Shown here one piece after another: positions 1 through 64,000 of a stretch of DNA of 64,000 bases. The position numbers and the translations under genes were made by a program. Positions within the stretch are counted from its first letter, which is position 1. Every line of letters begins with the position of its first letter. Source of the DNA: Larkinella rosea (GTDB lineage: Bacteria > Bacteroidota > Bacteroidia > Cytophagales > Spirosomataceae); assembly GCF_003858635.1 (NCBI RefSeq), contig NZ_RQJO01000010.1:434001-498000 (forward strand), read 5' to 3'. The notes beneath the pieces were generated by a model, which had not been told where the DNA came from, did no database searches, and worked only from the letters and a program-made list of their open reading frames with translations.

Positions 1-69
1 CGGACTTAGTCCGGTTTACCCGCTATGGTTTTAAAATCACCCAGCAAAAACCGGCGGTTTTGTAGCAAA

Positions 70-735
70 TCAAATTGTGTATTTGCCTTCTTTCTTCAAT
101 TTGCCCGCCATTGCCTTCCGCAACTTCTCCACTTTGGGGAGGGAAACATTCTGAATATACGGCTGGTTGGGGTGCAGTTTACAATAATTCTGATGGTAGG
201 TTTCAGCAGGGTAAAACACCGAAAACTGAACTACTTCCGTCACCACCTTATTCGGATAATGCTTCGATTCATTCACCCGTTGAATGGCTTCTTCGATGGC
301 CTTTTTCTCCGTCGGATTTCGGTAAAAAGCAATGGAGCGGTAATCGCGCCCGACATCGGGGCCCTGGCGGTTGAGCGTGGTAGGATCATGAGCGGCAAAA
401 AAGGCATCCAGCAACTCACTGTAACTGATCACGTTTGGATCGTAATACACTTGCACCGACTCGGCGTGGCCGGTTTCGTCCGTGCCAACCTGTTCGTACG
501 TCGGGTTCCGCAGGTTTCCGCCCGAATAGCCCGAAATCACTTCCCGAACACCTTTCAACTGATCGAATGCTTCTTCCTGTGCCCAGAAGCAGCCGCCCGC
601 AAAGGTGGCCACGGCCTCACCCGGTTTTGGCGTCGGGAGTTTGGCAAAACTAGTGCTGGCACCCAACAATTGTGCCTGCACACCATTCGCAGCAAACTGC
701 CCGATAATGAGCAGGAACGTAAGTATGGTTTTCAT
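70..735 (-). CDS. msrA: Secreted peptide-methionine (S)-S-oxide reductase
   Basis: MsrA reduces methionine-S-sulfoxide in damaged proteins. The 221-residue product has an N-terminal signal peptide (about residues 1-21, ending VQA-Q), so it probably acts in the periplasm. The catalytic GGCFW motif is at residues 47-51 with Cys49 as nucleophile. TGHAE (88-92), HDPTT (116-120) and YHQNYC with Cys185 as a possible resolving cysteine follow, all typical of the MsrA fold. The ATG start gives a complete signal peptide. It lies downstream of the susCD operon on the same strand but is separated from it by a strong terminator, so it is probably transcribed independently. No MsrB domain is fused. Confidence 0.95.
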   Translation of the reverse strand: MKTILTFLLIIGQFAANGVQAQLLGASTSFAKLPTPKPGEAVATFAGGCFWAQEEAFDQLKGVREVISGYSGGNLRNPTYEQVGTDETGHAESVQVYYDPNVISYSELLDAFFAAHDPTTLNRQGPDVGRDYRSIAFYRNPTEKKAIEEAIQRVNESKHYPNKVVTEVVQFSVFYPAETYHQNYCKLHPNQPYIQNVSLPKVEKLRKAMAGKLKKEGKYTI

Positions 736-866
736 GATTCGAAGTTTTTTTCAGAGTCTTTCAGCGGCAAGTGGCCCGTTCCTTCATCAACGCAAAGCCG
801 GGCTGGATTGTTGCTTGATCTCAAAATCAGTTTCCATGACCAAAACCGGTCGATTATTTCAACAAA

Positions 867-902
867 AAAACGTCCCGACTGACGATGCAATCGGGACGTT
901 TT
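867..902 (-). terminator. Rho-independent terminator after susD
   Basis: An 8-bp perfect stem (CGTCCCGA/TCGGGACG) with a 12-nt loop. Read on the minus strand it is followed by a run of seven T. It sits 20 bp past the susD stop codon and should end the susC-susD transcript. Confidence 0.8.
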
Positions 903-921
903 CTATTGACTCTGAAACAGA

Positions 922-2478
922 TTAGTTCGGATAACCCGGATTCTGCGTTTTCAGGTTCGGGTTGTTCAGCATTTCCTGCTTGCCCAACGGCAGCAGCAAA
1001 TGTTTTTCCTGCAACGGCTGGTTCGAACTCGGGTTGACGTGACCCACAAAGTTGTCGAACCCATTCGTTTTGTCGTTGTACACTTTCCGCAGCCGCACCA
1101 TGTCATACCAGGTGATCTGCTCGTAGCACAGTTCGTGCCACCGCTCCCGCCAGACGGCTTCGCGGAACGTTGCCTGCGTATAGGTTCCCAGAGCCGGTGT
1201 CGTCAGACCCGCCCGATCCCGAACTTTCTTCAGGGCATCGTAAGCCGCCTGCGTCGGAGCGCCCACTTCGTTTTGCGCTTCGGCATAGATCAGCAGTGTT
1301 TCGGCATACCGGATTTGCGGCACGTTCAGGTTGTTTTGGCGCGTACCTGGTACACCCGAGGTTCCATTTGACGTCCGGTTGAAGTGTTTGAAGACGTAGT
1401 TAGCACCCAATGAGAACGGAGCTCCACTGCCATTGGTGAAGTAGGTCGAGTAGAAATAGCCCTGATCTTTCGCCCGCAAGTCACCAGCTTCGTAGGAAGC
1501 ATAGAACGAAGGCACCGGTACCGTACTACCTGTTCCCCCAGGACCGTTGTACGTCACCGGTTTGAAGTTGGGATACATGTTGTCCATCGGATTTCCGGCC
1601 ACCAGCGTGTTGTATTGCAGCATGAACAAATGCTCCAGGCGGTTTTCAGTGCTTTCCTTATGCACGTCTTCCAGCGACGAAAACAGTCCGATCGCCGTCG
1701 GGTTCGCATTGGCGTAGGTGATCACTTCGAAGGCCTTATCAGCCGCCAGTTTGTAGTGGGTGGCCCCTTTGCTCAGCGGAAAACCGGCCATCGTCAGGTA
1801 CACTTTCGACAGCAGCGTTTTCACAGCCGCCAGATTCACGCGGCCCGACACATCCGTCCAGGCCAAACCGGCCGCTTCAGCCGCCACCAGATCATCCACG
1901 ATTTGCTTGTAAATCGCATCCTGCGGAGTCCGTGAAGGTTGGAAATCTTCCGATGTCGCCGTTTGCGGCTTGGTAATCAGGGGAATATCACCCCAAAGCC
2001 GAACCGCTGCGAAATACGCATTAGCCCGCAAAAACCGGGCTTCCCCCAGAATTTTGGTTTTTTGAGCCGCATCCATCGGTGTGATGCCCGGCACACGGTC
2101 GAGTACCTGATTGGCCTGCGCGATCACTTTGTAAAGTCCGTTCCAGTAGTTGACCACGTGAACCGTGTTGCCGTCGTGTACCAACCCGTACAGGTTGTTC
2201 AAATCGGAGTTCTGGGCGGTTTCCGTCGTGGATGTTCCGGTCAGAGCTTCCAGCAATTGCCAGTTCGACGAGAAAATCCCGGCCCCATCGCCCATAAATC
2301 GCATGTCGGCGTAGACCGAAGCCAGGGCGGCTTCGGCGTGGTCGGGGATGGTGTAAAAATTGTCGGGCGTCAGGTTGGAAGGAGCCTGCTCATCGAGGAA
2401 ATCCTTGCAACCGACCGGACCCAGCAGAATAGCTCCCAGCAGGGCTACTTTGCTCACTTTATTCACTATATGTTTCAT
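922..2478 (-). CDS. susD: SusD/RagB family nutrient-binding outer membrane lipoprotein
   Basis: SusD-like proteins are surface lipoproteins that cap the SusC transporter and bind glycan or other oligomeric nutrients. I chose the ATG at 2478 (518 residues) because it gives a short lipoprotein signal peptide ending in GPVGC with Cys24 as the lipidated residue; the longer reading frame only adds leader and repeat DNA. The mature start (KDFLDEQAP) and the C-terminal half with the RWHEL-type segment and a terminal NPGYPN are typical of RagB/SusD. It lies 119 bp downstream of a susC gene on the same strand; the gap carries a palindromic repeat. The substrate cannot be told from sequence. Confidence 0.93.
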   Translation of the reverse strand: MKHIVNKVSKVALLGAILLGPVGCKDFLDEQAPSNLTPDNFYTIPDHAEAALASVYADMRFMGDGAGIFSSNWQLLEALTGTSTTETAQNSDLNNLYGLVHDGNTVHVVNYWNGLYKVIAQANQVLDRVPGITPMDAAQKTKILGEARFLRANAYFAAVRLWGDIPLITKPQTATSEDFQPSRTPQDAIYKQIVDDLVAAEAAGLAWTDVSGRVNLAAVKTLLSKVYLTMAGFPLSKGATHYKLAADKAFEVITYANANPTAIGLFSSLEDVHKESTENRLEHLFMLQYNTLVAGNPMDNMYPNFKPVTYNGPGGTGSTVPVPSFYASYEAGDLRAKDQGYFYSTYFTNGSGAPFSLGANYVFKHFNRTSNGTSGVPGTRQNNLNVPQIRYAETLLIYAEAQNEVGAPTQAAYDALKKVRDRAGLTTPALGTYTQATFREAVWRERWHELCYEQITWYDMVRLRKVYNDKTNGFDNFVGHVNPSSNQPLQEKHLLLPLGKQEMLNNPNLKTQNPGYPN

Positions 2479-2520
2479 TATTGTAAAATCGTTTTTTGAG
2501 TACTTGATGAGGGTCTGCGG

Positions 2521-2593
2521 CTTTCCGTTTTCGGTATTTGGTTGCTGACGCACGCTACATGAATGCGTCAGCTAACCGAAAACCATATACCAT
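2521..2593. repeat. Palindromic intergenic repeat, family 1, copy A
   Basis: Imperfect inverted repeat between susC and susD. The core GCTGACGCA (2544-2552) pairs with TGCGTCAGC (2564-2572) across an 11-nt loop, and TTTTCGGT-type sequence flanks both arms. The same core and flanks recur at 16060-16148 and 58137-58254. This is the most diverged of the three copies. Confidence 0.6.
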
Positions 2594-2597
2594 AAAC

Positions 2598-5500
2598 TTA
2601 TAAACCGATCTGCAAACCGAACATATAGGTGGTCGGTTTGGGGTAGTTGTGCCACATCATCCCTTGTGAGAATGCGCTGTTGCCATCGCCCTGGTTGGTC
2701 GGCGTTACTTCCGGGTCACCGATGATTGGATCATCCACCAGCAGGAAGAAGTTTTGCACAGATACATAAGCCCGCAGACGATTCAGTTTCAGTTTGCTGG
2801 TCACCAGGCTCGGGAAGGTGTACCCCAGCAACAGGTTTTTACCGCGCAGGAACGATCCGTCTTTGATCCAGTGGCTGTCCACGTTCGTTACGTAACCCGC
2901 CCGCGTGTCGCGAATCTCGGCGATCATACTGCTCTGGTTGGTCGGCGTCCAGGCATTCAACACCGAAGTGTAGCTGTTGGCCAAAGCCTGACGGTCTTCA
3001 CTGGCGTGCAGGTTCATCATCATCACGTCGTTGCCGTAGGAGAACTGGGTCTCAAACGTCAAATCGAAGTTCTTGTAGCGGAAGCTGTTGGTGAAGGCAC
3101 CCCAGCCTTTCGGGCTACCGTTGCCGATGATGCTCCGGTCGGCATCCGTGATGGCTTTGTCACCGTTGACATCCAGGTACTTGATGTCACCCGGCAGAAT
3201 CGTCAACCCGTTTCGGTAGCTGGTGAATTTGGCGGCTTCTTCGCGTTCCGCTTCGCTCCAGACACCCACGCGGGTCAGACCCCAGAACGAACCGACTGGT
3301 TCGCCGATGCGAATGATGTTCGTTGGGTTGGTAAAGTTCGGACCACCGACGTTGAAAATATCCGAAGGCGTTGCCAGCGACAATACCTTGTTGCGGTTGA
3401 ATGAAATGTTGAAGGTCGTGCTCCACTGGAAACCGCCCGCGTCGATGTTCACTGTATTCAAACCAAATTCAAACCCACGGTTCTGCATCGAACCCACGTT
3501 CCGGCGGATGGTGGCGTAACCACTTGTACGAGGTACCGGCGCATCCAGCAGCATGTCGGTCGTTTTGCGGTAATAATAATCCGCTTCCAGATTGATGCGG
3601 CCTTTCAACAAGCCCAATTCGATACCCACGTCGGTCTGAGCGGTTTTTTCCCAGCGCAAATCCGGGTTGGCCAACCGGCTGATCCCCGTTCCTGATACAC
3701 GGGCATCACCATAAATAGTGGCGTAGTTCGAGCTCAGCAGCGACAGGGAGGTGTACGCCGGAATTTCGGAGTTACCCGTCAGACCGAAGCTGGTCCGAAC
3801 TTTCAAATTCGAGATCACTGGGTTGCCTTTCAGGAACTCTTCTTCCGATGCCCGCCAGGCCAGAGCTGCCGAGGGGAAGAAAGCAAACTTGTGGTTTTCC
3901 CCGAATTTCGACGAACCATCGACCCGACCCGTCACCGTCAACAGGTATTTCTCCATCAGGTTGTAGTTGATCCGGCCGAAGTACGAGTTGAACGCAAACC
4001 GCGATGCACCTGAACGTACACTGGGGTTGGTGGCACCGGCACCGAGGTTGTTGAACCCGAAGTAGTCCGTCGCAAAACCGCTTACACTACCCCCCATGTT
4101 GAACACGTTCGTTTCCTGCCATGAAATCCCCAGCAGGGCGTTGACGGCGTGTTTTTCGTTGATCTGCTTGTTGTAGGTCAAATAGTTTTCCAGTGACCAG
4201 AACGATTCTTTCCGGTTATCAGTCGATGCGTTACCGTTACCACCAATGTTCAGCGTCCGGGTCACCGAGTTGTTGAACTCCTGGGTCTGGATGTTGGCCC
4301 CCAGAATGGTGCGCATTTCCAGTCCTTTCGCGAAGGTGATGTTTGAATACAAACTACCTAAAGTCGTCTGCGTATTCAGGATGTATTTGGTATCCATCAA
4401 ACGGTGCACCGAGCTCATCGTTCCCTCTGCATAGGGGAAATCACGGTTGTTGGCATAGGTTCCGTCTTCGTATTTCACCGGCAGGAACGGGAAGTCTTCC
4501 ACGATCTGACGAGCGACGGCATCACCCTGATCCACAATGTTTTCCGACTGGTTGTTGTAGCTCAGCGTACCCCCGATTTTCAACCACTTTTTGACCTGAT
4601 CGTCGATCGTAAAGCGGCCTGAATAGCGTTTCAGATACGAGGTTTTGATCAAGCCCTGATCATCACGATAGCCCAGTGAAATCGAGTACTGAGTCCGGTC
4701 GTTACCCCCACTGAAACCCAGCTGGTGGTTTTGTGACAATTTGTTCTGACTTGATTCTTTCAGCCAGTCGGTATCGTATTTCGGGCTGCCGTCGGAGTTC
4801 CACACGCGCGGATCAATCCGGCGCAGTTTCGGGTTCAGATACGCCCATTTACCAGCGGCCCAGCCGACGGGATCGTATTTGGCCATGTTCGCCCATGCCA
4901 GATCTTCCGTGGCCATGTATTCCTTTGTGTTCAGCACGTGGGGACGATTGGGCCCAATGGTGTTGACACTGAAATCGACATTATAAGTCACCTGACCTTC
5001 GCCCGATTTTCCTTTTTTGGTCGTCACCAGCACCACCCCGTTAGCACCTCTGGCTCCGTAAATGGCCGTCGAAGAGGCATCCTTCAGCACTTCAACTGAA
5101 ACGATGTCGTTGGGGTTGATGTAGTCGATGGCGGAGCTAAACTGTGCTCCGTTCCCTTGAGGCAACATCACGCCGTCAACTACATAGAGCGGGTTGTTCG
5201 AGGAGTTGATCGAGCTAAAACCACGTACGCGGATGGTGGTCCGACCGCCCGGGCGACCCGAGTTGGTGTTGACCTGCACACCCGGCATCCGGCCCGACAG
5301 CGCCTGAGTCAGCGAAGCGGCTGGACGTTCTTTCAGTTCGGCTTCTTTGACCGTTCCGACCGCACCCGTCAAGTCACTTTTCTTGGCTGTACCGTAACCG
5401 ATGACGACGATTTCTTCCAGTACTTTATTGTCGGCTTTCAGGTTTACGTCGATCGAATTTCGTGAACCAACATTAATTTCCTGAGACAAATAACCAACAA

Positions 5501-5816
5501 ATGAATAAACCAGCGTAGCGCCTGATTCGGGTACTTCAATTTTGTACGCGCCGTTGGCATCCGTTACGGTACCACGGGTTGTTCCCTTAATAACAATGCT
5601 GACCCCTGGCAAAGCCGAGTTGGTTTCATCAGTTACTTTCCCGGTTAGTGTACGGTCTACCGTTGCGGTGGCTAAAGCAGTTTTGGAATTGGTCCCCGAA
5701 TTGGGGTCCTTCGCAGCGAAGGTAGTACTCATGCAGACAGAAGCCAGCAGGATTTGAGGAATGGATAATCTCATCATCCTGACAAGCCGGGCTTGCGGTA
5801 GTAAGAGTTTTACCAT
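2598..5816 (-). CDS. susC: SusC/RagA family TonB-linked outer membrane transporter
   Basis: A 1072-residue TonB-dependent transporter of the SusC type. A signal peptide (about 1-34) is followed by a carboxypeptidase-regulatory-like beta-sandwich (about 57-135, with GKVTDETN and GTTRGT), the SusC signature region, a plug domain (about 150-270, with the RVRGFSSIN and YVVDGV segments) and a 22-strand-type beta barrel to the C-terminus. There is no STN domain, so direct sigma/anti-sigma signalling like the second SusC in this window is not expected. The ATG start gives the full signal peptide. It is the first gene of a two-gene operon with susD. The 520-bp upstream region is AT-rich and no consensus -7 element was found in it. 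Confidence 0.95.
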   Translation of the reverse strand: MVKLLLPQARLVRMMRLSIPQILLASVCMSTTFAAKDPNSGTNSKTALATATVDRTLTGKVTDETNSALPGVSIVIKGTTRGTVTDANGAYKIEVPESGATLVYSFVGYLSQEINVGSRNSIDVNLKADNKVLEEIVVIGYGTAKKSDLTGAVGTVKEAELKERPAASLTQALSGRMPGVQVNTNSGRPGGRTTIRVRGFSSINSSNNPLYVVDGVMLPQGNGAQFSSAIDYINPNDIVSVEVLKDASSTAIYGARGANGVVLVTTKKGKSGEGQVTYNVDFSVNTIGPNRPHVLNTKEYMATEDLAWANMAKYDPVGWAAGKWAYLNPKLRRIDPRVWNSDGSPKYDTDWLKESSQNKLSQNHQLGFSGGNDRTQYSISLGYRDDQGLIKTSYLKRYSGRFTIDDQVKKWLKIGGTLSYNNQSENIVDQGDAVARQIVEDFPFLPVKYEDGTYANNRDFPYAEGTMSSVHRLMDTKYILNTQTTLGSLYSNITFAKGLEMRTILGANIQTQEFNNSVTRTLNIGGNGNASTDNRKESFWSLENYLTYNKQINEKHAVNALLGISWQETNVFNMGGSVSGFATDYFGFNNLGAGATNPSVRSGASRFAFNSYFGRINYNLMEKYLLTVTGRVDGSSKFGENHKFAFFPSAALAWRASEEEFLKGNPVISNLKVRTSFGLTGNSEIPAYTSLSLLSSNYATIYGDARVSGTGISRLANPDLRWEKTAQTDVGIELGLLKGRINLEADYYYRKTTDMLLDAPVPRTSGYATIRRNVGSMQNRGFEFGLNTVNIDAGGFQWSTTFNISFNRNKVLSLATPSDIFNVGGPNFTNPTNIIRIGEPVGSFWGLTRVGVWSEAEREEAAKFTSYRNGLTILPGDIKYLDVNGDKAITDADRSIIGNGSPKGWGAFTNSFRYKNFDLTFETQFSYGNDVMMMNLHASEDRQALANSYTSVLNAWTPTNQSSMIAEIRDTRAGYVTNVDSHWIKDGSFLRGKNLLLGYTFPSLVTSKLKLNRLRAYVSVQNFFLLVDDPIIGDPEVTPTNQGDGNSAFSQGMMWHNYPKPTTYMFGLQIGL

Positions 5817-6336
5817 AGATTTTTTGGGCCGTTTTAACGGCAGTTTAATTTAGAGTGGTAGATTTAGTTGGGGGGGAACATGAATAATTTTTGTAAAACT
5901 AATAAAATGTTGGGTTGAATTCTCCTAATATTGGCCACAATTAGTAAAAAATATTAATAATGTTCTTTTTATTTGAACTTATCAACCAATTTTATTTATT
6001 AACGCACGAGGACCTTAATTTAATTTTAATGTGATTTTTGCCCGTTTTTGAAGTAAAAAAACAATAAATCATTCATTATCAGTTTATTAACAAATTAAAT
6101 TATTATTAACGGAGTTCAGCATCGAATAAAATACAGTCATTGGGAGTTAAAATGCGATTGTTTGTGCACATCATTTTTCCCAAAAAAATAGTTGCATTTT
6201 TGTTCAGCTTCACGAGAATTCAGAATGATTTAGCACCTTTTTGAGTCAAATAATAAATGTATTATTTACAATTAAAGCCCGTTTACGCGTGATATTTGAA
6301 GCGCACCATTGAGCACTTTTTACTAAAATACTTAGG
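5817..6336. other. AT-rich intergenic region upstream of susC
   Basis: About 520 bp with no credible open reading frame on either strand. It is markedly more AT-rich than its surroundings. It must contain the susC promoter (minus strand), but I found no CAAAnnTA (reverse of TAnnTTTG) in it. Confidence 0.6.
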
Positions 6337-7677
6337 TTAATTTCCCCGGGTAGTCAGTTGAATCCGGTCTTCGGTAACTGCGGTTTTAATACCTGTACAT
6401 TTTATACCTGAGCGGAAATTCATTAACGAATTCACCAGCGCCGTATACCCATTTTCAAGTCTGAGATAAAGCTTTGGCTTAGTCGGTTCTGATTTCAATA
6501 GCCAGCGGATTTTTCCCTGCTTTCGAACTCTGTCGAAGGGTGTCCTGAACGGCTATAACCTGCTGGTAATTTCCCGGTTTCAGTTGTCGATAGCCAACTC
6601 CCGGATATTATCCTGCTAATCAGGATCGGCAACTACCAAAAGATAGCGGTGAAATTCAGTAACTGTTTGTTCCGTCAACGTCCGAAAATTTCGCAATTGC
6701 TTTCCCGTGAGCAGATTTTTTTCCATCCTACCGTCGCGAATAGGCAATGGCCGATCGGGCGAAGAATACATCGTAGTTTCGGAAATTCGGGCTTTATAGA
6801 TCGACTGTTTGAAACGGGTCGGACCGTATTGCGAGAGTTGCGTCTGGGTGTCCCTAAGCAACTTCTCCCATGAAATAGCGGTTTCGGAATACCCCGCCAG
6901 TTCCAGCGTTTCGTCAGAAGCCCGGGTTTGGATGCTCAAAAAGCCCGGTTACTCGCGCGCGCGCGTCATTTTTTATGAGCATCCACAATCGGAACCGACC
7001 CGGGCGGTTTTTCAGGTTGTACCCGTGACCGGAATAGTAAAAGAAAAGGATATCGTCAGGCTGGGGATGCAGTGATTCCAACACCTCTTCCAGTTTTTTT
7101 GACCGAAATCATTCGAAGTAATTCGCTGTTCGGTAAGTTGATAGTGAATGGCCGACATTTGAACCATTTGTCGATGCATGACATTCAGATCAGGTTGACA
7201 GACATCGGCCAGAACCGGGTCGTTCGTATCCGCAACCAAAATGGCGTAAAAAGTTTGAGCCTGGATTGGAGTTAGCCCAATAACCCAATGCAAAACCGCT
7301 CCCGCCAGCATTCGACGGAACAAAAACCGTACGTTTTTCGGGCGAAGCGGTTTCTCATTGCGTTTTGAAGTAGAATTCACCCCGTAACGGCCCTTCAATG
7401 TTAGGGTGGCTGCTTGAATCTCTTCCAGTCCCTGATCGATCCGGTCGACCAAGTCAAACCGATCGACATTCGGCTGGCTGATGTGTTTGACGAGTTCGCT
7501 CGTAAACAGCCCGTTGGCTTCGTTGCCGTCGTAGGCGGTTTTTCCCGGCTCGGTGGCGTACATAATCCGCGTACCAACGGCGGGTTGAACGGGGGCAAAA
7601 ACCGTTGCGCCCGTTCCACGCGTCCACGATCGATACGGATTAGAGCCAATAGCCTGACTTCTGGAGCCGGTTGTCAA
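6337..7677 (-). pseudogene. Decayed caspase-family (peptidase C14) coding sequence
   Basis: Three layers are visible. First, 7677-7390 reads like the C-terminal part of a caspase domain (NPYRSW, then MYATEPGKTAYDGNEANG, FTSELVKHI). Second, an ATG at 7311 starts a new signal peptide (ending PIQAQ) and a caspase N-terminus (FYAILVADTND). Third, this frame breaks in a seven-A run at about 7097-7103, and the next frame carries LHPQPDDILFFYYSGHGYN, the caspase His motif. Further pieces lie in other frames: 6616-6939, then YRQLKPGNYQQVIAV and PTKPKLYLRLENGYTALVNS, ending at a stop at 6337. The whole is therefore a multiply frameshifted gene plus the tail of a related one. An intact gene with sequencing errors is unlikely because several shifts are needed. 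A GC dinucleotide run (6954-6965) and a small inverted repeat (6930-6938/6976-6984) mark one damaged point. Confidence 0.7.
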
Positions 7678-7807
7678 TTCGTTGACGCTTCATAGGTGAA
7701 ATTACGGCCGGTTTTCTGTCACCGCTTAATGGTACAAAAAATCATTTATAACACCAATCCTTCTTGTAATCAGTCAAAATGCACAAAAAACCGCTCATCA
7801 GCCGACA

Positions 7808-7840
7808 CAAAAAAACCGCTCCAGTTCAAACTGGAGCGGT
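7808..7840 (-). terminator. Rho-independent terminator after the GH130 gene
   Basis: A perfect 10-bp stem (ACCGCTCCAG/CTGGAGCGGT) with a 6-nt loop. Read on the minus strand it is followed by seven T, and it lies 17 bp beyond the GH130 stop codon. Confidence 0.85.
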
Positions 7841-7856
7841 CGATTCGGTGAACTAA

Positions 7857-9347
7857 CTACAGTCTTTGCTCTTCGGCATCGACGGGTACTTCTTTCTGAT
7901 TGCCCGTCAGTTCATCCAAAAGTTCCTGCACATTTACGGTAGCAAAGCTGCTGGCGTAGTCCGACATGGCATAGGGAATAATGAGTTCATTGCCGTTGAT
8001 CACTCCCCCGCAACTGTAGACCACATTTGGAACATACCCTTCGCGCTCGTTTTCGTCCGGGCTCAGCAGCGGTTCTTTCAACCGACCGAGCACTTTTCCG
8101 GGATCTTCCAGATCGAGTAAAAAGGCCCCGATCGCGTATTTCCGCATGGGGCCAACGCCATGACTCAATACGAGCCAGCCAGCCTCGGTTTCGATGGGCG
8201 AACCGCAATTGCCGAGTTGAACAAACTCCCAGTGGTAAGTCGGTTTCAGCAGTATTTCCTTGGTTTGCCAGAAATACAAATCGTCCGAATACATGATGTA
8301 AATGTTTTCCCCGTCCTGCCGGGAAAGCATCACATACCGCCCGTTGATTTTCCGGGGAAACAATGCCATGCCTTTATTCTGCACCTCGGCACCATTTAAG
8401 GTACTGATACTGAAATGCGTAAAGTCTTTGGTTTGTAGTAATTGAGGAAAAGTAACCTGACCGTTGTAGGCTGTATACGTCGCATAATACGTCACCTCGC
8501 CGTCGTCTTCCACAAATCGTACGAACCGGGCATCTTCAATTCCGTTGGTTTCGTTGGGCGATGTCGGAAAAATACAGCGTTCATCCAGGCTCTGATCCTC
8601 TTCAAAATCCAGCTCATAGTTGGATCGGGCGAGAGTCCTTAAACTGCTCGCAATAGCCTCATATTCTGCGTGGTGCCGATATTGATTCAGCACTCGTTTT
8701 AAGCGGTCCTCCATTTCTTCCAGCGCAAACTCCTCGCCCAAACCGCTCATCATCATTTCCGAAATGGGGTTCGACAGCCGGAGTTCGTAGAGTTTCCGCT
8801 CAAACTGCTGGCGGTTGAAGCGGTGATTCGGCACAATTTCGGGGGAAGTAACATAGCGGGACGGTTTGCGCAGGATGATTTTGCTATCCTGATCGATGTA
8901 TCCCATCCGGAACGTGATCGATGAAATGTGGCCTTCACCCGTTGCCCGCATGCTCAGAATAAACCGCTTGAAACCCGGCGGCACGTTGGTTTGGTCGGGA
9001 TGCCAGACCATCGACGGATTGAAAAGTGCCGCCGACTCCAGCGAATATTCCATGGTAAAATAAGCGCCCAGCAACAGCTTTCGCTCGAGTGTGAGGGGTT
9101 CGTCGGTGAGTAACTGGGATTTAATGTGGTTGAAGCGTTTCAGAAAAAACCGCTCCAGTTTATAGTGTCGACTGCCAAATTCGCGAATAACTTCTCCCAG
9201 TTTCCGTTCAGCTTCTTCCTCGGTCATCGCATTGACCCGGGCAATTATTTTAAGTGTGCGCGTCGAACTGCTGCTTTCAAACGGACGAAAAAGAACGCGG
9301 GTGGGATCAGGGCGGAGTACAATACCGGTGCGGGTTGCCTTTATCAT
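7857..9347 (-). CDS. Glycoside hydrolase family 130 glycoside phosphorylase
   Basis: GH130 enzymes mostly phosphorolyse beta-mannosides (for example beta-1,4- or beta-1,2-mannooligosaccharides), releasing mannose 1-phosphate; some members are hydrolases. The 496-residue product is of the long type with an N-terminal helical extension (about 1-100) before the five-bladed propeller. Visible family features are NPSMVWHPD (about 110-118), the GIEDARF segment with the likely catalytic Asp272, and HGVGPMRKYAIG with basic residues near the expected phosphate site (about 395-406). There is no signal peptide, so it is cytoplasmic. It follows the GT4 gene on the same strand with a 95-bp gap holding an imperfect hairpin, and a terminator closes the unit. 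Phosphorylase versus hydrolase cannot be settled by eye. Confidence 0.88.
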   Translation of the reverse strand: MIKATRTGIVLRPDPTRVLFRPFESSSSTRTLKIIARVNAMTEEEAERKLGEVIREFGSRHYKLERFFLKRFNHIKSQLLTDEPLTLERKLLLGAYFTMEYSLESAALFNPSMVWHPDQTNVPPGFKRFILSMRATGEGHISSITFRMGYIDQDSKIILRKPSRYVTSPEIVPNHRFNRQQFERKLYELRLSNPISEMMMSGLGEEFALEEMEDRLKRVLNQYRHHAEYEAIASSLRTLARSNYELDFEEDQSLDERCIFPTSPNETNGIEDARFVRFVEDDGEVTYYATYTAYNGQVTFPQLLQTKDFTHFSISTLNGAEVQNKGMALFPRKINGRYVMLSRQDGENIYIMYSDDLYFWQTKEILLKPTYHWEFVQLGNCGSPIETEAGWLVLSHGVGPMRKYAIGAFLLDLEDPGKVLGRLKEPLLSPDENEREGYVPNVVYSCGGVINGNELIIPYAMSDYASSFATVNVQELLDELTGNQKEVPVDAEEQRL

Positions 9348-9378
9348 GGTTACTTGAAGTTAATACGAAGAGTTAAGC

Positions 9379-9424
9379 AATGAGGGAATGAATGGCTCCT
9401 AAAAGTCCATTGCATCCCCTCATT
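9379..9424. repeat. Imperfect inverted repeat between GT4 and GH130 genes
   Basis: AATGAGGGAATGAATGG (9379-9395) is roughly complementary to CCATTGCATCCCCTCATT (9407-9424). It may be an intra-operon processing hairpin or a weak terminator; there is no T run directly after it on the minus strand. Confidence 0.4.
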
Positions 9425-9442
9425 ATTTATCCCTTCCAACGA

Positions 9443-11785
9443 TTAAACTAACAATGTTAGTGCCGTGTTTGCGACTTCGGTATCGGAAATTTGTTTTTGC
9501 GTTAAATGAAGTTCCGTTAAAGCCATCAAATAAGCCAGCGTGGATTCAGCTCCCTGGTTCTGGTTAACGCGGTCGACGTGCAAACCATCGCGGCAACCAC
9601 CCGTATTGGGATCATAAACCGACAAACCAAGGTCGTTATGGCCCGTAAACCATTTGAATATTTTCGTGGCCCGTTTTAACCAGATAACCTCGCGGGTAAC
9701 GCGATAGGCCGCCAAACAGGCCGATACAGACCCCTGAGCTTCAATAGGTTGCTGATCAAAATAAGCCCTTTCTCCTCCTTTGACATAAAAACCGTTTGTA
9801 CCGATCGGCTGAAAATAACCGGTAGTGGTAACGCCGTTTCCGGTCATCTGCAGACCGATCAGCCAGTTCAAGGTCTGCACACCCATGTCCGTTAATTTTA
9901 CGTCGTTCAGGGTCTCTCCGGCGCAGATCAGCGCGTGTGACAACTTGGCGTTGTCGTAGGTCAGGTAGCCTTCAAACCACGGCCAATCCCTGGATTTAGC
10001 GTCATTATACCGAACAATCATTTTATCGACCAGCTGCTGCAAAATCGTTTTGACCAGCCGGTCGTTGCCAAACCGCTTCAGGTATTCACAGGCTCCCAGG
10101 ATTCCGAATGCCCAGGAACGGGGCGAAGGCAAGTCCACCAGCGTCGGCAAAGCCTGGTGTAACATCGGCATTGCCCAGGTAATCAGATTCTTATCCGACG
10201 ATCGTCCGACGCAGGACCCCAGCGCCCAGATGGCGCGACCCGTGCTGTCGTCGGAGCCGATATCCTCGAGCCAACGGCGGTCATAACTCATAAAATTGCG
10301 AAACTGACTCCTTCCCTGAATAAAGGCGTAGTTCAAAAAAGCCGCAAAATTATCAGCCAGTTTGGCCAGTTTCCGGTCACTTTGGCCGGCTTCTTCCACC
10401 ATCACCGTCAGGATCAGCGCCCGGGCGTTGTCGTCGGTGCAATAGCCCTCTTCGTAGTGTGGCAAATGGTAGCGGGCGTGTTGAATAATTCCGGTCGAAT
10501 CGGTCAGTCGGTACAGATGATCCAGCCGAATAGGTGGTAACTTGTAGGTTCCATTTCCGTTTCCATTCAGCAACGCAAGTGGGCTGCCCGGCAACGCAAT
10601 AGGCTGTTGACGCGCGCGGATAAATGCATTGACATAGTGTTCCATGGCGCGTTCCCAGATCATGCTTCGGCCCAGCAAATAGGCCTTTTTACGCATGCCG
10701 TGTCGCAGTGATTCGTCGCTCATCAGGCTGATAATGGCATCAGCAACGGCTTCCGAATCGTTGAACGGCACCAGAACACCCCGACCATCGGCCAGTAATT
10801 CTTCAGCGTGCCAGTAGGGCGTTGAAACGACGGCTTTCCCGCAGCCAAATGCGTACGACAATGTTCCTGACGTAATCTGGGCCGGATTCAGGTAGGGAGT
10901 GATGTAAATATCAGCCGCCCCCAGAAACTCCATCAAGTTATCCAACTCAACAAACTGGTTGAAAAACAACACATTACTCTGAACACCTGAATCAGCAGCC
11001 AGTTTTTTCAAACTATCGCGATATACTTCACCCTGATCACGAACCAGGTTCGGATGTGTGGCGCCCAACACAATATAAACCGTATTGGGAAACTTTTCGA
11101 CGATTCGCGGCAATGCTTTGATGACGTTTTCAATGCCTTTGTTAGGCGACAGCAACCCGAACGTCAGCAACACCTGTTTGCCTTCGATGCCGAACCGATC
11201 TTTGTGAAAATGCGGGTCGACAAACGGCATGTCGGGAATTCCGTGGGCAATGACGTCAATTTTATCTTCCGGTACATCGTAAATATCTTTCAGGAACTGC
11301 CGCCCTTTTTCAGTCATCACCACCACGCGCGCTGATAGGTCGGCAATGGTTTTCAAAACCATCAGCTGGTCCTGGTCGGGATTCCGCAAAACCGTGTGGA
11401 AAGTTGTTACCACCGGCATCGTCAGATTCCGCAGCAGCGTCAGAATGTAATTTCCGGCTGTTCCACCGTAAATACCGTATTCGTGCTGCAAACACACCAC
11501 TTCGGTATTCATCGAATTCAGGAACTCGGCGGCTTTTTTGTAGGAGTTCAGATCGTGCTGATAAAATTCGTACCGAACTTCTTCCGGATAATCGTAGCCT
11601 TCCGGTACATCGTTTACCGACACTACCATGGCCGAAGATTCCGGATAAAATGTCGTATACGATTTGTACAAATCAGCAGTAAACGTGGCAATTCCACACT
11701 TGCGGGGCAGGTAATCGCCAATGAAGGCAACACTGGTTGGCATGTGTACGCTAGGGGTTAGGTTATGCAATGCAGTATAATTCAT
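9443..11785 (-). CDS. GT4 glycosyltransferase fused to a C-terminal (alpha/alpha) domain
   Basis: A 780-residue cytoplasmic protein. Residues about 16-395 form a GT4-type GT-B glycosyltransferase: an N-terminal GDYLPRKCGIATF segment, the FGLLSPNKGIENVIKALP segment beginning the C-terminal Rossmann half, and FGCGKAVVSTPYWHAEELL near the donor site. A linker rich in Gly/Asn (about 410-418) leads to a mostly helical domain (about 420-780) containing YCTDDNARAL, like an alpha/alpha toroid found in family relatives. It is the first gene of a likely two-gene unit with the GH130 phosphorylase, which suggests coupled synthesis and phosphorolysis of a mannose-type glycan; that link is inference. An alternative start at residue 15 (MPTSVAF, 11743) would remove a non-conserved leader. 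Confidence 0.85.
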   Translation of the reverse strand: MNYTALHNLTPSVHMPTSVAFIGDYLPRKCGIATFTADLYKSYTTFYPESSAMVVSVNDVPEGYDYPEEVRYEFYQHDLNSYKKAAEFLNSMNTEVVCLQHEYGIYGGTAGNYILTLLRNLTMPVVTTFHTVLRNPDQDQLMVLKTIADLSARVVVMTEKGRQFLKDIYDVPEDKIDVIAHGIPDMPFVDPHFHKDRFGIEGKQVLLTFGLLSPNKGIENVIKALPRIVEKFPNTVYIVLGATHPNLVRDQGEVYRDSLKKLAADSGVQSNVLFFNQFVELDNLMEFLGAADIYITPYLNPAQITSGTLSYAFGCGKAVVSTPYWHAEELLADGRGVLVPFNDSEAVADAIISLMSDESLRHGMRKKAYLLGRSMIWERAMEHYVNAFIRARQQPIALPGSPLALLNGNGNGTYKLPPIRLDHLYRLTDSTGIIQHARYHLPHYEEGYCTDDNARALILTVMVEEAGQSDRKLAKLADNFAAFLNYAFIQGRSQFRNFMSYDRRWLEDIGSDDSTGRAIWALGSCVGRSSDKNLITWAMPMLHQALPTLVDLPSPRSWAFGILGACEYLKRFGNDRLVKTILQQLVDKMIVRYNDAKSRDWPWFEGYLTYDNAKLSHALICAGETLNDVKLTDMGVQTLNWLIGLQMTGNGVTTTGYFQPIGTNGFYVKGGERAYFDQQPIEAQGSVSACLAAYRVTREVIWLKRATKIFKWFTGHNDLGLSVYDPNTGGCRDGLHVDRVNQNQGAESTLAYLMALTELHLTQKQISDTEVANTALTLLV

Positions 11786-12170
11786 AACTATTCGAAGATA
11801 TAATGGTAAAGAATTCAGTCCAACGCGCTTCCGATTTTATTTAATAAAGAATGAACGACCGTAAATCTGTATATCCTCTAAGGTAAACCAGCAATATCCC
11901 CAGTTGTTTAGAACCAGAGTGTATTTAGTTATCGTATGACCGTTTTTCTGGGTGATCGCTTTCATTAAAATGAGTGGAACCGCGACCGGTTTTGGGAAGG
12001 CTAAAGCGAAACTATCAGACAGCAGCCAATCGATTCAGTTGATTCTCAGCCAATTTTTAAAAATAGTACATAATCAAGCCGGACAGGAAGCAGGCGGGGG
12101 GGTTGAGTGTCCATTTTCAAAAACTATCCCGATTTAGTACCTTGCACCCTTCATCTTCAGTTCTGTCTTG
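11786..12170. other. Divergent intergenic region
   Basis: About 385 bp between the divergent GT4 and RND genes. It contains no convincing gene. One near-consensus plus-strand promoter is visible at 12114-12145. Nothing recognisable was found for the minus-strand gene. Confidence 0.5.
12114..12145 (+). promoter_or_regulatory. Candidate Bacteroidota-type promoter for the RND gene
   Basis: TTTTC at 12114-12118, a 19-nt spacer, then TACCTTGC at 12138-12145. This approximates TTTG-N19-TAnnTTTG. The start codon lies 25 nt downstream. Confidence 0.35.
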
Positions 12171-14528
12171 ATGTTCTGGCACCGCGTTTCGGATTATATT
12201 TTAAAAAATCGCATTTTCCTGCTCATTTTTATTTTTGTAGGAACGGGTTTTATGGCGTATCAGGTCACCCGCATCCAGCTTTCCTACGAAATTGCCCGGA
12301 TTCTCCCTTCCAACGACCCTGACTTTGAACTGTACGAAACGTTTAAGAAGCGGTTTGGCGAAGACGGAAGCGTCATGGTGATCGGGATCGAAACCCCGGA
12401 TTTGTACAAGCTACCGGTTTTCAACGGCTGGTATGCGCTGAATCAGGACATTAAAAAATCGCCGGGCGTGCAAACCGTGCTGTCGGCGGCCAGTTTGTTT
12501 CGGATTGTTCGCAACGACAGCATCAAACAATTTCAGGTATTGCCCCTTGCGCCCCGCGCCCCCACCACCCAGGCCGAAGTTGACAGCATCCAGTCAATTG
12601 TGGCTTCGTTGCCGTTTTACAAAGGTTTCGTTGCCGACAGCGCCGGTCGGTCTCACCTGATGGCCGTTACCTTCGATCAGAAAAAGCTGAATACCAAGGA
12701 ACGGATTGGCATTGTGCTGAACCTTGAGAAAAAAGTCCGGGCGTTTGGAGCCCAATTCCATATTCCGGTCCACATGTCCGGTATGCCCTACATTCGGACC
12801 AAGTTCACGGCCAAGGTAAGCAACGAAATGGTGTTGTTCATGGCGCTGGCGTTCGGGGTTACGGCGGTCATTCTGCTGTTTTTCTTCCGATCCATTGTGG
12901 CGGTTTTGGCCGCCATCAGCATCGTCGGGGTTGGCGTGGTCTGGTCGCTGGGCTTTCTGGTCCTATTTGGCTACAAAATTACCCTGCTGACCGGTTTGCT
13001 CCCGCCCCTGATCATCGTCATCGGCATTCCCAATACGATTTTCCTGATTAATAAATATTTTGAGGAATTCAGTATCCACGGCGACAAAAACCGGTCGTTG
13101 AACGTCGCCACCGAGCGAATTGGCGAAATGACGTTTTTCGCTAATGTTACCACTGCCATCGGTTTTTTCGTGTTTTACTTCGCCAGCAGTCCGATGCTCG
13201 CCCAATTTGGTCTGGTGGCGGCACTGGGCGTCGTGGTCACGTACGCCCTTTGTCTGGTCCTGATTCCGATTGTGTTCGGGTATTTACCCGAGCCGTCGTC
13301 GAAGCAGCGGGGACATATGGATAGCCGCTGGGTGGTTTCGTTCCTGAACTGGGTCAATAGAACTGTTCACCACCGGCGCCGACTGATTTACGCCCTAATC
13401 GGCGTGTTGGTGATCATCAGTGTGATCGGGGCCATGCAGATTAAAGCGGTCGGCTACGTGGTCGATGATTTGCCGAAAAACGATCCGATTTATACCGATC
13501 TGAAGTTTTTTGAGCAAAGCTTTCGCGGGGTTCTGCCCTTTGAAGTGTCCGTCGATACCCGCCAGCCGGGCCGGGTGCTGACACCCCAAACGCTGACCAA
13601 AATGCGGCTTTTGCAGCGTGAGTTTGAAAAATACCCGGAATTTACGCGACCGCTGTCGGTGGTCGAAGCCGCCAAATTTCTGTACCAGGGTTACCGTGGC
13701 GGTGATCCGAAATATTACGTGCTCCCCGGTGCGCTCGAAATGGCCAAACTCGCCAGCTACGCTCCGCAGATGAAAGGGCAGTCGAACGTTTTTAAAGGTT
13801 TTCTGGACAGCACCCGGCGCTACACCCGCGTGAGTTTCCAGATGGCCGACGTCGGAACGGTGCGCATCCGGCATTTGCTGACTACCCTGCAACCCAAAGT
13901 CGATTCCATTTTCAACATCGATCGCGAAACCGGTAAACGGGTTTCCAACGGCGACATGTACGATGTCCGCATTACGGGAAGCAGCACGATTTTTACAAAA
14001 GGCAACGAATACCTGGTCGACAACCTCAAGGAAAGCGTTTACCTGGCCGTCGTTCTGATAACGGCCTTACTGGCGCTCCTGCTCCGCGACGTCCGAACCA
14101 TCATTATTTGTTCCCTGCCCCGCATTGTCCCGCTGATCATCACGGCGGGAATCATGGGCTTTGCCGGCATCCGGTTAAAACCGTCTACCATCCTGATTTT
14201 CAGCGTAGCGTTCGGAATTGCATCGGATGGGACCATTTACTTCATTGCCCGGTATCGCGAAGAACTCCGGCGTGGGCTGGGCATTTCCAAAGCCATCACC
14301 AACACCATTCACCAGGCCGGTATCAGCATGATTTACACGGCGTTTATCCTTTTCGCCGGTTTTGCCATTTTCGCGTTTTCCACCTTTCAGGGAACCGTTG
14401 CGCTCGGCGTTCTGGTGTCGATCACGCTGCTGATGGGCATGGCCGCCAACCTGATTCTACTCCCGGCCTTCCTGCTGTCCCTCGACAAACGACAAAACCG
14501 GAAAGAGTTGCAGGAACGTGCAGCGTAA
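12171..14528 (+). CDS. RND/MMPL-type membrane transporter
   Basis: A 785-residue inner-membrane protein of the RND superfamily, closest in look to the MMPL/HAE2-3 group (hydrophobic-molecule exporters; Patched-like). One N-terminal membrane helix (about 13-31) is followed by a large periplasmic loop (about 32-215), five helices (about 220-375), a sixth helix near 412-432, a second periplasmic loop (about 435-620) and a final helix cluster (about 625-775). The duplicated RND topology is thus complete, and the protein is shorter than AcrB-type pumps. The start is the ATG at 12171; a TTG one codon upstream is unlikely to be used. No periplasmic adaptor or outer membrane factor gene is adjacent, consistent with a stand-alone MMPL-type transporter. 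The substrate is unknown. Confidence 0.88.
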   Translation: MFWHRVSDYILKNRIFLLIFIFVGTGFMAYQVTRIQLSYEIARILPSNDPDFELYETFKKRFGEDGSVMVIGIETPDLYKLPVFNGWYALNQDIKKSPGVQTVLSAASLFRIVRNDSIKQFQVLPLAPRAPTTQAEVDSIQSIVASLPFYKGFVADSAGRSHLMAVTFDQKKLNTKERIGIVLNLEKKVRAFGAQFHIPVHMSGMPYIRTKFTAKVSNEMVLFMALAFGVTAVILLFFFRSIVAVLAAISIVGVGVVWSLGFLVLFGYKITLLTGLLPPLIIVIGIPNTIFLINKYFEEFSIHGDKNRSLNVATERIGEMTFFANVTTAIGFFVFYFASSPMLAQFGLVAALGVVVTYALCLVLIPIVFGYLPEPSSKQRGHMDSRWVVSFLNWVNRTVHHRRRLIYALIGVLVIISVIGAMQIKAVGYVVDDLPKNDPIYTDLKFFEQSFRGVLPFEVSVDTRQPGRVLTPQTLTKMRLLQREFEKYPEFTRPLSVVEAAKFLYQGYRGGDPKYYVLPGALEMAKLASYAPQMKGQSNVFKGFLDSTRRYTRVSFQMADVGTVRIRHLLTTLQPKVDSIFNIDRETGKRVSNGDMYDVRITGSSTIFTKGNEYLVDNLKESVYLAVVLITALLALLLRDVRTIIICSLPRIVPLIITAGIMGFAGIRLKPSTILIFSVAFGIASDGTIYFIARYREELRRGLGISKAITNTIHQAGISMIYTAFILFAGFAIFAFSTFQGTVALGVLVSITLLMGMAANLILLPAFLLSLDKRQNRKELQERAA

Positions 14529-14558
14529 GCCACCGTAAACCAAAAACCCAAAACTTTC

Positions 14559-14861
14559 TTAAACCTCCTCCAGCAGGCTCTGAAACAATACGTATTGATT
14601 CGAATACTGCTGTTGAAGCTTGGCTAGCAGTTCGTCGGCATGCAGTTTATTAAACCGGAAGTAGTCGATCCGCCCTTTGAACGAAAACTGAAAGGTATAC
14701 GTCTCCCCACCATTTTCGACCTCCGTCAGTAGCCGCAAAATTTTATAGTCCAGCGGCAAACCGGTTGCCATAAATTGTGGCACGAGTTCAAACCGCATCC
14801 AGTTTAGCCATGCCCGCTCAGCGGTTTTTTCAATGTTGATTGTCAGATTGTAAAGAACCAT
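14559..14861 (-). CDS. DUF4286 family protein
   Basis: A 100-residue protein matching the Bacteroidota-specific DUF4286 family: it starts MVLYNLTINI, then WLNWMRFELVPQFM, GGETYTFQFSF and QYVLFQSLLEEV. The pattern resembles a small alpha/beta ferredoxin-like fold. I chose the ATG at 14861 because the longer frame adds non-conserved upstream sequence, and the family characteristically begins with this motif. No signal peptide or membrane segment. The function is unknown. It is convergent with the RND gene (31-bp gap). Confidence 0.8.
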   Translation of the reverse strand: MVLYNLTINIEKTAERAWLNWMRFELVPQFMATGLPLDYKILRLLTEVENGGETYTFQFSFKGRIDYFRFNKLHADELLAKLQQQYSNQYVLFQSLLEEV

Positions 14862-15030
14862 TTTTGAATCGATGAATGAAGGAAATAACGGACGAATCGA
14901 ACGAAACGAAATACATCCGCCGAGTAAATTAACAGTAAATTCGCCGTTTTTGTCCTGAATCTTGCGGCTATTCTCGCTCGTCTTAGCCACAAATGTTGTT
15001 TCTTTGCTAACAGAAAAACTTACTCACTCT

Positions 15031-15492
15031 ATGTTCTATACTATACTAGTCCGCGCCCACTCAGGTCTCCGCTGGATTGTATTGATCGTATTGCTGGCAG
15101 CCATCGTAACGGCGTTTCGCAAATGGCAGGGACGCGACGAATACACGCCCGGTAACAACAAACTTTACCTCTTCGCTCTGATTGCGACCCACACGCAATT
15201 TACCATTGGTCTGATTCTGTATTTTCTGAGCCCCAAAGTTGGCTGGTTTGCGGAAGGAATTGACGTCGGCACCATCATGAAGACCGCTATTTACCGGTTT
15301 TATTCCATCGAGCACATCTTTGGAATGCTGATTGCCGTTGCGCTAATCACCATCGGCCGGTCCAAGTCGCGTCGACTCAGCGGCCCGGTTCAGAAACACC
15401 GGACGGTTTTCATGTTTTACGGGTTGGGGTTACTGGCCATTCTGATTTCCATTCCGTGGCCGTTCCGCATTCCCGGCGCTGGCTGGTTCTGA
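15031..15492 (+). CDS. Four-helix integral membrane protein, cytochrome b-like
   Basis: A 153-residue membrane protein with four predicted helices (about 13-31, 46-67, 92-113 and 124-142). Histidines sit inside or at the ends of helices (His10 in VRAHSGLRW, ATHTQF, IEHIFG), and the overall pattern is like small proteins often labelled cytochrome b in Cytophagales. Heme binding is plausible but not proven from sequence. The ATG at 15031 starts right before the first conserved segment; the upstream extension is not conserved-looking. Confidence 0.65.
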   Translation: MFYTILVRAHSGLRWIVLIVLLAAIVTAFRKWQGRDEYTPGNNKLYLFALIATHTQFTIGLILYFLSPKVGWFAEGIDVGTIMKTAIYRFYSIEHIFGMLIAVALITIGRSKSRRLSGPVQKHRTVFMFYGLGLLAILISIPWPFRIPGAGWF

Positions 15493-15535
15493 TGAAGAGC
15501 GGTTTCGGGCTTGGTGAGGTACCACAGACTCTCCG

Positions 15536-15616
15536 TCAGGACGGTTCGTTCGCTGCTGAATGATCGGCTATTTGTTCCTCCGATGCCACCTGCGCCCCAA
15601 CACCGAACCGTCCTGA
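15536..15616 (+). repeat. 13-bp perfect inverted repeat spanning a start codon
   Basis: TCAGGACGGTTCG (15536-15548) and CGAACCGTCCTGA (15604-15616) are exact reverse complements and flank the ATG at 15583. In mRNA they could form a 13-bp stem enclosing the start codon. Confidence 0.5.
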
Positions 15617-16095
15617 ACTGGATTCAGCCTTCACCGGCGGAACGATTTGAGATTTATTCGGAACTGGGAATACCTCAGGCCGTTTTAACCATCACCCGAC
15701 CCGTTCAGGCTACGCTCGAATCCCGTTTTGGCAGTTACCAGATTCAGCGCCTGCCGAAGTCGGGATCAATTGCGGTCACCGACCTGGGCGGTTCGACCAT
15801 CGCCACGATTCGCAGCAGTTTGTGGGGGCGGTTTTATGTAACGTTCGACGACGGTCGCGAGCTCCGGTTCAATGCTTCGAACGTCTTCCGCAGCCGCTGG
15901 CTCTGGAGCAGTACCGACGGCGAAACCCAGGCCGTCGTGCAGCAGAACCGGATTTTCTTTGCCCCCGAATGGCCCATTGGTGATGGACTTTCGGCGCTTT
16001 TAGCCGGTTTAACCATTTACTTTACCGTTACGAAACCCTCACTCTTTAAGCGGTTTATGGTATTCGGTTTACAGCTTACGGTATTCAGTGGCTGA
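15583..16095 (+). CDS. Hypothetical protein, beta-rich
   Basis: A 170-residue protein I do not recognise. It is rich in predicted beta strands (QIQRLPKSGSIAVTDLGG, RFYVTFDDGRELRF), and the pattern faintly resembles tubby/LURP-one-like folds; that is a guess. There is no signal peptide and one modest hydrophobic stretch (GLSALLAGLTIYF) near the C-terminus. The ATG at 15583 is preferred over a GTG-type extension upstream. The last 12 codons and the stop come from the left arm of a palindromic repeat (16060-16098), so the native C-terminus has probably been altered by repeat insertion. Confidence 0.55.
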   Translation: MPPAPQHRTVLNWIQPSPAERFEIYSELGIPQAVLTITRPVQATLESRFGSYQIQRLPKSGSIAVTDLGGSTIATIRSSLWGRFYVTFDDGRELRFNASNVFRSRWLWSSTDGETQAVVQQNRIFFAPEWPIGDGLSALLAGLTIYFTVTKPSLFKRFMVFGLQLTVFSG

Positions 16096-16148
16096 CGCGT
16101 TCCAATTGCGTGCATCAGCCATCGTACCGTAAACTGTAAACCGAATAC
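16060..16148. repeat. Palindromic intergenic repeat, family 1, copy B
   Basis: The left arm 16060-16098 and right arm 16112-16148 are imperfect reverse complements sharing GTATTCGGTTTACAG and GCTGACGC/GCATCAGC, with a 13-nt loop. It resembles the copies at 2521-2593 and 58137-58254. The left arm overlaps the 3' end of the upstream gene. Confidence 0.75.
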
Positions 16149-16164
16149 AGTTACCACACTCCTC

Positions 16165-17337
16165 ATGATAAAGACCCGTTCTTTACCCGTTTCACCGGAT
16201 CAGCAACTTCGGAACGTTGGCTGGAACTGGATGCTCGGAACCGATACCGTGCCTTATTTGACCAACGAAGTGGTGGTTGTGAAGCCAGAAGAAACCGACG
16301 CGTTTTACGAAGCGGCTAATCAACTGTTTGAAATGCTGGTCGAAGCCGGGCAAACGGTCATCGACCAGAACCGGTTCAATGAGTTGGGAATTCCGCAAAA
16401 CCTGGTTGATCTGATCAAGCTTTCCTGGAACGACGACCGGCACATCCAACTGTATGGTCGTTTTGACCTTGCGGGTGGTATTGATGGCCAACCCATTAAA
16501 CTGATCGAATTCAACGCTGATACGGCGACCTGCATTCCCGAAACCGCCGTTGTTCAATACGCTCATTTGCGGGCCAATGGCCTCGACGAAGAACACCAGT
16601 TCAATACCGTATATGAAATGCTGGTGGAACAGTTTCGCGAAGTGCTGGAGCAGAATAAGGACCTGCAACCCACCCTCCTGCTGTCGGCCATGCGGGGTTT
16701 TCCGGAAGACGACAGTAACGTAGCGGTTTTGGGAGAAGCTGCCCGCGAAGCCGGTTTTACGGTTGATTTTGAATACATCGACAAGGTTGAATTTTCGGTC
16801 GAAGAAGGGCTTTTCAAACAAAATCCCCAGAATGGACAGTTCGACCGGTTCGATTTCTGGTTCAAACTATTACCCTGGGAATACATCGGTTACGAAGAAC
16901 CCGATCTGGCCCACATCCTGACCGAAGCCATTCGTCGGCGGAAAGTACTGGTGTTAAATCCAGCCTATTCGCTGCTGTTTCAGTCGAAATACATCCTGAA
17001 AGTGCTTTGGGAATTGTATCCGTATCACCCGCTGCTGCTGCAGACCGAAGCAAAACCGCTGACCGACCGACCGTGCGTGGAGAAGGTGTTATTCGGGCGG
17101 GAAGGAGCCAACGTTCGCATCATGGATGAAAACGGAAAAGTGAAAGCCCAAGCCGATGGCGAGTACGACGAATATCCCAAAATCTACCAGGAATACGTTG
17201 ACTTGCCGCAGGATGCCGCGGGAAACCGGTATCAGGCCGGCGTGTTTTTCGCGGGTGAAGGCTGCGGGCTGGGTTTCCGGCGCGGGGGCGTCATTCTGGA
17301 TAATGGCGCGCAGTTTGTGGGGCATGTAGTCGAATAG
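16165..17337 (+). CDS. Glutathionylspermidine synthase-like ATP-grasp enzyme
   Basis: A 390-residue protein of the GSP_synth family (C-terminal ATP-grasp ligase half of glutathionylspermidine synthetase). Visible signs are the LIEFNADTATCIPE segment (about 112-125, typically an E-x-N-A-D-T motif), the nucleotide-grip region NPAYSLLFQSKYIL (about 265-278) and the C-terminal GLGFRRGGVILDN. It lacks the amidase domain of E. coli Gss, and stand-alone homologues in many bacteria have no proven substrate, so formation of a peptide-polyamine or peptide-amine bond is inference. Start is an ATG 16 bp after the palindromic repeat. Confidence 0.82.
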   Translation: MIKTRSLPVSPDQQLRNVGWNWMLGTDTVPYLTNEVVVVKPEETDAFYEAANQLFEMLVEAGQTVIDQNRFNELGIPQNLVDLIKLSWNDDRHIQLYGRFDLAGGIDGQPIKLIEFNADTATCIPETAVVQYAHLRANGLDEEHQFNTVYEMLVEQFREVLEQNKDLQPTLLLSAMRGFPEDDSNVAVLGEAAREAGFTVDFEYIDKVEFSVEEGLFKQNPQNGQFDRFDFWFKLLPWEYIGYEEPDLAHILTEAIRRRKVLVLNPAYSLLFQSKYILKVLWELYPYHPLLLQTEAKPLTDRPCVEKVLFGREGANVRIMDENGKVKAQADGEYDEYPKIYQEYVDLPQDAAGNRYQAGVFFAGEGCGLGFRRGGVILDNGAQFVGHVVE

Positions 17338-17362
17338 CCCCGTCAGCGGTTAACCAAGCCCA

Positions 17363-18160
17363 TTACCCCATCAACAGCGACTCCCCGCCGTCGATCCAGA
17401 TGGGCGTACCGGTGATGTGGTTTGCGCGATCGGATGCCAGAAAAACCACCAGTTCCGCCACCTGCTCGCTGGTACCCGGTTGGCCGTCGGTCAGCGGAAT
17501 GGCTCCTTCCGGAAATTCGACCGGTTCTTTGGCCGACTCGATTTTGCGCTTTTGAGTACTGTCGTCAATCTCGGTTTTGATGGCTCCGGGACAAATGACG
17601 TTCACCCGGATGCGGTGTTTCGCCAGTTCAAGTGCGGCCATTTTGGCAAACGCCAGTTGACCGGCTTTGGTGGTCGAATACGCCGTGGCACCCGTGTTGC
17701 TAAAAATGCGCGTTCCGTTGACCGAAGCCGTAATGATCACTGAACCGCCGTTTTCTTTTAGCATCGGAATGGCGTATTTCACCGTCAGAAATGTACCACG
17801 CAGGTTAATTTCAATGGTTTTGTCCCACTCGTCCGGTTCCAGGTCTTCAATGGGCGCCCACACGCCATTGATCCCGGCATTGGCAAAAACGATGTGCAAA
17901 CCGCCCAATTGCTTCTTAATTTCCCGAAACGCTTTCTCCATTTCGGCGGGCTTCGAGATATCCGCCAACAGGGCAATCGCTTCCCCTCCTTCCCGCCGAA
18001 TCTGCCCGACAGTCTCCTGCAATTCGTCGTTCGTCCGGCCCAATGCCGCCAATCTCGCCCCTTTTCGGGCCAGCAAAAGTGCGGCAGTTTTACCAATTCC
18101 CGATCCTGCCCCGGTTACCAATGCTACTTTTCCGGTAAATTCCTTATCTTGACTCGCCAT
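17363..18160 (-). CDS. SDR family NAD(P)-dependent oxidoreductase
   Basis: A classical 265-residue short-chain dehydrogenase. The cofactor motif TGAGSGIG is at residues 16-23, NAG at 94-96, and the catalytic Ser146, Tyr161 and Lys165 (YSTTK) are present. The C-terminal ITGTPIWIDGGESL is the usual SDR ending. LGRTND after beta-2 hints at NADP(H) preference, which is weak evidence. Cytoplasmic. It is convergent with the glutathionylspermidine-synthase-like gene (25-bp gap). The substrate cannot be assigned. Confidence 0.92.
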   Translation of the reverse strand: MASQDKEFTGKVALVTGAGSGIGKTAALLLARKGARLAALGRTNDELQETVGQIRREGGEAIALLADISKPAEMEKAFREIKKQLGGLHIVFANAGINGVWAPIEDLEPDEWDKTIEINLRGTFLTVKYAIPMLKENGGSVIITASVNGTRIFSNTGATAYSTTKAGQLAFAKMAALELAKHRIRVNVICPGAIKTEIDDSTQKRKIESAKEPVEFPEGAIPLTDGQPGTSEQVAELVVFLASDRANHITGTPIWIDGGESLLMG

Positions 18161-18318
18161 ATCGTCAGCCGATTTGTTCGCTTGCTGACTTATCTACCTA
18201 TCCGCTGCCTTTTTTGTTAGAAAATTCAGTCTTTTCTTTTCAAAATCTCTATTAAATGAGCGTTTCCGAATTCGTTCAAAACCCAGGTTGTTCCTTTCAA
18301 AAATCAGTGTGATCGTCC

Positions 18319-18666
18319 ATGAACAGCCTGAGTCTCTACGGTATAGCTGCGATTTACATCGTATCGGGTTTCCTGCATTTGTTCCGCCCCGAACCCTACC
18401 TCCGCATTATGCCCCCATACATTCCTTTCCACCCGTTAATGGTCGTCCTGAGCGGCATTGCGGAATTGGTTTTGGGCATTGGGTTGCTGTTTCCGGCCAC
18501 CCGGATGCTGGCAGCCTGGGGGCTGATTTTATTGCTAATCGCCATCTTTCCGGCCAATATTTACATGGCAACCGCCGACAAATTTTCCTCCATACCGAAC
18601 TGGGTCCGCTGGGGCAGGCTCCCATTACAACTGGTTTTGATCTGGTGGGCGTGGCGCTATACCTGA
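18319..18666 (+). CDS. DoxX-like small membrane protein
   Basis: A 115-residue protein with four predicted membrane helices and short loops. AAIYIVSGFLHLFRP, SGIAELVLGIGLLFP and the tail RLPLQLVLIWWAW are typical of the DoxX superfamily. The role of stand-alone members is unclear. The 3' end overlaps the convergent GNAT gene by 10 bp. Confidence 0.8.
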   Translation: MNSLSLYGIAAIYIVSGFLHLFRPEPYLRIMPPYIPFHPLMVVLSGIAELVLGIGLLFPATRMLAAWGLILLLIAIFPANIYMATADKFSSIPNWVRWGRLPLQLVLIWWAWRYT

Positions 18667-19205
18667 ACCGGTTTTGCCGGACGTTTTTTTAACCACCGGA
18701 CGCCTTCTTCCACTTCGCCCACGAACGTAAAACCGGTTTTCTGCAACACCCGCTGCGACGCGTTATACTCCTTCAGCGTATCCGCAATGACGGTTTTTAC
18801 GTCGGGTTGTTGAAAAATCCAATCCACAAAACAGCTGACAGCTTCGGTTGCGTAGCCATTTCCTTCGAATTTCTTGTCCATAAAATACCCAATCATCACC
18901 TGACCGGCGGTATCCGGCGGACCCGCCATTCCCAGGCCGCCAATCGTCAAATTCAAGTCACGATGAACAATAATCCAGTGGGTGAACCAAAACCACTGGT
19001 CGGGATGAGCGACGAGATTCGGGATGACAAAGTGTGTGAGAGCCGCTTCAAATTCCGCCATAAAACGGGCATCGGCATTGAGTTCAAAGTTGGACAAATC
19101 CAGACACCGGGCGGTTTCCAGCGCAGCCCGGCTGGTGGACAGTTGTTCGAGATCAGAATGTGAAAGTGGAATAATTTGTAAGCGGTTTGAAATCAGAGAA
19201 GTCAT
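18657..19205 (-). CDS. GNAT family N-acetyltransferase
   Basis: A 182-residue acetyltransferase of the RimJ/RimL-like group. The core reads IGGLGMAG, then MIGYFMDKKFEGNGYATEA (acetyl-CoA-binding Q/RxxGxG/A region, here KKFEGNGYA) and YNASQRVLQKTGF near the C-terminus, the conserved Asn-rich end of the fold. The ATG at 19205 was preferred to the longer frame because the extra 17 residues are hydrophobic leader-like and not GNAT. The acceptor substrate is unknown. Confidence 0.88.
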   Translation of the reverse strand: MTSLISNRLQIIPLSHSDLEQLSTSRAALETARCLDLSNFELNADARFMAEFEAALTHFVIPNLVAHPDQWFWFTHWIIVHRDLNLTIGGLGMAGPPDTAGQVMIGYFMDKKFEGNGYATEAVSCFVDWIFQQPDVKTVIADTLKEYNASQRVLQKTGFTFVGEVEEGVRWLKKRPAKPVQV

Positions 19206-19538
19206 TGAAGTAACTGATAAACGATTGAAAATAAGGACAACAAAAAACCGCACCACCTTTTTCAGTGATGACAGTCCTGAAACATCAATCGTTAAACCAG
19301 TTCAGGCGAGGAGCCGGAAAGAAGCAAAATGTACAGAGGCAGTTGTTTTATAACCGGCTTAAAAGTAGAAATAACCGACTAAGAAATCAACTTAATTCGG
19401 TCGAGTTAAAGCGTTTGGTGGTTTTTAATTCCCGAAATTGTACCAACGGTCAATATCCCCCGTTTTACGGTAATCGATCGAATTCCAAAAAATCCTACTT
19501 TTACTTTTTTCCGTAAGAGTCAACGAACCAAACCTTCT
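19206..19538. other. Divergent intergenic region
   Basis: About 330 bp between the divergent GNAT and M13 peptidase genes. No credible gene, strong hairpin or consensus -7 element was seen on either strand. Confidence 0.5.
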
Positions 19539-21575
19539 ATGAAATTCACCCATTCGATCCTGCTGGCGGTTGGCGGCATGCTATCATTCACCGCCTGTAA
19601 AACCGAAAAAGACGAAACCACCCGCACGGTTTTTTTTGATAAATCGGGCATGGATACCACCATCGTTCCCGGCAATGATTTCTTTTCCTACGCGAACGGA
19701 AATTGGGTCAAGAACACGAAAATCCCGGATGACCAAACCGGATGGGGCTCCTTCTACGAACTGAGCGAAGAGAATCACAAAAAAACCAAGTCCATTCTGG
19801 AAGCAGCTGCCACCAGCGGAGCCGCTAAAGGAAGTACCGAACAAAAGGTGGGCGATTTCTACGCCAGTGGAATGGATACAGTGACCATCGAAAAACGCGG
19901 TTATGATCCCCTGAAAGCCGAACTGGCGAAAATTGCCGGGTTGAAAGATTACAAAGAAGCCCTGCATTACATGGCCGACGACGAAATTAACCGGGGGGGT
20001 GTTTTGTTCGGAATGGGCGTCGGCCCCGACGACCGGCAGAGCACCATCAACCGGCTAAGTTTTATTCAGAGCGGTTTAAGTTTGCCCGAAAAAGACTATT
20101 ATTTCAAGACGGATGCCGAAACGGTGAAAGTTCGAACAGCTTTTCTGAAATACATTACCCAACTTTTTACGTTGACCGGCGTGGATTCGACGACGGCTCG
20201 GAAAAAAGCCGAAGGTATTCTGGCGTTTGAAACCACGCTGGCCAAATCGCACAAAGCCCCGGCCGAACTGCGCGATCCGATCAAGAACTACCACAAACTG
20301 TCGGTACCTGAACTGACTAAACTGACGCCCAACATCGACTGGAAATCATTTCTGGAAACGCTGACGGCGAAGACAGATACGGTTTTGGTGGGGCAGCCGG
20401 AATATTATCAGGCATTGAGTGCGGTTTTGCCAACGACTTCGATTGATGTTATTAAAGACAAAGCAGCATTTGGATACATCGACTTCAACGCGTCGTTGCT
20501 GAGCAAACCGTTTGCGCAGGCCCGGTTTGATTTCTACAACAAAACCTTGTACGGCCAACCCGTTCAGTCTGAGCGCTGGAAGCGGATTGCCCAAAATACG
20601 GATACCTATCTGGGCGAATTACTGGGGCAATTGTGGGTAAAAAAGTACTTCACTCCCGAAGCTAAAGAGCGGATGCTGACGCTGGTAACCAATCTCCAGA
20701 AAGCGTACCGTAACCGCATTGAAAAGCTGGACTGGATGTCGCCGGAAACGAAAAAGATTGCCTTGCAAAAGCTGGACGGCGTTACGAACAAAATCGGTTA
20801 TCCGGATAAATGGAAGGATTATTCGGAAGTTGACATCAAACGCGATGATTATTTTGGAAACGTCCAGAGTGCCCGCAAACACGCTACGAAGGAGAATTTC
20901 GCCAAAATCAACAAAACCGTCGACCGCAGTGAGTGGCAGATGACTCCGCCCGAAGTCAACGCGTACGCCAATCCGTCGTTCAACGAAATCGTGTTTCCGG
21001 CCGGAATTCTGCAATTTCCGTTCTTTGACAAAGACGCCGACGACGCCATCAATTACGGTTCCATCGGCATGGTGATCGGACACGAAATGACGCACCTTTT
21101 CGATGATCAGGGCCGCCAGTACGATGTGCAGGGCAATTTACGCGACTGGTGGCAGAAATCGGATGCCGACAAATTCACCACCAAAGCCGATCAGGTGGTC
21201 AATCAATACAACAGCTACACGGTGCTGGATAACCTGAAACTAAACGGACGGCTGACGTTGGGCGAAAACCTGGCCGATCTGGGCGGTCTGGCCATTGCGT
21301 TCGACGCGTTCAGACTCACTGACCAGAGCAAATCTGACACTAAAATTGACGGATTTACGCCAAATCAGCGGTTTTTCCTGGGCTTTGCGCAGGTTTGGCG
21401 CATCAAAATCCGGGACGAAACGCAACGGGCTTACGTCCAGATTGACCCGCATTCGCCGGCCAAATACCGTGTCAATGGCCCGTTGACCAACTTTGTGCCG
21501 TTTTATCAGGCATTCAATGTGAAACCGGGCGAGAAAATGTATAAGCCGGAAGTGGACCAGACACGCGTCTGGTAG
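19539..21575 (+). CDS. pepO: M13 family zinc metallopeptidase, lipoprotein (PepO/neprilysin type)
   Basis: A 678-residue endopeptidase. A lipoprotein signal peptide ends SFTAC with Cys20 as the lipid site, so it is anchored in the periplasm or on the outer membrane. The M13 N-terminal domain follows (about 40-435), then the catalytic domain with HEMTH at 515-519 (zinc ligands His515 and His519, catalytic Glu516) and the third ligand Glu576 in ENLADLGG. NAYAN...FPAGIL upstream of HEMTH and the terminal RVW are canonical. Length matches the family, so it should be active on oligopeptides. It stands alone with its own promoter region. Confidence 0.95.
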   Translation: MKFTHSILLAVGGMLSFTACKTEKDETTRTVFFDKSGMDTTIVPGNDFFSYANGNWVKNTKIPDDQTGWGSFYELSEENHKKTKSILEAAATSGAAKGSTEQKVGDFYASGMDTVTIEKRGYDPLKAELAKIAGLKDYKEALHYMADDEINRGGVLFGMGVGPDDRQSTINRLSFIQSGLSLPEKDYYFKTDAETVKVRTAFLKYITQLFTLTGVDSTTARKKAEGILAFETTLAKSHKAPAELRDPIKNYHKLSVPELTKLTPNIDWKSFLETLTAKTDTVLVGQPEYYQALSAVLPTTSIDVIKDKAAFGYIDFNASLLSKPFAQARFDFYNKTLYGQPVQSERWKRIAQNTDTYLGELLGQLWVKKYFTPEAKERMLTLVTNLQKAYRNRIEKLDWMSPETKKIALQKLDGVTNKIGYPDKWKDYSEVDIKRDDYFGNVQSARKHATKENFAKINKTVDRSEWQMTPPEVNAYANPSFNEIVFPAGILQFPFFDKDADDAINYGSIGMVIGHEMTHLFDDQGRQYDVQGNLRDWWQKSDADKFTTKADQVVNQYNSYTVLDNLKLNGRLTLGENLADLGGLAIAFDAFRLTDQSKSDTKIDGFTPNQRFFLGFAQVWRIKIRDETQRAYVQIDPHSPAKYRVNGPLTNFVPFYQAFNVKPGEKMYKPEVDQTRVW

Positions 21576-21648
21576 AAATGGGTTCATGCGTTGGTTTCTC
21601 TCGTAGAAATTCAAGGAAACCGGAAGACTTTATTTTTATTGGATTGAA

Positions 21649-22062
21649 ATGGACGAACGTCAGATTTCATTGATTAAACACTCCTGGAACCACATCCTCC
21701 CTCAAAAGGAAGAAACGGGTGGCCTTTTTTACCAAACGCTTTTCTGGGACGATCCTTCCCTGCGGTTCTTGTTTGGTACCAATTTAAGCCCGCAAATCCG
21801 CAAATTCATGGATATGATGACGTTCATAGTCGACAATCTGCAACCGTTCGATCGACTCGAAAAGGAGTTGAAGGCACTGGCCCATCGTCATTTCCAATAT
21901 GGGGTACTTGCGGTGGATTACGATACCGTTGGTGATGCCTTGATGAAGACGTTAGCCGAAAGGCTACAAGAACAGTGGACGCCCGAGACGGAAATCGCCT
22001 GGCGAAATCTGTATCGGACGATTACCCAACTGATGCTGAATAGTCTCAAATCTCGTTTGTAG
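21649..22062 (+). CDS. Single-domain globin (flavohemoglobin-type)
   Basis: A 137-residue globin like the heme domain of flavohemoglobin or Vitreoscilla hemoglobin. The likely B10 tyrosine is Tyr28 (LFYQTLF), the likely proximal His81 is in HRHFQYGV, and the tail DTVGDALMKTL after Tyr91 matches the usual H-Y-x-x-V-G segment. No reductase domain is attached or adjacent. It could bind O2 or NO. No signal peptide. Confidence 0.85.
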   Translation: MDERQISLIKHSWNHILPQKEETGGLFYQTLFWDDPSLRFLFGTNLSPQIRKFMDMMTFIVDNLQPFDRLEKELKALAHRHFQYGVLAVDYDTVGDALMKTLAERLQEQWTPETEIAWRNLYRTITQLMLNSLKSRL

Positions 22063-22128
22063 CATTTCCGTATGCTGTTTTGCCGACGGTTGGTTAAACT
22101 GTCGGCAAAATGGATACACCTGAGGACA

Positions 22129-22785
22129 TCAACGGCGGGAGCTGATGTGGAAGTTCGCACCGAGTTTGATCTGAGGACCCCGGTTGTTGCCTGCATAGGC
22201 CGGGGCTTTATCGTAATAATTGTTTTCGATCATCAACTCGATTCCTAAGCGGTCGGTGGCCCTGACGCCAAGCCCCAACCCAATATTCAGGCTGCTAAAA
22301 CCGCGTCGGTCGTTGGGCCCCACGTCGCTGGAACGGAATTTCCCGATGTTAAAACCACCTTCACCAAAGACGTAAAACGAATTTCGAACCGGGTAATACC
22401 GGACAAAGGCCCCCGCCGAATTGGCCCGGTAACTGGTGGATGCCCGGCTTTCGAACGCACCCCGCAATCCGAGAGCCAGACTCCGCTGGATAAAAATGGC
22501 CGCCCGGGGATTGAAAGCGGTATACAGGCCCTGCCCTTTTCCGGTTGCAAAACCCAGCGAAACCCCAATCAGAGCTGCTCCGCGCTGGAACCAGGGCGAG
22601 CCGGGTCGGTCGATGTAGGATTTTTGATCGTCGGAAGTTGCTGTTACTTTTCGCTGCGTGGTATCGGGTACTGAAGTTGGGGGAACATCCCGCCGAAGGG
22701 TATCCGTTTCCTGAGCTTGTACAACTACGGTTGTTAGCAGACAAATGGCCAATACGTTGATTAACCGATGAATATGCCTTTTCAT
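22129..22785 (-). CDS. Secreted outer-membrane beta-barrel protein
   Basis: A 218-residue protein with a clear signal peptide (about 1-24, ending VQA) and a low-complexity T/P/D linker, followed by alternating amphipathic strands rich in Gly and aromatics (RAAIFIQRSLALGLRG, NSFYVFGEGGFNIGKF) and a C-terminal KLGANFHISSR. This matches small 8-stranded OmpW/OmpA-like barrels common in Bacteroidota. No specific function can be assigned. A bidirectional-looking hairpin lies between it and the upstream serC. Confidence 0.75.
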   Translation of the reverse strand: MKRHIHRLINVLAICLLTTVVVQAQETDTLRRDVPPTSVPDTTQRKVTATSDDQKSYIDRPGSPWFQRGAALIGVSLGFATGKGQGLYTAFNPRAAIFIQRSLALGLRGAFESRASTSYRANSAGAFVRYYPVRNSFYVFGEGGFNIGKFRSSDVGPNDRRGFSSLNIGLGLGVRATDRLGIELMIENNYYDKAPAYAGNNRGPQIKLGANFHISSRR

Positions 22786-22845
22786 GTGAGTACGTTGAGA
22801 TATAGTCTTAAAACCAGACAGCAGGAATAAAGTTTATTTCAACGG

Positions 22846-22914
22846 AAAAGCACCGGTTTTTACAAAGGCACATCGCAGTTTTGCGATTTTTCCCTGTAAA
22901 AACCGGTGCTCTTT
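22846..22914 (-). terminator. Long hairpin after serC
   Basis: GCACCGGTTTTTAC (22850-22863) pairs perfectly with GTAAAAACCGGTGC (22896-22909), extended by AAAG/CTTT, with a second small hairpin (ATCGCA/TGCGAT) in the loop. It lies 25 bp beyond the serC stop codon and should terminate or process the serine operon transcript. Confidence 0.65.
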
Positions 22915-22933
22915 CCGACGAATTCGCTAAAAA

Positions 22934-24010
22934 CTAAACCTTTCCCAGCGCGTCGATCACCTGCGCAACCTGCTCCGCACTCGTTGCGGGGAAGTTCGCA
23001 ATCCGAATCTGGGTGTCTTTGAATTGCCCGTAGCCGCTCCCCACCACCATGCCGGATTCCTTCACCTTGCTGATGACTTCCGAAGACGGTTTCTGGGTAT
23101 TGGCCACGACCACCGTGCGCGAACGATGGCGGTCTTCTTTCACGAATGGTGAAAACCCGGGGTGACTTTCAGCGAATTTATAAATCATTTTAGCCTTTTC
23201 TTCTGTCTCCCGGCGAATGGTTTCCACGCCAATCCGGTTGAAATCTTCCGCAATTTTCCCCAACAGGTAAATGAATAGCACGTTGGGTGTCGCGGGCGTT
23301 TCGTAGGTTTTGTAGTTCTTCCACAAAGTCGGCAGGTTGTTGTGCGCGCCAATGTGCAGGTCGCCATGCTTCAGGGTTTCGGCCTTTTCGAGACACTTCT
23401 CATTGGCGATCCAAACGCCCAGACCGGCGGGTAGGCCAAACGCTTTCTGAACGGAGAAAAAGGCCGTGTCGATCAGCGAGAAATCCAGATCCGGGAACGG
23501 AGCTGACGAAACCATATCGACCGCAATCAGCTTTTTGGCGTTACTGCGTTTCAGTTTATGAATATCCGTCGGCCGGATCTGCACGCCCGAGCTGGTTTCG
23601 TTGTGCGTCACGGCAATCAATTCCGCATATTCCGGCACCTCAATTTCGCCGTAATCAAACCCTTCGCCGAACGGTTTTTCCTGCTTGTGGGCGTATTTCT
23701 GAAGCGAAGTCGCGTATTCGCAGAATTTTTTCGAAAACGACCCGTTCACCAAATGGAAACTTTCGTGTTCGACGCAGTTGAGCAGAATCCGCTCCCATAC
23801 TTCGGAAGCCGAGCCGGTAAAGAAAATCCCGTGGGATGCGGGAATTGTCAACAGCTCGCGCAGTTGCTCGTCGCAAAACTGGTACAGACTCCGAAACCGG
23901 GCGCTCCGGTGCGAAATCGAGCCAATCTGCTCATCCATCGCCGTTTGCAGGTGTTGGTAAACGGTCGGATATAACTCCGCGGGTCCGGCGGTGAAGTAGG
24001 TTTGTTTCAT
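22934..24010 (-). CDS. serC: SerC-like phosphoserine aminotransferase (class V)
   Basis: A 358-residue PLP-dependent class V aminotransferase, probably converting 3-phosphohydroxypyruvate to phosphoserine. Features: FTAGPAEL at the N-terminus, ISHRS (32-36), THNETSSG (about 135-142), the PLP aspartate Asp165 and the Schiff-base lysine Lys189 in SVQKAFGLPAG. The serine-pathway assignment rests on the neighbour: the SerB-SerA fusion lies two genes upstream on the same strand, and the intergaps are 6 and 13 bp. Homologues are also annotated more loosely as alanine-glyoxylate-type aminotransferases; context favours SerC. Confidence 0.85.
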   Translation of the reverse strand: MKQTYFTAGPAELYPTVYQHLQTAMDEQIGSISHRSARFRSLYQFCDEQLRELLTIPASHGIFFTGSASEVWERILLNCVEHESFHLVNGSFSKKFCEYATSLQKYAHKQEKPFGEGFDYGEIEVPEYAELIAVTHNETSSGVQIRPTDIHKLKRSNAKKLIAVDMVSSAPFPDLDFSLIDTAFFSVQKAFGLPAGLGVWIANEKCLEKAETLKHGDLHIGAHNNLPTLWKNYKTYETPATPNVLFIYLLGKIAEDFNRIGVETIRRETEEKAKMIYKFAESHPGFSPFVKEDRHRSRTVVVANTQKPSSEVISKVKESGMVVGSGYGQFKDTQIRIANFPATSAEQVAQVIDALGKV

Positions 24011-24016
24011 AGTTGA

Positions 24017-24454
24017 TCAATAAAAGTATTGTCCTGTCCAGCGCAGACTATCCGGAAACATAAGCCCGAAATTTCCAAACCGCTCCTCGTTGGCAAGCAC
24101 GACGCCATTGCCCGGATTGCCCTTCTCGTAAATAACCGGCAGCTTCTCATTCAGCACCGCGTTCAGTTGGGGCTTCGTTAACCGGCGATTGAGCCTACTC
24201 GTGCCCGAAAACGGTTTTCCATCCACCGAATACTGAACGCAAGCCCGGTAAAACTGCCGGTATTTGGTGCTGACATATTCATACCGGACCACTGTACCAA
24301 TAGTAATCGCACTGTTTTTCCGAATCTGCTTTCGTTCGTAGATGGTAAACATCTTAGGTACGGCAGCCAGTAAAATCGCAAGAGGAATAAAAGCAACCAG
24401 AAGGGCTTTCGAAGGGGGCCAATCCATTTGTTTTCCTTTTATCTCCTCGCTCAT
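24017..24454 (-). CDS. Small membrane protein, DUF3592-like
   Basis: A 145-residue protein with one N-terminal membrane helix (about 16-36) and a beta-rich domain. ITIGTVVRYEY, RACVQYSVDGKPFSG and LPVIYEKGNPGNGVV resemble DUF3592-type domains. It sits between the SerB-SerA fusion and serC with gaps of 13 and 6 bp, so it is co-transcribed, but no link to serine synthesis is known. I used the ATG at 24454 because the longer frame overlaps the upstream gene. Confidence 0.6.
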   Translation of the reverse strand: MSEEIKGKQMDWPPSKALLVAFIPLAILLAAVPKMFTIYERKQIRKNSAITIGTVVRYEYVSTKYRQFYRACVQYSVDGKPFSGTSRLNRRLTKPQLNAVLNEKLPVIYEKGNPGNGVVLANEERFGNFGLMFPDSLRWTGQYFY

Positions 24455-24467
24455 TTTTTCTTTCCTC

Positions 24468-26372
24468 TTAATATAACAACCGGAATTTGATCGTGTTGTC
24501 GATATTCCGTAGCTCATTCACCACTTCGTCCGAGTAATCCTTGGCAATATCTGTAATCACGTAACCAACCTGCTCGGTTGTTTTCAGGTATTGTCCCTGA
24601 ATGTTGATGTGGTAATTGGCAAAAATCGCGTTGATTTTCGCCAGAATACCCGGAACATTCGCGTGAATGTGGAGCAATCGGTGCGAATCTTTCAGGAGCG
24701 GCAATTGCACCTCCGGGAAATTGACGCTGCCGTAGGTGCTGCCGTTGTTGATGTATTCCAACAGCTTACCGGGCACAAAATTGCCGATGTTTTCCTGCGC
24801 TTCTTCCGTGCTGCCGCCGATGTGCGGACTCAGAATGACGTTGGGCAAACCGCGTAACTCGTTGAGAAACTCCTCGTTATTGGTTTTCGGTTCATACGGA
24901 AATACGTCAACCCCCGCACCCGCTACGTGGCCACTTTTAATGGCCTCCACCAGCGAAGGTATATCGACGATGTGACCGCGCGAGAGGTTCAGGAAAATAA
25001 CGCCTTCTTTCATCAGTGCAAATTCCCGCGCGCCGATCAGGTTCTTGTTGCTGGCCCGCCCGTCGGTGTGCAGACTGATGAAGTCAGCAATGGCAAGCAG
25101 TTCGTCCAGCGTTTTGCATTTCCGGGCGTTTCCGAGTGCCAGTTTGTCCACGATGTCGTAAAAATACACCTCCATGCCCAGCGCTTCGGCCACCACGGAA
25201 AGTTGCGTGCCGATGTTACCGTAGCCCACCAACCCCAGTTTTTTCCCGCGAACCTCGAAGCTGTTTTTGGCCGATTTATCCCAGACGCCTTCGTGCATTT
25301 TATTGCTCTTCGGGACGATGTTCCGCACCAGCATGATGATCTCGCCGATGGCCAGTTCCACCACCGAACGGGTGTTGCTGTAGGGTGCATTGAAAACCGC
25401 AATGCCTTTTTCGGTACAGGTTTTCAGGTCGATCTGGTTGGTTCCGATGCAGAACGCCCCGATGCACATCAGTTTATTGGCGTGTTCGAGTACGCGGCTG
25501 GTTACCTGCGTTTTTGAGCGAATACCGAGAATGGAAACGTCCCGGATTTTCTCGATCAGCTCGTCTTCGTCGAGGGCTCCCTTCAGGATTTCGACGTTAA
25601 ACCCCTCGCTTTCAAACAGTTTCACCGCAACCGGATGAACGTTTTCCAGCAGCAGCACCTTGATGCGGCTTTTGGGGTAGGATTGACTGCGGCTTAACTT
25701 GTTATGGTACAAAAATTCGTCGAGGGAAGGCGCAATATGGTCGGCTTTTTCAATGACCTTCGGCCTCAGTACGTTCTCGGTAAAGGCGTAAAACCGGTTT
25801 GCCAGTCCGGATTCCCGGATTTCGTAGTCGGTGTAGCCGTCGCCAATCACGTAAATATCACCCTCCAGCTTCAGATCACGGATCAGTTTTACCTTGCCTT
25901 TATCGGTCGCCAGGGGATTTTCGCAGTCGCAACTGACAATGTTTCCGTCGGCATCATACACAAACGTATTCGCAAAGACATTTTCTTCCTTGATTCCCAG
26001 CGAAGTAACAATTGGAACGATAAACTCCTTAAAACCGCTCGATACGATGTAAATCTGGTCGGCGTTTTCGGTCAGAAACTGGCGGTTGCGCTGAAACGAA
26101 TCCGAAATTTCGGTTTTCAGCGTTTCAATCAAAGCCGGCAGGTGGTCGCGGTGCGCGTGCAGTAACTCCAACCGGAGTTCAATTGACTTGGACAATGAAA
26201 TCTCACCCGACATGCCCCGGTCGGTAATGATCTTGATTTTTTCGAGAATGGCTTCCCGGTCGCGGTGACCAGCCAATGAGATTTCACCCAATACATCCAA
26301 AGCCTCAACTTTGGTGAAGGTGCTATCGAAATCAATGACGAAATACGTCTGTTCGAGCGTTTTGGTTAACAT
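24468..26372 (-). CDS. serA: SerB-SerA fusion: phosphoserine phosphatase and D-3-phosphoglycerate dehydrogenase
   Basis: A 634-residue two-enzyme protein. Residues 1-225 are a HAD-IB phosphatase with nucleophile motif DFDST (Asp14, Asp16), SSG (111-113), Lys158/Lys160 in motif III and GDGYTD (177-182), as in SerB. Residues about 236-545 are a D-isomer 2-hydroxyacid dehydrogenase with the NAD-binding GYGNIG segment, LSRGHIVD and SPHIGG with the catalytic histidine. An ACT domain (about 560-634, with HIHANVPGILAKIN) is the usual serine-feedback sensor. The protein therefore supplies the first and last steps of the phosphorylated serine pathway in one chain; SerC is encoded two genes downstream. 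Start is an ATG 9 bp after the HepT stop. Confidence 0.92.
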   Translation of the reverse strand: MLTKTLEQTYFVIDFDSTFTKVEALDVLGEISLAGHRDREAILEKIKIITDRGMSGEISLSKSIELRLELLHAHRDHLPALIETLKTEISDSFQRNRQFLTENADQIYIVSSGFKEFIVPIVTSLGIKEENVFANTFVYDADGNIVSCDCENPLATDKGKVKLIRDLKLEGDIYVIGDGYTDYEIRESGLANRFYAFTENVLRPKVIEKADHIAPSLDEFLYHNKLSRSQSYPKSRIKVLLLENVHPVAVKLFESEGFNVEILKGALDEDELIEKIRDVSILGIRSKTQVTSRVLEHANKLMCIGAFCIGTNQIDLKTCTEKGIAVFNAPYSNTRSVVELAIGEIIMLVRNIVPKSNKMHEGVWDKSAKNSFEVRGKKLGLVGYGNIGTQLSVVAEALGMEVYFYDIVDKLALGNARKCKTLDELLAIADFISLHTDGRASNKNLIGAREFALMKEGVIFLNLSRGHIVDIPSLVEAIKSGHVAGAGVDVFPYEPKTNNEEFLNELRGLPNVILSPHIGGSTEEAQENIGNFVPGKLLEYINNGSTYGSVNFPEVQLPLLKDSHRLLHIHANVPGILAKINAIFANYHINIQGQYLKTTEQVGYVITDIAKDYSDEVVNELRNIDNTIKFRLLY

Positions 26373-26381
26373 AATGGAGGA

Positions 26382-26642
26382 TTACTCTCTGTCAATTGAC
26401 ATTTGCTGTAAAACACTTTCTACTTTAACTTTCAATTCCGGAATTTTATCGATAATGGCCTGCCAAATGATATCATAATTTATTCCGAAGTATTCATGAA
26501 CCAGTATGTTTCTCACGACATATAACGTATTCCACTTTACTTCGTTAAATTTATCCTGTGTGTCTTTTGTAACATAATTAGCGGCTTCGCCAATGATTTC
26601 CAGCAATTTAACCAGCGCCAGTCTAAGCTTTATGTCTTCCAT
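26382..26642 (-). CDS. hepT: HepT-like HEPN toxin, C-terminal part (gene frameshifted)
   Basis: An 86-residue ORF (MEDIKLRLA...) covering most of a HEPN domain (DUF86/HepT). The ribonuclease motif RX4HXY is intact: Arg44, His49, Tyr51 in RNILVHEY. In known HepT/MntA systems MntA adenylylates that tyrosine and blocks the RNase. The normal N-terminus (MKGKVSEKARLLHMLDAIQLI) lies directly upstream in a different frame, and RPAYEQY precedes this Met in this frame, so one base is missing near 26660-26670. The start codon here is therefore internal and the protein may be truncated. Confidence 0.7.
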   Translation of the reverse strand: MEDIKLRLALVKLLEIIGEAANYVTKDTQDKFNEVKWNTLYVVRNILVHEYFGINYDIIWQAIIDKIPELKVKVESVLQQMSIDRE

Positions 26643-26740
26643 GTATTGCTCATACGCCGGCCGTTTGTGAATTCCTGAATCAGCTGAATAGCGTCCAGCA
26701 TATGCAAAAGCCGGGCCTTTTCGCTAACTTTTCCTTTCAT
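26643..26740 (-). pseudogene. Out-of-frame N-terminal segment of hepT
   Basis: The ATG at 26740 overlaps the end of mntA by 17 nt, the normal arrangement of these pairs. It encodes MKGKVSEKARLLHMLDAIQ, typical of the DUF86/HepT N-terminus, but then runs out of frame to an early stop. A single added base near the TNGR codons would join it to the downstream ORF. Confidence 0.65.
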
Positions 26741-27005
26741 AAATCAGCAACTTATCCTGGTCAATAAAAGGCTGTACGTAGGGTGACAACCCGCCCGTCG
26801 AAACCAAATCAACTTCCTGATTTAACAAACTTTCTAATTGAATTTTCATGGACGCAAATTGGAAAATGTCCACGCGTTCATCCAGTTCAACCAGAATATC
26901 GATATCACTATCCGGGCGAGCTTCCCCCCTTGCTTCCGAACCAAACAGATAAGCTCGTAGCACAGGCTGATTCGAAAAAAACTGCTGAATAACGGCTTGT
27001 TCCAT
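26724..27005 (-). CDS. mntA: MntA-like minimal nucleotidyltransferase antitoxin
   Basis: A 93-residue minimal nucleotidyltransferase. GSEARGE (22-28) followed by SDIDILV with Asp34 and Asp36 forms the metal-binding GSx10DxD motif, with a third acidic residue at about Asp66 in EVDLV. Such proteins neutralise HepT by AMPylation. It is placed in front of the HEPN gene with a 17-nt overlap. The true start is the ATG at 27005; the longer frame reads into the upstream alpha/beta hydrolase. The antitoxin is intact even though its toxin is frameshifted. Confidence 0.85.
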   Translation of the reverse strand: MEQAVIQQFFSNQPVLRAYLFGSEARGEARPDSDIDILVELDERVDIFQFASMKIQLESLLNQEVDLVSTGGLSPYVQPFIDQDKLLIYERKS

Positions 27006-27013
27006 TTTCTTGA

Positions 27014-28015
27014 TCAGTCCAAATGTTCTTTCAAAAACCGCAAGGCCCGTTCTTCCGACCAGTAAACCGTTTGATTCGAACCGGCTGGTCGAAAACCGCA
27101 ATGACCGCCCTGCGTCGGAAACTCCATCCAAACGTTGGGCAGTTGACGCGCCAATTCTTCCGGGAAACATTCGCGCGACAAAAAAGGGTCATTTTTGGCA
27201 TTAACAATTAATGTCGGAATCGCAATTTTATCCAGATACTGCAAGGCGCTGCTCTGCTCGTAATAATCTTCGGCGTCGCGAAAACCGTGCAATTGGGATG
27301 TAAACAGATTGTCAAACTCCCGCAAAGTTCGCACTTTTTGCAATCCCTCCGTCGGAATTGCCCCCGGCATGATGGCGGCTTTTTCAAAAACTTTGCGTTT
27401 CAGCGTCCGGTTAAACCGTTTGTTATACACCTGACTGTCCCAGGCTTCCAGCCGACGCGAGGCTGATGTCAGGTGCAAGGGTACGGAAAATACGACCGCT
27501 TTTTCAATGGCCGGATGAATCGTTTTTCCCCGCTCACCGAGGTATTTTAACGTCACGTTTCCGCCCGCACTAAATCCCACCAGATTGATGTGCCGATACC
27601 CTCTTGCCACCGCATGATTGATAACCAGTTGCAGATCACCGGTTTCACCGAGGTGATAAAACCGCACCTGGCGATTCATTTCGCCACTGCAACTGCGGTA
27701 ATGCCAGGCTAAACAATCAAAACCGCCCGCGTTCAGATGCCGCACCATTCCCGCCAGATACTGCCGCCGGGAATCGCCCTCCAATCCGTGCGATAAAATA
27801 GTTAAGCGTTGGCTGGCGCGTTCCGTTTCGTTTTTTTCACTCTTAACTGACGAAAAGCTCCAGTCCAGATCCAGAAAATCGTCGTCGGGGGTTTCAATGC
27901 GCTCACGGGTGTAGGCTACGCTGACTTTTCGGAACAAAGCCGGGATGATGGTTTGCAAGTGCCCGTTCCACAAATGAGCGGGCGGGCGATAATCCGAAGA
28001 GGTAATCAGCGGCAT
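27014..28015 (-). CDS. YheT-type alpha/beta-fold hydrolase
   Basis: A 333-residue hydrolase of the YheT/ABHD-1,3,15 group. The N-terminal HLWNGHLQTI is the family hallmark, then LSHGLEG (74-80), a nucleophile elbow GFSAGG with Ser149, the acid loop NAKNDPFLS and the catalytic His in GGHCGF. Cytoplasmic; probably an esterase or lipase-like enzyme of unknown substrate. It is the first gene of a minus-strand string (hydrolase, mntA, hepT, serBA, small membrane protein, serC) with gaps of 8, overlap, 9, 13 and 6 bp. A good promoter lies 22 nt upstream. Confidence 0.88.
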   Translation of the reverse strand: MPLITSSDYRPPAHLWNGHLQTIIPALFRKVSVAYTRERIETPDDDFLDLDWSFSSVKSEKNETERASQRLTILSHGLEGDSRRQYLAGMVRHLNAGGFDCLAWHYRSCSGEMNRQVRFYHLGETGDLQLVINHAVARGYRHINLVGFSAGGNVTLKYLGERGKTIHPAIEKAVVFSVPLHLTSASRRLEAWDSQVYNKRFNRTLKRKVFEKAAIMPGAIPTEGLQKVRTLREFDNLFTSQLHGFRDAEDYYEQSSALQYLDKIAIPTLIVNAKNDPFLSRECFPEELARQLPNVWMEFPTQGGHCGFRPAGSNQTVYWSEERALRFLKEHLD

Positions 28016-28036
28016 AAAGAATTCTCAGAAGAAACA

Positions 28037-28067
28037 CAAAGGTAAGCGGTTCGGCGGCAACCGGAAA
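28037..28067 (-). promoter_or_regulatory. Bacteroidota-type promoter for the hydrolase-mntA-hepT-ser string
   Basis: On the minus strand TTTC (28064-28067), a 19-nt spacer and TACCTTTG (28037-28044) match TTTG-N19-TAnnTTTG with one mismatch. The start codon is 21 nt downstream. Confidence 0.6.
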
Positions 28068-28257
28068 GGTAAACTTGAGGAAAGACAAAAGAGATTCGTC
28101 ACGGCCGGTTTTTTTGGTAGATTTTTTGTAAGCAATTGAACTATTTCGATTAACCATTCAACTTATTTTATCGTCCGATTAAACCTGTTCTGTATCTTTT
28201 TGCTCTAAGTTTTGTTTTCTTTGTGACGAATCATTCACTAAAAACTTTCTATTACCT

Positions 28258-28800
28258 ATGAAAAAGGGATTGTTAGTATTGATTGCCCTGCTGGTTACGG
28301 CAACCTCTACCCTTGTTTTTGCGCAGGCCAAAAGTCCACACTTAAAAGTTGAGAGCCCCGGTAAAAGCGTAAAAGTCGTTTACGGGCAACCTTCGAAACG
28401 GGGACGCGTCATCTTTGGCCCAACCGGTTTGGAAAAATACGGTACGGTTTGGCGGACCGGCGCGGATGAAGCGACCGAAATTACGTTTGCCAAAGATGTC
28501 ACATTTGGTGGCAAACCCGTGAAAGCCGGTACGTATACGCTCTTTACCATTCCGAATGAAAAAGAATGGACGGTTATTTTGAACAGCAAATTGGGTCAAT
28601 GGGGCGCTTATGACTACATCGATCCGGTGAAAGGCGTTGAATTGAAGAAAAAAGACGTGGCTCAGTTCACGGTTCCGGCTAAAACCAATGCAACGCCGGT
28701 AGAGAAACTAACCATTACCCCAACGGAATCTGACGTAACGATTGCCTGGGACAACGCGACCATCGCCATTCCGGTGAAGCCCGCTGGTAGTGCCAACTGA
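28258..28800 (+). CDS. Secreted DUF2911 domain protein
   Basis: A 180-residue protein with a signal peptide (1-22, ending VFA). The DUF2911 domain fills the rest: VKVVYGQPSKRGR, GTVWRTGADEATEITF, GTYTLFTIPNEKEWTVILNS. This Bacteroidota family of small beta-rich periplasmic proteins has no established function. It is convergent with the downstream receptor gene across a bidirectional terminator. Confidence 0.92.
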   Translation: MKKGLLVLIALLVTATSTLVFAQAKSPHLKVESPGKSVKVVYGQPSKRGRVIFGPTGLEKYGTVWRTGADEATEITFAKDVTFGGKPVKAGTYTLFTIPNEKEWTVILNSKLGQWGAYDYIDPVKGVELKKKDVAQFTVPAKTNATPVEKLTITPTESDVTIAWDNATIAIPVKPAGSAN

Positions 28801-28815
28801 ATGAAACCAGCTTTT

Positions 28816-28860
28816 AAACTAAAAACCGCCCGGCCAAATTGACCGGGCGGTTTTTAGTTT
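28816..28860. terminator. Bidirectional terminator
   Basis: AAACTAAAAACCGCCCGG (28816-28833) pairs perfectly with CCGGGCGGTTTTTAGTTT (28843-28860), an 18-bp stem with A and T runs on both sides. It serves both the DUF2911 gene (plus) and the receptor gene (minus). Confidence 0.9.
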
Positions 28861-28864
28861 ATTC

Positions 28865-31276
28865 TTAATTCGAACCTTCGCCGGCTTTTTTGTCGTCATT
28901 GCTGATCCGTTTCTTCTGGCGCTGCTGGCTGCTGCTCATCCTGCCAAATTCGTATTTCAGGTTAAGTCGCCAGCCCCGGCGGTACATCGCCACATCCTGG
29001 GTCTGCACAAAGTTGGGACCGACGAAATCGTTCCGCCAGCGAATGACCTCGTTAAACGGATTGTCGTACCCGAAACCGATGGTGCCTTTTTTCTTCAGAA
29101 TTTCTTTTTGCACCACGATATTGTAGAAAGCAAAACTGCCGCTTTTGCCCTGCAGATTGACCCGCGCCGAATTATAAAACCCGAAGAGCTGGGCTTTAAA
29201 TCCTTTGCCAAAATCAACGCTCGAATTGAGATTGAGCCGGTACATCCAGTCTTCGTTACGGGTTTTTAACTCGGCACTTTCCAGCACATTATAAAACAAA
29301 TTGAGCGAGCCATTCACCGACCATTGTTTCGTAAGTTTTGTATTCGCACTGAGGTTAACTCCGTAAGCGGAATTCTGGGCTACATTCTGAAAAATCTGTT
29401 TCAACACGCCTTCCTTATCAACCGTACTGATGCTCTCAATAGCGTTGTTGGTCTGGCGCAAGAAGAACGACGCATTCAGGCTCGTTTGTTTGATTGAAAT
29501 GCTGTAATTCGCTTCGACGGAATGGGTTAATTCGGGTTTCAAATAGGGATTGCCGCCGTAGAGATTTTTAGAATCTGCCTGATTGACGTAGGGATTCAGG
29601 TAAAAAAACTGGGGCCGCTGAATGCGTTGGGAATAACTCAACCGGATTTGCTGCTCTTTCTTTAACCGGCGCGACAGGCTCAGATTCGGAATAAAGTTTC
29701 CGTACGTATTTGAAATGGAAGCGGTTCCGTTCAGAAAATTGGCCTGAATAAAAGTGTGTTCGTAGCGGGCGCCCACGTTAATTCCCCAGCGGTTTTTTGG
29801 CGTTCGGCTGTAAACCACATACGCCGACGCAACCTGCTGGTTATAGTCAAAAACGTTCGCCTGGGCTGGTATATCGGTAAAAAGCGTTGACCCATCAGTG
29901 GCACTGGCGATTCGGTAATCGCTCAGAATTTGCCGAAAAATGGTTTTGGAACCGATTTCGAGCGTACTGATGCTGTCCAGCGGATTGGTAAAATCGAGCT
30001 GAATGGTACCTTCTTTGTTATTGCTGATGTTATAACTTTTTTCGCGGTAATAAATGGTTTCGCTCCGGTTCAATAAATTAGAGATGTAATCACTGTCTTC
30101 ACCCTCAAACGAGTACATCATCAGGAAGTTAATTTCTTTTTTGGGCTTCTTAAATAAGCGAGTGTAATCCAGATTAAGCGTAGCGCCCGACCAGTCGTAG
30201 GTGCGACTCATGTCTCGACGGAAATACTGATTAACAACGCCCCGACTGCTTTCTTCAAAAGTAATATCAAACCCGTTGGTGTTGATCCCGTCGTAGTAAT
30301 TTAATCCGGCACCCAGCCGGTTCAGTGAGTCAATATCCCAATCGACATTCAGGGTTCCGTAGAAATTTTTTCCGTTCCCGTTGACCCACTGCGGCTGATT
30401 CTGGTTGGTAACCGTATTTTCAGTAAGAAACGACCGGTTTAGTTCAATATAGCGTTTATTTTTCCAGTCACTATACCCGCCATTGGCCGAAATACCCAAG
30501 TTTTTCATGCGGTGGTTAATACTCGCATTCTGCCAGTTGTTCCAGCGGCTGAAATTGGGACTGATCGAACCACTCGTACCCCGCAACGTGTTTTTCTTCG
30601 TGATGATATTGATGATACCGGCGGTTCCTTCCGCATCGTATTTTGCCGACGGTGAGGTGATGATCTCGACCTGTTTGATGATGTCGGCCGGAATTTGTTT
30701 TAAGGCGTCCGAAATACTGCGGGCCACCACGCTGGACGGTTTGTTATTGATCAGTACCTTGATGTTGGAACTGCCACGAAGCTGGACATTTCCTTCAATA
30801 TCAACGGCAATGGACGGGATTTTTTTCAGCACATCGGTCGCATCACCGCCTTTGACGCTGATGTCTTTTTCCGCGTTATATACCATCCGGTCCGACTTTT
30901 CTTCAAAGAGCGTCTTTTGTTCCGTAATGGTTACTTCAGCTAATTTCTGAACCGTCTGGGCGAGTCTGATGGTCCCTGTTTCCACCTCCTGTCCATCCAA
31001 AACACGGATATTTTCGACTGTTTTTGTGGTATAGCCCACAAATGAAATCTGCAGAGAATACGTTCCGACAGCGACCTTCGCAAATAAAAACCGGCCTTTG
31101 GAATCGGCCGTTACACCCTCAATGATTTTGCCTTCTTTTAGCAGCGCAACCGTGGCAAACTCAACCGGTTTGTTGGCGGTTGAATCGAGCAGAAAACCGG
31201 AAACGCTCGCGTGCTGAGCCCATAAAAAACCGGTGCCGAACGCGAATGCGATCAGGGTAAGTAGTAAAAACTTCAT
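28865..31276 (-). CDS. TonB-dependent receptor-like outer membrane protein
   Basis: An 803-residue outer membrane protein of the OMP beta-barrel family 3 (TonB-receptor-like). A signal peptide ends LWAQ; a carboxypeptidase-regulatory-like sandwich follows (about 23-110, with SGFLLDSTANKPVEFATVAL), then a plug-like domain (about 120-225, with VKGGDATDVLKKIPSIAVD and EGTAGIINIITKK) and the barrel to the C-terminus with a basic KKRISNDDKK tail. The tail is not a typical barrel ending, and no TonB box was recognised. Usual roles are siderophore, metal or peptide uptake; the substrate is unknown. No SusD partner. Confidence 0.88.
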   Translation of the reverse strand: MKFLLLTLIAFAFGTGFLWAQHASVSGFLLDSTANKPVEFATVALLKEGKIIEGVTADSKGRFLFAKVAVGTYSLQISFVGYTTKTVENIRVLDGQEVETGTIRLAQTVQKLAEVTITEQKTLFEEKSDRMVYNAEKDISVKGGDATDVLKKIPSIAVDIEGNVQLRGSSNIKVLINNKPSSVVARSISDALKQIPADIIKQVEIITSPSAKYDAEGTAGIINIITKKNTLRGTSGSISPNFSRWNNWQNASINHRMKNLGISANGGYSDWKNKRYIELNRSFLTENTVTNQNQPQWVNGNGKNFYGTLNVDWDIDSLNRLGAGLNYYDGINTNGFDITFEESSRGVVNQYFRRDMSRTYDWSGATLNLDYTRLFKKPKKEINFLMMYSFEGEDSDYISNLLNRSETIYYREKSYNISNNKEGTIQLDFTNPLDSISTLEIGSKTIFRQILSDYRIASATDGSTLFTDIPAQANVFDYNQQVASAYVVYSRTPKNRWGINVGARYEHTFIQANFLNGTASISNTYGNFIPNLSLSRRLKKEQQIRLSYSQRIQRPQFFYLNPYVNQADSKNLYGGNPYLKPELTHSVEANYSISIKQTSLNASFFLRQTNNAIESISTVDKEGVLKQIFQNVAQNSAYGVNLSANTKLTKQWSVNGSLNLFYNVLESAELKTRNEDWMYRLNLNSSVDFGKGFKAQLFGFYNSARVNLQGKSGSFAFYNIVVQKEILKKKGTIGFGYDNPFNEVIRWRNDFVGPNFVQTQDVAMYRRGWRLNLKYEFGRMSSSQQRQKKRISNDDKKAGEGSN

Positions 31277-31496
31277 TGCATTTGTTGTTGGTCGAACGTG
31301 TATTTGTCAGGATGTGCACCGGGGAATTTAAGTACACCAAAGACACGCATGAAAGGAAAACGTTGCAGGCAAGCTTTCACAAACGGAGAATTTTTGTAAT
31401 CTAAACTCTCCCAGCAGGTTACAAAAAAAGAGTCAAGCCTAAAGAAAGATCCAGTCTCTCCTTATGCTTAACTCTTAACTTTTAATTCTTAACTCC

Positions 31497-33509
31497 TTAC
31501 GGCTGATCCGCATTTTTAGCGGCTCCTGTGTTTCCACCGGCCAGGGAATTGATCCAGGCGGCAATTTTCAGCGCGTCGGCTTTGGGAACCTGCGGCATCG
31601 GCGGCATTTCGGTCGAATAATCCGGCCAGTTTTGCGGTTTTGGATTGTAGATCAGTTCCAGAATTTTCTCGTTCGAATAACCTTTTTTCGCAACATCGAC
31701 AAAAGCCGGGCCGACCTGCCGCTTTTCAGCATTGTGACAAGCCGAACAGGTATGCCGGTTTAGCAACGGTTTTACCTCCTCGAACGTCGGCGCTTTGGCA
31801 ATCAGCACCCCGGTTTTTGTACCCGTTGCCGTTGTTTTTGCACCGGTTTTTACACCCGGTTTAGCCGAAACACCTTTCTTCGCCGGAGCGGTTTTCGACG
31901 CCGATGAGTTAAACGTACTGACCTCATTCATCGCCAGTTTCTGCCCTTCCGGAATGTTGTTCAGCGTGTAATAAGCCGTTGGATGGACCAGCGAATACGA
32001 ACCCTGGGCCGCCCGAACGCCGTCGAGTGTCAGGTTGTGAATGTAGAACTGACGCAGGTTATCGACAATCACGCGGGCTTTCAACCCGTCGGCCGATACT
32101 TTCACGCCTTTTATAACACCCGCTTCCTTGTTGACTGTCGGGCTGCCATAAACCGGGTGGTATTTGTAAATAAAACTTTCGACCGAATACGAAGCCAAAT
32201 CTTCGGCTGATTTCCGGTCGACAGGCGTCGTAAATTCCACCTCAAAACCGTCCGGCATGGCGCGAACCGCCCGCATTTCAAACGGCATTTGGTTGTTCCA
32301 GGTCAGGCGTTGCAGCCCTTCGTCGGCATCCCCCGCCGACCCCCAGCCCCGGTTGGTTTCGCCGACAAACAGCGAGCCGTCTTTGGCCCACGCCATCCGC
32401 AAAACGCCCGAGCGAAAACCGCTGCGGAAATCGATCGAAGCACCCTGGTATTCGCCTTTCACTTTCTCCATGAAAACCCGGGTAATTTTGCTTTGTCCCT
32501 GATCGCCCACCAGCAGTTGCCCGGCAAATGGCCCGAATGAACCTTCCGGAATCTGAACAATTTCCGAGTTGGAAATGCCCTGAACACCGTGCGGCAACCA
32601 AACCACCGGCAATTGGATTTCCGGAAACTCCTTTTTCATTTCGAACAAGGTGTAGTATTTTTCGTCGATCACGTTCTCCGGTTTGATGGCCCGGCCCCGT
32701 TCGTCGCGGTTATCGCGCGGGTTGATTTTGGCGTACAACTGCTCCTGCGTCAGTTTAACCGGTGATTTCGGATCGGCACTCCAGCGTAAACCGGCCGGGT
32801 GCCCCATGAAAGCGCCTTTTTTGACGTGCCAAACGCCCCCGGAACCAATCCAGTCGCCCTGGTTATCGGCATAAAACAATTCGCCGTTGATCATCCCCAA
32901 CCCGGCTGGCGAGCGAACGCCCGTTGCCCAGGGCTCGATCTGACCGTCTTTCGTGATGTGCATGATCCAGCCCCGCCAGGGGACGCGACTTTCGCCCGCC
33001 CACCATTTTTCGTCGCCAAAGGCTACGTTACCCGAAATAAAATAGGAACCATCGGGCGCAATTTTAGGCCCAAACGTATACTCGTGGTAGTGTCCCGAAA
33101 CCGGAATATTGGTTACGGTTTCGATGATATCGGCTTTTCCGTCCTTGTTCGAATCCACCAGTTTGGTCAACTCGCCACGCTGGGCGCAATACAGCGCACC
33201 GTCTTTGTAGGCCAGCCCCAGCACTTCGTGTAACCCCGACGCAAATTTGCGAAAAAACGGACGACGGCTTGTCGGGTTTTCGACGATAAAAATATCTCCC
33301 CGGCGGGTTGCCACGCCCAGATCGCCGTTCGGCAGGACGGTCAAACCGCCCACTTCCAGCAAGGTACCTTCGGGTGCGGACACCTTCAGGATTTTGTAAA
33401 AATCTTCTTCCTTGGGCGACTCCTGCGCCCAACCCACCGAAAATGCAGCGGCTGACAACAAGGTACCGACCACCGCCCGGCGAAGAATGGATCTATTTAT
33501 TCGTTTCAT
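31497..33509 (-). CDS. Secreted beta-propeller protein with C-terminal cytochrome c domain
   Basis: A 670-residue protein. A signal peptide ends VGWAQ; a large propeller (about 45-430) resembles L-sorbosone/glucose dehydrogenase-type folds (GGLTVLPNGDLGVATRRGD, GVRSPAGLGMINGELFYADNQGDW). A linker rich in Ala/Lys/Thr (about 540-575) leads to a class I cytochrome c domain with CSACH heme site at 588-592 and axial Met candidates 635 or 638 in EMPPMP. It may pass electrons from a sugar or alcohol oxidation. It follows the DUF1080-PA14 gene with a 5-bp gap, so the two are co-transcribed and probably act together. No classical PQQ site was verified. Confidence 0.8.
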   Translation of the reverse strand: MKRINRSILRRAVVGTLLSAAAFSVGWAQESPKEEDFYKILKVSAPEGTLLEVGGLTVLPNGDLGVATRRGDIFIVENPTSRRPFFRKFASGLHEVLGLAYKDGALYCAQRGELTKLVDSNKDGKADIIETVTNIPVSGHYHEYTFGPKIAPDGSYFISGNVAFGDEKWWAGESRVPWRGWIMHITKDGQIEPWATGVRSPAGLGMINGELFYADNQGDWIGSGGVWHVKKGAFMGHPAGLRWSADPKSPVKLTQEQLYAKINPRDNRDERGRAIKPENVIDEKYYTLFEMKKEFPEIQLPVVWLPHGVQGISNSEIVQIPEGSFGPFAGQLLVGDQGQSKITRVFMEKVKGEYQGASIDFRSGFRSGVLRMAWAKDGSLFVGETNRGWGSAGDADEGLQRLTWNNQMPFEMRAVRAMPDGFEVEFTTPVDRKSAEDLASYSVESFIYKYHPVYGSPTVNKEAGVIKGVKVSADGLKARVIVDNLRQFYIHNLTLDGVRAAQGSYSLVHPTAYYTLNNIPEGQKLAMNEVSTFNSSASKTAPAKKGVSAKPGVKTGAKTTATGTKTGVLIAKAPTFEEVKPLLNRHTCSACHNAEKRQVGPAFVDVAKKGYSNEKILELIYNPKPQNWPDYSTEMPPMPQVPKADALKIAAWINSLAGGNTGAAKNADQP

Positions 33510-33514
33510 AATCG

Positions 33515-35386
33515 TTAAAACAAGATCGAGTAAACCAATTTTCCCTTCACCGGAACGATCAGTTCCTGCCGGTCACCTACTTTCCGCACGGCAGGGGTTG
33601 CACCGCCCGCGTCGTCGATGCGTACATAATAGGCCTTTCCATCCACGATGTACGTGCCGTTTTCCAAAGCCGCAATCGTACTGCCTTCCGCCAATCGGAC
33701 GAACAAGTCGCTCGCCGGGTTTTGAACGTTAATTTCACGCCGAACGCCCTGACCATTTTCCAGCACGCGGGTCGCATCCGTAACCGTGGCTCCGTAGGTC
33801 TGGTATTTGAACGTCGGACGATCACTTTCGTCGAGCACATACCCGCGCGGACGAAAACCGCTGCCGGTCGTATCAGTTGCCCAGGCCGCCGTTGGAGCCG
33901 ACAATTTGGCAAGTCCTAAAACCGGGGTACCCAGTCGTTGCACCATACCCATCGGACGCGACGAACCATCGCCCCGTTCGTGCCACATGGGTGTCGTATC
34001 TAAAAATTGTCCCCGCCAAACCTGCACCAGCGCACCGTTGTCCATGTCATAGGTGTAATGCACCTGCTCGGGGCTACCCACCGAAACCGCATGAACAACC
34101 CGTAAGGTCCGGCCCTGCGCATTTTTGTAACCGGGCATATCCATAAAACTCCGCAGAATGGTATTCGTCGATGCATCGACCAGAATCGGGTCGGTCGGAT
34201 CACCGTTCATGGCTCCGCTGGCGTCGCTAATGATGTATTCGCGAATACCGGGACCGGTTACGGCCAGACCGATCGACGGTTTGGCCCAGTCTTCCATTTT
34301 GGCGTACAACAGTTCAAACGGCACATCGCCCGCAGCCAGAGTGATGCTTCCGCGCTGACGACGGTCTCCCGGGGTAATGACGGTTTTGTTGTTGATTTTC
34401 ATCATGCCGCCACCGCCCGCAGCACCGAGATTAAAGGCATAATCACCGGCTTCTTTCACGCGAAGTGTACCTGTATAGCGGATCAGAAAGTCGTTCGGAA
34501 TGCGGGTTACGTTGGCCGTCAGAATCACCGACGAACCTTCGGCTTCCGGCGGCAGTTTGCTGAAATCCGGTTCTTTGTCAAATCGGCCTTTATAAACCGC
34601 GTACTTCAGGTTCATCAGTTCCGGGCGCGGTTTGTCGTAGTTTTTAATGATGATGTTCCGGATAGCAACCGGCCCGTGATCGCCCTGAATCCGGAGCGGG
34701 CCACTGGCCACTTCGTCTTTGCCCAACGCACCCCGGGTGGGTCCCGCCAGTTCGACGTTTTCGTGAATCGCTACGCCGTTCAGTTCAACGAGCAACATCC
34801 GGGCATTTTCGATTTTCTTGCCGCTGGCATCGAAACGTGGTGCCTGAAATGAAATCTTCAGGTGCTGCCACAAACCGGGTGCCCGGCTGGCATTCTGGCG
34901 GGGCGGATGGCCGTCGTAGCCTTTCTGGCCATCAGGGCGGCTGTCGTCCCAACGTTCGTAAATCCCCCCATTATCGCCCGCTTTGGGATTTTTGGTTCCC
35001 CAGCTATCGAGCAATTGAATTTCGTAGCGACCCTGTAGATAGACCCCGGAATTTGATCCTTTTGCAATCAAAAAGTCCAGATCGAGATCGACGTCACCGT
35101 GCTGAAAGTTCGAAACCAGATCGATGTTCCCGTCTTTCGCGGGCAAATTGGCCAGAATTCCGGTTCCGGGTGTACTTTTCAGGACGTCTTTCTGGTTCAG
35201 ATCACCGGAAACGTCACCGACTATACGCCAGTTGTTACCCGGTTTTTGGAAAGCACTTAAATCGTTTAGTGGCAGAGCCGCGGGCTGGTCCGTTTTGGGC
35301 TGGGCACTGGCCAGTCCGGCGCTAAAGACCCACCCGACACCAAACACCAAACGGGCGAACGTCGTGTTCATAGAGGTTGACTTCAT
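33515..35386 (-). CDS. DUF1080 (3-keto-disaccharide hydrolase family) plus PA14-like domain protein
   Basis: A 623-residue secreted protein (signal peptide about 1-28). Residues 38-252 are a DUF1080 jelly roll: NSGVYLQGRYEIQLLDSWG (112-130) and the family ending GDHGPVAIRNIIIK (236-249). Residues about 295-380 look like a PA14-type carbohydrate-binding module (FLIRYTGTLRV, GDYAFNL, LLYAKM, SIGLAVTGPG). The last 240 residues form a beta-rich domain I cannot name (MWHERGDGSSRPMG is distinctive). DUF1080 members are known to act on 3-keto-glycosides. It is the first gene of a pair with the cytochrome c propeller protein. The alternative ATG at 35371 would give a slightly shorter leader. Confidence 0.82.
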   Translation of the reverse strand: MKSTSMNTTFARLVFGVGWVFSAGLASAQPKTDQPAALPLNDLSAFQKPGNNWRIVGDVSGDLNQKDVLKSTPGTGILANLPAKDGNIDLVSNFQHGDVDLDLDFLIAKGSNSGVYLQGRYEIQLLDSWGTKNPKAGDNGGIYERWDDSRPDGQKGYDGHPPRQNASRAPGLWQHLKISFQAPRFDASGKKIENARMLLVELNGVAIHENVELAGPTRGALGKDEVASGPLRIQGDHGPVAIRNIIIKNYDKPRPELMNLKYAVYKGRFDKEPDFSKLPPEAEGSSVILTANVTRIPNDFLIRYTGTLRVKEAGDYAFNLGAAGGGGMMKINNKTVITPGDRRQRGSITLAAGDVPFELLYAKMEDWAKPSIGLAVTGPGIREYIISDASGAMNGDPTDPILVDASTNTILRSFMDMPGYKNAQGRTLRVVHAVSVGSPEQVHYTYDMDNGALVQVWRGQFLDTTPMWHERGDGSSRPMGMVQRLGTPVLGLAKLSAPTAAWATDTTGSGFRPRGYVLDESDRPTFKYQTYGATVTDATRVLENGQGVRREINVQNPASDLFVRLAEGSTIAALENGTYIVDGKAYYVRIDDAGGATPAVRKVGDRQELIVPVKGKLVYSILF

Positions 35387-35594
35387 TGGATTTTAGTTGA
35401 AGTCGGGAAGTTACCTCTTTTTTAAAAATTTTTATGAAATTGATTGCAGTTCTCCCGTTCAACTGTACTATTTCTACACCCGATTTTATAATTCCAAGAC
35501 AACACGGCGCGCAAAAAGCAATCGCTATGTTCCGGAATGGATTAAAAAAACGAAGTCTGCCCAGGTAGTGCGACCATGGCGTTGACATTTCGCC

Positions 35595-35602
35595 TATATT
35601 TG
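35595..35602 (+). promoter_or_regulatory. Candidate -7 element for the DUF1080 gene
   Basis: TATATTTG matches TAnnTTTG exactly, 49 nt before the ATG at 35652. The -33 element at the expected distance is weak. Confidence 0.35.
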
Positions 35603-35651
35603 AAGACGGTTTTTCGTGCAAATCATTGTTTACCCAATCCTATTCTGACAA

Positions 35652-36443
35652 ATGAAAAAAAGTACTTTAGCCCTTGCCCTCGTTTTAGGTCTGGCTCAAC
35701 TGGCGATTGCCCAGGATAAGCCAAAGCAAAATCCGGAATCATCCGAAATCTGGGAGCCCGTTCCGCGGGTGGTTACACCGGGCGAGTTGTCGCCCGGTAC
35801 GGCATCCGGCACCACAGCCCCGTCCGACGCCATCGTTCTGTTTGACGGTAAAGACGGCAGCAAGTGGGTATCGGTGAAAGGCTACAGCCCGGACGCCTGG
35901 GGTGGTGTAACGGAAGGATCGAACCCCTGGCCGGTTCGCGACGGCGCCATGTTTTCGGCCAAAGGAGCGTCGCTGCGCACCAAGCAGGAATTTCAGGATT
36001 TTCAGCTTCACATCGAGTTCCGGACGCCGGACAAAGTAGAGGGCAACGGGCAGGGTCGCGGGAACAGCGGTATTTTCCTCCAGGGCCGCTACGAGTTGCA
36101 GGTGCTCGACGGCTACAACAACCCAACGTATTCGAACGGAATGGTGGGTTCAATCTACAAACAGGCGATTCCGCTGGTCAATCCAAGCCGGAAACCGGGC
36201 GAATGGCAGACCTACGACATCATCTATTACGCACCGAAATTCAATAAGGACGGAATGATGGCCGAGATGGGCAAAGTGACGGTTTTGCTGAACGGCGTAC
36301 TGGTTCTGAATAACTTCAACATCAAAGGAACGACGGAATACATCGGTTATCCGAAAGTTCAGGCCCACGGCAAAGGCCCGCTGCTGCTGCAGGATCACGG
36401 CAATCCGGTGGGCTACCGGAATATCTGGATTCGGGAGTTGTAA
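35652..36443 (+). CDS. Secreted DUF1080 (3-keto-disaccharide hydrolase family) protein
   Basis: A 263-residue protein: signal peptide (1-20, ending AIA), a short linker and one DUF1080 domain (about 55-262). Typical features are DAIVLFDGKDGSKWVS, the NSGIFLQGRYELQVLD core (about 138-153), GEWQTYDIIYYAPKF and the ending LLLQDHGNPVGYRNIWIREL. Proteins of this family work on 3-keto-glycosides made by sugar oxidoreductases. It is transcribed divergently from the DUF1080-PA14 gene, suggesting common regulation. It is followed by a 27-bp perfect inverted repeat. Confidence 0.9.
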   Translation: MKKSTLALALVLGLAQLAIAQDKPKQNPESSEIWEPVPRVVTPGELSPGTASGTTAPSDAIVLFDGKDGSKWVSVKGYSPDAWGGVTEGSNPWPVRDGAMFSAKGASLRTKQEFQDFQLHIEFRTPDKVEGNGQGRGNSGIFLQGRYELQVLDGYNNPTYSNGMVGSIYKQAIPLVNPSRKPGEWQTYDIIYYAPKFNKDGMMAEMGKVTVLLNGVLVLNNFNIKGTTEYIGYPKVQAHGKGPLLLQDHGNPVGYRNIWIREL

Positions 36444-36464
36444 GAATTTAACGGTTTCGTAAGG

Positions 36465-36560
36465 GGTTATTTCGCGGAGTTGAGCGGAGTTAGAGAAGGT
36501 AAGCGGGGAAAAAACTCTGCTGAACTCTTTTTAAACTCCGCTCAACTCCGCGAAATAACC
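36465..36560. repeat. 27-bp perfect inverted repeat
   Basis: Arms 36465-36491 and 36534-36560 are exact reverse complements (the arm starts GGTTATTTCGCGGAG), with a 42-nt spacer that also contains partly related ACTCTGCTGAACTC sequence. It fills the gap between the DUF1080 gene and the ChaN-like gene. It is not related to the repeat family at 2521, 16060 and 58137. Confidence 0.85.
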
Positions 36561-36621
36561 CTTTTTCATTGCCGCATCCTCAAAACCCTTGTTTATATTG
36601 CGTCTAAATAACCAATATTCC

Positions 36622-37491
36622 ATGAAATACCTGCTTTTGCTAGTACTCGGATGCTTTGCGTTCACCAGTGATAAACCGGCTTACCGGTTTTATTCCCAGA
36701 AATTAAAAACCGTTCAGTATCAGAAAGTTCTGAAAGAAGCCGCCGAGGCCGATGTCGTCTTTTTTGGCGAACTGCACAACAATCCGATTTGCCACTGGCT
36801 GGAGCTGCAATTGACGAAGGATTTGTATGAAGCGAAAAAAGAGCAGTTGATTCTAGGCGCCGAGATGTTTGAAGCCGACAACCAGACGGCTTTATCGGAT
36901 TACGTTTCCGGAAAAACCACGGACAAGGAATTTCCGAAACAGGCCCGGCTCTGGAACAACTACAAAACCGATTACCGTCCGCTGGTCGATTTCGCGCGGG
37001 AGCACAAACTTTCCATGATAGCCACCAACGTGCCCCGGCGGTATGCGAGTGCGGTTTCGCGGCAGGGATTTGCGTCGCTCGACACGGTTCCGGCGGCTCA
37101 GAAAGCCTGGATTGCGCCCCTGCCCATCACGGTCGATCTGACGCTGCCCGGTTACAAAGCCATGCTGGACATGATGCACGGCAGCGGTTCGAAACCCGAT
37201 CCGGAACAGGGTGCGAACTTTGCCCGCGCCCAGGCCATCAAAGATGCCACGATGGCGCATTTTATCCTCCAGAACCGCAAACCTGGCACGACCTTTCTGC
37301 ATTACAACGGTTCGTATCACTCCAATAATTTCGAAGGAATCAGCTGGTATCTGCGCCAGAAACAGCCGGATTTGAAGATTGTGACCATTGCCTCGGTTGA
37401 AGTGCCGGACGTGGAAAAACCGGATAAAGCCAATCAGAATCTGGCCCATTTTATTCTGCACATCCCGGCGGATATGACGAAGACGTATTGA
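36622..37491 (+). CDS. ChaN-like (DUF399) protein
   Basis: A 289-residue protein with a signal peptide (MKYLLLLVLGCFAFTS; the Cys may make it a lipoprotein). The domain matches ChaN/DUF399: VVFFGELHNNPICHW (His-rich first motif), LGAEMFEADNQ, and FLHYNGSYHSNN near the C-terminus. In Campylobacter ChaN binds heme and is tied to iron uptake; that role is only suggested here. I chose the ATG at 36622 for the clean signal peptide. Confidence 0.85.
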   Translation: MKYLLLLVLGCFAFTSDKPAYRFYSQKLKTVQYQKVLKEAAEADVVFFGELHNNPICHWLELQLTKDLYEAKKEQLILGAEMFEADNQTALSDYVSGKTTDKEFPKQARLWNNYKTDYRPLVDFAREHKLSMIATNVPRRYASAVSRQGFASLDTVPAAQKAWIAPLPITVDLTLPGYKAMLDMMHGSGSKPDPEQGANFARAQAIKDATMAHFILQNRKPGTTFLHYNGSYHSNNFEGISWYLRQKQPDLKIVTIASVEVPDVEKPDKANQNLAHFILHIPADMTKTY

Positions 37492-37498
37492 GAAATAG

Positions 37499-37906
37499 TT
37501 AGCCTAGTAGCGATAACAATTCGGTTAACGTAACAATCCGGGTATCTTCAAATTGCTTCAAATCAAGCAGATCCCTTTTGTTCCCGGTTATTAAATAATT
37601 AGCCTGCCCATCTTTCGACAAGGCCAGTAAAAAGTCATCATCCGGATCGGGGCTTATCGAAACCAGTGAGGTGACATCCACTAGTTCGCATCGGTTTTTC
37701 AAATAAGTAACAAAAGAATCCCGATCCGTTGGAGTCAGATACTTACTGATTTTAGGTCGAGTGATGACTTCTTCGATTTCTGCCATCAGAAGCGAATCCG
37801 TAAGAATATGGATAGATAAGTCATCAAAAATCCGGCTTAAGCGTTGCCGAAAATTTTTACTAATGAGAGCACTAACGTAAATATTCGTATCCAGAATGAT
37901 TCGCAT
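37499..37906 (-). CDS. PIN-domain toxin, VapC-like
   Basis: A 135-residue PIN nuclease. Conserved acidic residues are Asp6 (IILDTNIYVSAL), Glu43/45 (MAEIEEVI), Asp87-91 (SPDPDDDFLLAL) and Asp112 (TGNKRDLL), matching the four-acid Mg-binding site of RNase-type PIN toxins. The ATG at 37906 shares its A with the antitoxin stop (TGATG), so translation is coupled. It belongs to the PIN family often named putative toxin component rather than classical VapC. Confidence 0.9.
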   Translation of the reverse strand: MRIILDTNIYVSALISKNFRQRLSRIFDDLSIHILTDSLLMAEIEEVITRPKISKYLTPTDRDSFVTYLKNRCELVDVTSLVSISPDPDDDFLLALSKDGQANYLITGNKRDLLDLKQFEDTRIVTLTELLSLLG

Positions 37907-38151
37907 CACGCTCTGGTCCGGTTTCTGCGTTCAATCCGTGCTTTCTTTATTTCAGCGTCAATTTCATTTTCTGTTAGATCAGGAATGTCCGGCAGTATTT
38001 CCGAAAGATGCTGCCAAGCAGACACAGGTTTTTGTTGAGCTAGCTCATCTACATACTCCTCCAGAATTTGCTGAAGTGTCTTACCTTCTGCCCGGGCAAC
38101 CGCTTCGGCCTGACGAATTTTCTGTTCTGGTATGTCCAACAACAGTGTCAT
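37906..38151 (-). CDS. Antitoxin of the PIN toxin
   Basis: An 81-residue protein. The N-terminus (TLLLDIPEQKIRQAEAVARAEGKTLQQILEEYVDEL) looks like a ribbon-helix-helix DNA-binding unit, and the basic C-terminal tail (KKARIERRNRTRA) would wrap the toxin. It lies directly before the PIN gene with a 1-nt overlap. The ATG at 38151 is preferred; a longer frame adds only seven residues. Two TAnnTTTG elements lie just upstream. Confidence 0.8.
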   Translation of the reverse strand: MTLLLDIPEQKIRQAEAVARAEGKTLQQILEEYVDELAQQKPVSAWQHLSEILPDIPDLTENEIDAEIKKARIERRNRTRA

Positions 38152-38169
38152 AATGTTCCAGCCTTTTTT

Positions 38170-38200
38170 CAAATATACTCAAAAATAATCAACCAGATAA
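38170..38200 (-). promoter_or_regulatory. Candidate promoter of the PIN toxin-antitoxin operon
   Basis: TATATTTG on the minus strand (38170-38177) with TTAT 19 nt upstream (38197-38200); a second exact -7, TATTTTTG, overlaps at 38180-38187. The antitoxin ATG is 18 nt away. Confidence 0.45.
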
Positions 38201-38203
38201 GGT

Positions 38204-38806
38204 TTACCGCTCCGCCAGCAGCAGCATCAACCACAAAAAACTATAATCCCGCAGTTGCGCACGCAGTAATTTGAGGGCTTTTGACAGGTGGTATTCGACG
38301 GTTTTGTCGGTGAGGTCGAGTTTCTGCGAAATTTCCGGAATGGTCTGGCCTTCGAAACGGCTCAGGCGGAAAACTTCCTGCGTTTTGGGGGGCAGTTTCC
38401 GGAGTTCGGTTTCAATGGTACCGACCAGATCGCTGTAGGCCAGTTGGTCTTCGGTCGAGAAATCGGCCTGGGAGGTAAAAATCTGCTGGTATTCCTGAAA
38501 TTTTTCGTGAACGATCTGGCCCCTGATGTAATCGATCACTGAATATTTTAAGGCTCCGAACAAGTACTGATCGGTTCGGCGAACGGACAGCGATGCCCGC
38601 TTTTGCCAAAGTTGAACGAACAAATCCTGCACTAACTCCTCGGCAATTTCCTGCGATTTGGTCTTCTGAAAAGCAACCCGGTACAGCGGATACCAATACC
38701 GTTCGTAGAGTTCCGCCAGCGCCAGCCGGTTCCCGTCGGACAAGGCCCGCAGTACCCGTTCATCCTCCCAATCCTTCAGTGCAGAAAGCCGTACGTCTTC
38801 CGACAT
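38204..38806 (-). CDS. ECF RNA polymerase sigma factor
   Basis: A 200-residue extracytoplasmic-function sigma factor of the Bacteroidota FecI-like type. Sigma-2 (about 27-95) includes EIAEELVQDLFVQLWQKR; sigma-4 (about 130-185) includes LPPKTQEVFRLSRFEG and the helix-turn-helix TIPEISQKLDLTDKTVEYHL. It is divergent from a FecR anti-sigma gene that precedes a SusC with STN domain, so it probably activates that susCD locus when the transporter signals. Divergence rather than co-direction of sigma and FecR is a variation on the usual order. Confidence 0.93.
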   Translation of the reverse strand: MSEDVRLSALKDWEDERVLRALSDGNRLALAELYERYWYPLYRVAFQKTKSQEIAEELVQDLFVQLWQKRASLSVRRTDQYLFGALKYSVIDYIRGQIVHEKFQEYQQIFTSQADFSTEDQLAYSDLVGTIETELRKLPPKTQEVFRLSRFEGQTIPEISQKLDLTDKTVEYHLSKALKLLRAQLRDYSFLWLMLLLAER

Positions 38807-39033
38807 GATTCACCCGTTGTCGACTAAATAAACACCAAATTACAATTATTTTACAAAATAGTGCCACTGAATCGATACAGATAACCGGATTGACAATTTT
38901 ATGATTGAACAAAACGAATAATATTCTTCAAAAACCGACCAATTTATATGAATAATCTTATCTTTTATAAAACCATTTAGGGCAATCGGGGGACTTCTTC
39001 GACTTCCACACTGAAGGAACGGTTTATCGGCTC

Positions 39034-40101
39034 ATGCAAAAAGAAGAATTCGTCCGTCTACTGACCAAGTACAATCAAGGCCAATGCACTGACGCCGAAA
39101 TCCGGCTCATTGATCGTTGGTATGACCAATTGGGTGCCGACAGTGCATTCGCATTGAGCGACGAAGAGCGGCAGAGGCTCAAAAAAAGGCTTTGGCAGAA
39201 AATTGATTTACAAACTACCGAAGAAACCGAAACCACTGCGCAACCGGCTGAAAAACCGCTCCGTCGGCCCGTGTTCCGACAGTGGTTTACAGCTGCCGCT
39301 GTGGCGGTCCTGATCGGCTTTGGAACCCTGTTCTTCTACCAAAATCCGTCGAATCCTTTGGAAAGGGTTCTTGGAAAAACCGGATCGGAAACCGGATTTG
39401 AAGAGCGAACAAACACCACCAGTCAGGCTCAGCTCATTACACTCAACGACGGCAGTATCGTTCACCTGCAACCACAAAGTACGATTCGGTATGCCACTCA
39501 ACCACTTCCCCAAAAACGGGAAATCTGGCTTAACGGCAAGGCTTTTTTTCGGGTGCAGAAAGATGCCAGCCGCCCGTTTCTGGTCTACAGCAGCAATATT
39601 GTGACCCGGGTTCTGGGAACCAGTTTCTGGATCACCGCCAACACCAATGCCCCAACGGTGGAAGTGGCGGTACATACTGGCAAAGTAGCGGTTTTCAAGA
39701 AAGACCGGCAATCGATGGTAAAACCGGAAGAAGTTGAAGTGACGGATAAGACCGGCGTTGTGCTGACGCCGAATCAGAAAGTAACCTTTTTTATTGACGA
39801 AAACCGCGTGACCCGAGGTTTAATCGACCAACCCGAACCAATCCGGAATCCCGTCCGGCCCGAACCGGCGACTTTCGTGTTTGACGACAGCCCTTTGCCA
39901 GAAGTGCTGAAACAGCTCGAAAGCCAATACGGGATTGAGATGGAAATCGGGAACGAGGTGCTGACCGAATGCCGGTTTACGGGGAACATTACCAGACAAC
40001 CCCTCTACACCAAACTGGAACTGATTTGCCAGTCGATCAATGCCCGGTACGAAGTGCAGGGAACGCGTATTCTGATCAACGGAACCGGTTGTAACCCTTA
40101 A
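39034..40101 (+). CDS. FecR family anti-sigma factor
   Basis: A 355-residue inner-membrane regulator. The cytoplasmic part (1-80) would bind the sigma factor; one membrane helix follows (84-102); the FecR domain (about 130-225, with LNDGSIVHLQPQSTIRY and VLGTSFWITAN) and a C-terminal DUF4974 domain (about 287-352, with LPEVLKQLESQYGIEMEIGN) are periplasmic. These sense the STN domain of the partner SusC. It lies directly upstream of that SusC gene. Confidence 0.93.
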   Translation: MQKEEFVRLLTKYNQGQCTDAEIRLIDRWYDQLGADSAFALSDEERQRLKKRLWQKIDLQTTEETETTAQPAEKPLRRPVFRQWFTAAAVAVLIGFGTLFFYQNPSNPLERVLGKTGSETGFEERTNTTSQAQLITLNDGSIVHLQPQSTIRYATQPLPQKREIWLNGKAFFRVQKDASRPFLVYSSNIVTRVLGTSFWITANTNAPTVEVAVHTGKVAVFKKDRQSMVKPEEVEVTDKTGVVLTPNQKVTFFIDENRVTRGLIDQPEPIRNPVRPEPATFVFDDSPLPEVLKQLESQYGIEMEIGNEVLTECRFTGNITRQPLYTKLELICQSINARYEVQGTRILINGTGCNP

Positions 40102-40280
40102 CCAGACTTAAAACCCACAAACGCCTATGATTTAAGCAATTACTCAAGAAAAAGCCGAAAGTGCGGCTACACTTTCGGCCCGGAATGTACCCCCTGATGC
40201 GCATCATAACTCATCTGCCAGGATGAGCGGGGCTTGTTTTGTCAAATGCTTCCATTTTTTCCAACAAAACATACAAAAGT

Positions 40281-43200
40281 ATGAAATTTTGTCGAATGCT
40301 CGGTTTGACCCTTCTAACCGTCATGAAAATCTCGTTTTTCCCAATTTTTCTAAGCCTGGTGCTGGCCGGATCGTCGTTGGCGTACGACGGTAAGGCGCAG
40401 GATATGCTCCAGCGACCGATTTCGATCAAAGCGGATGAGGTAGCCCTGAAGCAAATCCTGACCCGCCTGGAACGAATCGCCAATGTCGATTTCGTGTATA
40501 GCCCGAACGCCATTCCCACGGCCCGGAAAGTGACGCTCAATGCCCAGAATCAGAAGCTGTCGTCGGTGCTGGAAACGCTGCTGAAACCGCTCGGCCTAAC
40601 CTATCAGGTGATCAGCGGGCAAATTGTGATCCAGTTGCCGCCCGCACCGCAATCGTCCGTCAATGAGTCGAATGCTTTCCTCGAAACCGCCCCCGATGCC
40701 GCCGACCGAACGATCACGGGACAGGTTACTGCCGAAAACGACGAAGGAATGCCGGGCGTCAGTGTGGTGATTAAAAATACGACACGAGGCACTTCGACGG
40801 ACATGGATGGCAAATTTCGGCTATCGATTCCCGATGATCCTTCCACAACGCTGGTCTTTTCTTTTGTAGGCTATGTAAATCAGGAAGTTACCATTGGCAA
40901 CCAAACCAATTTCAAGGTCCAGCTGCTCGCTGATCTGAAAACGCTGGAAGAAGTGGTTGTGGTTGGCTACGGAACCATGCAGAAAAAGGACCTGACCGGG
41001 GCCGTGGCTTCCATTCAGGGCGATGCCATTACGACGCGCAAAACCACCCAGATTTCGCAGGCGCTGCAGGGCGCCATGCCGGGCGTTACCGTCACCCGGG
41101 GTAACAGCGCACCGGGTGCCACCGGAACCATCCGGATTCGAGGTATCACGACCATTAATGATGCGGGGGCCAATCCACTTATTATTCTGGATGGTGTTCC
41201 CATTGACGACATCAATTCCATCAATCCCAACGATGTCGATAACATTTCGGTCCTGAAAGATGCCGCTTCGGCTTCCATCTACGGATCGCGGGCGGCTGCC
41301 GGTGTCATTCTGGTGACCACCAAACGCGCCAAAACCGGTCAGTTGAGTCTCGATTATACAGCAGAATACGGCCTGGAACGGGCCACGCGATTGCCGGATT
41401 ACGTGAACGCCAAACGGTACATGCAACTCACCAATGAGCTGCGCTGGAATGATAACGGCAACAACGCCAACCAGTACCCTACCTACGCCAAAGATCTGAT
41501 CGACAATTACGACAACCTGCACGCGCAGGACCCCGATCAGTACCCGAATACCGACTGGCGCAGTATGATGCTGAAAGATTTTGCGCCCCGGCGCAGCCAC
41601 ATGCTCAGCATTTCGGGTTCCGGCAAATCCCTGCGGTCGCGGGTTTCGCTGGGCTACGACAAAACCGATGCGCTCTACGAAGGCCGGAGCTACGAACGGA
41701 TTACGGCCCGCGTCAACAACGACCTCACCATCACCAAATTCCTGTCAGCCAGCGTTGATATTAATTTCCGGCGGGCCTTTTCGCCCCAACCCATCACCGA
41801 CGACCGGAATGGTTCGTTTCCTTTCTATAAAATGGGCATCATGCCCCCGGTGTATGCCGCCGAATTCTCGGATGGCCGCATTGGTTCGGGCAAAGACGGG
41901 GCCAACATCTACGCCAAACTGAAATACGGCGGTTTTAACAACGCCTGGTACAATCAGGTGGGCGGGAAAATCAGCATCGATTTCACACCGATCAAAGGAC
42001 TGAAAATCACCGGCGTACTCTCGCCGTTTTTCAATTTTGATAAGATCAAAGTATTTACGAAAAAGGTCCCGTATACCTTGTGGAACAGCCCCAACACCGT
42101 TGCCGGATACATTGAAGGGCAGTCGCAAACCAAACTGGAGGAAAGCCGCAACGACAGTTACCGGTACACGACGCAGGCCTTGGCCAACTACGACCGCTCA
42201 TTCGGCAGCCACCACCTGAATCTGCTGGGCGGTTATGAATATTTCTACGCGTTCAACGAATCGCTGGGGGCGTCGCGCGGGCAATACATTCTGAATTCCT
42301 ATCCGTACCTGAACCTCGGCCCGCTGGACTTTCGGGACAACAGCGGGAGCGCCAACGAAAACGCGTATCGCTCGTGGTTTGGGCGGGTGATGTACGGTTA
42401 CAAAGATAAGTACCTGCTCCAGGCCAACATTCGCTACGATGCCTCTTCGCGGTTTGCGTCGGCCTACCGCTGGGGTTCGTTTCCGTCGGTTTCGGCGGGT
42501 TGGGTCATTTCGGAGGAGCCGTTTATGAAATCGAGCGCATCGTGGCTGCCTTTTCTGAAACTCCGGGCGTCGTGGGGATCGCTGGGTAATGATCGGATCG
42601 GGAACAATTTTTATCCGTATCAGGCCATCCTGAGTTTTGAAAACAATGCCCTCTTTTACCAGGGCAACACGGCGGTTTCGGCCCAGTCGGCGGCCCAGTT
42701 CCAGTATGTGATCCGCGACATTTCCTGGGAAACGACCAGTTCAGTTAACGTTGGTCTGGACGTCAATTTCTTCCGCGAACGACTCCGGCTAACGGGTGAT
42801 TACTACAAAAAAACCACCCGGGACATTCTGCTGGAACTCGAAATTCCCGATTATGTGGGTTTCGACAATCCGTACCAGAATACCGGAAAAATGCACACGT
42901 CGGGTTGGGAAATGCAGGCTACCTGGAACGACAATCACGGCGATTTGCGGTACAGTGCCTCCTTAAACCTCTCCGATTTCAAATCCAGTATGGGGGACTT
43001 GGGCGGGACGGTTTTCACCGGTGACCAGATTATCCGGGAAGGCAGCCAGTTCAAGGAATGGTACGGTTACGTTTCCGAAGGAATTTACCAAACCGCCGAC
43101 GAAGTGGCCAACTCGCCCAAGCTGAACGCGAACGTAAAACCGGGCGACGTGCGGTATAAAGACATCAGCGGCCCCAACGGCGTGCCCGACGGCAAGATCT

Positions 43201-43724
43201 CACCCGAATACGACCGCGTTCTGCTGGGCGGTTCCCTGCCCCGGCTTTCGTTTGGGGGCAATTTCAATCTCGGCTACAAAAACTGGGATTTCGCGCTGGT
43301 CATTCAGGGCGTTGCCAAACAGAATTCCCGGCTGGGTGCGGACATCGTTCAGCCGCTGCGCGAAAACTTCGGAACCTTCCCGGCCATTCTGGATGGCAAT
43401 ACCTGGAGCACCTACAACACGCCCGAGCAGAATTTACAGGCGAAATACCCGCGCTACACAAACACGTCGGCCGGTAACAACTACGCCCTGTCCGATTTCT
43501 GGCTGATCAACGGCGGTTATTTCCGGCTGAAAAACATCAGCCTGGGCTACAACATTCCCAAACTGGTTGCCACGAAGCTGAGAATGCAGAATCTCCGCGT
43601 TTACGGCTCCGTTACGGATCTGCTGTCAATCAGCAAGTTTCCGAAAGGCTGGGACCCCGAAATGGGCGGTCTGGGTTACCCGATTACTACCTCATTTGTC
43701 CTCGGCGCTTCTGTTAAATTCTAA
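40281..43724 (+). CDS. susC: SusC/RagA TonB-linked transporter with STN domain
   Basis: An 1147-residue outer membrane transporter. After the signal peptide (about 1-35) comes an STN (secretin/TonB N-terminal) domain (about 46-117), which touches FecR in trans-envelope signalling. A carboxypeptidase-regulatory-like domain (about 135-215), the SusC signature with VVVGYGTMQKKDLTGAV, a plug (about 245-350) and a large barrel follow. The STN domain, the FecR gene upstream and the sigma factor together make a substrate-induced circuit. The ATG at 40281 gives the best signal peptide; an upstream in-frame start adds 14 residues. It forms an operon with susD (11-bp gap). Confidence 0.94.
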   Translation: MKFCRMLGLTLLTVMKISFFPIFLSLVLAGSSLAYDGKAQDMLQRPISIKADEVALKQILTRLERIANVDFVYSPNAIPTARKVTLNAQNQKLSSVLETLLKPLGLTYQVISGQIVIQLPPAPQSSVNESNAFLETAPDAADRTITGQVTAENDEGMPGVSVVIKNTTRGTSTDMDGKFRLSIPDDPSTTLVFSFVGYVNQEVTIGNQTNFKVQLLADLKTLEEVVVVGYGTMQKKDLTGAVASIQGDAITTRKTTQISQALQGAMPGVTVTRGNSAPGATGTIRIRGITTINDAGANPLIILDGVPIDDINSINPNDVDNISVLKDAASASIYGSRAAAGVILVTTKRAKTGQLSLDYTAEYGLERATRLPDYVNAKRYMQLTNELRWNDNGNNANQYPTYAKDLIDNYDNLHAQDPDQYPNTDWRSMMLKDFAPRRSHMLSISGSGKSLRSRVSLGYDKTDALYEGRSYERITARVNNDLTITKFLSASVDINFRRAFSPQPITDDRNGSFPFYKMGIMPPVYAAEFSDGRIGSGKDGANIYAKLKYGGFNNAWYNQVGGKISIDFTPIKGLKITGVLSPFFNFDKIKVFTKKVPYTLWNSPNTVAGYIEGQSQTKLEESRNDSYRYTTQALANYDRSFGSHHLNLLGGYEYFYAFNESLGASRGQYILNSYPYLNLGPLDFRDNSGSANENAYRSWFGRVMYGYKDKYLLQANIRYDASSRFASAYRWGSFPSVSAGWVISEEPFMKSSASWLPFLKLRASWGSLGNDRIGNNFYPYQAILSFENNALFYQGNTAVSAQSAAQFQYVIRDISWETTSSVNVGLDVNFFRERLRLTGDYYKKTTRDILLELEIPDYVGFDNPYQNTGKMHTSGWEMQATWNDNHGDLRYSASLNLSDFKSSMGDLGGTVFTGDQIIREGSQFKEWYGYVSEGIYQTADEVANSPKLNANVKPGDVRYKDISGPNGVPDGKISPEYDRVLLGGSLPRLSFGGNFNLGYKNWDFALVIQGVAKQNSRLGADIVQPLRENFGTFPAILDGNTWSTYNTPEQNLQAKYPRYTNTSAGNNYALSDFWLINGGYFRLKNISLGYNIPKLVATKLRMQNLRVYGSVTDLLSISKFPKGWDPEMGGLGYPITTSFVLGASVKF

Positions 43725-43735
43725 CTCGATTTTCC

Positions 43736-45421
43736 ATGAAACTGAAAATAGCTATCTTCCTTTCCGGCCTGTTTTTCATGACGGCCTGCGGCAGTCTGGA
43801 CCTCAATCCATTGTCCGACGGCTCGGGCGAAACCTGGAACTCGAACGCCGAAGAAATCGAAATGTCGCTGAACGGTTTGTATAAAGACGCGTTCTGGATG
43901 CAGGATCTGGACGAATGGACCGACGACTGGACGTACCGCGACGCCACTACACCCATCACGGGAGCCACCATCAACGGTGAAACCGACTTTGTCATCACCT
44001 GGTGGACAAATACTTACAAGGCCATCGCCCGCGCCAACAACGTGATTCAGAGCGTCGACCGGGCGGGAGCGGTTTTATCCAAGGATCAAATCGACCGGTA
44101 TGCCGCCGAAGCGCGGTTTATCCGGGCCTGCCAGTATTCCCGTTTGCTTTCTCACTTCGGCAACATTGTGTACACCGAAACCGCCCTGACCATCGAAGAA
44201 GCACTAACCTTGAAACAGACGCCGAAAGAGACGGTTTTGCAAAAAATCTACGCAGATTTTGATTTTGCGGCATCCAAACTGAAAACCACTTACAGCAGCT
44301 CGGAATTGAAGCGGGTGACGGCCGGAGCCGCTTACGCCATGAAAGCCCGGATTGCGTTGCAAATGAGCGACTGGAAAACCGCCCGCGACGCGGCCAAAGC
44401 CTGCATGGACCTGAAAGCATACAGTCTGCACACCGATTTCGGCAACCTGTTTTTGTCGAAAACCAAAAACTCGGTGGAAACGATTTTTGCCCTTCCCCGT
44501 TCCGTGGCCCTGAAAGTGACGCTGGGCGGACTGCAGGATTACGTTCCCCGAAATGCGGGCGGCTACGCGGCTAAAGATCCTTCCTGGGATTTGTTCTGTG
44601 CGTTTCTGTGCAAAGATGGTCTGCCGATTGATGAATCCCCCCTGTTCAACCCGCGCGAACCGTTCAAAAACCGCGATCCGCGTTGTACGGCCACCATCGT
44701 CGAATTCCAGACATCGCACGTCGGATTCATTTTCCAGCCGCATCCGGATTCGGTTCAGGTACTCAGAACCAGCAACAATACGCGGGTCAACAACAACGAC
44801 ACCCGATCCGTTGCCCAGTTTGCCTCGTTCAACGGACTGATCTGGAAAAAGGGCGTCGACGCCGACTGGCTGCTGAATTCCTGGACCGCCGAACCCGACA
44901 AAATCCTGATACGCTACGCCGACGTGCTGCTGATGTATGCTGAAGCGAAAATCGAGCTCAACGAAATCGACCAATCGGTGCTGGATGCCATCAATACGGT
45001 TCGGGCGCGGGCCTATGGCGTGGCGGTATCGGCCACCACCTATCCGACTGTAAAAACCGGATCACAGGCGGTTTTACGCAAAACATTGCGCACCGAACGG
45101 CGGATGGAATTCGCGCTGGAAGGCATTCGTTACATGGACATTATCCGCTGGAAACTCGCTGAAAAAGTGCTGAACAAACTCAATTTCGGCCTGCTCGATC
45201 CAGCCGACCTGCGCACCAAAGTAGTGAAAACCGGTTTGTGGTTTTTCCCGCAGAAACCGGAAATCGACGACGACGGCGTGGCGGATTTTACGCCCATGTT
45301 CACCGCCGGACTGATCAAACAATTAACGATCCGGAAATTCGACGCGACCCGGCAATACCTCTGGCCCATTCCTTCAAAAGAAGTATTGACGAGCGGTTTG
45401 GTCCAGAATCCCGGTTATTGA
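43736..45421 (+). CDS. susD: SusD/RagB family outer membrane lipoprotein
   Basis: A 561-residue SusD homologue. The lipobox FMTAC places the lipidated cysteine at Cys18. The following SLDLNPLSDGSGETWN, the TPR-like helical core, RYADVLLMYAEAKIELN and the terminal LVQNPGY are family features. It is translated 11 bp after the STN-type susC and should form its lid. The substrate is unknown, but the next gene encodes a large secreted protein that could act on it. Confidence 0.93.
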   Translation: MKLKIAIFLSGLFFMTACGSLDLNPLSDGSGETWNSNAEEIEMSLNGLYKDAFWMQDLDEWTDDWTYRDATTPITGATINGETDFVITWWTNTYKAIARANNVIQSVDRAGAVLSKDQIDRYAAEARFIRACQYSRLLSHFGNIVYTETALTIEEALTLKQTPKETVLQKIYADFDFAASKLKTTYSSSELKRVTAGAAYAMKARIALQMSDWKTARDAAKACMDLKAYSLHTDFGNLFLSKTKNSVETIFALPRSVALKVTLGGLQDYVPRNAGGYAAKDPSWDLFCAFLCKDGLPIDESPLFNPREPFKNRDPRCTATIVEFQTSHVGFIFQPHPDSVQVLRTSNNTRVNNNDTRSVAQFASFNGLIWKKGVDADWLLNSWTAEPDKILIRYADVLLMYAEAKIELNEIDQSVLDAINTVRARAYGVAVSATTYPTVKTGSQAVLRKTLRTERRMEFALEGIRYMDIIRWKLAEKVLNKLNFGLLDPADLRTKVVKTGLWFFPQKPEIDDDGVADFTPMFTAGLIKQLTIRKFDATRQYLWPIPSKEVLTSGLVQNPGY

Positions 45422-45428
45422 TCTGATA

Positions 45429-45507
45429 GGAACACGGATGTAACCGATCAAAAACGGATTTTAATTTAATCTGTGTAAATCCGATCCATCCGTTAAATCC
45501 GCGTTCC
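45429..45507. repeat. Imperfect inverted repeat (ACGGAT-type) between susD and the 824-residue gene
   Basis: GGAACACGGATGTAACCGAT at the left is partly reversed by a right arm ending GATCCATCCGTTAAATCCGCGTTCC. The pattern AACACGGATxxAACGGAT is common in intergenic DNA of many Bacteroidota, from general knowledge. Confidence 0.55.
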
Positions 45508-45541
45508 CATCCTAAATTTAAATTTATTTTCTACTTTAAGG

Positions 45542-48016
45542 ATGAGAAAAACGATTCTTTCCGCCTGCCTCATCGGCAGCTTATTCGCCGGCTATCAGGC
45601 ACTTGCTCAATCCAAAACCGGAAAGTCCTACAGCGGGATTTATCCGCATCTGGCAATGTATAACAATGAGGGTGAGTGCGGTACGGGCGCGGTGGTGCCC
45701 TGGGCCGGTAAGCTCTGGGCAGTCACGTACGGCCCACATTTGCCCTTTGGCTCGTCGGATAAACTGTATGAAATCACGCCGGATCTAAAACAGATTGTCT
45801 ACACCGAAAGCACCGGAGGAACGCCCGCCAACCGGATGATTCACCCGGAAAGCAACCAGCTTTTCATCGGACCGTACGCCATCGACGCGCAGGGAAAAGT
45901 TCGGGTGATCCCGTATAAAACCATGCCGGGGCGCCATACCGGTAACGCCCGTCATTTGACCGATCCGCAAGGAAAAATCTATTACGGAACGATGGAAGAA
46001 GGATTTTACGAAGTGGATGTTAAAACCCTTGAACCGAAATTGTTGTACGAAGACGGCAATGTAAAAACCAAAAAAGGGGCCGATGAATCGAATAACCACG
46101 CGGGCGAATTGCTGCCCGGTGCGCACGGCAAAGGACTCTATTCCGGCCAGGGCGTGCTGGTGTATTCCAACAACGGCGAACCCGGTCCGCAGGCGCTTAA
46201 GCAGTTCGATATTGAATCCGGTTCGCTGTCGGAATGGAACGGCAAAGACTGGAAGGTGGTCCGGCGAAACCAGTTTGTGGAAGTAACCGGCCCCGGCGGT
46301 ATTTACGGCAACAAAAACCCGGAAACCGATCCGATCTGGGCCACGGGCTGGGATCATAAGTCGGTTTTACTGGGTGTTCGCGGTGCCGGAAGCTGGCAAT
46401 TTTATCGCTTACCCAAAGCCAGTCACAGCTACGACGGCGCCCACGGCTGGAACACCGAATGGCCCCGCATCCGCGATGTCGGCACCGCCCAAAAACCGGA
46501 TTACCTGATGACCATGCACGGTTTGTTCTGGCGGTTTCCGGGCCAGTTTTCCGCCAAAAACGCGGCAGGGATCCGGCCGCGCTCGGCGTACCTGAAAGTA
46601 ATTGGCGATTACACCCGCTGGAACGACCAACTGGTTTTCGGCTGCGACGATTCAGCGCAGAAAGAATTCCTGAACAAACGGAAGGCGAAAGGCAATATCG
46701 AAGGGCCGGGCCAATCGAATTCGAATTTGTGGTTTACCTCGCTGAATCAGCCGGATCAACTGGGGCCGAACACCGCCGAAGGAGCCGTCTGGCTGAATGA
46801 AACGGTTAAAGCCGCCGAAACCTCGGAACCGTTTCTGTTTGCGGGCTGGCCCAACCGCTCTGCCTGGATTCAGAACAACGGCGATGGCGCGGTCAGCTTT
46901 ACGTTTGAAGTGGACAAAACCGGTAACGGAAATTGGGCAACCCTGAAAACCGTGTCGGTTGGTGCCAAAAAAGCAGTCAACGTGGAATTTGCCGCCGATG
47001 CTCCCGGCGAATGGATTCGGATCAAACCGAGTCAGTCGACCAACGCATCGGCCCAGTTTTTCTACACCACCAACGATACCCGGGCAACAACGCCCAACTC
47101 CATTTTTAACGGATTGAGTTCGGTTACATCGTCCAAAACATCCGGCGGTTTGATCTACGGTTTGGGCGAAAACCGGCGCGTGCTGGGCATGGCGGCTCTG
47201 GATTATTCGGCTGGACAGGCGACTGAAGTCGGTTATTACGAACTGGATGGAAACATGAAGCTGGTTCGGAAAGAGGATGAGAAAGCGGTTTCATTTATCA
47301 AAAGCAAATTTGCGATCCCGCAAAAAGCCGTCACGATCGATGAATCGTCGGTGCTCGTGGTCGATGACAAGGGCCGACGCTGGCGGCTACCGCTGGGCAA
47401 CGACGCTTATACCGGTTTGACCAATCAGGCGGCTTTGCGGATTTGCCGGGAGGTGGCCACCGAGCGCGATCTGTTCAATGCCCACGGCACATTTTATGAG
47501 TTGCCCGCCGAAAATGCCGATGGGTACGCCAAAATCCGGCCGGTTTCGTCGCACAACCTCCGCATCAACGATTACGCGTCGTACCGGGGCTTGCTGATTA
47601 TGACCGGTCTTGATCCGAAACTGGCGACGAACAACGATCACATTGTCGTTTCAGACGATCAGAAAGCGGCCGTCTGGGCCGGTGCCATCGACGACCTCTG
47701 GAAGCTGGGCAAACCCACCGGACACGGCGGCCCCTGGAAAAATTCGAAGGTGCAGGCCAACGAACCCTCCGACCCGTACCTGATCGGTTTCTACGACCAG
47801 CGGACGCTGCAACTCTCCCACAAAGCCAGCTCGCCCGTCACGTTCACCATCGAAGCCGATCCGGTGGGCAACGGTCCGTGGATGACGTACAAAGAAGTGA
47901 CGGTCGCGCCCGGCCAGACGTTCAGTTACGTTTTTCCGAAAGGATTTCAGGCCCGCTGGATTCGGTTCAAAAGCAATAAAGATTGCGAGGCTACAACTTT
48001 TTTGCAGTACAGGTAG
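45542..48016 (+). CDS. Secreted protein of unknown family with duplicated C-terminal module
   Basis: An 824-residue protein with a signal peptide (1-22, ending ALAQ). Residues about 30-415 look like a beta-propeller (repeated GxxY/W segments such as GAVVPWAGKLWAVTYGPHLP, GNARHLTDPQGKIYYGT). Two copies of a beta-sandwich-like module follow: about 429-509 (FLFAGWPNRSAWI, VSFTFEVDKTGNGNW, EWIRIK) and about 744-824 (YLIGFYDQRTLQL, VTFTIEADPVGNGPW, RWIRFK). I do not recognise the family. Its place right after susCD suggests a glycan-binding or -cleaving enzyme, which is inference. No catalytic motif could be assigned. Confidence 0.75.
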   Translation: MRKTILSACLIGSLFAGYQALAQSKTGKSYSGIYPHLAMYNNEGECGTGAVVPWAGKLWAVTYGPHLPFGSSDKLYEITPDLKQIVYTESTGGTPANRMIHPESNQLFIGPYAIDAQGKVRVIPYKTMPGRHTGNARHLTDPQGKIYYGTMEEGFYEVDVKTLEPKLLYEDGNVKTKKGADESNNHAGELLPGAHGKGLYSGQGVLVYSNNGEPGPQALKQFDIESGSLSEWNGKDWKVVRRNQFVEVTGPGGIYGNKNPETDPIWATGWDHKSVLLGVRGAGSWQFYRLPKASHSYDGAHGWNTEWPRIRDVGTAQKPDYLMTMHGLFWRFPGQFSAKNAAGIRPRSAYLKVIGDYTRWNDQLVFGCDDSAQKEFLNKRKAKGNIEGPGQSNSNLWFTSLNQPDQLGPNTAEGAVWLNETVKAAETSEPFLFAGWPNRSAWIQNNGDGAVSFTFEVDKTGNGNWATLKTVSVGAKKAVNVEFAADAPGEWIRIKPSQSTNASAQFFYTTNDTRATTPNSIFNGLSSVTSSKTSGGLIYGLGENRRVLGMAALDYSAGQATEVGYYELDGNMKLVRKEDEKAVSFIKSKFAIPQKAVTIDESSVLVVDDKGRRWRLPLGNDAYTGLTNQAALRICREVATERDLFNAHGTFYELPAENADGYAKIRPVSSHNLRINDYASYRGLLIMTGLDPKLATNNDHIVVSDDQKAAVWAGAIDDLWKLGKPTGHGGPWKNSKVQANEPSDPYLIGFYDQRTLQLSHKASSPVTFTIEADPVGNGPWMTYKEVTVAPGQTFSYVFPKGFQARWIRFKSNKDCEATTFLQYR

Positions 48017-48203
48017 AAAAAAAGTAATTTTTAAATACCTCACCATCAATAGATTACGAAAAAATAATGAGGTACAGAATAATTTTTTCAACATTTTTTA
48101 AAACCGCGCAATCTAAAAACCGGGACCGTTCGTACGTATTTATAACGCGGTGAAGAGTTCTATGGAGGTAGTACGCTTCATCAGCCATACACGTTTCCGA
48201 CAG

Positions 48204-48235
48204 AAAGTCCAGAGGCTCAGCTACTGGACTTTTTC
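48204..48235 (+). terminator. Rho-independent terminator
   Basis: AAAGTCCAG (48204-48212) pairs with CTGGACTTT (48224-48232) and is followed by more T. It lies 188 nt after the upstream stop codon. Confidence 0.75.
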
Positions 48236-48282
48236 GTTTCCGGATGTGCCGGTTTGTGCACTGTCAAGGCGATATCTTTTGT

Positions 48283-48290
48283 TATCTTTG
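48283..48290 (+). promoter_or_regulatory. Candidate -7 promoter element
   Basis: TATCTTTG matches TAnnTTTG exactly, 34 nt before the ATG at 48325. The -33 region is poor. Confidence 0.4.
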
Positions 48291-48324
48291 TCATAGCCGG
48301 TTTTCTTTAATCAACCGGATTTCT

Positions 48325-48894
48325 ATGCAAGACATTGAACCTTTTTATAACTGGGAGAAGTGGTATAGCTCGACGGACGATCCGAATTCGCCTTTTTTCG
48401 GCCGCGAGTACAACATGAATCAGTACACCAATACGATTTATGGCTATTATATTCACCCCCTTTGGGACGAAATCGGGTCGGAGACGTTGTATTGCAAGAT
48501 TCTCTTTGCCGATTACGACCGCCGGTTTGTGGTCATCGAACTGTTTGGGGAGTGGAATGATACCCTGCACAATGATATCATGTACCTGAAACGGCAGGTG
48601 ATCGATCCGCTGGTGAATGAGAACATCAATAAGTTCATTCTGATGGGCGAAAACATCCTGAATTTCCACGGTTCCGACGACAGTTATTACGAAGAGTGGT
48701 TTGAAGAAGTGGAAGACGGCTGGATTGCGTGCGTCAATTTTCGCGATTTTGTGGAGAGTGAATTGAAACGGTACCGGCTCGATTATTACCTGAATTTTGG
48801 CGGGACGCTCGATGAAATCGATAACTGGCGGACGCTGAAACCGGCCGCTTTTTTCGAACTGGTCAATAGTTTAATTATTAGAAGATTAGGTTAA
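48325..48894 (+). CDS. Hypothetical acidic protein
   Basis: A 189-residue soluble protein rich in aromatic and acidic residues (SDDSYYEEWFEEVEDGW). It has no signal peptide or membrane helix. Alternating strands and helices (KILFADYDRRFVVIELFGEW, NKFILMGENIL) suggest an alpha/beta fold. I do not recognise a named family. The ATG at 48325 fits a -7 element 34 nt upstream; the longer frame passes through the promoter. Confidence 0.65.
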   Translation: MQDIEPFYNWEKWYSSTDDPNSPFFGREYNMNQYTNTIYGYYIHPLWDEIGSETLYCKILFADYDRRFVVIELFGEWNDTLHNDIMYLKRQVIDPLVNENINKFILMGENILNFHGSDDSYYEEWFEEVEDGWIACVNFRDFVESELKRYRLDYYLNFGGTLDEIDNWRTLKPAAFFELVNSLIIRRLG

Positions 48895-49003
48895 TCAAAC
48901 GTTCATAAATGATTGGATTTTTACCAGCGTTATCTAACTTTTCTACCACAGGATCGTTTTCTTTTTGATAACTGGTATTTGTTTCTAATCAATTTTTGAC
49001 GAG

Positions 49004-49477
49004 ATGACCGGCCCATTAGCAGTACTCCTTGTAGGCACGCCCAACCCTGAACTTCAGGCGTTGGGCAAATCGTTCCGCAAATTTGGCGTGTCACACCGGC
49101 ATTTGTCGGCCGGGGAAGACGGTGCGATGGATGCCTATTTCCAGAAGGGTTTGGCGGATGCCTTATTTGTTCCGACGCTGATTATGCTGGACATGGACAC
49201 CTGCGATCCGGAGCCTGTTTTAAGCTTATTGAAGCACCATTCCGTCCTTCGACGCATTCCGGTAATTATTTACGGCCAGGGAAACGACCCGGAACGGGTT
49301 CACCTGGCCTATCGACTTGGGGCCACCTGCTACCTGCCCAAACCCGAAAGCTGGGATACCTCCATGCCTCATTTCTGTTCCTACTGGAAAAAGCGCGTCG
49401 CGCTGCCAGCCATCAAAGTGGAAGACATTTTAGCAACCAACCCATACCCTAATCAGAGCAACCGTAAGCGACATTAA
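49004..49477 (+). CDS. Degenerate receiver-domain protein
   Basis: A 157-residue protein resembling a CheY-like receiver. The phospho-acceptor region is LIMLDMDT (Asp63 or Asp65), the switch region PVIIYGQGND and the lysine in YLPKP (Lys113) are present. The N-terminal acidic pair is missing: beta-1 is followed by GTPNPE instead of DD, so phosphorylation chemistry is doubtful. It lies 51 bp before a canonical receiver gene on the same strand. Confidence 0.7.
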   Translation: MTGPLAVLLVGTPNPELQALGKSFRKFGVSHRHLSAGEDGAMDAYFQKGLADALFVPTLIMLDMDTCDPEPVLSLLKHHSVLRRIPVIIYGQGNDPERVHLAYRLGATCYLPKPESWDTSMPHFCSYWKKRVALPAIKVEDILATNPYPNQSNRKRH

Positions 49478-49528
49478 CGCTTTTTTTCCGGCAATTAGCG
49501 AAGAGTCGGATGCGGTTTTACACAACGT

Positions 49529-49951
49529 ATGAAAAACAGACCAATTATAGCTGTCGTAGACGATGACGAAGATGATCTATTTTTGATACAGGAAGCCTTT
49601 AAAGCGTGTTTGAAAGAGGAGAAAGTGATATTGGCGAACAGCGGACAGGATCTGCTGGCACGGCTTGAAACGTTACCTATTTTACCTTCGTTTTTACTAC
49701 TAGACCTGAATATGCCGCTGATGAGCGGTTTTGAGGTATTGGGAAAACTCCGGGCTGACTCCCGGTATAACCTGATGCCCGTCCTGATTTTCAGTACCTC
49801 CAGCGCACAACCCGACATTGATCGGGCGTATGAACTGGGCGCAAATTCGTATGTGAAAAAACCGGTTTCGTTTCACGAATATCAATCGGTGGTCGAAGAT
49901 CTCTGCAATTTCTGGCTGAACATTGCCTCAACGCCATCCAGTCGGATTTAG
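49529..49951 (+). CDS. Single-domain response regulator (CheY/Rcp1-like)
   Basis: A 140-residue stand-alone receiver. All key residues are present: acidic pocket Asp11-Asp13, acceptor Asp59 (LLLDLNMP), switch Thr/Ser near 89-91 (IFSTSS) and Lys111 (YVKKP). There is no output domain, so it should act by protein contact with a histidine kinase or another partner. No kinase gene is in the window. It probably shares a transcript with the preceding degenerate receiver. Confidence 0.92.
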   Translation: MKNRPIIAVVDDDEDDLFLIQEAFKACLKEEKVILANSGQDLLARLETLPILPSFLLLDLNMPLMSGFEVLGKLRADSRYNLMPVLIFSTSSAQPDIDRAYELGANSYVKKPVSFHEYQSVVEDLCNFWLNIASTPSSRI

Positions 49952-50064
49952 CAGGAGTACCCATAACCGGAAGTGGTTTTCCATTTATCAGCTTTCATTC
50001 CAAAAACCTTTTCTCCTGCTCGTAGTTAGTAGTGGTATCTATTCATTAACTCGTAACAAACGGT

Positions 50065-50991
50065 ATGGAATCGAATGTATTTCATGATTCGCAACAAGCG
50101 GATTTAGTATCCAACGAAAACGCTGATACAAAATATGGCCAGGATCAGGCCGATACGCATATGGTCAAATTGGTGGATGGGAAACTCGTTTCTACTGCCC
50201 ATCTGGAAACGGAAGTCACGGACGATTTAAGCGACCGGTACGCGGATGATGTCGAACGAGGTTTGAATTCGCCAAACCAACGGACGTTCGACATTGTAGA
50301 CATCAAATCCGATCATCCGCAGGCCGATATGATCCCGGAATTGCCATCAACGCCCGACCCGAGTAATCCGATACCGCCCTCACCGGATTCGCCCAATCCG
50401 CCGGTGCCCCATACGCCGGGTCCCGAAATTCCGGATTTACCGTCAACGCCCCATCCCAATAAACCCGAAATTACGGAACCAAGTGAACCGGGTCGGTCAC
50501 ACGAAGTGAACAATTCGGGCCATTCGGACAACCAGATTTCCCACCAGGATTCGGCGCGAGATACGCCAACCAGCGCTATCGCGGATACAATGCCGGGCGC
50601 AGATGTGCCGACGCAGAGCCAGGACCCCGCCAAAAACGAGGAACTACCGGAGTTTTTAGGAACCTATGGAAGACAGCACCCAGACGGCCCGGGACCCGAT
50701 AACTATAGCAAGCCGAAAACCGACGAAGGCATGACGGAAAAACCGGATACCGGCTCATCCGAACATCCGTATGATGTAAACGACAAGGATCGGGAACCCC
50801 ATCAGGAGGGTGAACGCCCGCAGGAAACCGCCCAGATGCTGGAACAACCGAGGGAAACGCTGGACGAAAGCGCCATCAAAAAACAGCCGATGCAGGAAAA
50901 CACAGCAACACCCGCTTCTGAAATGAAATCGACCGATCAACTCGATCGGAAATACAATGATTCCGACGCAGCACGGGAAGACGTGATCTAA
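50065..50991 (+). CDS. Proline-rich disordered hypothetical protein
   Basis: A 308-residue acidic, low-complexity protein without signal peptide, membrane helix or recognisable domain. The central part (about 95-150) is built from near-repeats of Pro/Ser/Asn/Asp (LPSTPDPSNPIPPSPDSPN, LPSTPHPNKPEITEPSEPG). The rest is rich in D, E, Q, H and N, as in intrinsically disordered stress or hydration proteins. A clean ATG, intact frame and a terminator behind it support a real gene. Confidence 0.65.
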   Translation: MESNVFHDSQQADLVSNENADTKYGQDQADTHMVKLVDGKLVSTAHLETEVTDDLSDRYADDVERGLNSPNQRTFDIVDIKSDHPQADMIPELPSTPDPSNPIPPSPDSPNPPVPHTPGPEIPDLPSTPHPNKPEITEPSEPGRSHEVNNSGHSDNQISHQDSARDTPTSAIADTMPGADVPTQSQDPAKNEELPEFLGTYGRQHPDGPGPDNYSKPKTDEGMTEKPDTGSSEHPYDVNDKDREPHQEGERPQETAQMLEQPRETLDESAIKKQPMQENTATPASEMKSTDQLDRKYNDSDAAREDVI

Positions 50992-51021
50992 CTCCCTTTG
51001 ATTCATACTTCTGGTAAAATA

Positions 51022-51058
51022 ACAAAACGGCCCTGCCTGCGTGGTGGGGTCGTTTTTG
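51022..51058 (+). terminator. Rho-independent terminator after the proline-rich gene
   Basis: AAAACGGCCC at the left pairs with GGGGTCGTTTT at the right (one G-T pair), followed by TTTT. It lies 31 nt past the stop codon. Confidence 0.75.
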
Positions 51059-51193
51059 TCTTACAACGGATTACCCGATTCCCGTTTAGCCGAAGCCATT
51101 AAATAAGGAAGTGCGGTTTTCTCCATTGTTTTCAGGAACGTGGGTTAAACGGTTTGTTAAAGCTGAGGTAAAAATCATTCGATAGAAAACGTT

Positions 51194-51730
51194 ATGGACA
51201 GCATTAATCAGCAGCAACCCGAAGAAAATCACCAGGATCTGGCCGGAACGGAAGCCGGCAAAAAGATTAAAGAACTGGTTGGAAAAAGCAATACGTGTTA
51301 TTTCTGCACCAAGATCACGACCGGGAAACCGCTGACAACCCGGCCCATGTCGGTACAAAAGGTCGATGATGCGGGCAATTTCTGGTTTTTAAGTGCCGAT
51401 GACAGCCATAAAAATGCCGAAATTCAGGTCGACCAGCAGGTTCAACTCCTGTTTCAGGGTTCCGACTATTCTGATTTTCTGAGCATTTACGGCGTGGCGA
51501 CTATCTCCAAAGATAAACAACTGATCAAAGAGCTATGGGGGTCGCTCTTAAAAACGTGGTTTACTGAAGGAATTGATGACCCGCGAATTACAGTTATTCA
51601 CGTTAAAACGCAGGAAGGCTATTATTGGGACAACAAACACGGCAATGCGGTGGCCTTTGTCAAAATAGCGGCCGGGGCTATACTGGGTAAAACCCTCGAC
51701 GACTCGATTGAAGGAAATCTAACGGTTTAA
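51194..51730 (+). CDS. FMN-split-barrel general stress protein (pyridoxamine 5'-phosphate oxidase-like)
   Basis: A 178-residue protein of the pyridoxamine-phosphate-oxidase-like superfamily, close to general stress protein 26. The core is TCYFCTKITTGKPLTTRPMSV, FWFLSADDSHKNAEI and QLLFQGSDYSDFLSIYGVA, then WFTEGIDDPRITVIHV. Such proteins bind FMN or FAD and respond to stress; oxidase activity on PNP is unlikely. It stands alone, convergent with the DUF1080 giant across a hairpin at 51740-51765. Confidence 0.88.
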   Translation: MDSINQQQPEENHQDLAGTEAGKKIKELVGKSNTCYFCTKITTGKPLTTRPMSVQKVDDAGNFWFLSADDSHKNAEIQVDQQVQLLFQGSDYSDFLSIYGVATISKDKQLIKELWGSLLKTWFTEGIDDPRITVIHVKTQEGYYWDNKHGNAVAFVKIAAGAILGKTLDDSIEGNLTV

Positions 51731-51739
51731 GAACGGAAC

Positions 51740-51765
51740 GGGGCACGGTGTACAAACCGTGCCCC
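51740..51765. terminator. Hairpin between convergent genes
   Basis: GGGGCACGGT (51740-51749) and ACCGTGCCCC (51756-51765) form a perfect 10-bp stem with a 6-nt loop. No direct T run follows on the plus strand, so termination strength is uncertain. Confidence 0.55.
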
Positions 51766-51782
51766 AACCCAGTTTGGTCATT

Positions 51783-54700
51783 TTATTTTGACAGCTCCTT
51801 CACGCGAATATTCCGAAACCGCAACACCGAACCGTGGCCCAGAAATCCGATGTAGCCCGATTTGCGTAGTAAACCGGGGTGTTCTTTGTGATCCATCGTA
51901 CCGTTTTTGCTGGCTTCAGCAATGTCGCCATTCAAAATCTGAGTGCCATTCAGTACAACTTTTACCTGATTGCCTTTCACGGTTACTTCTTCGTAATTCC
52001 ATTCACCCAGCGGTTTCAGCGCCCCGCGTTTGGCCGGAATCACCCCGTAAACCGAACCGTGGTACTGATACGGCTCCAGTTTTTTGTAGATCTCGGCGTC
52101 GTTGTCCAGAATCTGCAATTCCATCCCCGCATAAGCCGCGTCGCCCGTCAGCGGGGCGCGGATTCCGAGTCCATTGTTTGCGCCGGGTGTTAATTGAAAC
52201 TCAAACCGGAACACGAAATCGCTGTACTCTTTCTGCGTATACAGATTGCCTTTGCCACCATTGTTGTACCAGACCATATCGCCATCTTCGGCGACATAAT
52301 CTTTGGTATTACCGGTCCATTTACTGAAATCCGTACCGTCAAAAAGCAACTCAAAGCCGTCTTTCTTTTCGGCCTCGGTCAAGGCATACGGTTTGGGCTG
52401 CGGCAATTCCTTGACGTAAATATTCCGGTACGCGACGTACGTGCCGTGCGCCTGTAATTCAAGCTGTTCCGACGGAAAAATGGGCAGGCTACGATCCCAG
52501 TAGTTTTCCAGAACCGTGTTGTCCGTTACCAGAACGCCGTTCAGATAAACTGTCACCCGCTCGCCTTTCATGATGATGCGGAACGTATTCCACTCGCCCA
52601 CCGGATTGTCGGCTTTTTTCAGCGGTTTGCTTTCGAATTTCTGGTTGTTATACAAGCCACCCGACCCCACCTGCGCGCCCACATTTGTGCGGGCCGGGTC
52701 CCAAATCTGCACCTGCGGAGTTCCTCTCAGGTAAACACCGGCATCGCCATCTTTGGTAATTTTCCAGTCGACCAGCATTTCAAAGTCCTTGTACTGTTTT
52801 TCCGTACAGATGTTGTCGCCGTGCCCGCCAAAAACCAGCAAACCGTCTTTCACCGACCAGCCACTGCGCATGATCTCATCCGCTTTTTGCTGTTTCAGCG
52901 CCAGTGAATCGGCACTCATTTTACTCCGTTTGATCGGATTGGCAACCAGTCCTTTCCAGCCCGTCAGGTCTTTTCCGTTGAACAACGCCACAAAACCGTC
53001 GCCCGGCGGCAGAGCCAGCAAGCGGTTTTGAATAGCCTGCCGCTGGGATTCGCTTTCGGGACCGTTCAGGAGTTTACCGGTTTTTTCCAGCAGCGTCCGC
53101 ACGGTTTTGCCCGTAAAATCCCGGTTTGGTGCAGCAACCGCCCAAACCGTAACCGCAGCCTGCTGCTGCAACGCCGGGTCGTCGAGGTATTGCCCCGCAA
53201 AAACGAGCGCTAAAAACGTCCGGCAGCGGCTCACGCCTTTTAGAATTTCAACTTTCTGTTGCGGAGTCCGGGCAACGTCCATCGCATCCCGAAGCAGCAA
53301 TAACCGCTGGTCGGCGGGAAACGACAAGCGATTGATCATGGCAATATACCCATTCAAAGCCGACTCCGCAGCTACACTATTTTGCCGCGCAATTGCCAGC
53401 AAAGCCGGAGCCGCATCGGGCGTCGTCCAGTCCGCCAAAGCCGCAACGGCCGCCGGTTGCACCATTCCGTCTCCTTTATCAAACGATTGCTGTACAATCT
53501 GTAAGGCTTTGGGTCCACCGACGCCCGCCAGCGTTCCCAAAAAACGCGCCTGAGCAGCGGTTGGCGCCTGCTGCATCGTTTCCACCAGCAAATCCGTCCG
53601 CTGACTGGAATCGCCCGCCGAAACCGTTGCGGCCACAATCGCCTGTTGCAGCGAACGAATGGCTTTGGGCTGCGTGGCGTTGGTCAGCAAAGTCACCAGT
53701 TGCGGCAGTTGTTCTTTTGTAACCAGCGATGGCAAAGCTGCAGCAGCCGCCAGACTAATGGCTGAATCCTTTTCCTGCGCCTGAGCCATGACCTGTTGCA
53801 CGCTCGACTCGGCAGCGCGCGCACCCAGAATCGACAATAAAGCCGCCCGGGCTTCGGCGGGCATACTGGTCAGGCTATGCGTCACCTGCGCCACTACCTG
53901 TGGGCCTTTAATGGTCAGAATGGCATCTTTGACCGCCGTAATATCTGCCGATGAACCGCGTTTCATCAGTTCCAGCAAAGCCGGTAAAGCGGTTTGCTGA
54001 CCCGTTTGAGCCACGGCGGAAATGGCCGCCAGTCGAACCGCCTGATCGGCACTTTTCAATCCCGTCCCCAAAGCTGATGTCAGAGCGGGATCGCCGGTAG
54101 CACCTAATTGCGTGATCAAATCCGCCTGAATCGCACCCGTATTTTTTTCGATCAATTTGGCCAGCTGTGCGTTAACCGCTTTATTCTTTAAACCCGTTGC
54201 CAGTTTCAAAGCCGCTACCCGGTATTGAGCCGATGGATCAGCAACCGCTGCCGTTAGCAGGGGCAGGCTTTTCTCTTTATTAAAATCAACCAGCAATCGT
54301 AACGCAGCCGTGCGGGTATGCACCTGTTTATCGCCCACGCTCTCCTGCAACAGTTTTCGGGCCAGCGCGTCGGCCTGTGGTTTTTTCCCCGAAACCGCCA
54401 ATTGATGGAGGTAATCCAGGTAACTGGCCGTGGCTTCCGTTACGTCATAGGTATAACCGCTCTCCTGCGCGGCTTTCGCCAAAACCGGTCCGGCGGCTGG
54501 GGCGGCCAGTCGGGCCAGCGCATACATGGCTACTTTGCTCACTTTTTTATCGCTCTCTCCCACCAACGGAATCAAGGCCGAAGCAGCCGGTTGATACCGA
54601 CTGTCGCCCAGGGCCTTCACCAATGAAAGCTGAGTGGTTCCCTGCGATTCTTTTAAGGCTTGTAAAACCGCTTTTTCCGCCGACGGCGTATTGATTTTCA

Positions 54701-55172
54701 CCAACGCCCGAACCGCCGGGGCACAAAGCCGCTCGTCGTTCAGGTAGGGTTTTAGGTAAACAACCGCATCATCTTTGCCAACAATCTGCAACTGACTGAT
54801 GACAAATGCTTTGCTTTCCGGATCGCTGAGTTTTTCCAGCGCCTGCCCATACGCCCGAACCGCCATCGCACGCTGCACTTCTTTGCCCGGTTTGGTCACG
54901 TAATAGGAAAAACCGCCCAGGGCATATTCGATGGATGTGTTGTCGCCTTTGCCGGGTGCCGCCAGCATCGACACCATTTCCTGAATACCGGTTGAACCCA
55001 GCGCAGCAATGGCTTCCATGTTGGTTATCAATTGTTTGCCATCGAACGCTGGCATCTGAGCCAGGTTATCGGCTACCCGGTTTTCCAACGGGTGTTGATC
55101 GGGTTTGGGTTGCGCCCAACCGGCGTTATGGAGCAGCATGACGCCCGCGAAGGCAAATAGGTGTAGTTTCAT
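51783..55172 (-). CDS. HEAT-repeat protein with two DUF1080 domains
   Basis: An 1129-residue secreted protein (signal peptide 1-20, ending GWA). Residues about 45-690 are helical HEAT-like repeats (many ALxxLVxxxxx repeats). Two DUF1080 domains follow: about 712-930 (ALFNGKDLTGWKGL, GDAGVYLRGTPQVQIWD, AYRNIYVKEL) and about 936-1129 (LLFDGTDFSKWTG, NGLGIRAP, GMELQIL, RFRNIRVKEL). Two catalytic-type domains on a scaffold is unusual. It lies 37 bp downstream of a Gfo/Idh/MocA gene on the same strand, so it probably works on sugars oxidised by that enzyme. Confidence 0.85.
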   Translation of the reverse strand: MKLHLFAFAGVMLLHNAGWAQPKPDQHPLENRVADNLAQMPAFDGKQLITNMEAIAALGSTGIQEMVSMLAAPGKGDNTSIEYALGGFSYYVTKPGKEVQRAMAVRAYGQALEKLSDPESKAFVISQLQIVGKDDAVVYLKPYLNDERLCAPAVRALVKINTPSAEKAVLQALKESQGTTQLSLVKALGDSRYQPAASALIPLVGESDKKVSKVAMYALARLAAPAAGPVLAKAAQESGYTYDVTEATASYLDYLHQLAVSGKKPQADALARKLLQESVGDKQVHTRTAALRLLVDFNKEKSLPLLTAAVADPSAQYRVAALKLATGLKNKAVNAQLAKLIEKNTGAIQADLITQLGATGDPALTSALGTGLKSADQAVRLAAISAVAQTGQQTALPALLELMKRGSSADITAVKDAILTIKGPQVVAQVTHSLTSMPAEARAALLSILGARAAESSVQQVMAQAQEKDSAISLAAAAALPSLVTKEQLPQLVTLLTNATQPKAIRSLQQAIVAATVSAGDSSQRTDLLVETMQQAPTAAQARFLGTLAGVGGPKALQIVQQSFDKGDGMVQPAAVAALADWTTPDAAPALLAIARQNSVAAESALNGYIAMINRLSFPADQRLLLLRDAMDVARTPQQKVEILKGVSRCRTFLALVFAGQYLDDPALQQQAAVTVWAVAAPNRDFTGKTVRTLLEKTGKLLNGPESESQRQAIQNRLLALPPGDGFVALFNGKDLTGWKGLVANPIKRSKMSADSLALKQQKADEIMRSGWSVKDGLLVFGGHGDNICTEKQYKDFEMLVDWKITKDGDAGVYLRGTPQVQIWDPARTNVGAQVGSGGLYNNQKFESKPLKKADNPVGEWNTFRIIMKGERVTVYLNGVLVTDNTVLENYWDRSLPIFPSEQLELQAHGTYVAYRNIYVKELPQPKPYALTEAEKKDGFELLFDGTDFSKWTGNTKDYVAEDGDMVWYNNGGKGNLYTQKEYSDFVFRFEFQLTPGANNGLGIRAPLTGDAAYAGMELQILDNDAEIYKKLEPYQYHGSVYGVIPAKRGALKPLGEWNYEEVTVKGNQVKVVLNGTQILNGDIAEASKNGTMDHKEHPGLLRKSGYIGFLGHGSVLRFRNIRVKELSK

Positions 55173-55209
55173 ATCGGGAATAAGAAAGTAAAGAAATAGC
55201 GGATAGGCA

Positions 55210-56481
55210 TCAAATGGTCCACGGCGAACGCATCGGTTGGTCGATCAGTCCATTGGCCCCTTCGTCGTTGACGAACACCTGATTGACCGGATCAAATTTC
55301 AGCGAGCGACCCAATTGGAGCGCCACTTTCCCCATGTTGATCAGGGTACAGGAACGATATCCGTTGGCTTCGTTCAGCGCAAACCGTTTCCGTCCGCGAA
55401 CGGCGTCCACGAAGTCGATCTGCTGCGGGAGAGGTTCGGGAAAAGCCGCCAGTTTCTTTTCCAGCTCCGGAATATCCGACTTGAAACCGGGGTACAGTTT
55501 TCCTTTCGGCCCTTCGATGTAGGGCATATTTACGTCCTTTCCTTCGCCATCCAGGATAATTTTGCAACCATCAGCGTAGGTATATTCAATCCGTCGCCAG
55601 GTTCCGACCGCATCCGGGTGTTGCTGGGGCGCGTCGATTTCCACCGAAACCGGGCTGGTGTCGTCTTTTCCCAGAAAATACTGAATGGGGTCTAAATAAT
55701 GCTGGCCCATGTCGCCCAAACCGCCCCCATCATAATCCCAATAACCCCGGAAGGTGTTGTGGACCCGGTGCGGATTATACGGTTTATACGGTGCCGGTCC
55801 CAGCCAGCGCTCGTAATCCAGTTCGGGTGGAACGGGCATCGGCTCCAGATTGGTTTTGCCGACCCAGTAAAATTTCCAGTCAAAACCGGTGTGTTTGCTA
55901 ACGGTCACTTTCAGCGGCCAGCCCAATAAACCGCTGTCCACCAGTTTCTTGATCGGTTTCACGGGCGTACCCATGCCGTAGAAATTATCCTCGAACCGGA
56001 ACCAGGTGTTGAGCCGGAAAATCCGGCCGTGTTGCTGAACGGCTTCCATTACGCGTTTGCCTTCGCCGATGGTGGTCGTCATCGGTTTTTCACACCAGAT
56101 GTCTTTGCCCGCGCGGGCGGCTTCGGCGGCCATAATGCCGTGCCAGTGCGGAGGAGTGGCAATGTGAACAATATCAACCTCCGGCAACTGAATCAATTCC
56201 CGGTAATCGGCAAAGGTTTTAAGCGCCGGATCTTTGATGATTCCTTTGGCCAGTTCAATATGCCGGGTATCGACATCGCAAATGGCGGCCACGCGCGTAC
56301 CCGCGTACGGAATATGTCCCCGCCCCATGCCGCCAACGCCGATAATTCCTTTGGAAAGCTGATCGCTGGGCGCCAGAAAACCTTTCCCCAACACGTGCCG
56401 GGGGACAATGGTAAAAGCCGCCAGCGTGCCCAGCGACTGTTTCAGAAAGGTTCTACGGGAGGGTATCGTTTTTAATTGCAT
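55210..56481 (-). CDS. Tat-exported Gfo/Idh/MocA family oxidoreductase
   Basis: A 423-residue NAD(P)-dependent sugar oxidoreductase. The N-terminus has a twin-arginine signal (SRRTFLK) with a hydrophobic stretch. The Rossmann fold shows GIIGVGGMGRGH and AAICDVD; the typical lysine is in CEKPMTTT, and the C-terminal domain has GDMGQHYLDPIQYF. Exported members are known to oxidise sugars at C3. It leads the two-gene unit with the HEAT-DUF1080 gene and is divergent from the second Gfo gene. The cofactor was probably loaded before Tat export. Confidence 0.9.
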   Translation of the reverse strand: MQLKTIPSRRTFLKQSLGTLAAFTIVPRHVLGKGFLAPSDQLSKGIIGVGGMGRGHIPYAGTRVAAICDVDTRHIELAKGIIKDPALKTFADYRELIQLPEVDIVHIATPPHWHGIMAAEAARAGKDIWCEKPMTTTIGEGKRVMEAVQQHGRIFRLNTWFRFEDNFYGMGTPVKPIKKLVDSGLLGWPLKVTVSKHTGFDWKFYWVGKTNLEPMPVPPELDYERWLGPAPYKPYNPHRVHNTFRGYWDYDGGGLGDMGQHYLDPIQYFLGKDDTSPVSVEIDAPQQHPDAVGTWRRIEYTYADGCKIILDGEGKDVNMPYIEGPKGKLYPGFKSDIPELEKKLAAFPEPLPQQIDFVDAVRGRKRFALNEANGYRSCTLINMGKVALQLGRSLKFDPVNQVFVNDEGANGLIDQPMRSPWTI

Positions 56482-56732
56482 ACTTGTTCGGTTAAGCGGT
56501 TTAGTTACCTCGTGATCTGGTATTCAACATGCGTTATTCACAATGGAACGACGTACCCGCTAAGGTTGAACAAGGGAGGTTGAATGCCAGATAAAGAGCC
56601 TTTACAATACTACTACTTTTCTAGCGAATAAGACCACCAATCACCAAATCACCCGATTTCGAACACTCTTTTTCCATACCTATTATAAAATCTCGTAAAT
56701 TACGTGCTCCCGTAAACTTTCTTTTTTATTGT

Positions 56733-58136
56733 ATGGAAAACCCTGAACAGGTTCCTTCTCGCAGGTCCTTTCTGAAAACGTTGGGATTGGCCGGAACCGC
56801 AGCCGCGGCAGTTCCCTCAACGCTTGCCAACGCCGGAACGTCAGCGACGTATCTGAATCTAGTGAAAAGTCACAGCAGCACAGCCGCCAACGACAAAGTC
56901 CGCATCGGGCTGATCGGAACAGGTGGCATGGGCATCGGCGACACCGAAACCGCCCTGATGGTGGAAGGCACCGAGATGGTGGCCGCCTGTGACCTCTACG
57001 ACGGTCGTTTGCGCCGGGCCAAAGAACTGTGGGGCGACGGTTTATTTACCACGAAAGATTACCGCCAGATTCTCGAACGCCCGGATGTCGATATCATCAT
57101 CAACGGCACGACCGACCACTGGCACGAGAAAATTTCGACCGACGCCATGCGCAAGGGCAAACACGTCTACTGCGAAAAACCGATGGTGCAGAAAGTCGAA
57201 GACGGCCATACGCTGATCAAAGTCCAGAAAGAAACCGGTAAGGTGTTTCAGGTCGGCAGCCAGTTTGCCAGCTCGATCATTATTGCCAAAGCCAAAGAAT
57301 TATTGAAAGCCGGTGACATCGGCGAGCTGGTTTTTGCGGAAGCGCAGTACGACCGGCACAGTGCGATGGGCGCCTGGCAATACTCCATTCCGCCGGATGC
57401 GTCACCCCAAACCGTGGATTGGGATACCTATTTGGGGACTGCCAAAAAGCGCGAGTGGGACCCCAAGCGGTTTTTCAGATGGCGGAATTACCAGGATTAC
57501 GGAACGGGCGTTGCGGGTGATCTTTACGTTCACTTGCTGACGACGCTCCACACGATTACCGGTTCCAAAGGCCCGAATCGGGTCTACGCCAGCGGTGGTC
57601 TGCGGTTCTGGAAAGACGGTCGCGATGTGCCGGATATTCACCTCGCGATCTTCGACTATCCGGCGACACCAGAGCATCCCGAATTTAACCTGACTACGCG
57701 GAGCAATTTTGTCGATGGTGGCGGTGGCGGTTACCTGGTCCGTCTGGTGGGTACGGAAGGAGATTTGTCGATCGGATGGGACAGCCTGACGGTTCGGCAC
57801 CACAAACTGCCGAAAGCGCCCGGTTTATCGATCAGCAATTTCCCGAAAGACCAGCAGGAAGCGTACCTGAAGGAATACAAAAAAATGTATCCCGAGCGCC
57901 CCGAAATGGAAGGCCCGCGCGAAATGGTGTACAAAACCCCGAAAGATTACAAAGGCGACCGTTACGAACATTTTGTCAATTTCTTTGATTCGGTTCGCAA
58001 TCAGAAACCGGTCGTTGAAGATGCGACGTTTGGCCTGCGGGCTTGCGGACCCACTCAGTGTGGAAACATGAGCCTGTTCAAGAAGCAAATCGTGAACTGG
58101 GATCCAAATGCCATGAAAATAATGAATGCAGTCTAG
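56733..58136 (+). CDS. Tat-exported Gfo/Idh/MocA family oxidoreductase
   Basis: A 467-residue homologue of the preceding oxidoreductase. The Tat signal is SRRSFLK followed by an Ala-rich helix. Rossmann motif GLIGTGGMGIGD with CDLYDGR after it, then YCEKPMVQK with the conserved lysine, and GVAGDLYVHLLTTLH with a candidate active-site histidine. It differs enough from the neighbour (55210-56481) to have another specificity. A DUF1080 gene follows on the same strand after a palindromic repeat. Confidence 0.9.
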   Translation: MENPEQVPSRRSFLKTLGLAGTAAAAVPSTLANAGTSATYLNLVKSHSSTAANDKVRIGLIGTGGMGIGDTETALMVEGTEMVAACDLYDGRLRRAKELWGDGLFTTKDYRQILERPDVDIIINGTTDHWHEKISTDAMRKGKHVYCEKPMVQKVEDGHTLIKVQKETGKVFQVGSQFASSIIIAKAKELLKAGDIGELVFAEAQYDRHSAMGAWQYSIPPDASPQTVDWDTYLGTAKKREWDPKRFFRWRNYQDYGTGVAGDLYVHLLTTLHTITGSKGPNRVYASGGLRFWKDGRDVPDIHLAIFDYPATPEHPEFNLTTRSNFVDGGGGGYLVRLVGTEGDLSIGWDSLTVRHHKLPKAPGLSISNFPKDQQEAYLKEYKKMYPERPEMEGPREMVYKTPKDYKGDRYEHFVNFFDSVRNQKPVVEDATFGLRACGPTQCGNMSLFKKQIVNWDPNAMKIMNAV

Positions 58137-58254
58137 GTTTTCGGTATACGGTTTTCCGTTTACGGTGGCTGACGCATGCTTGGGTAGTGCAAGAAATTAA
58201 CGCGGCAGCTAGAATGCGTCAGCTTCCGTAAACGGAAAACCGTATACCGAAAAC
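58137..58254. repeat. Palindromic intergenic repeat, family 1, copy C
   Basis: Two 41-bp arms (58137-58177 and 58214-58254) differ from perfect complementarity at only two bases; the spacer is 36 bp. Arms begin GTTTTCGGTATACGG and end GCTGACGCAT. Related copies are at 2521-2593 and 16060-16148. Confidence 0.9.
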
Positions 58255-58283
58255 GATAATTTATAACTCCTTACAACTAAACC

Positions 58284-58982
58284 ATGAAAAAAGCAACCTT
58301 CGCCATTGGCCTGCTGGCCTCTTTGATTACATTGATGAGTTTATCCCCTTTTAGCTCAAAACCGGGCAAATGGGTGTCGTTGTTCGACGGAAAAACGACG
58401 AAAGGCTGGCACAGTTACCTGAAAGACAAAGCCATTGGCTGGAACATCGAGGACGGCGCCCTGACACCCGACGGAACCGGTGGCGACCTCGTTACCGACA
58501 AAGAATACGAAAATTTTGACCTGGAATTCGAGTTCAAATTGCCCGCCAAGAGCAACAGCGGAGTGGTTTACAAAGTAATCGAAGATCCGGCGAACAAATC
58601 GACCTACTGGTCAGGCCCCGAATACCAGGTGATCGACGACAAGGGGTATCAGTTGAGTGATGGTAACAAATTGAAAGGTAACCAGTTAACCGGAGCCAAC
58701 TACGACCTGATCGCTCCCAACGATCTGACCGTGAACAAACCCGCCGGCGAATGGAACAAAGGCCGGATTGTGGTCAACAATAACCACGTCGAGCATTACC
58801 TGAACGGCAAAAAAGTGGTCGAATACCACTATGGCGGCCCCGAATGGCAAAAGATGGCTGATGCCAGCAAGTTCAAAAACTGGGCTTACGTAAAACCGCA
58901 CGCCAAAGGCAAAATTGCCCTGCAAAACCACAGTCCGAAAGAGGTGGTCTGGTATAAAAACATCCGCATTCGGGAACTGTAG
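58284..58982 (+). CDS. Secreted DUF1080 (3-keto-disaccharide hydrolase family) protein
   Basis: A 232-residue protein: signal peptide-like N-terminus (1-24) and one DUF1080 domain (about 28-232). Family features are WVSLFDGKTTKGWHSY, SNSGVVYKVI, GPEYQVIDD, GEWNKGRIVVNNNHVEHYLNG and the ending ALQNHSPKEVVWYKNIRIREL. It lies in one direction with the Gfo gene at 56733 and the DUF3500 gene, forming a plausible three-gene unit interrupted by repeats. Confidence 0.9.
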   Translation: MKKATFAIGLLASLITLMSLSPFSSKPGKWVSLFDGKTTKGWHSYLKDKAIGWNIEDGALTPDGTGGDLVTDKEYENFDLEFEFKLPAKSNSGVVYKVIEDPANKSTYWSGPEYQVIDDKGYQLSDGNKLKGNQLTGANYDLIAPNDLTVNKPAGEWNKGRIVVNNNHVEHYLNGKKVVEYHYGGPEWQKMADASKFKNWAYVKPHAKGKIALQNHSPKEVVWYKNIRIREL

Positions 58983-59173
58983 AGACGCGATTCATCGCGT
59001 CTGATTTACGATCATCCAGATTCGGAAAGTAAATATGGAGACGCGATAAATCGCACCTGATTCAAGACCACCAGATTCGGAAATTGATTAGACAGAGACG
59101 CGATGAATCGCATCTGATTCAAGACCATCAGATTCGGAAATTGATTAGACAGAGACGCGATTTATCGCGTCTC
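58982..59173. repeat. 57-bp tandem repeat array with palindromic heads
   Basis: Units start at 58982, 59038, 59095 and 59152 (periods 56, 57, 57); the last is partial. Each unit begins with GAGACGCGAT followed by a partial complement; the last (59152-59173) is a perfect palindrome GAGACGCGATTTATCGCGTCTC-like element without the rest. The array starts at the stop codon of the DUF1080 gene and ends 22 bp before the DUF3500 ATG. Confidence 0.85.
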
Positions 59174-59195
59174 TACCCCAAATTCCTAAAACCTT

Positions 59196-60227
59196 ATGAA
59201 AAAATACCTGATTCTCCTGGCCGGTTTTTTACTGGCCTTCACGCCCCCTACCCGCGAACCACTCGGGAAGGAAATGGCATCCGCCGTGACCGCCTTCATC
59301 AAAACCCTCGACGAGGAACAGCGCAAACTGGCGCTCTATCCGTTTAGCGACGACGAGCGGTTTGTCTGGTTTTACACCCCGGTTCCGCGCAAAGGATTGT
59401 CGATGAAAAAAATGAATCCTGAGCAGCAAAAAGCCGCCATGGCGTTGGTAAAACTCGCGATGAGCGAGCAAGGGTACGAAAAAACGACGGCCATCATGGA
59501 CATGGAAAACGTATTGCGCGTGCAGGAAAACCGCCCGCCAAACGATACGCACCGCGATCCGATCAACTATTTTTTTACGTTTTTTGGTGAACCGAATGGC
59601 AAAGAACCCTGGGGCTGGCGGCTCAACGGTCACCATTTGCTGTGGCAGTTTTCGTCGCTGACGGGCAAAATTTCGGGGATGACGCCGACGTTCCTCGGCA
59701 GTAATCCGGATATCGTCCGGGTCGATGTACCCCAGAAAGGCAAGCAAATTCTGAAAAAGGAAGCCGAACTGGGCTTCGCACTGGTCAATTCGCTGAACAG
59801 TGATCAAATGAAGCTGGCGCTCATCAGCGAAACCTCTCCGCAGGAGATCATCACGACCAATGTTCGGAAGGCATCCATCGAAAAAATGGAGGGGATTCCG
59901 TTTACCAAACTGACGGAAAGTCAGCAGAAAACCTTTCTGTCTTTGCTGGACCTTTACCTGAACAACTACCATGTGACGCTGAAAAATCAGCAGATGGACA
60001 AGCTGAAAAAAGTGGGACTGGATAAACTGGTATTTGCCTGGGCGGGTGATCGGGAGCCCGGTTTTGGCCCCGGCAAGGGACAATATTACCGCATCCACGG
60101 CCCCACGTTTTTGATTGAATACGACAACGCGCAAAACCAGGCCAACCATACGCACACGGTCGTTCGGGATTTAACAAATGATTTCGGCGAGGATGTGCTG
60201 GCGGAGCATTACAAATCGCAGCATTAA
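59196..60227 (+). CDS. Secreted DUF3500 domain protein
   Basis: A 343-residue protein with signal peptide (about 1-16). DUF3500 spans nearly all of it: LDEEQRKLALYPFSDDERFVWFYTP, GYEKTTAIMDMENVL, WGWRLNGHHLLW and YYRIHGPTFLIEYDNAQNQANHTHTVVRD. Conserved histidines (NGHHL, NHTHTV) suggest a metal site. Function unknown. It is the last gene of the plus-strand group after the tandem repeat. Confidence 0.9.
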   Translation: MKKYLILLAGFLLAFTPPTREPLGKEMASAVTAFIKTLDEEQRKLALYPFSDDERFVWFYTPVPRKGLSMKKMNPEQQKAAMALVKLAMSEQGYEKTTAIMDMENVLRVQENRPPNDTHRDPINYFFTFFGEPNGKEPWGWRLNGHHLLWQFSSLTGKISGMTPTFLGSNPDIVRVDVPQKGKQILKKEAELGFALVNSLNSDQMKLALISETSPQEIITTNVRKASIEKMEGIPFTKLTESQQKTFLSLLDLYLNNYHVTLKNQQMDKLKKVGLDKLVFAWAGDREPGFGPGKGQYYRIHGPTFLIEYDNAQNQANHTHTVVRDLTNDFGEDVLAEHYKSQH

Positions 60228-60237
60228 TAGCTGTATG

Positions 60238-60480
60238 TCAACCAAATACCCGTCGGACTAATTCTTCTTTGGTAATTCCGAAGTGGTTGGCAATGTTATT
60301 CAAAATCGCATTTAATGTCCCAACTTTGAGCGGATTATGGCGGGGAATTGTTTCATGGTGAGACCCATTCTGTTCGGTCTCGATACGAATATGACTACCC
60401 GATTGGCGAATTATTCGATAACCAAGCGGTTTTAGAAGATGAATCAGTTCTATGCCAGTTAAATCACGTGGAATTTTCAT
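60238..60480 (-). CDS. hicA: HicA-like mRNA interferase toxin
   Basis: An 80-residue HicA toxin. The dsRBD-like fold carries the catalytic His30 in QSGSHIRI, and HHETIPRHNPLKVGTL is the typical second half. The ATG at 60480 was chosen; the longer frame adds 18 non-conserved residues. It lies 68 bp downstream of hicB on the same strand. Confidence 0.88.
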   Translation of the reverse strand: MKIPRDLTGIELIHLLKPLGYRIIRQSGSHIRIETEQNGSHHETIPRHNPLKVGTLNAILNNIANHFGITKEELVRRVFG

Positions 60481-60548
60481 GCGCCAAACGTAAGAGGAAT
60501 TTACCTCACTTGAATGGTCGGTAACAAAATGCAACCATGAAAACCGGT

Positions 60549-60761
60549 TTACTGTAACGCAAAAACTTCATCTTTCACAAAGTGAAGTCGAACAATTTGA
60601 GGCCATTGGCTGGCATCATCAAAATGACAGTCAATGGCATCACGAATCATCTGCTTGAGTTCGTCAACGGTTTCTCCCTGTGTAAAAATATTTTCTCCCA
60701 GCGCCTTTGCCGTATAGCCCCCCTCTGGATCTTCCTCAACAACGAAAATCAATTCTTTCAT
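60549..60761 (-). CDS. hicB: HicB-like antitoxin (short)
   Basis: A 70-residue HicB N-terminal domain (VVEEDPEGGYTAKALGENIFTQGETVDELKQMIRDAI), the partial RNase H fold of the antitoxin. A C-terminal DNA-binding domain is missing, as in other short HicB proteins. It precedes hicA. Confidence 0.85.
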   Translation of the reverse strand: MKELIFVVEEDPEGGYTAKALGENIFTQGETVDELKQMIRDAIDCHFDDASQWPQIVRLHFVKDEVFALQ

Positions 60762-60833
60762 AAGGCCTATCGTTTATGTAAAAATACAACTTTCTTTCAC
60801 CAATCCCTTCATTCCTACCGACCGGTTTTTCCA

Positions 60834-62225
60834 TCAAACGTAGCCCACCTGAGGCAGCAGTTTTCCGGGATTCATCAGATTGCCCGGGTCGATGGCGGTC
60901 TTGATGGCCCGCATCACTTCCACCGCTTCACCGTGTTCTTGGTTCATATACACCAGTTTTCCAACACCAATTCCGTGTTCACCCGAGCAGGTCCCTTCCA
61001 ATGCCAACGCTCGTTGTACTAACCGTTCATTCAACGCTTTAGCCTTTTCCAACTGGCTTGGATCTGCGGGGTCGATGGGGATAGTCAGGTGAAAATTCCC
61101 GTCGCCTACGTGCCCGAGAATGGGGGCAAAAAGACCGGTTTCGGCAATATCGGTTTGGGTATCGACAATGCATTTGGCGAGACGGGAAATCGGTACACAA
61201 ACATCGGTTGACATGATTTTGGAACCGGGTACCATCGCCTGAGCCGACGGGGCGGCATCGGTTCGGGCGCGCCATAACCGCAACCGGGCAGTTTCGTCTG
61301 TTTCCCAGCAAAAGTCATCCCCGCCAAACGCTCGTGCAATCGCCTGTACTTTCGAGATCTGCCCTTCTATTTCAGCGGATGAACCATGAAATTCCAGAAA
61401 TAAAGTCGGTTTTTCGGGATAATTGAGCCCGGAAAACCGGTTGACGGCGTTCATCAGCAACGCGTCGAGCAACTCGATTTTAGCGATCGCGACACCACTC
61501 TGAATCGTTTTGATGGCGGTATTTACGGCTGCTTCAACATTCGGAAATGAGCAAACCGCTGCATAAATCGCTTCCGGGTAGCTATGTAGTTTAATTGTTA
61601 ATTCGGTGATAATGCCCAGCGTTCCTTCCGAACCGATCAGTAAGCGGGTCAAGTCGTACCCGGAAGACGATTTCCGGGCTTTGCTGGCGGTTTTGATGAG
61701 TTGTCCATTCGGCAAAACCGCCTTCAGCGACAACACATTGTCCTTCATGGTGCCGTAACGCACCGCGTTTGTCCCCGACGCCCGGGTGCTGGCCATGCCG
61801 CCCAAAGTTGCATTAACACCGGGACCGATTGGAAAGAAAAAACCACTGCCTTCCAGCGTTTCATCCAGTTGATTTCGCGTTACACCCGCCTGAATCGTCG
61901 CGCACATATTCGCCGTATCAATTTCCAGCACCTGATTCATCAACCGCAAATCGACGCAAACACCCCCGTTCAAGGCCAGAATGTGGCCTTCAATCGACGT
62001 ACCGGCGCCAAACGGAATAATGGGAAGTTGATAGGTAGTGCAAATCGAAACGATCGCGACAATTTCTTCCGTTGAGAGTGGGGAAACCACCCAGTCCGGT
62101 GGCATGCAGGCGTGGTAACTAAAACCGGCGCCGTGTTCCTTTCGGACCTCGATTTGATCCGATACCCGCTCGCCCAGCAACTTTTTCAGTTCCAGCGAAA
62201 TACGGTTTTTGAGCAATGCATCCAT
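60834..62225 (-). CDS. FAD-linked oxidoreductase, GlcD/D-lactate dehydrogenase type
   Basis: A 463-residue flavoprotein of the VAO family. The PCMH FAD domain (about 40-215) contains PIIPFGAGTSIEGH and SSGYDLTRLLIGSEGTLGIIT; the C-terminal domain carries ILGHVGDGNFHL and CSGEHGIGVGK, the usual substrate and metal region. The enzyme likely oxidises D-lactate, glycolate or a related 2-hydroxy acid. It lies 6 bp after arfB on the same strand. No GlcE or GlcF partner is adjacent. Confidence 0.9.
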   Translation of the reverse strand: MDALLKNRISLELKKLLGERVSDQIEVRKEHGAGFSYHACMPPDWVVSPLSTEEIVAIVSICTTYQLPIIPFGAGTSIEGHILALNGGVCVDLRLMNQVLEIDTANMCATIQAGVTRNQLDETLEGSGFFFPIGPGVNATLGGMASTRASGTNAVRYGTMKDNVLSLKAVLPNGQLIKTASKARKSSSGYDLTRLLIGSEGTLGIITELTIKLHSYPEAIYAAVCSFPNVEAAVNTAIKTIQSGVAIAKIELLDALLMNAVNRFSGLNYPEKPTLFLEFHGSSAEIEGQISKVQAIARAFGGDDFCWETDETARLRLWRARTDAAPSAQAMVPGSKIMSTDVCVPISRLAKCIVDTQTDIAETGLFAPILGHVGDGNFHLTIPIDPADPSQLEKAKALNERLVQRALALEGTCSGEHGIGVGKLVYMNQEHGEAVEVMRAIKTAIDPGNLMNPGKLLPQVGYV

Positions 62226-62231
62226 TGGGGT

Positions 62232-62636
62232 TCAGTCAAAATCAACCTTTTTTCTTCGTTCTTTCACCTCGCCCCGTTTCTTTTTTTCGGTCCGTTTTTC
62301 CTCCCGCGACGCTTTCGTTGGGCGGGTTGCTTTCCGGGGCTTGGCTTTTTCGAAGGCTTTCCGAATGAGCTGGTAGAATTTCTCAGTGACTTTATCACGG
62401 TTGCCCAGCTGGGTTCGCTCGGTTTGGTGGTACAAGACCAATATGCCTTCAGTGGTAATTTTATTGACCAGTTTTTCCAGCAAAACCGCCTTTTCTTCCG
62501 CCGTCAAAACCGCTGAATTGGGAATATCGAAGTATAATTCGGCTTTTGTTGCTACCTTGTTGACGTTCTGACCACCTTTGCCGCCACTGCGGGCAAACTG
62601 GAATTGTAATTCGGGGAAAAGCTGCGTTGGGTCCAT
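62232..62636 (-). CDS. arfB: ArfB-type ribosome rescue peptidyl-tRNA hydrolase
   Basis: A 134-residue homologue of ArfB/YaeJ. The GGQ motif is at 21-23 (SGGKGGQNVNKV), and the C-terminal tail is lysine/arginine-rich (EEKRTEKKKRGEVKERRKK), as needed to probe an empty mRNA channel. It releases stalled ribosomes without a stop codon. The ATG at 62636 is the family start; a longer frame adds upstream sequence. An exact TAnnTTTG lies 18 nt before it. Confidence 0.93.
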   Translation of the reverse strand: MDPTQLFPELQFQFARSGGKGGQNVNKVATKAELYFDIPNSAVLTAEEKAVLLEKLVNKITTEGILVLYHQTERTQLGNRDKVTEKFYQLIRKAFEKAKPRKATRPTKASREEKRTEKKKRGEVKERRKKVDFD

Positions 62637-62653
62637 ATCGGGCGAAAACTTGA

Positions 62654-62661
62654 CAAAGCTA
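62654..62661 (-). promoter_or_regulatory. Candidate -7 element for arfB
   Basis: TAGCTTTG on the minus strand fits TAnnTTTG exactly, 17 nt before the arfB ATG. The -33 match is weak. Confidence 0.45.
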
Positions 62662-62722
62662 CAAACATTCCCGCATTCGAACGGTTCGGTTTTATAGTAA
62701 TAAGCCCAAGAATTGACCAAAA

Positions 62723-63088
62723 ATGGATACCCCAAACGATTTTTTAGAAAACCTTCCCGAAACCAACGAACTGCTTGACAATACGCTCGATACGCTCACC
62801 AACGGCGTCGATCTGGAATCGGAAGCACCCGATACCAACCTGCTTCAGAAGTGGATCGACGTGTTGAATCAAACGGAAAACACCCAACCCTTGGGCCGTA
62901 AATTGTCGGAACTGAACAACGTGTTGACAACAGAATCGCCCGATACGACCACTATTCAGCGGTTACTCAACGAAATTGCCGACGCCACGGAAGAGTTTGG
63001 CGCAAAGGTTGGTCCTGAAGGCGAACTGCCTGCTCAACTGGAAGGACTCGCGGCTGCCTTGCGCAACCTGGGTGTTCAGCTTTCGTAG
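62723..63088 (+). CDS. Hypothetical small helical protein
   Basis: A 121-residue acidic, Leu-rich protein, probably all helical (ELLDNTLDTLTNGVDLESE, LLNEIADATEEFGAKV). No signal, membrane helix or known domain. The ending EGLAAALRNLGVQLS and its conserved look suggest a real gene. It is divergent from arfB and convergent with the MarR-GNAT gene (7-bp gap). Confidence 0.7.
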   Translation: MDTPNDFLENLPETNELLDNTLDTLTNGVDLESEAPDTNLLQKWIDVLNQTENTQPLGRKLSELNNVLTTESPDTTTIQRLLNEIADATEEFGAKVGPEGELPAQLEGLAAALRNLGVQLS

Positions 63089-63095
63089 ACCGGTT

Positions 63096-64000
63096 TTACA
63101 GATCAATCTGCATCTTGATGTTCGACCGTTGGTAGGGAGAAGGACTGGATTCTACTTTATAGAAGCCGACTTTTTTGTATAACTCCAGCGCGGGCGTCAG
63201 GCTGGTGTTCGATTCGAGGTAAACCTGCCGGGCTCCCAACTGCCGGGCGATTTCCAGGGCATGCAGGCACAGCTTCTTGCCGATCTGTTTCCCCTGGGCT
63301 TCCGGCGAAACTGCCATTTTCCCTAATTCATAAACGCTGCTGTTTACTTTCAATAAGGCGCAAGTCCCCACGATTTCGTTGTTATACCGCGCAAAAAAAA
63401 CGCGACCGCCTTTTTCAACGATGTATCCTTCGGGATTACTCAACGCCCGAATATCCGGTTCTTCCACTTTAAAATACTTCTCGATCCAGGCCAGATTCAA
63501 CCGTTTGAAATGCTCCCGGTAGGTCGGATCAAAATCCATTATTTCAATTTCGTCGAGCTGTTTCATCTTGAAATAGGTTTTAAAACGACTGAGATAATGT
63601 TCCTCCGCCAGCGTTTCTTCCATCTCTTCCATCGCGAAAATAAGGTTATGGCGCTGTTTGTTAATGAGTTTCGTGTTCAATTCATTAATCGCCTGCCAGA
63701 TTTTCTCCAGCTCCGGCAGCAATTCCCGGCCTTTGTCGCTGAGTGACAGTAACCGCTTTCGGCTATCTTTCCCGGATTTTTCGGAACTGATTAAACCGGC
63801 CAGTTCCAGTTCCTTCGCCAATTGGATGATGGCCGGATGGGAGAAACCCAACTCATCCGCGATTTCGGTCACGCTCAGGGGCGGTTTTCGGGAAAGCAGG
63901 TAAAACAGGGTAAACCACTTCGGATCGAAGTCAATGCCAAACGATTGGTAAACCGCCGATGCCTGCCTGGAAATCAAATCACTGAGCCGTCTCAGGCGGC
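63096..64000 (-). CDS. MarR-type regulator fused to GNAT acetyltransferase (5' end outside window)
   Basis: A bifunctional protein whose 5' end runs off the window: the open frame continues past 63977 with RLRRLSD and no stop. The N-terminal part is a MarR winged helix (LSVTEIADELGFSHPAIIQLAKELELAGLI), and the C-terminal part (about 140-293 of the visible part) is a GNAT domain with KMAVSPEAQGKQIGKKL and LYKKVGFYK. MarR-GNAT fusions are known in Bacteroidota. Target DNA and substrate are unknown. Confidence 0.85.
   Translation of the reverse strand, partial: RLRRLSDLISRQASAVYQSFGIDFDPKWFTLFYLLSRKPPLSVTEIADELGFSHPAIIQLAKELELAGLISSEKSGKDSRKRLLSLSDKGRELLPELEKIWQAINELNTKLINKQRHNLIFAMEEMEETLAEEHYLSRFKTYFKMKQLDEIEIMDFDPTYREHFKRLNLAWIEKYFKVEEPDIRALSNPEGYIVEKGGRVFFARYNNEIVGTCALLKVNSSVYELGKMAVSPEAQGKQIGKKLCLHALEIARQLGARQVYLESNTSLTPALELYKKVGFYKVESSPSPYQRSNIKMQIDL

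Follow-up and report, generated by a model that had tools for sequence, protein, structure and literature searches.

A propeller-cytochrome c protein and its DUF1080-PA14 partner in Larkinella rosea, a candidate two-subunit respiratory glycan oxidase

In Caulobacter, a LacABC lactose 3-dehydrogenase acting with a periplasmic DUF1080 3-ketolactose hydrolase has genetic support, according to the available part of the study (PMC9007349). Lac161_ORF7, a Verrucomicrobial TIGR02604-HEAT-cytochrome c protein, is reported in the accessible part of its source to release glucose from lactose (PMC5342196). A literature search with most subscription journals outside its range found no paper combining DUF1080 with a c-type cytochrome and none on DUF6797, PF20601, DUF7133 or PF23500; only TIGR02604 was represented. 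The PQQ propeller enzymes with known chemistry that share the fold considered here oxidise the anomeric carbon. We analysed a gene pair of Larkinella rosea, P1 and P2, that combines a propeller-cytochrome c protein with a DUF1080 protein and looks like an undescribed glycan-breakdown route of soil bacteria.

Gene layout and conservation of the pairing

The locus lies in a 64,000-nt window, the whole stretch of DNA that was analysed. P1 (31497..33509, minus strand) is a propeller-cytochrome c protein of 670 aa, assigned by its open reading frame, fold and cytochrome match. P2 (33515..35386, minus strand), a DUF1080-PA14-docking protein of 623 aa assigned by reading frame and Pfam, lies 5 bp upstream of P1. 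The ends of the two frames leave an intergenic gap of 33510..33514, and the genes probably form one transcript. P3 (35652..36443, plus strand), a single-domain DUF1080 protein of 263 aa found by reading frame and Pfam, is divergent and starts 265 bp beyond the P2 start. All three reading frames, the 5-bp gap and the orientation of P3 are as a first-pass annotation had described them.

Genome-context searches confirmed that the pairing of propeller and partner is conserved, far beyond chance. The propeller gene was directly downstream of P2 in 78 of the 80 best named loci, from Bacteroidota, and the other 2 are contig ends. In a phylum sample of 395 genomes (33 with a partner match, at most seven candidates scored per genome), it was directly downstream on the same strand for 50 of 51 partner genes. 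The gap was 0-33 bp in 67 of the 77 cases measured in named loci, with start codons picked mechanically. P2 stood apart from any propeller gene in G014, G015, G039 and G246, each of which has a propeller elsewhere in the genome.

The propeller and its exchangeable electron carrier

The AF2 model of P1 (pLDDT 82) places a propeller with sugar-dehydrogenase fold at residues 34-412 (32274..33410, minus strand), also supported by structure matches. It is followed by a beta domain at residues 413-530 (31920..32273, minus strand), recognised by its strands and with pLDDT mostly >90, in which many positions are invariant among 50 aligned relatives. A low-confidence linker spans residues 531-576 (31782..31919, minus strand; pLDDT <50 at 540-570). 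The best structural match was the soluble glucose dehydrogenase 1qbi (Z 28.9, 326 residues, rmsd 3.2), and the propeller fold was shared with 1qbi, 3das, 3a9g, 6h7t and 6jt5 at Z 27.7-28.9. On this model, the fold of P1 is that of PQQ sugar dehydrogenases, and together with the gene context it suggests a sugar or glycoside as substrate. Profile comparison by hhalign likewise linked the propeller to GSDH proteins (prob 98.2, E 3.9e-14). A Pfam scan of P1 gave no propeller family at E<=1, PF07995 (GSDH) included, and an uninformative search of the propeller profile against PDB sequences returned mostly designed propellers through a single repeat motif, with no sugar dehydrogenase among the matches listed. 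Assignment of P1 as a TIGR02604 PVC-type haem-binding protein was rejected at 19.9 bits against a cut-off of 122.2.

Eight residues of P1 (Q110, E113, H142, E143, R199, N216, R344 and R371) are each shared by 78 or more of 81 relatives. In the hhalign alignment R199 and R371 stand opposite conserved Arg residues of GSDH, and the PQQ site can be aligned in part only; the variable H140, not the near-invariant H142, is set on the catalytic His. The positions compared were the catalytic His and the PQQ-binding Arg residues of GSDH. No pqqC match over cut-off was found in 59 relatives or in the 395 phylum genomes, a search in which 14 control genomes were also all negative and which thus had no true positive control; 27 distant pqqC relatives lay below cut-off among the 395. 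PQQ can be taken up, and own synthesis is not strictly required.

The cytochrome c domain occupies P1 residues 577-657 (31539..31781, minus strand). It scored 20.1 bits against Pfam PF00034, just under the cut-off of 21.3, and matched a solved cytochrome c by phmmer at E 2.7e-8. With a CxxCH motif at residues 588-592 (31734-31748, minus strand), a later Met and similarity to solved cytochromes c, it has the features of a class I cytochrome c. In paralogous pairs, three of them in the L. rosea genome itself and one of these at C11:1023025-1026370, the cytochrome gives way to an azurin-type copper domain, which sits either in the same position or on the partner protein. One carrier was detected in every one of 51 adjacent pairs, made up of the 50 above and one more whose partner match was weak. 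It was a cytochrome c on the propeller in 15, a cupredoxin on the propeller in 29 and a cupredoxin on the partner in 7. In Catenovulum the cytochrome c is carried by the partner, and L077, a full-length named relative, is without a cytochrome. Loose patterns recovered the copper ligands H..C-x4-H-x3-M in 45 of 45 cases, and the CxxCH motif followed by a Met in 104 of 105. The starred branches in a tree of 82 propellers require that the cytochromes form two separate groups among the cupredoxin rows. With haem and copper carriers exchanged in this way, a redox function is difficult to dismiss, and the electron-transferring, respiratory propeller that the first-pass annotation had envisaged is supported.

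Domains of P2 and the divergent DUF1080 protein

The proposed docking domain of P2 covers residues 399-623 (33518..34192, minus strand) and rests on profiles, intermediates and context. Its conserved core contains the motif MWHERGDGSSRPMG (residues 467-480; 33947..33988, minus strand), where model confidence is lowered. The domain scored 14.7 bits against Pfam DUF6797 (PF20601), below the cut-off of 24.9. By hhalign it matched a short partner (prob 99.4, E 5.7e-22), the short partner matched the N-terminus of fused proteins (prob 96.6, E 6.7e-10), and the direct comparison of domain and fused proteins gave prob 89 and E 2.2e-6; four control alignments gave prob 0.1 to 0.2. One pair of small alignments of the docking domain and fused proteins reached prob 41 only, and one true DUF6797 sequence (L222), compared directly, gave prob 4 with the docking domain and 16 with short partners. 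Pfam found no DUF6797 at E<=1 in the single-chain cytochrome-propeller proteins L038, L039, L041 and L219, nor did the short partner L215 show one at E<=0.1. When the docking-domain profile was searched, the unrelated frame L102 (E 0.32) fell between two weak single-chain rows (0.13 and 0.81), which therefore carry no weight by themselves. That the C-terminal domain of P2 is a distant DUF6797 relative is indicated by Pfam scores of further intermediates, the weak scores and the context. DUF6797 matches shared an open frame with a propeller match in 12 of 14 cases; in the other 2 they lay in the adjacent gene ahead of the propeller. Open reading frames with the P2 C-terminal domain adjoined a propeller gene in 170 of 177 cases, counted over overlapping loci with some genes entered more than once, and 2 of the remaining 7 are contig ends. 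With its relative in frame with or beside a propeller in this way, the suggestion that this then unnamed domain binds the partner is well supported at the sequence level.

The 3-keto-disaccharide hydrolase domain (PF06439/DUF1080) of P2 spans residues 36-252 (34631..35281, minus strand), found by Pfam and structure match, with its NSG and GRYE motifs kept. The PA14 domain follows at residues 258-390 (34217..34615, minus strand). Both exceed their Pfam cut-offs (80.2 bits against 26.8 for PF06439; 33.7 bits for PA14), and PA14 was undetected in 26 of 80 named relatives of P2. Residues 31-251 matched the 3-keto-glycoside eliminase/hydratase 9fbe with Z 19.1 over 170 residues at 2.6 A, and the same fold matched 8v31 and 8tda at Z 17.7 and 17.6. 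Both DUF1080 motif patterns, the second of them narrow, were matched by 31 of 45 P2-type rows of the 395-genome sample. The domain is degenerate or unrecognised in some pairs (L174, L178, L193) and was undetected in seven short partners, among which L215 alone had a weak PF06439 trace in Pfam (E 0.019). Some pairs thus keep carrier, propeller and C-terminal domain without an intact DUF1080, which places the DUF1080 step outside the invariant core, so that a link between oxidation and 3-keto cleavage is not a general rule. It is plausible that oxidation at C3 feeds DUF1080. Of the respiratory 3-keto-sugar unit first suggested for this locus, electron transfer, pairing and partner binding are supported, and a DUF1080 step is not part of every pair.

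P3 is a strong PF06439 match (149.9 bits against 26.8) and aligned with 4qhz at E 7.8e-80. A P3-type DUF1080 accompanies the pair in 40 of 80 loci, divergently in 30 and downstream in 10; among the 70 loci with >1.2 kb of DNA on both sides the count is 35. Its link to the pair is loose. The L. rosea genome has 33 PF06439 matches, 32 of them over cut-off, and seven LacC-type (PF13618) proteins, none inside the window. Pfam detected no GMC or LacC-type subunit among P1-P3. Two GFO/IDH/MocA genes lie beside DUF1080s in the window. A paralogue pair in the same genome neighbours SusCD, two sulfatases and a fucosidase-family protein, and a Rufibacter pair neighbours GH65, GH28 and a DUF1080.

Proposed mechanism, rival readings and known systems

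Four things are read from the sequences themselves: the pairing, the carrier swap, haem and copper sites whose ligands are intact, and propellers fused to a relative of the docking domain. Building on them, we regard it as fairly probable that P1 and P2 are the two subunits of an exported redox enzyme, in which the propeller oxidises a sugar or glycoside and DUF1080 cleaves the product. The P1 propeller would use scavenged PQQ or another cofactor, and the flexibly tethered cytochrome c would pass the electrons to the periplasmic respiratory chain. P2 would dock on the propeller through its C-terminal DUF6797-like domain and supply PA14 for carbohydrate binding; its DUF1080 would most likely cleave the oxidised (3-keto) glycoside on the spot, and P3 would act on the released product. 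Complex formation, export, the sugar substrate and the C3 site are what we infer in this scheme.

The pair could instead be a respiratory oxidase that acts on a non-sugar substrate or away from C3, for instance on an aldehyde, on a polyol, or on the anomeric carbon to give a lactone, with DUF1080 and PA14 only binding polysaccharide. The anomeric chemistry of known PQQ propellers of this fold and the dispensable or degenerate DUF1080 of some pairs speak for this, but the motifs of the P2 DUF1080 are intact, the domain is over its Pfam cut-off, and both patterns (the second narrow) recur in 31 of 45 P2-type rows; we consider this reading rather unlikely. It is also unlikely, in our judgement, that the DUF1080s are served from elsewhere by LacABC-type flavoproteins or NAD-linked GFO/IDH/MocA enzymes and that P1 has an unrelated job. 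The seven PF13618 proteins, the two GFO/IDH/MocA genes in the window, the four genomes with P2 away from a propeller, and the Caulobacter genetics, in the part of that study available (PMC9007349), fit such a supply. Yet P2, with its DUF1080, sits next to a propeller for 50 of 51 partner genes in the phylum sample and in 78 of the 80 named loci, of which only 2 (L085 and L099; flanks up to 8 kb) had genes labelled as relatives of the window's GFO/IDH/MocA proteins. A glycosidase propeller with a regulatory cytochrome seems very improbable. The precedent would be Lac161_ORF7, but its glucose release was measured with glucose oxidase and peroxidase, and the protein itself carries a haem motif (PMC5342196). 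P1 matches TIGR02604 only far below threshold, and a glycosidase would have no use for two unrelated electron carriers that replace each other in one position.

A wider reading of the two-subunit redox enzyme, which we hold to be less likely than not, is that two-component respiratory glycan oxidases form an undescribed family in Bacteroidota, a variant of which occurs in Gammaproteobacteria. Its members would have a constant core of propeller and DUF6797-like domain and an interchangeable haem or copper carrier, and the DUF1080 branch would couple glycoside C3 oxidation to cleavage in one complex, without NAD or flavin. If this is true, a respiration-coupled propeller would provide an entry to the 3-keto-sugar route beside LacABC flavoproteins and NAD-linked enzymes, a function would be suggested for DUF6797, and some DUF1080 domains of soil Bacteroidota would gain a testable partner. 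The carrier swap offers a clean handle, as the same kind of propeller head should reduce haem or copper.

Among known systems, TIGR02604 proteins such as Lac161_ORF7 resemble P1 in a weak profile match, the cytochrome c and, in the available part of the source, a carbohydrate link (PMC5342196), with P1 far under the family cut-off. DUF6797 (PF20601) proteins with an in-frame propeller likewise combine a propeller of this kind with a domain akin to the docking domain; unlike P1-P2 they are one chain, far diverged in sequence, and L222, the one scanned, has no DUF1080. With the PQQ-dependent soluble glucose and aldose sugar dehydrogenases (1qbi, 3das, 3a9g) and the AA12/Coprinopsis pyranose dehydrogenase (6h7t, 6jt5), P1 shares the propeller fold, and with GSDH proteins it shares profile homology. 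It differs from PQQ sugar dehydrogenases in lacking a PF07995 match, in several invariant residues of its own, in that pqqC was not found, and in having a docking-domain partner and an exchangeable cytochrome or cupredoxin. LacABC, to our knowledge, contains no propeller of the P1 kind. It resembles P1-P2 in the proposed periplasmic oxidation of a sugar whose product is passed to DUF1080, as the available part of the Caulobacter study presents it (PMC9007349). In P1-P2, by contrast, the dehydrogenase role is proposed for a propeller that has its own carrier, and the DUF1080 lies inside the proposed partner subunit.

Gene content and conservation of the pair

The three genes of the first-pass annotation were present at the coordinates it claimed, and the ORF positions agreed. 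P1, the propeller-cytochrome c protein (31497-33509, minus strand, 670 aa), is separated by 5 bp from P2, the DUF1080-PA14-docking protein (33515-35386, minus strand, 623 aa), and the single-domain DUF1080 protein P3 is divergent (35652-36443, plus strand, 263 aa). Pfam found PF06439 (DUF1080, now named 3-keto-disaccharide hydrolase) in P2 and P3, and PA14 in P2. The P1 cytochrome scored slightly below the Pfam cut-off, yet was clear against solved cytochromes c. The 8.17-Mb genome contained 33 PF06439 matches, 32 of them over cut-off. N-terminal hydrophobic stretches, judged by eye, suggest that the P1-P2 unit may be exported.

A ChaN-type haem-binding protein gene (36589-37491) adjoins P3, and some relatives also have one close to their unit (L046, L049, L071, and L075 among them); a connection with the supply of haem to the P1 cytochrome is only a thought. 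Next to the unit, ECF sigma factor and SusD genes, together with FecR-like and SusC-like genes named by eye, occupy 38204-45421, which we read as a regulated nutrient-uptake locus.

The genome-context search proposed by the first-pass annotation found a propeller next to P2 nearly always. Among the best 80 of 376 named loci, the propeller was directly downstream of P2 in 78, and the contig ended after P2 in the other two. CxxCH was found near the end of 75 of these 78 propellers, and two others were cut by contig ends. The sole propeller to stop before the cytochrome was that of Pontibacter harenae (L077:8700-10493); it ends in its linker, the three forward frames immediately following showed no cytochrome, and the absence reflects either loss or an assembly fault. 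In the phylum sample (395 Bacteroidota genomes), a propeller adjoined 50 of 51 partner genes; the single exception, in genome G246, stood apart, with an unpaired propeller elsewhere. A recount over all examined loci placed 170 of 177 docking-domain ORFs beside a propeller gene. Of the seven that remained, two were at contig ends, and five rows represented four genes (one entered twice) apart from a propeller that was present elsewhere in each genome. These split pairs were located in G246 (C2:9000-15000, L213; C26:500-7000, L214), G014 (L030), G015 (L048, L047), and G039 (L042, L043).

PA14 was not detected in 26 of the same best 80 relatives, and DUF1080 was degenerate or unrecognised in some pairs (L174, L178, L193); what stays constant is thus a core of propeller, docking domain, and carrier (cytochrome c or cupredoxin). 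A further DUF1080 gene lay within 4.5 kb in 40 of these 80 (30 divergent, 10 downstream). A cupredoxin-bearing paralogous pair of the window's genome (G000:C14:557338-563110; L032, L174) has a DUF1080 without the NSG and GRYE motifs, possibly a pseudo-enzyme retained as a subunit.

Docking domain and exchange of carriers

The motif flagged by the first-pass annotation lies within the core of the conserved P2 C-terminal domain (residues 399-623), a proposed docking domain. Its profile was searched against the ORFs of the examined loci (1422, later 1657) and, outside P2-type genes, matched only genes directly upstream of bare propellers. Short partners in the window's genome and Catenovulum matched (E = 5.6e-11, 7e-8, and 2.6e-7; 1422 ORFs), and the phylum sample added more such partners adjoining bare propellers. 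Single-chain proteins combine a docking-type domain, cytochrome c, and propeller, sometimes with PA14; the E values of two of them were only 0.13 and 0.81, and an unrelated ORF scored between these, at 0.32. Profile-profile comparison linked the P2 domain to the short partners (probability 99.4, E = 5.7e-22), the short partners to the single-chain N-termini (96.6, 6.7e-10), and the P2 domain directly to the latter (89, 2.2e-6), with four unrelated alignments as controls at 0.1 to 0.2. Pfam reported weak DUF6797 in 17 of 25 P2-type C-terminal domains (best E = 6.6e-4) and three short partners (4.8e-5, 9.3e-4, and 0.031), and none in short partner L215 or single-chain proteins L038, L039, L041, and L219. 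One true DUF6797 sequence, compared directly, matched the docking domain weakly. Across 198 genomes, 12 of 14 DUF6797 matches shared an open frame with a propeller match, and the other two were in the gene before one. The first-pass idea that this domain binds its partner is well supported, though not proved, by such fusion and neighbourhood. The flagged motif falls in a stretch of lowered confidence in the P2 model (residues 469-471 under 50), as might be seen in an interface loop, which is only suggestive.

Paralogous pairs in the window's genome (C11:1023025-1026370 and C14:558297-561906) and other Bacteroidota pairs carry a plastocyanin/azurin-type domain after the propeller in place of CxxCH. 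In a third pair of the window's genome (C10), a bare 519-aa propeller overlaps by one base an upstream neighbour composed of cupredoxin and docking domain, and on two Catenovulum plasmids the neighbour of a bare propeller combines cytochrome c and docking domain; hence both carrier types occur at both places. Among 51 adjacent pairs of the phylum sample (50 of the main count plus L215, whose partner match is weak), the propeller bore cytochrome in 15 and cupredoxin in 29, the partner bore cupredoxin in the other seven, and one carrier was detected in every pair. By loose patterns, metal ligands were intact in 45/45 copper domains and 104/105 cytochromes. In a tree of 82 propellers, cytochrome rows formed two separate, well-supported groups among cupredoxin rows, the starred branches forcing two changes; P1 belongs to the larger group. 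This exchange of two unrelated carriers at one site is strong evidence that electron transfer is the purpose of the unit, and P1-P2 probably form an electron-transferring complex.

Proposed substrate and possible alternative sources of 3-keto sugars

P2 residues 31-251 matched solved 3-keto-glycoside eliminase/hydratases in structure comparison (9fbe, Z 19.1; 8v31, Z 17.7), and the NSG and GRYE motifs were kept. SusCD, two sulfatases, an esterase, a fucosidase-family protein, and a DUF1080 surround a related pair in the window's genome; GH9 lies near one in another genome, and GH65, GH28, and DUF1080 near the Rufibacter pair. PMC9007349 proposes LacABC with a periplasmic DUF1080 for an equivalent job in Caulobacter. 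On these grounds we read P1-P2 as a putative respiratory glycoside oxidase with a built-in DUF1080.

Counting against this reading, 3-keto sugars could be supplied by LacC-type proteins, of which the genome encodes seven, or by GFO/IDH/MocA enzymes, whose genes adjoin other DUF1080s within the window. Also against it, a Verrucomicrobial TIGR02604-HEAT-cytochrome protein was reported to free glucose from lactose in a glucose-oxidase assay (PMC5342196). By rough estimate, we lean towards a sugar or glycoside as the substrate of P1-P2; C3 oxidation feeding DUF1080 is a tentative proposal. The recount that counted split pairs left the estimates for complex, substrate, C3 step, and cofactor unmoved.

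At 51783-60227, a 1129-aa HEAT-repeat protein carrying DUF1080 twice is grouped with two GFO/IDH/MocA oxidoreductases and a single DUF1080, and a DUF3500 gene follows; the group resembles an NAD-linked 3-keto-sugar cluster distinct from the P1-P2 unit.

Cofactor and fold of the propeller

The P1 propeller matched GSDH proteins of related genomes in profile-profile comparison (probability 98.2, E = 3.9e-14). Regardless of carrier, Q110, E113, D119, H142, E143, R199, N216, R344, and R371 were invariant or almost invariant, each kept in at least 78 of 81 propellers (long-branched row L222 excluded). The conserved arginines of the GSDH alignment correspond to R199 and R371, and the GSDH histidine pairs with variable H140, not near-invariant H142 two residues further; in soluble glucose dehydrogenase, these positions are the catalytic histidine and PQQ-binding arginines. 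Residues 119-127 (DSNKDGKAD) resemble a DxNxDG calcium loop; D119, D123, and D127 are each shared by at least 77 of the 81 relatives.

No pqqC exceeded the cut-off in 59 relatives (one weak row) or in the 395 phylum-sample genomes, where 27 distant relatives matched below it, nor in 14 control genomes, so the search had no true positive control. Despite this, the window's genome gave 21 GSDH (PF07995) matches, a puzzle of cofactor supply for PQQ-type enzymes in this family that requires PQQ uptake or another cofactor to be considered. PQQ is a possible, somewhat doubtful cofactor of the P1 propeller. The AlphaFold2 model of P1 (mean pLDDT 82), based on an alignment of 50 sequences, was closest to soluble quinoprotein glucose dehydrogenase 1qbi (Z 28.9, 326 residues, 15% identity); PQQ aldose dehydrogenases and AA12 enzymes followed closely.
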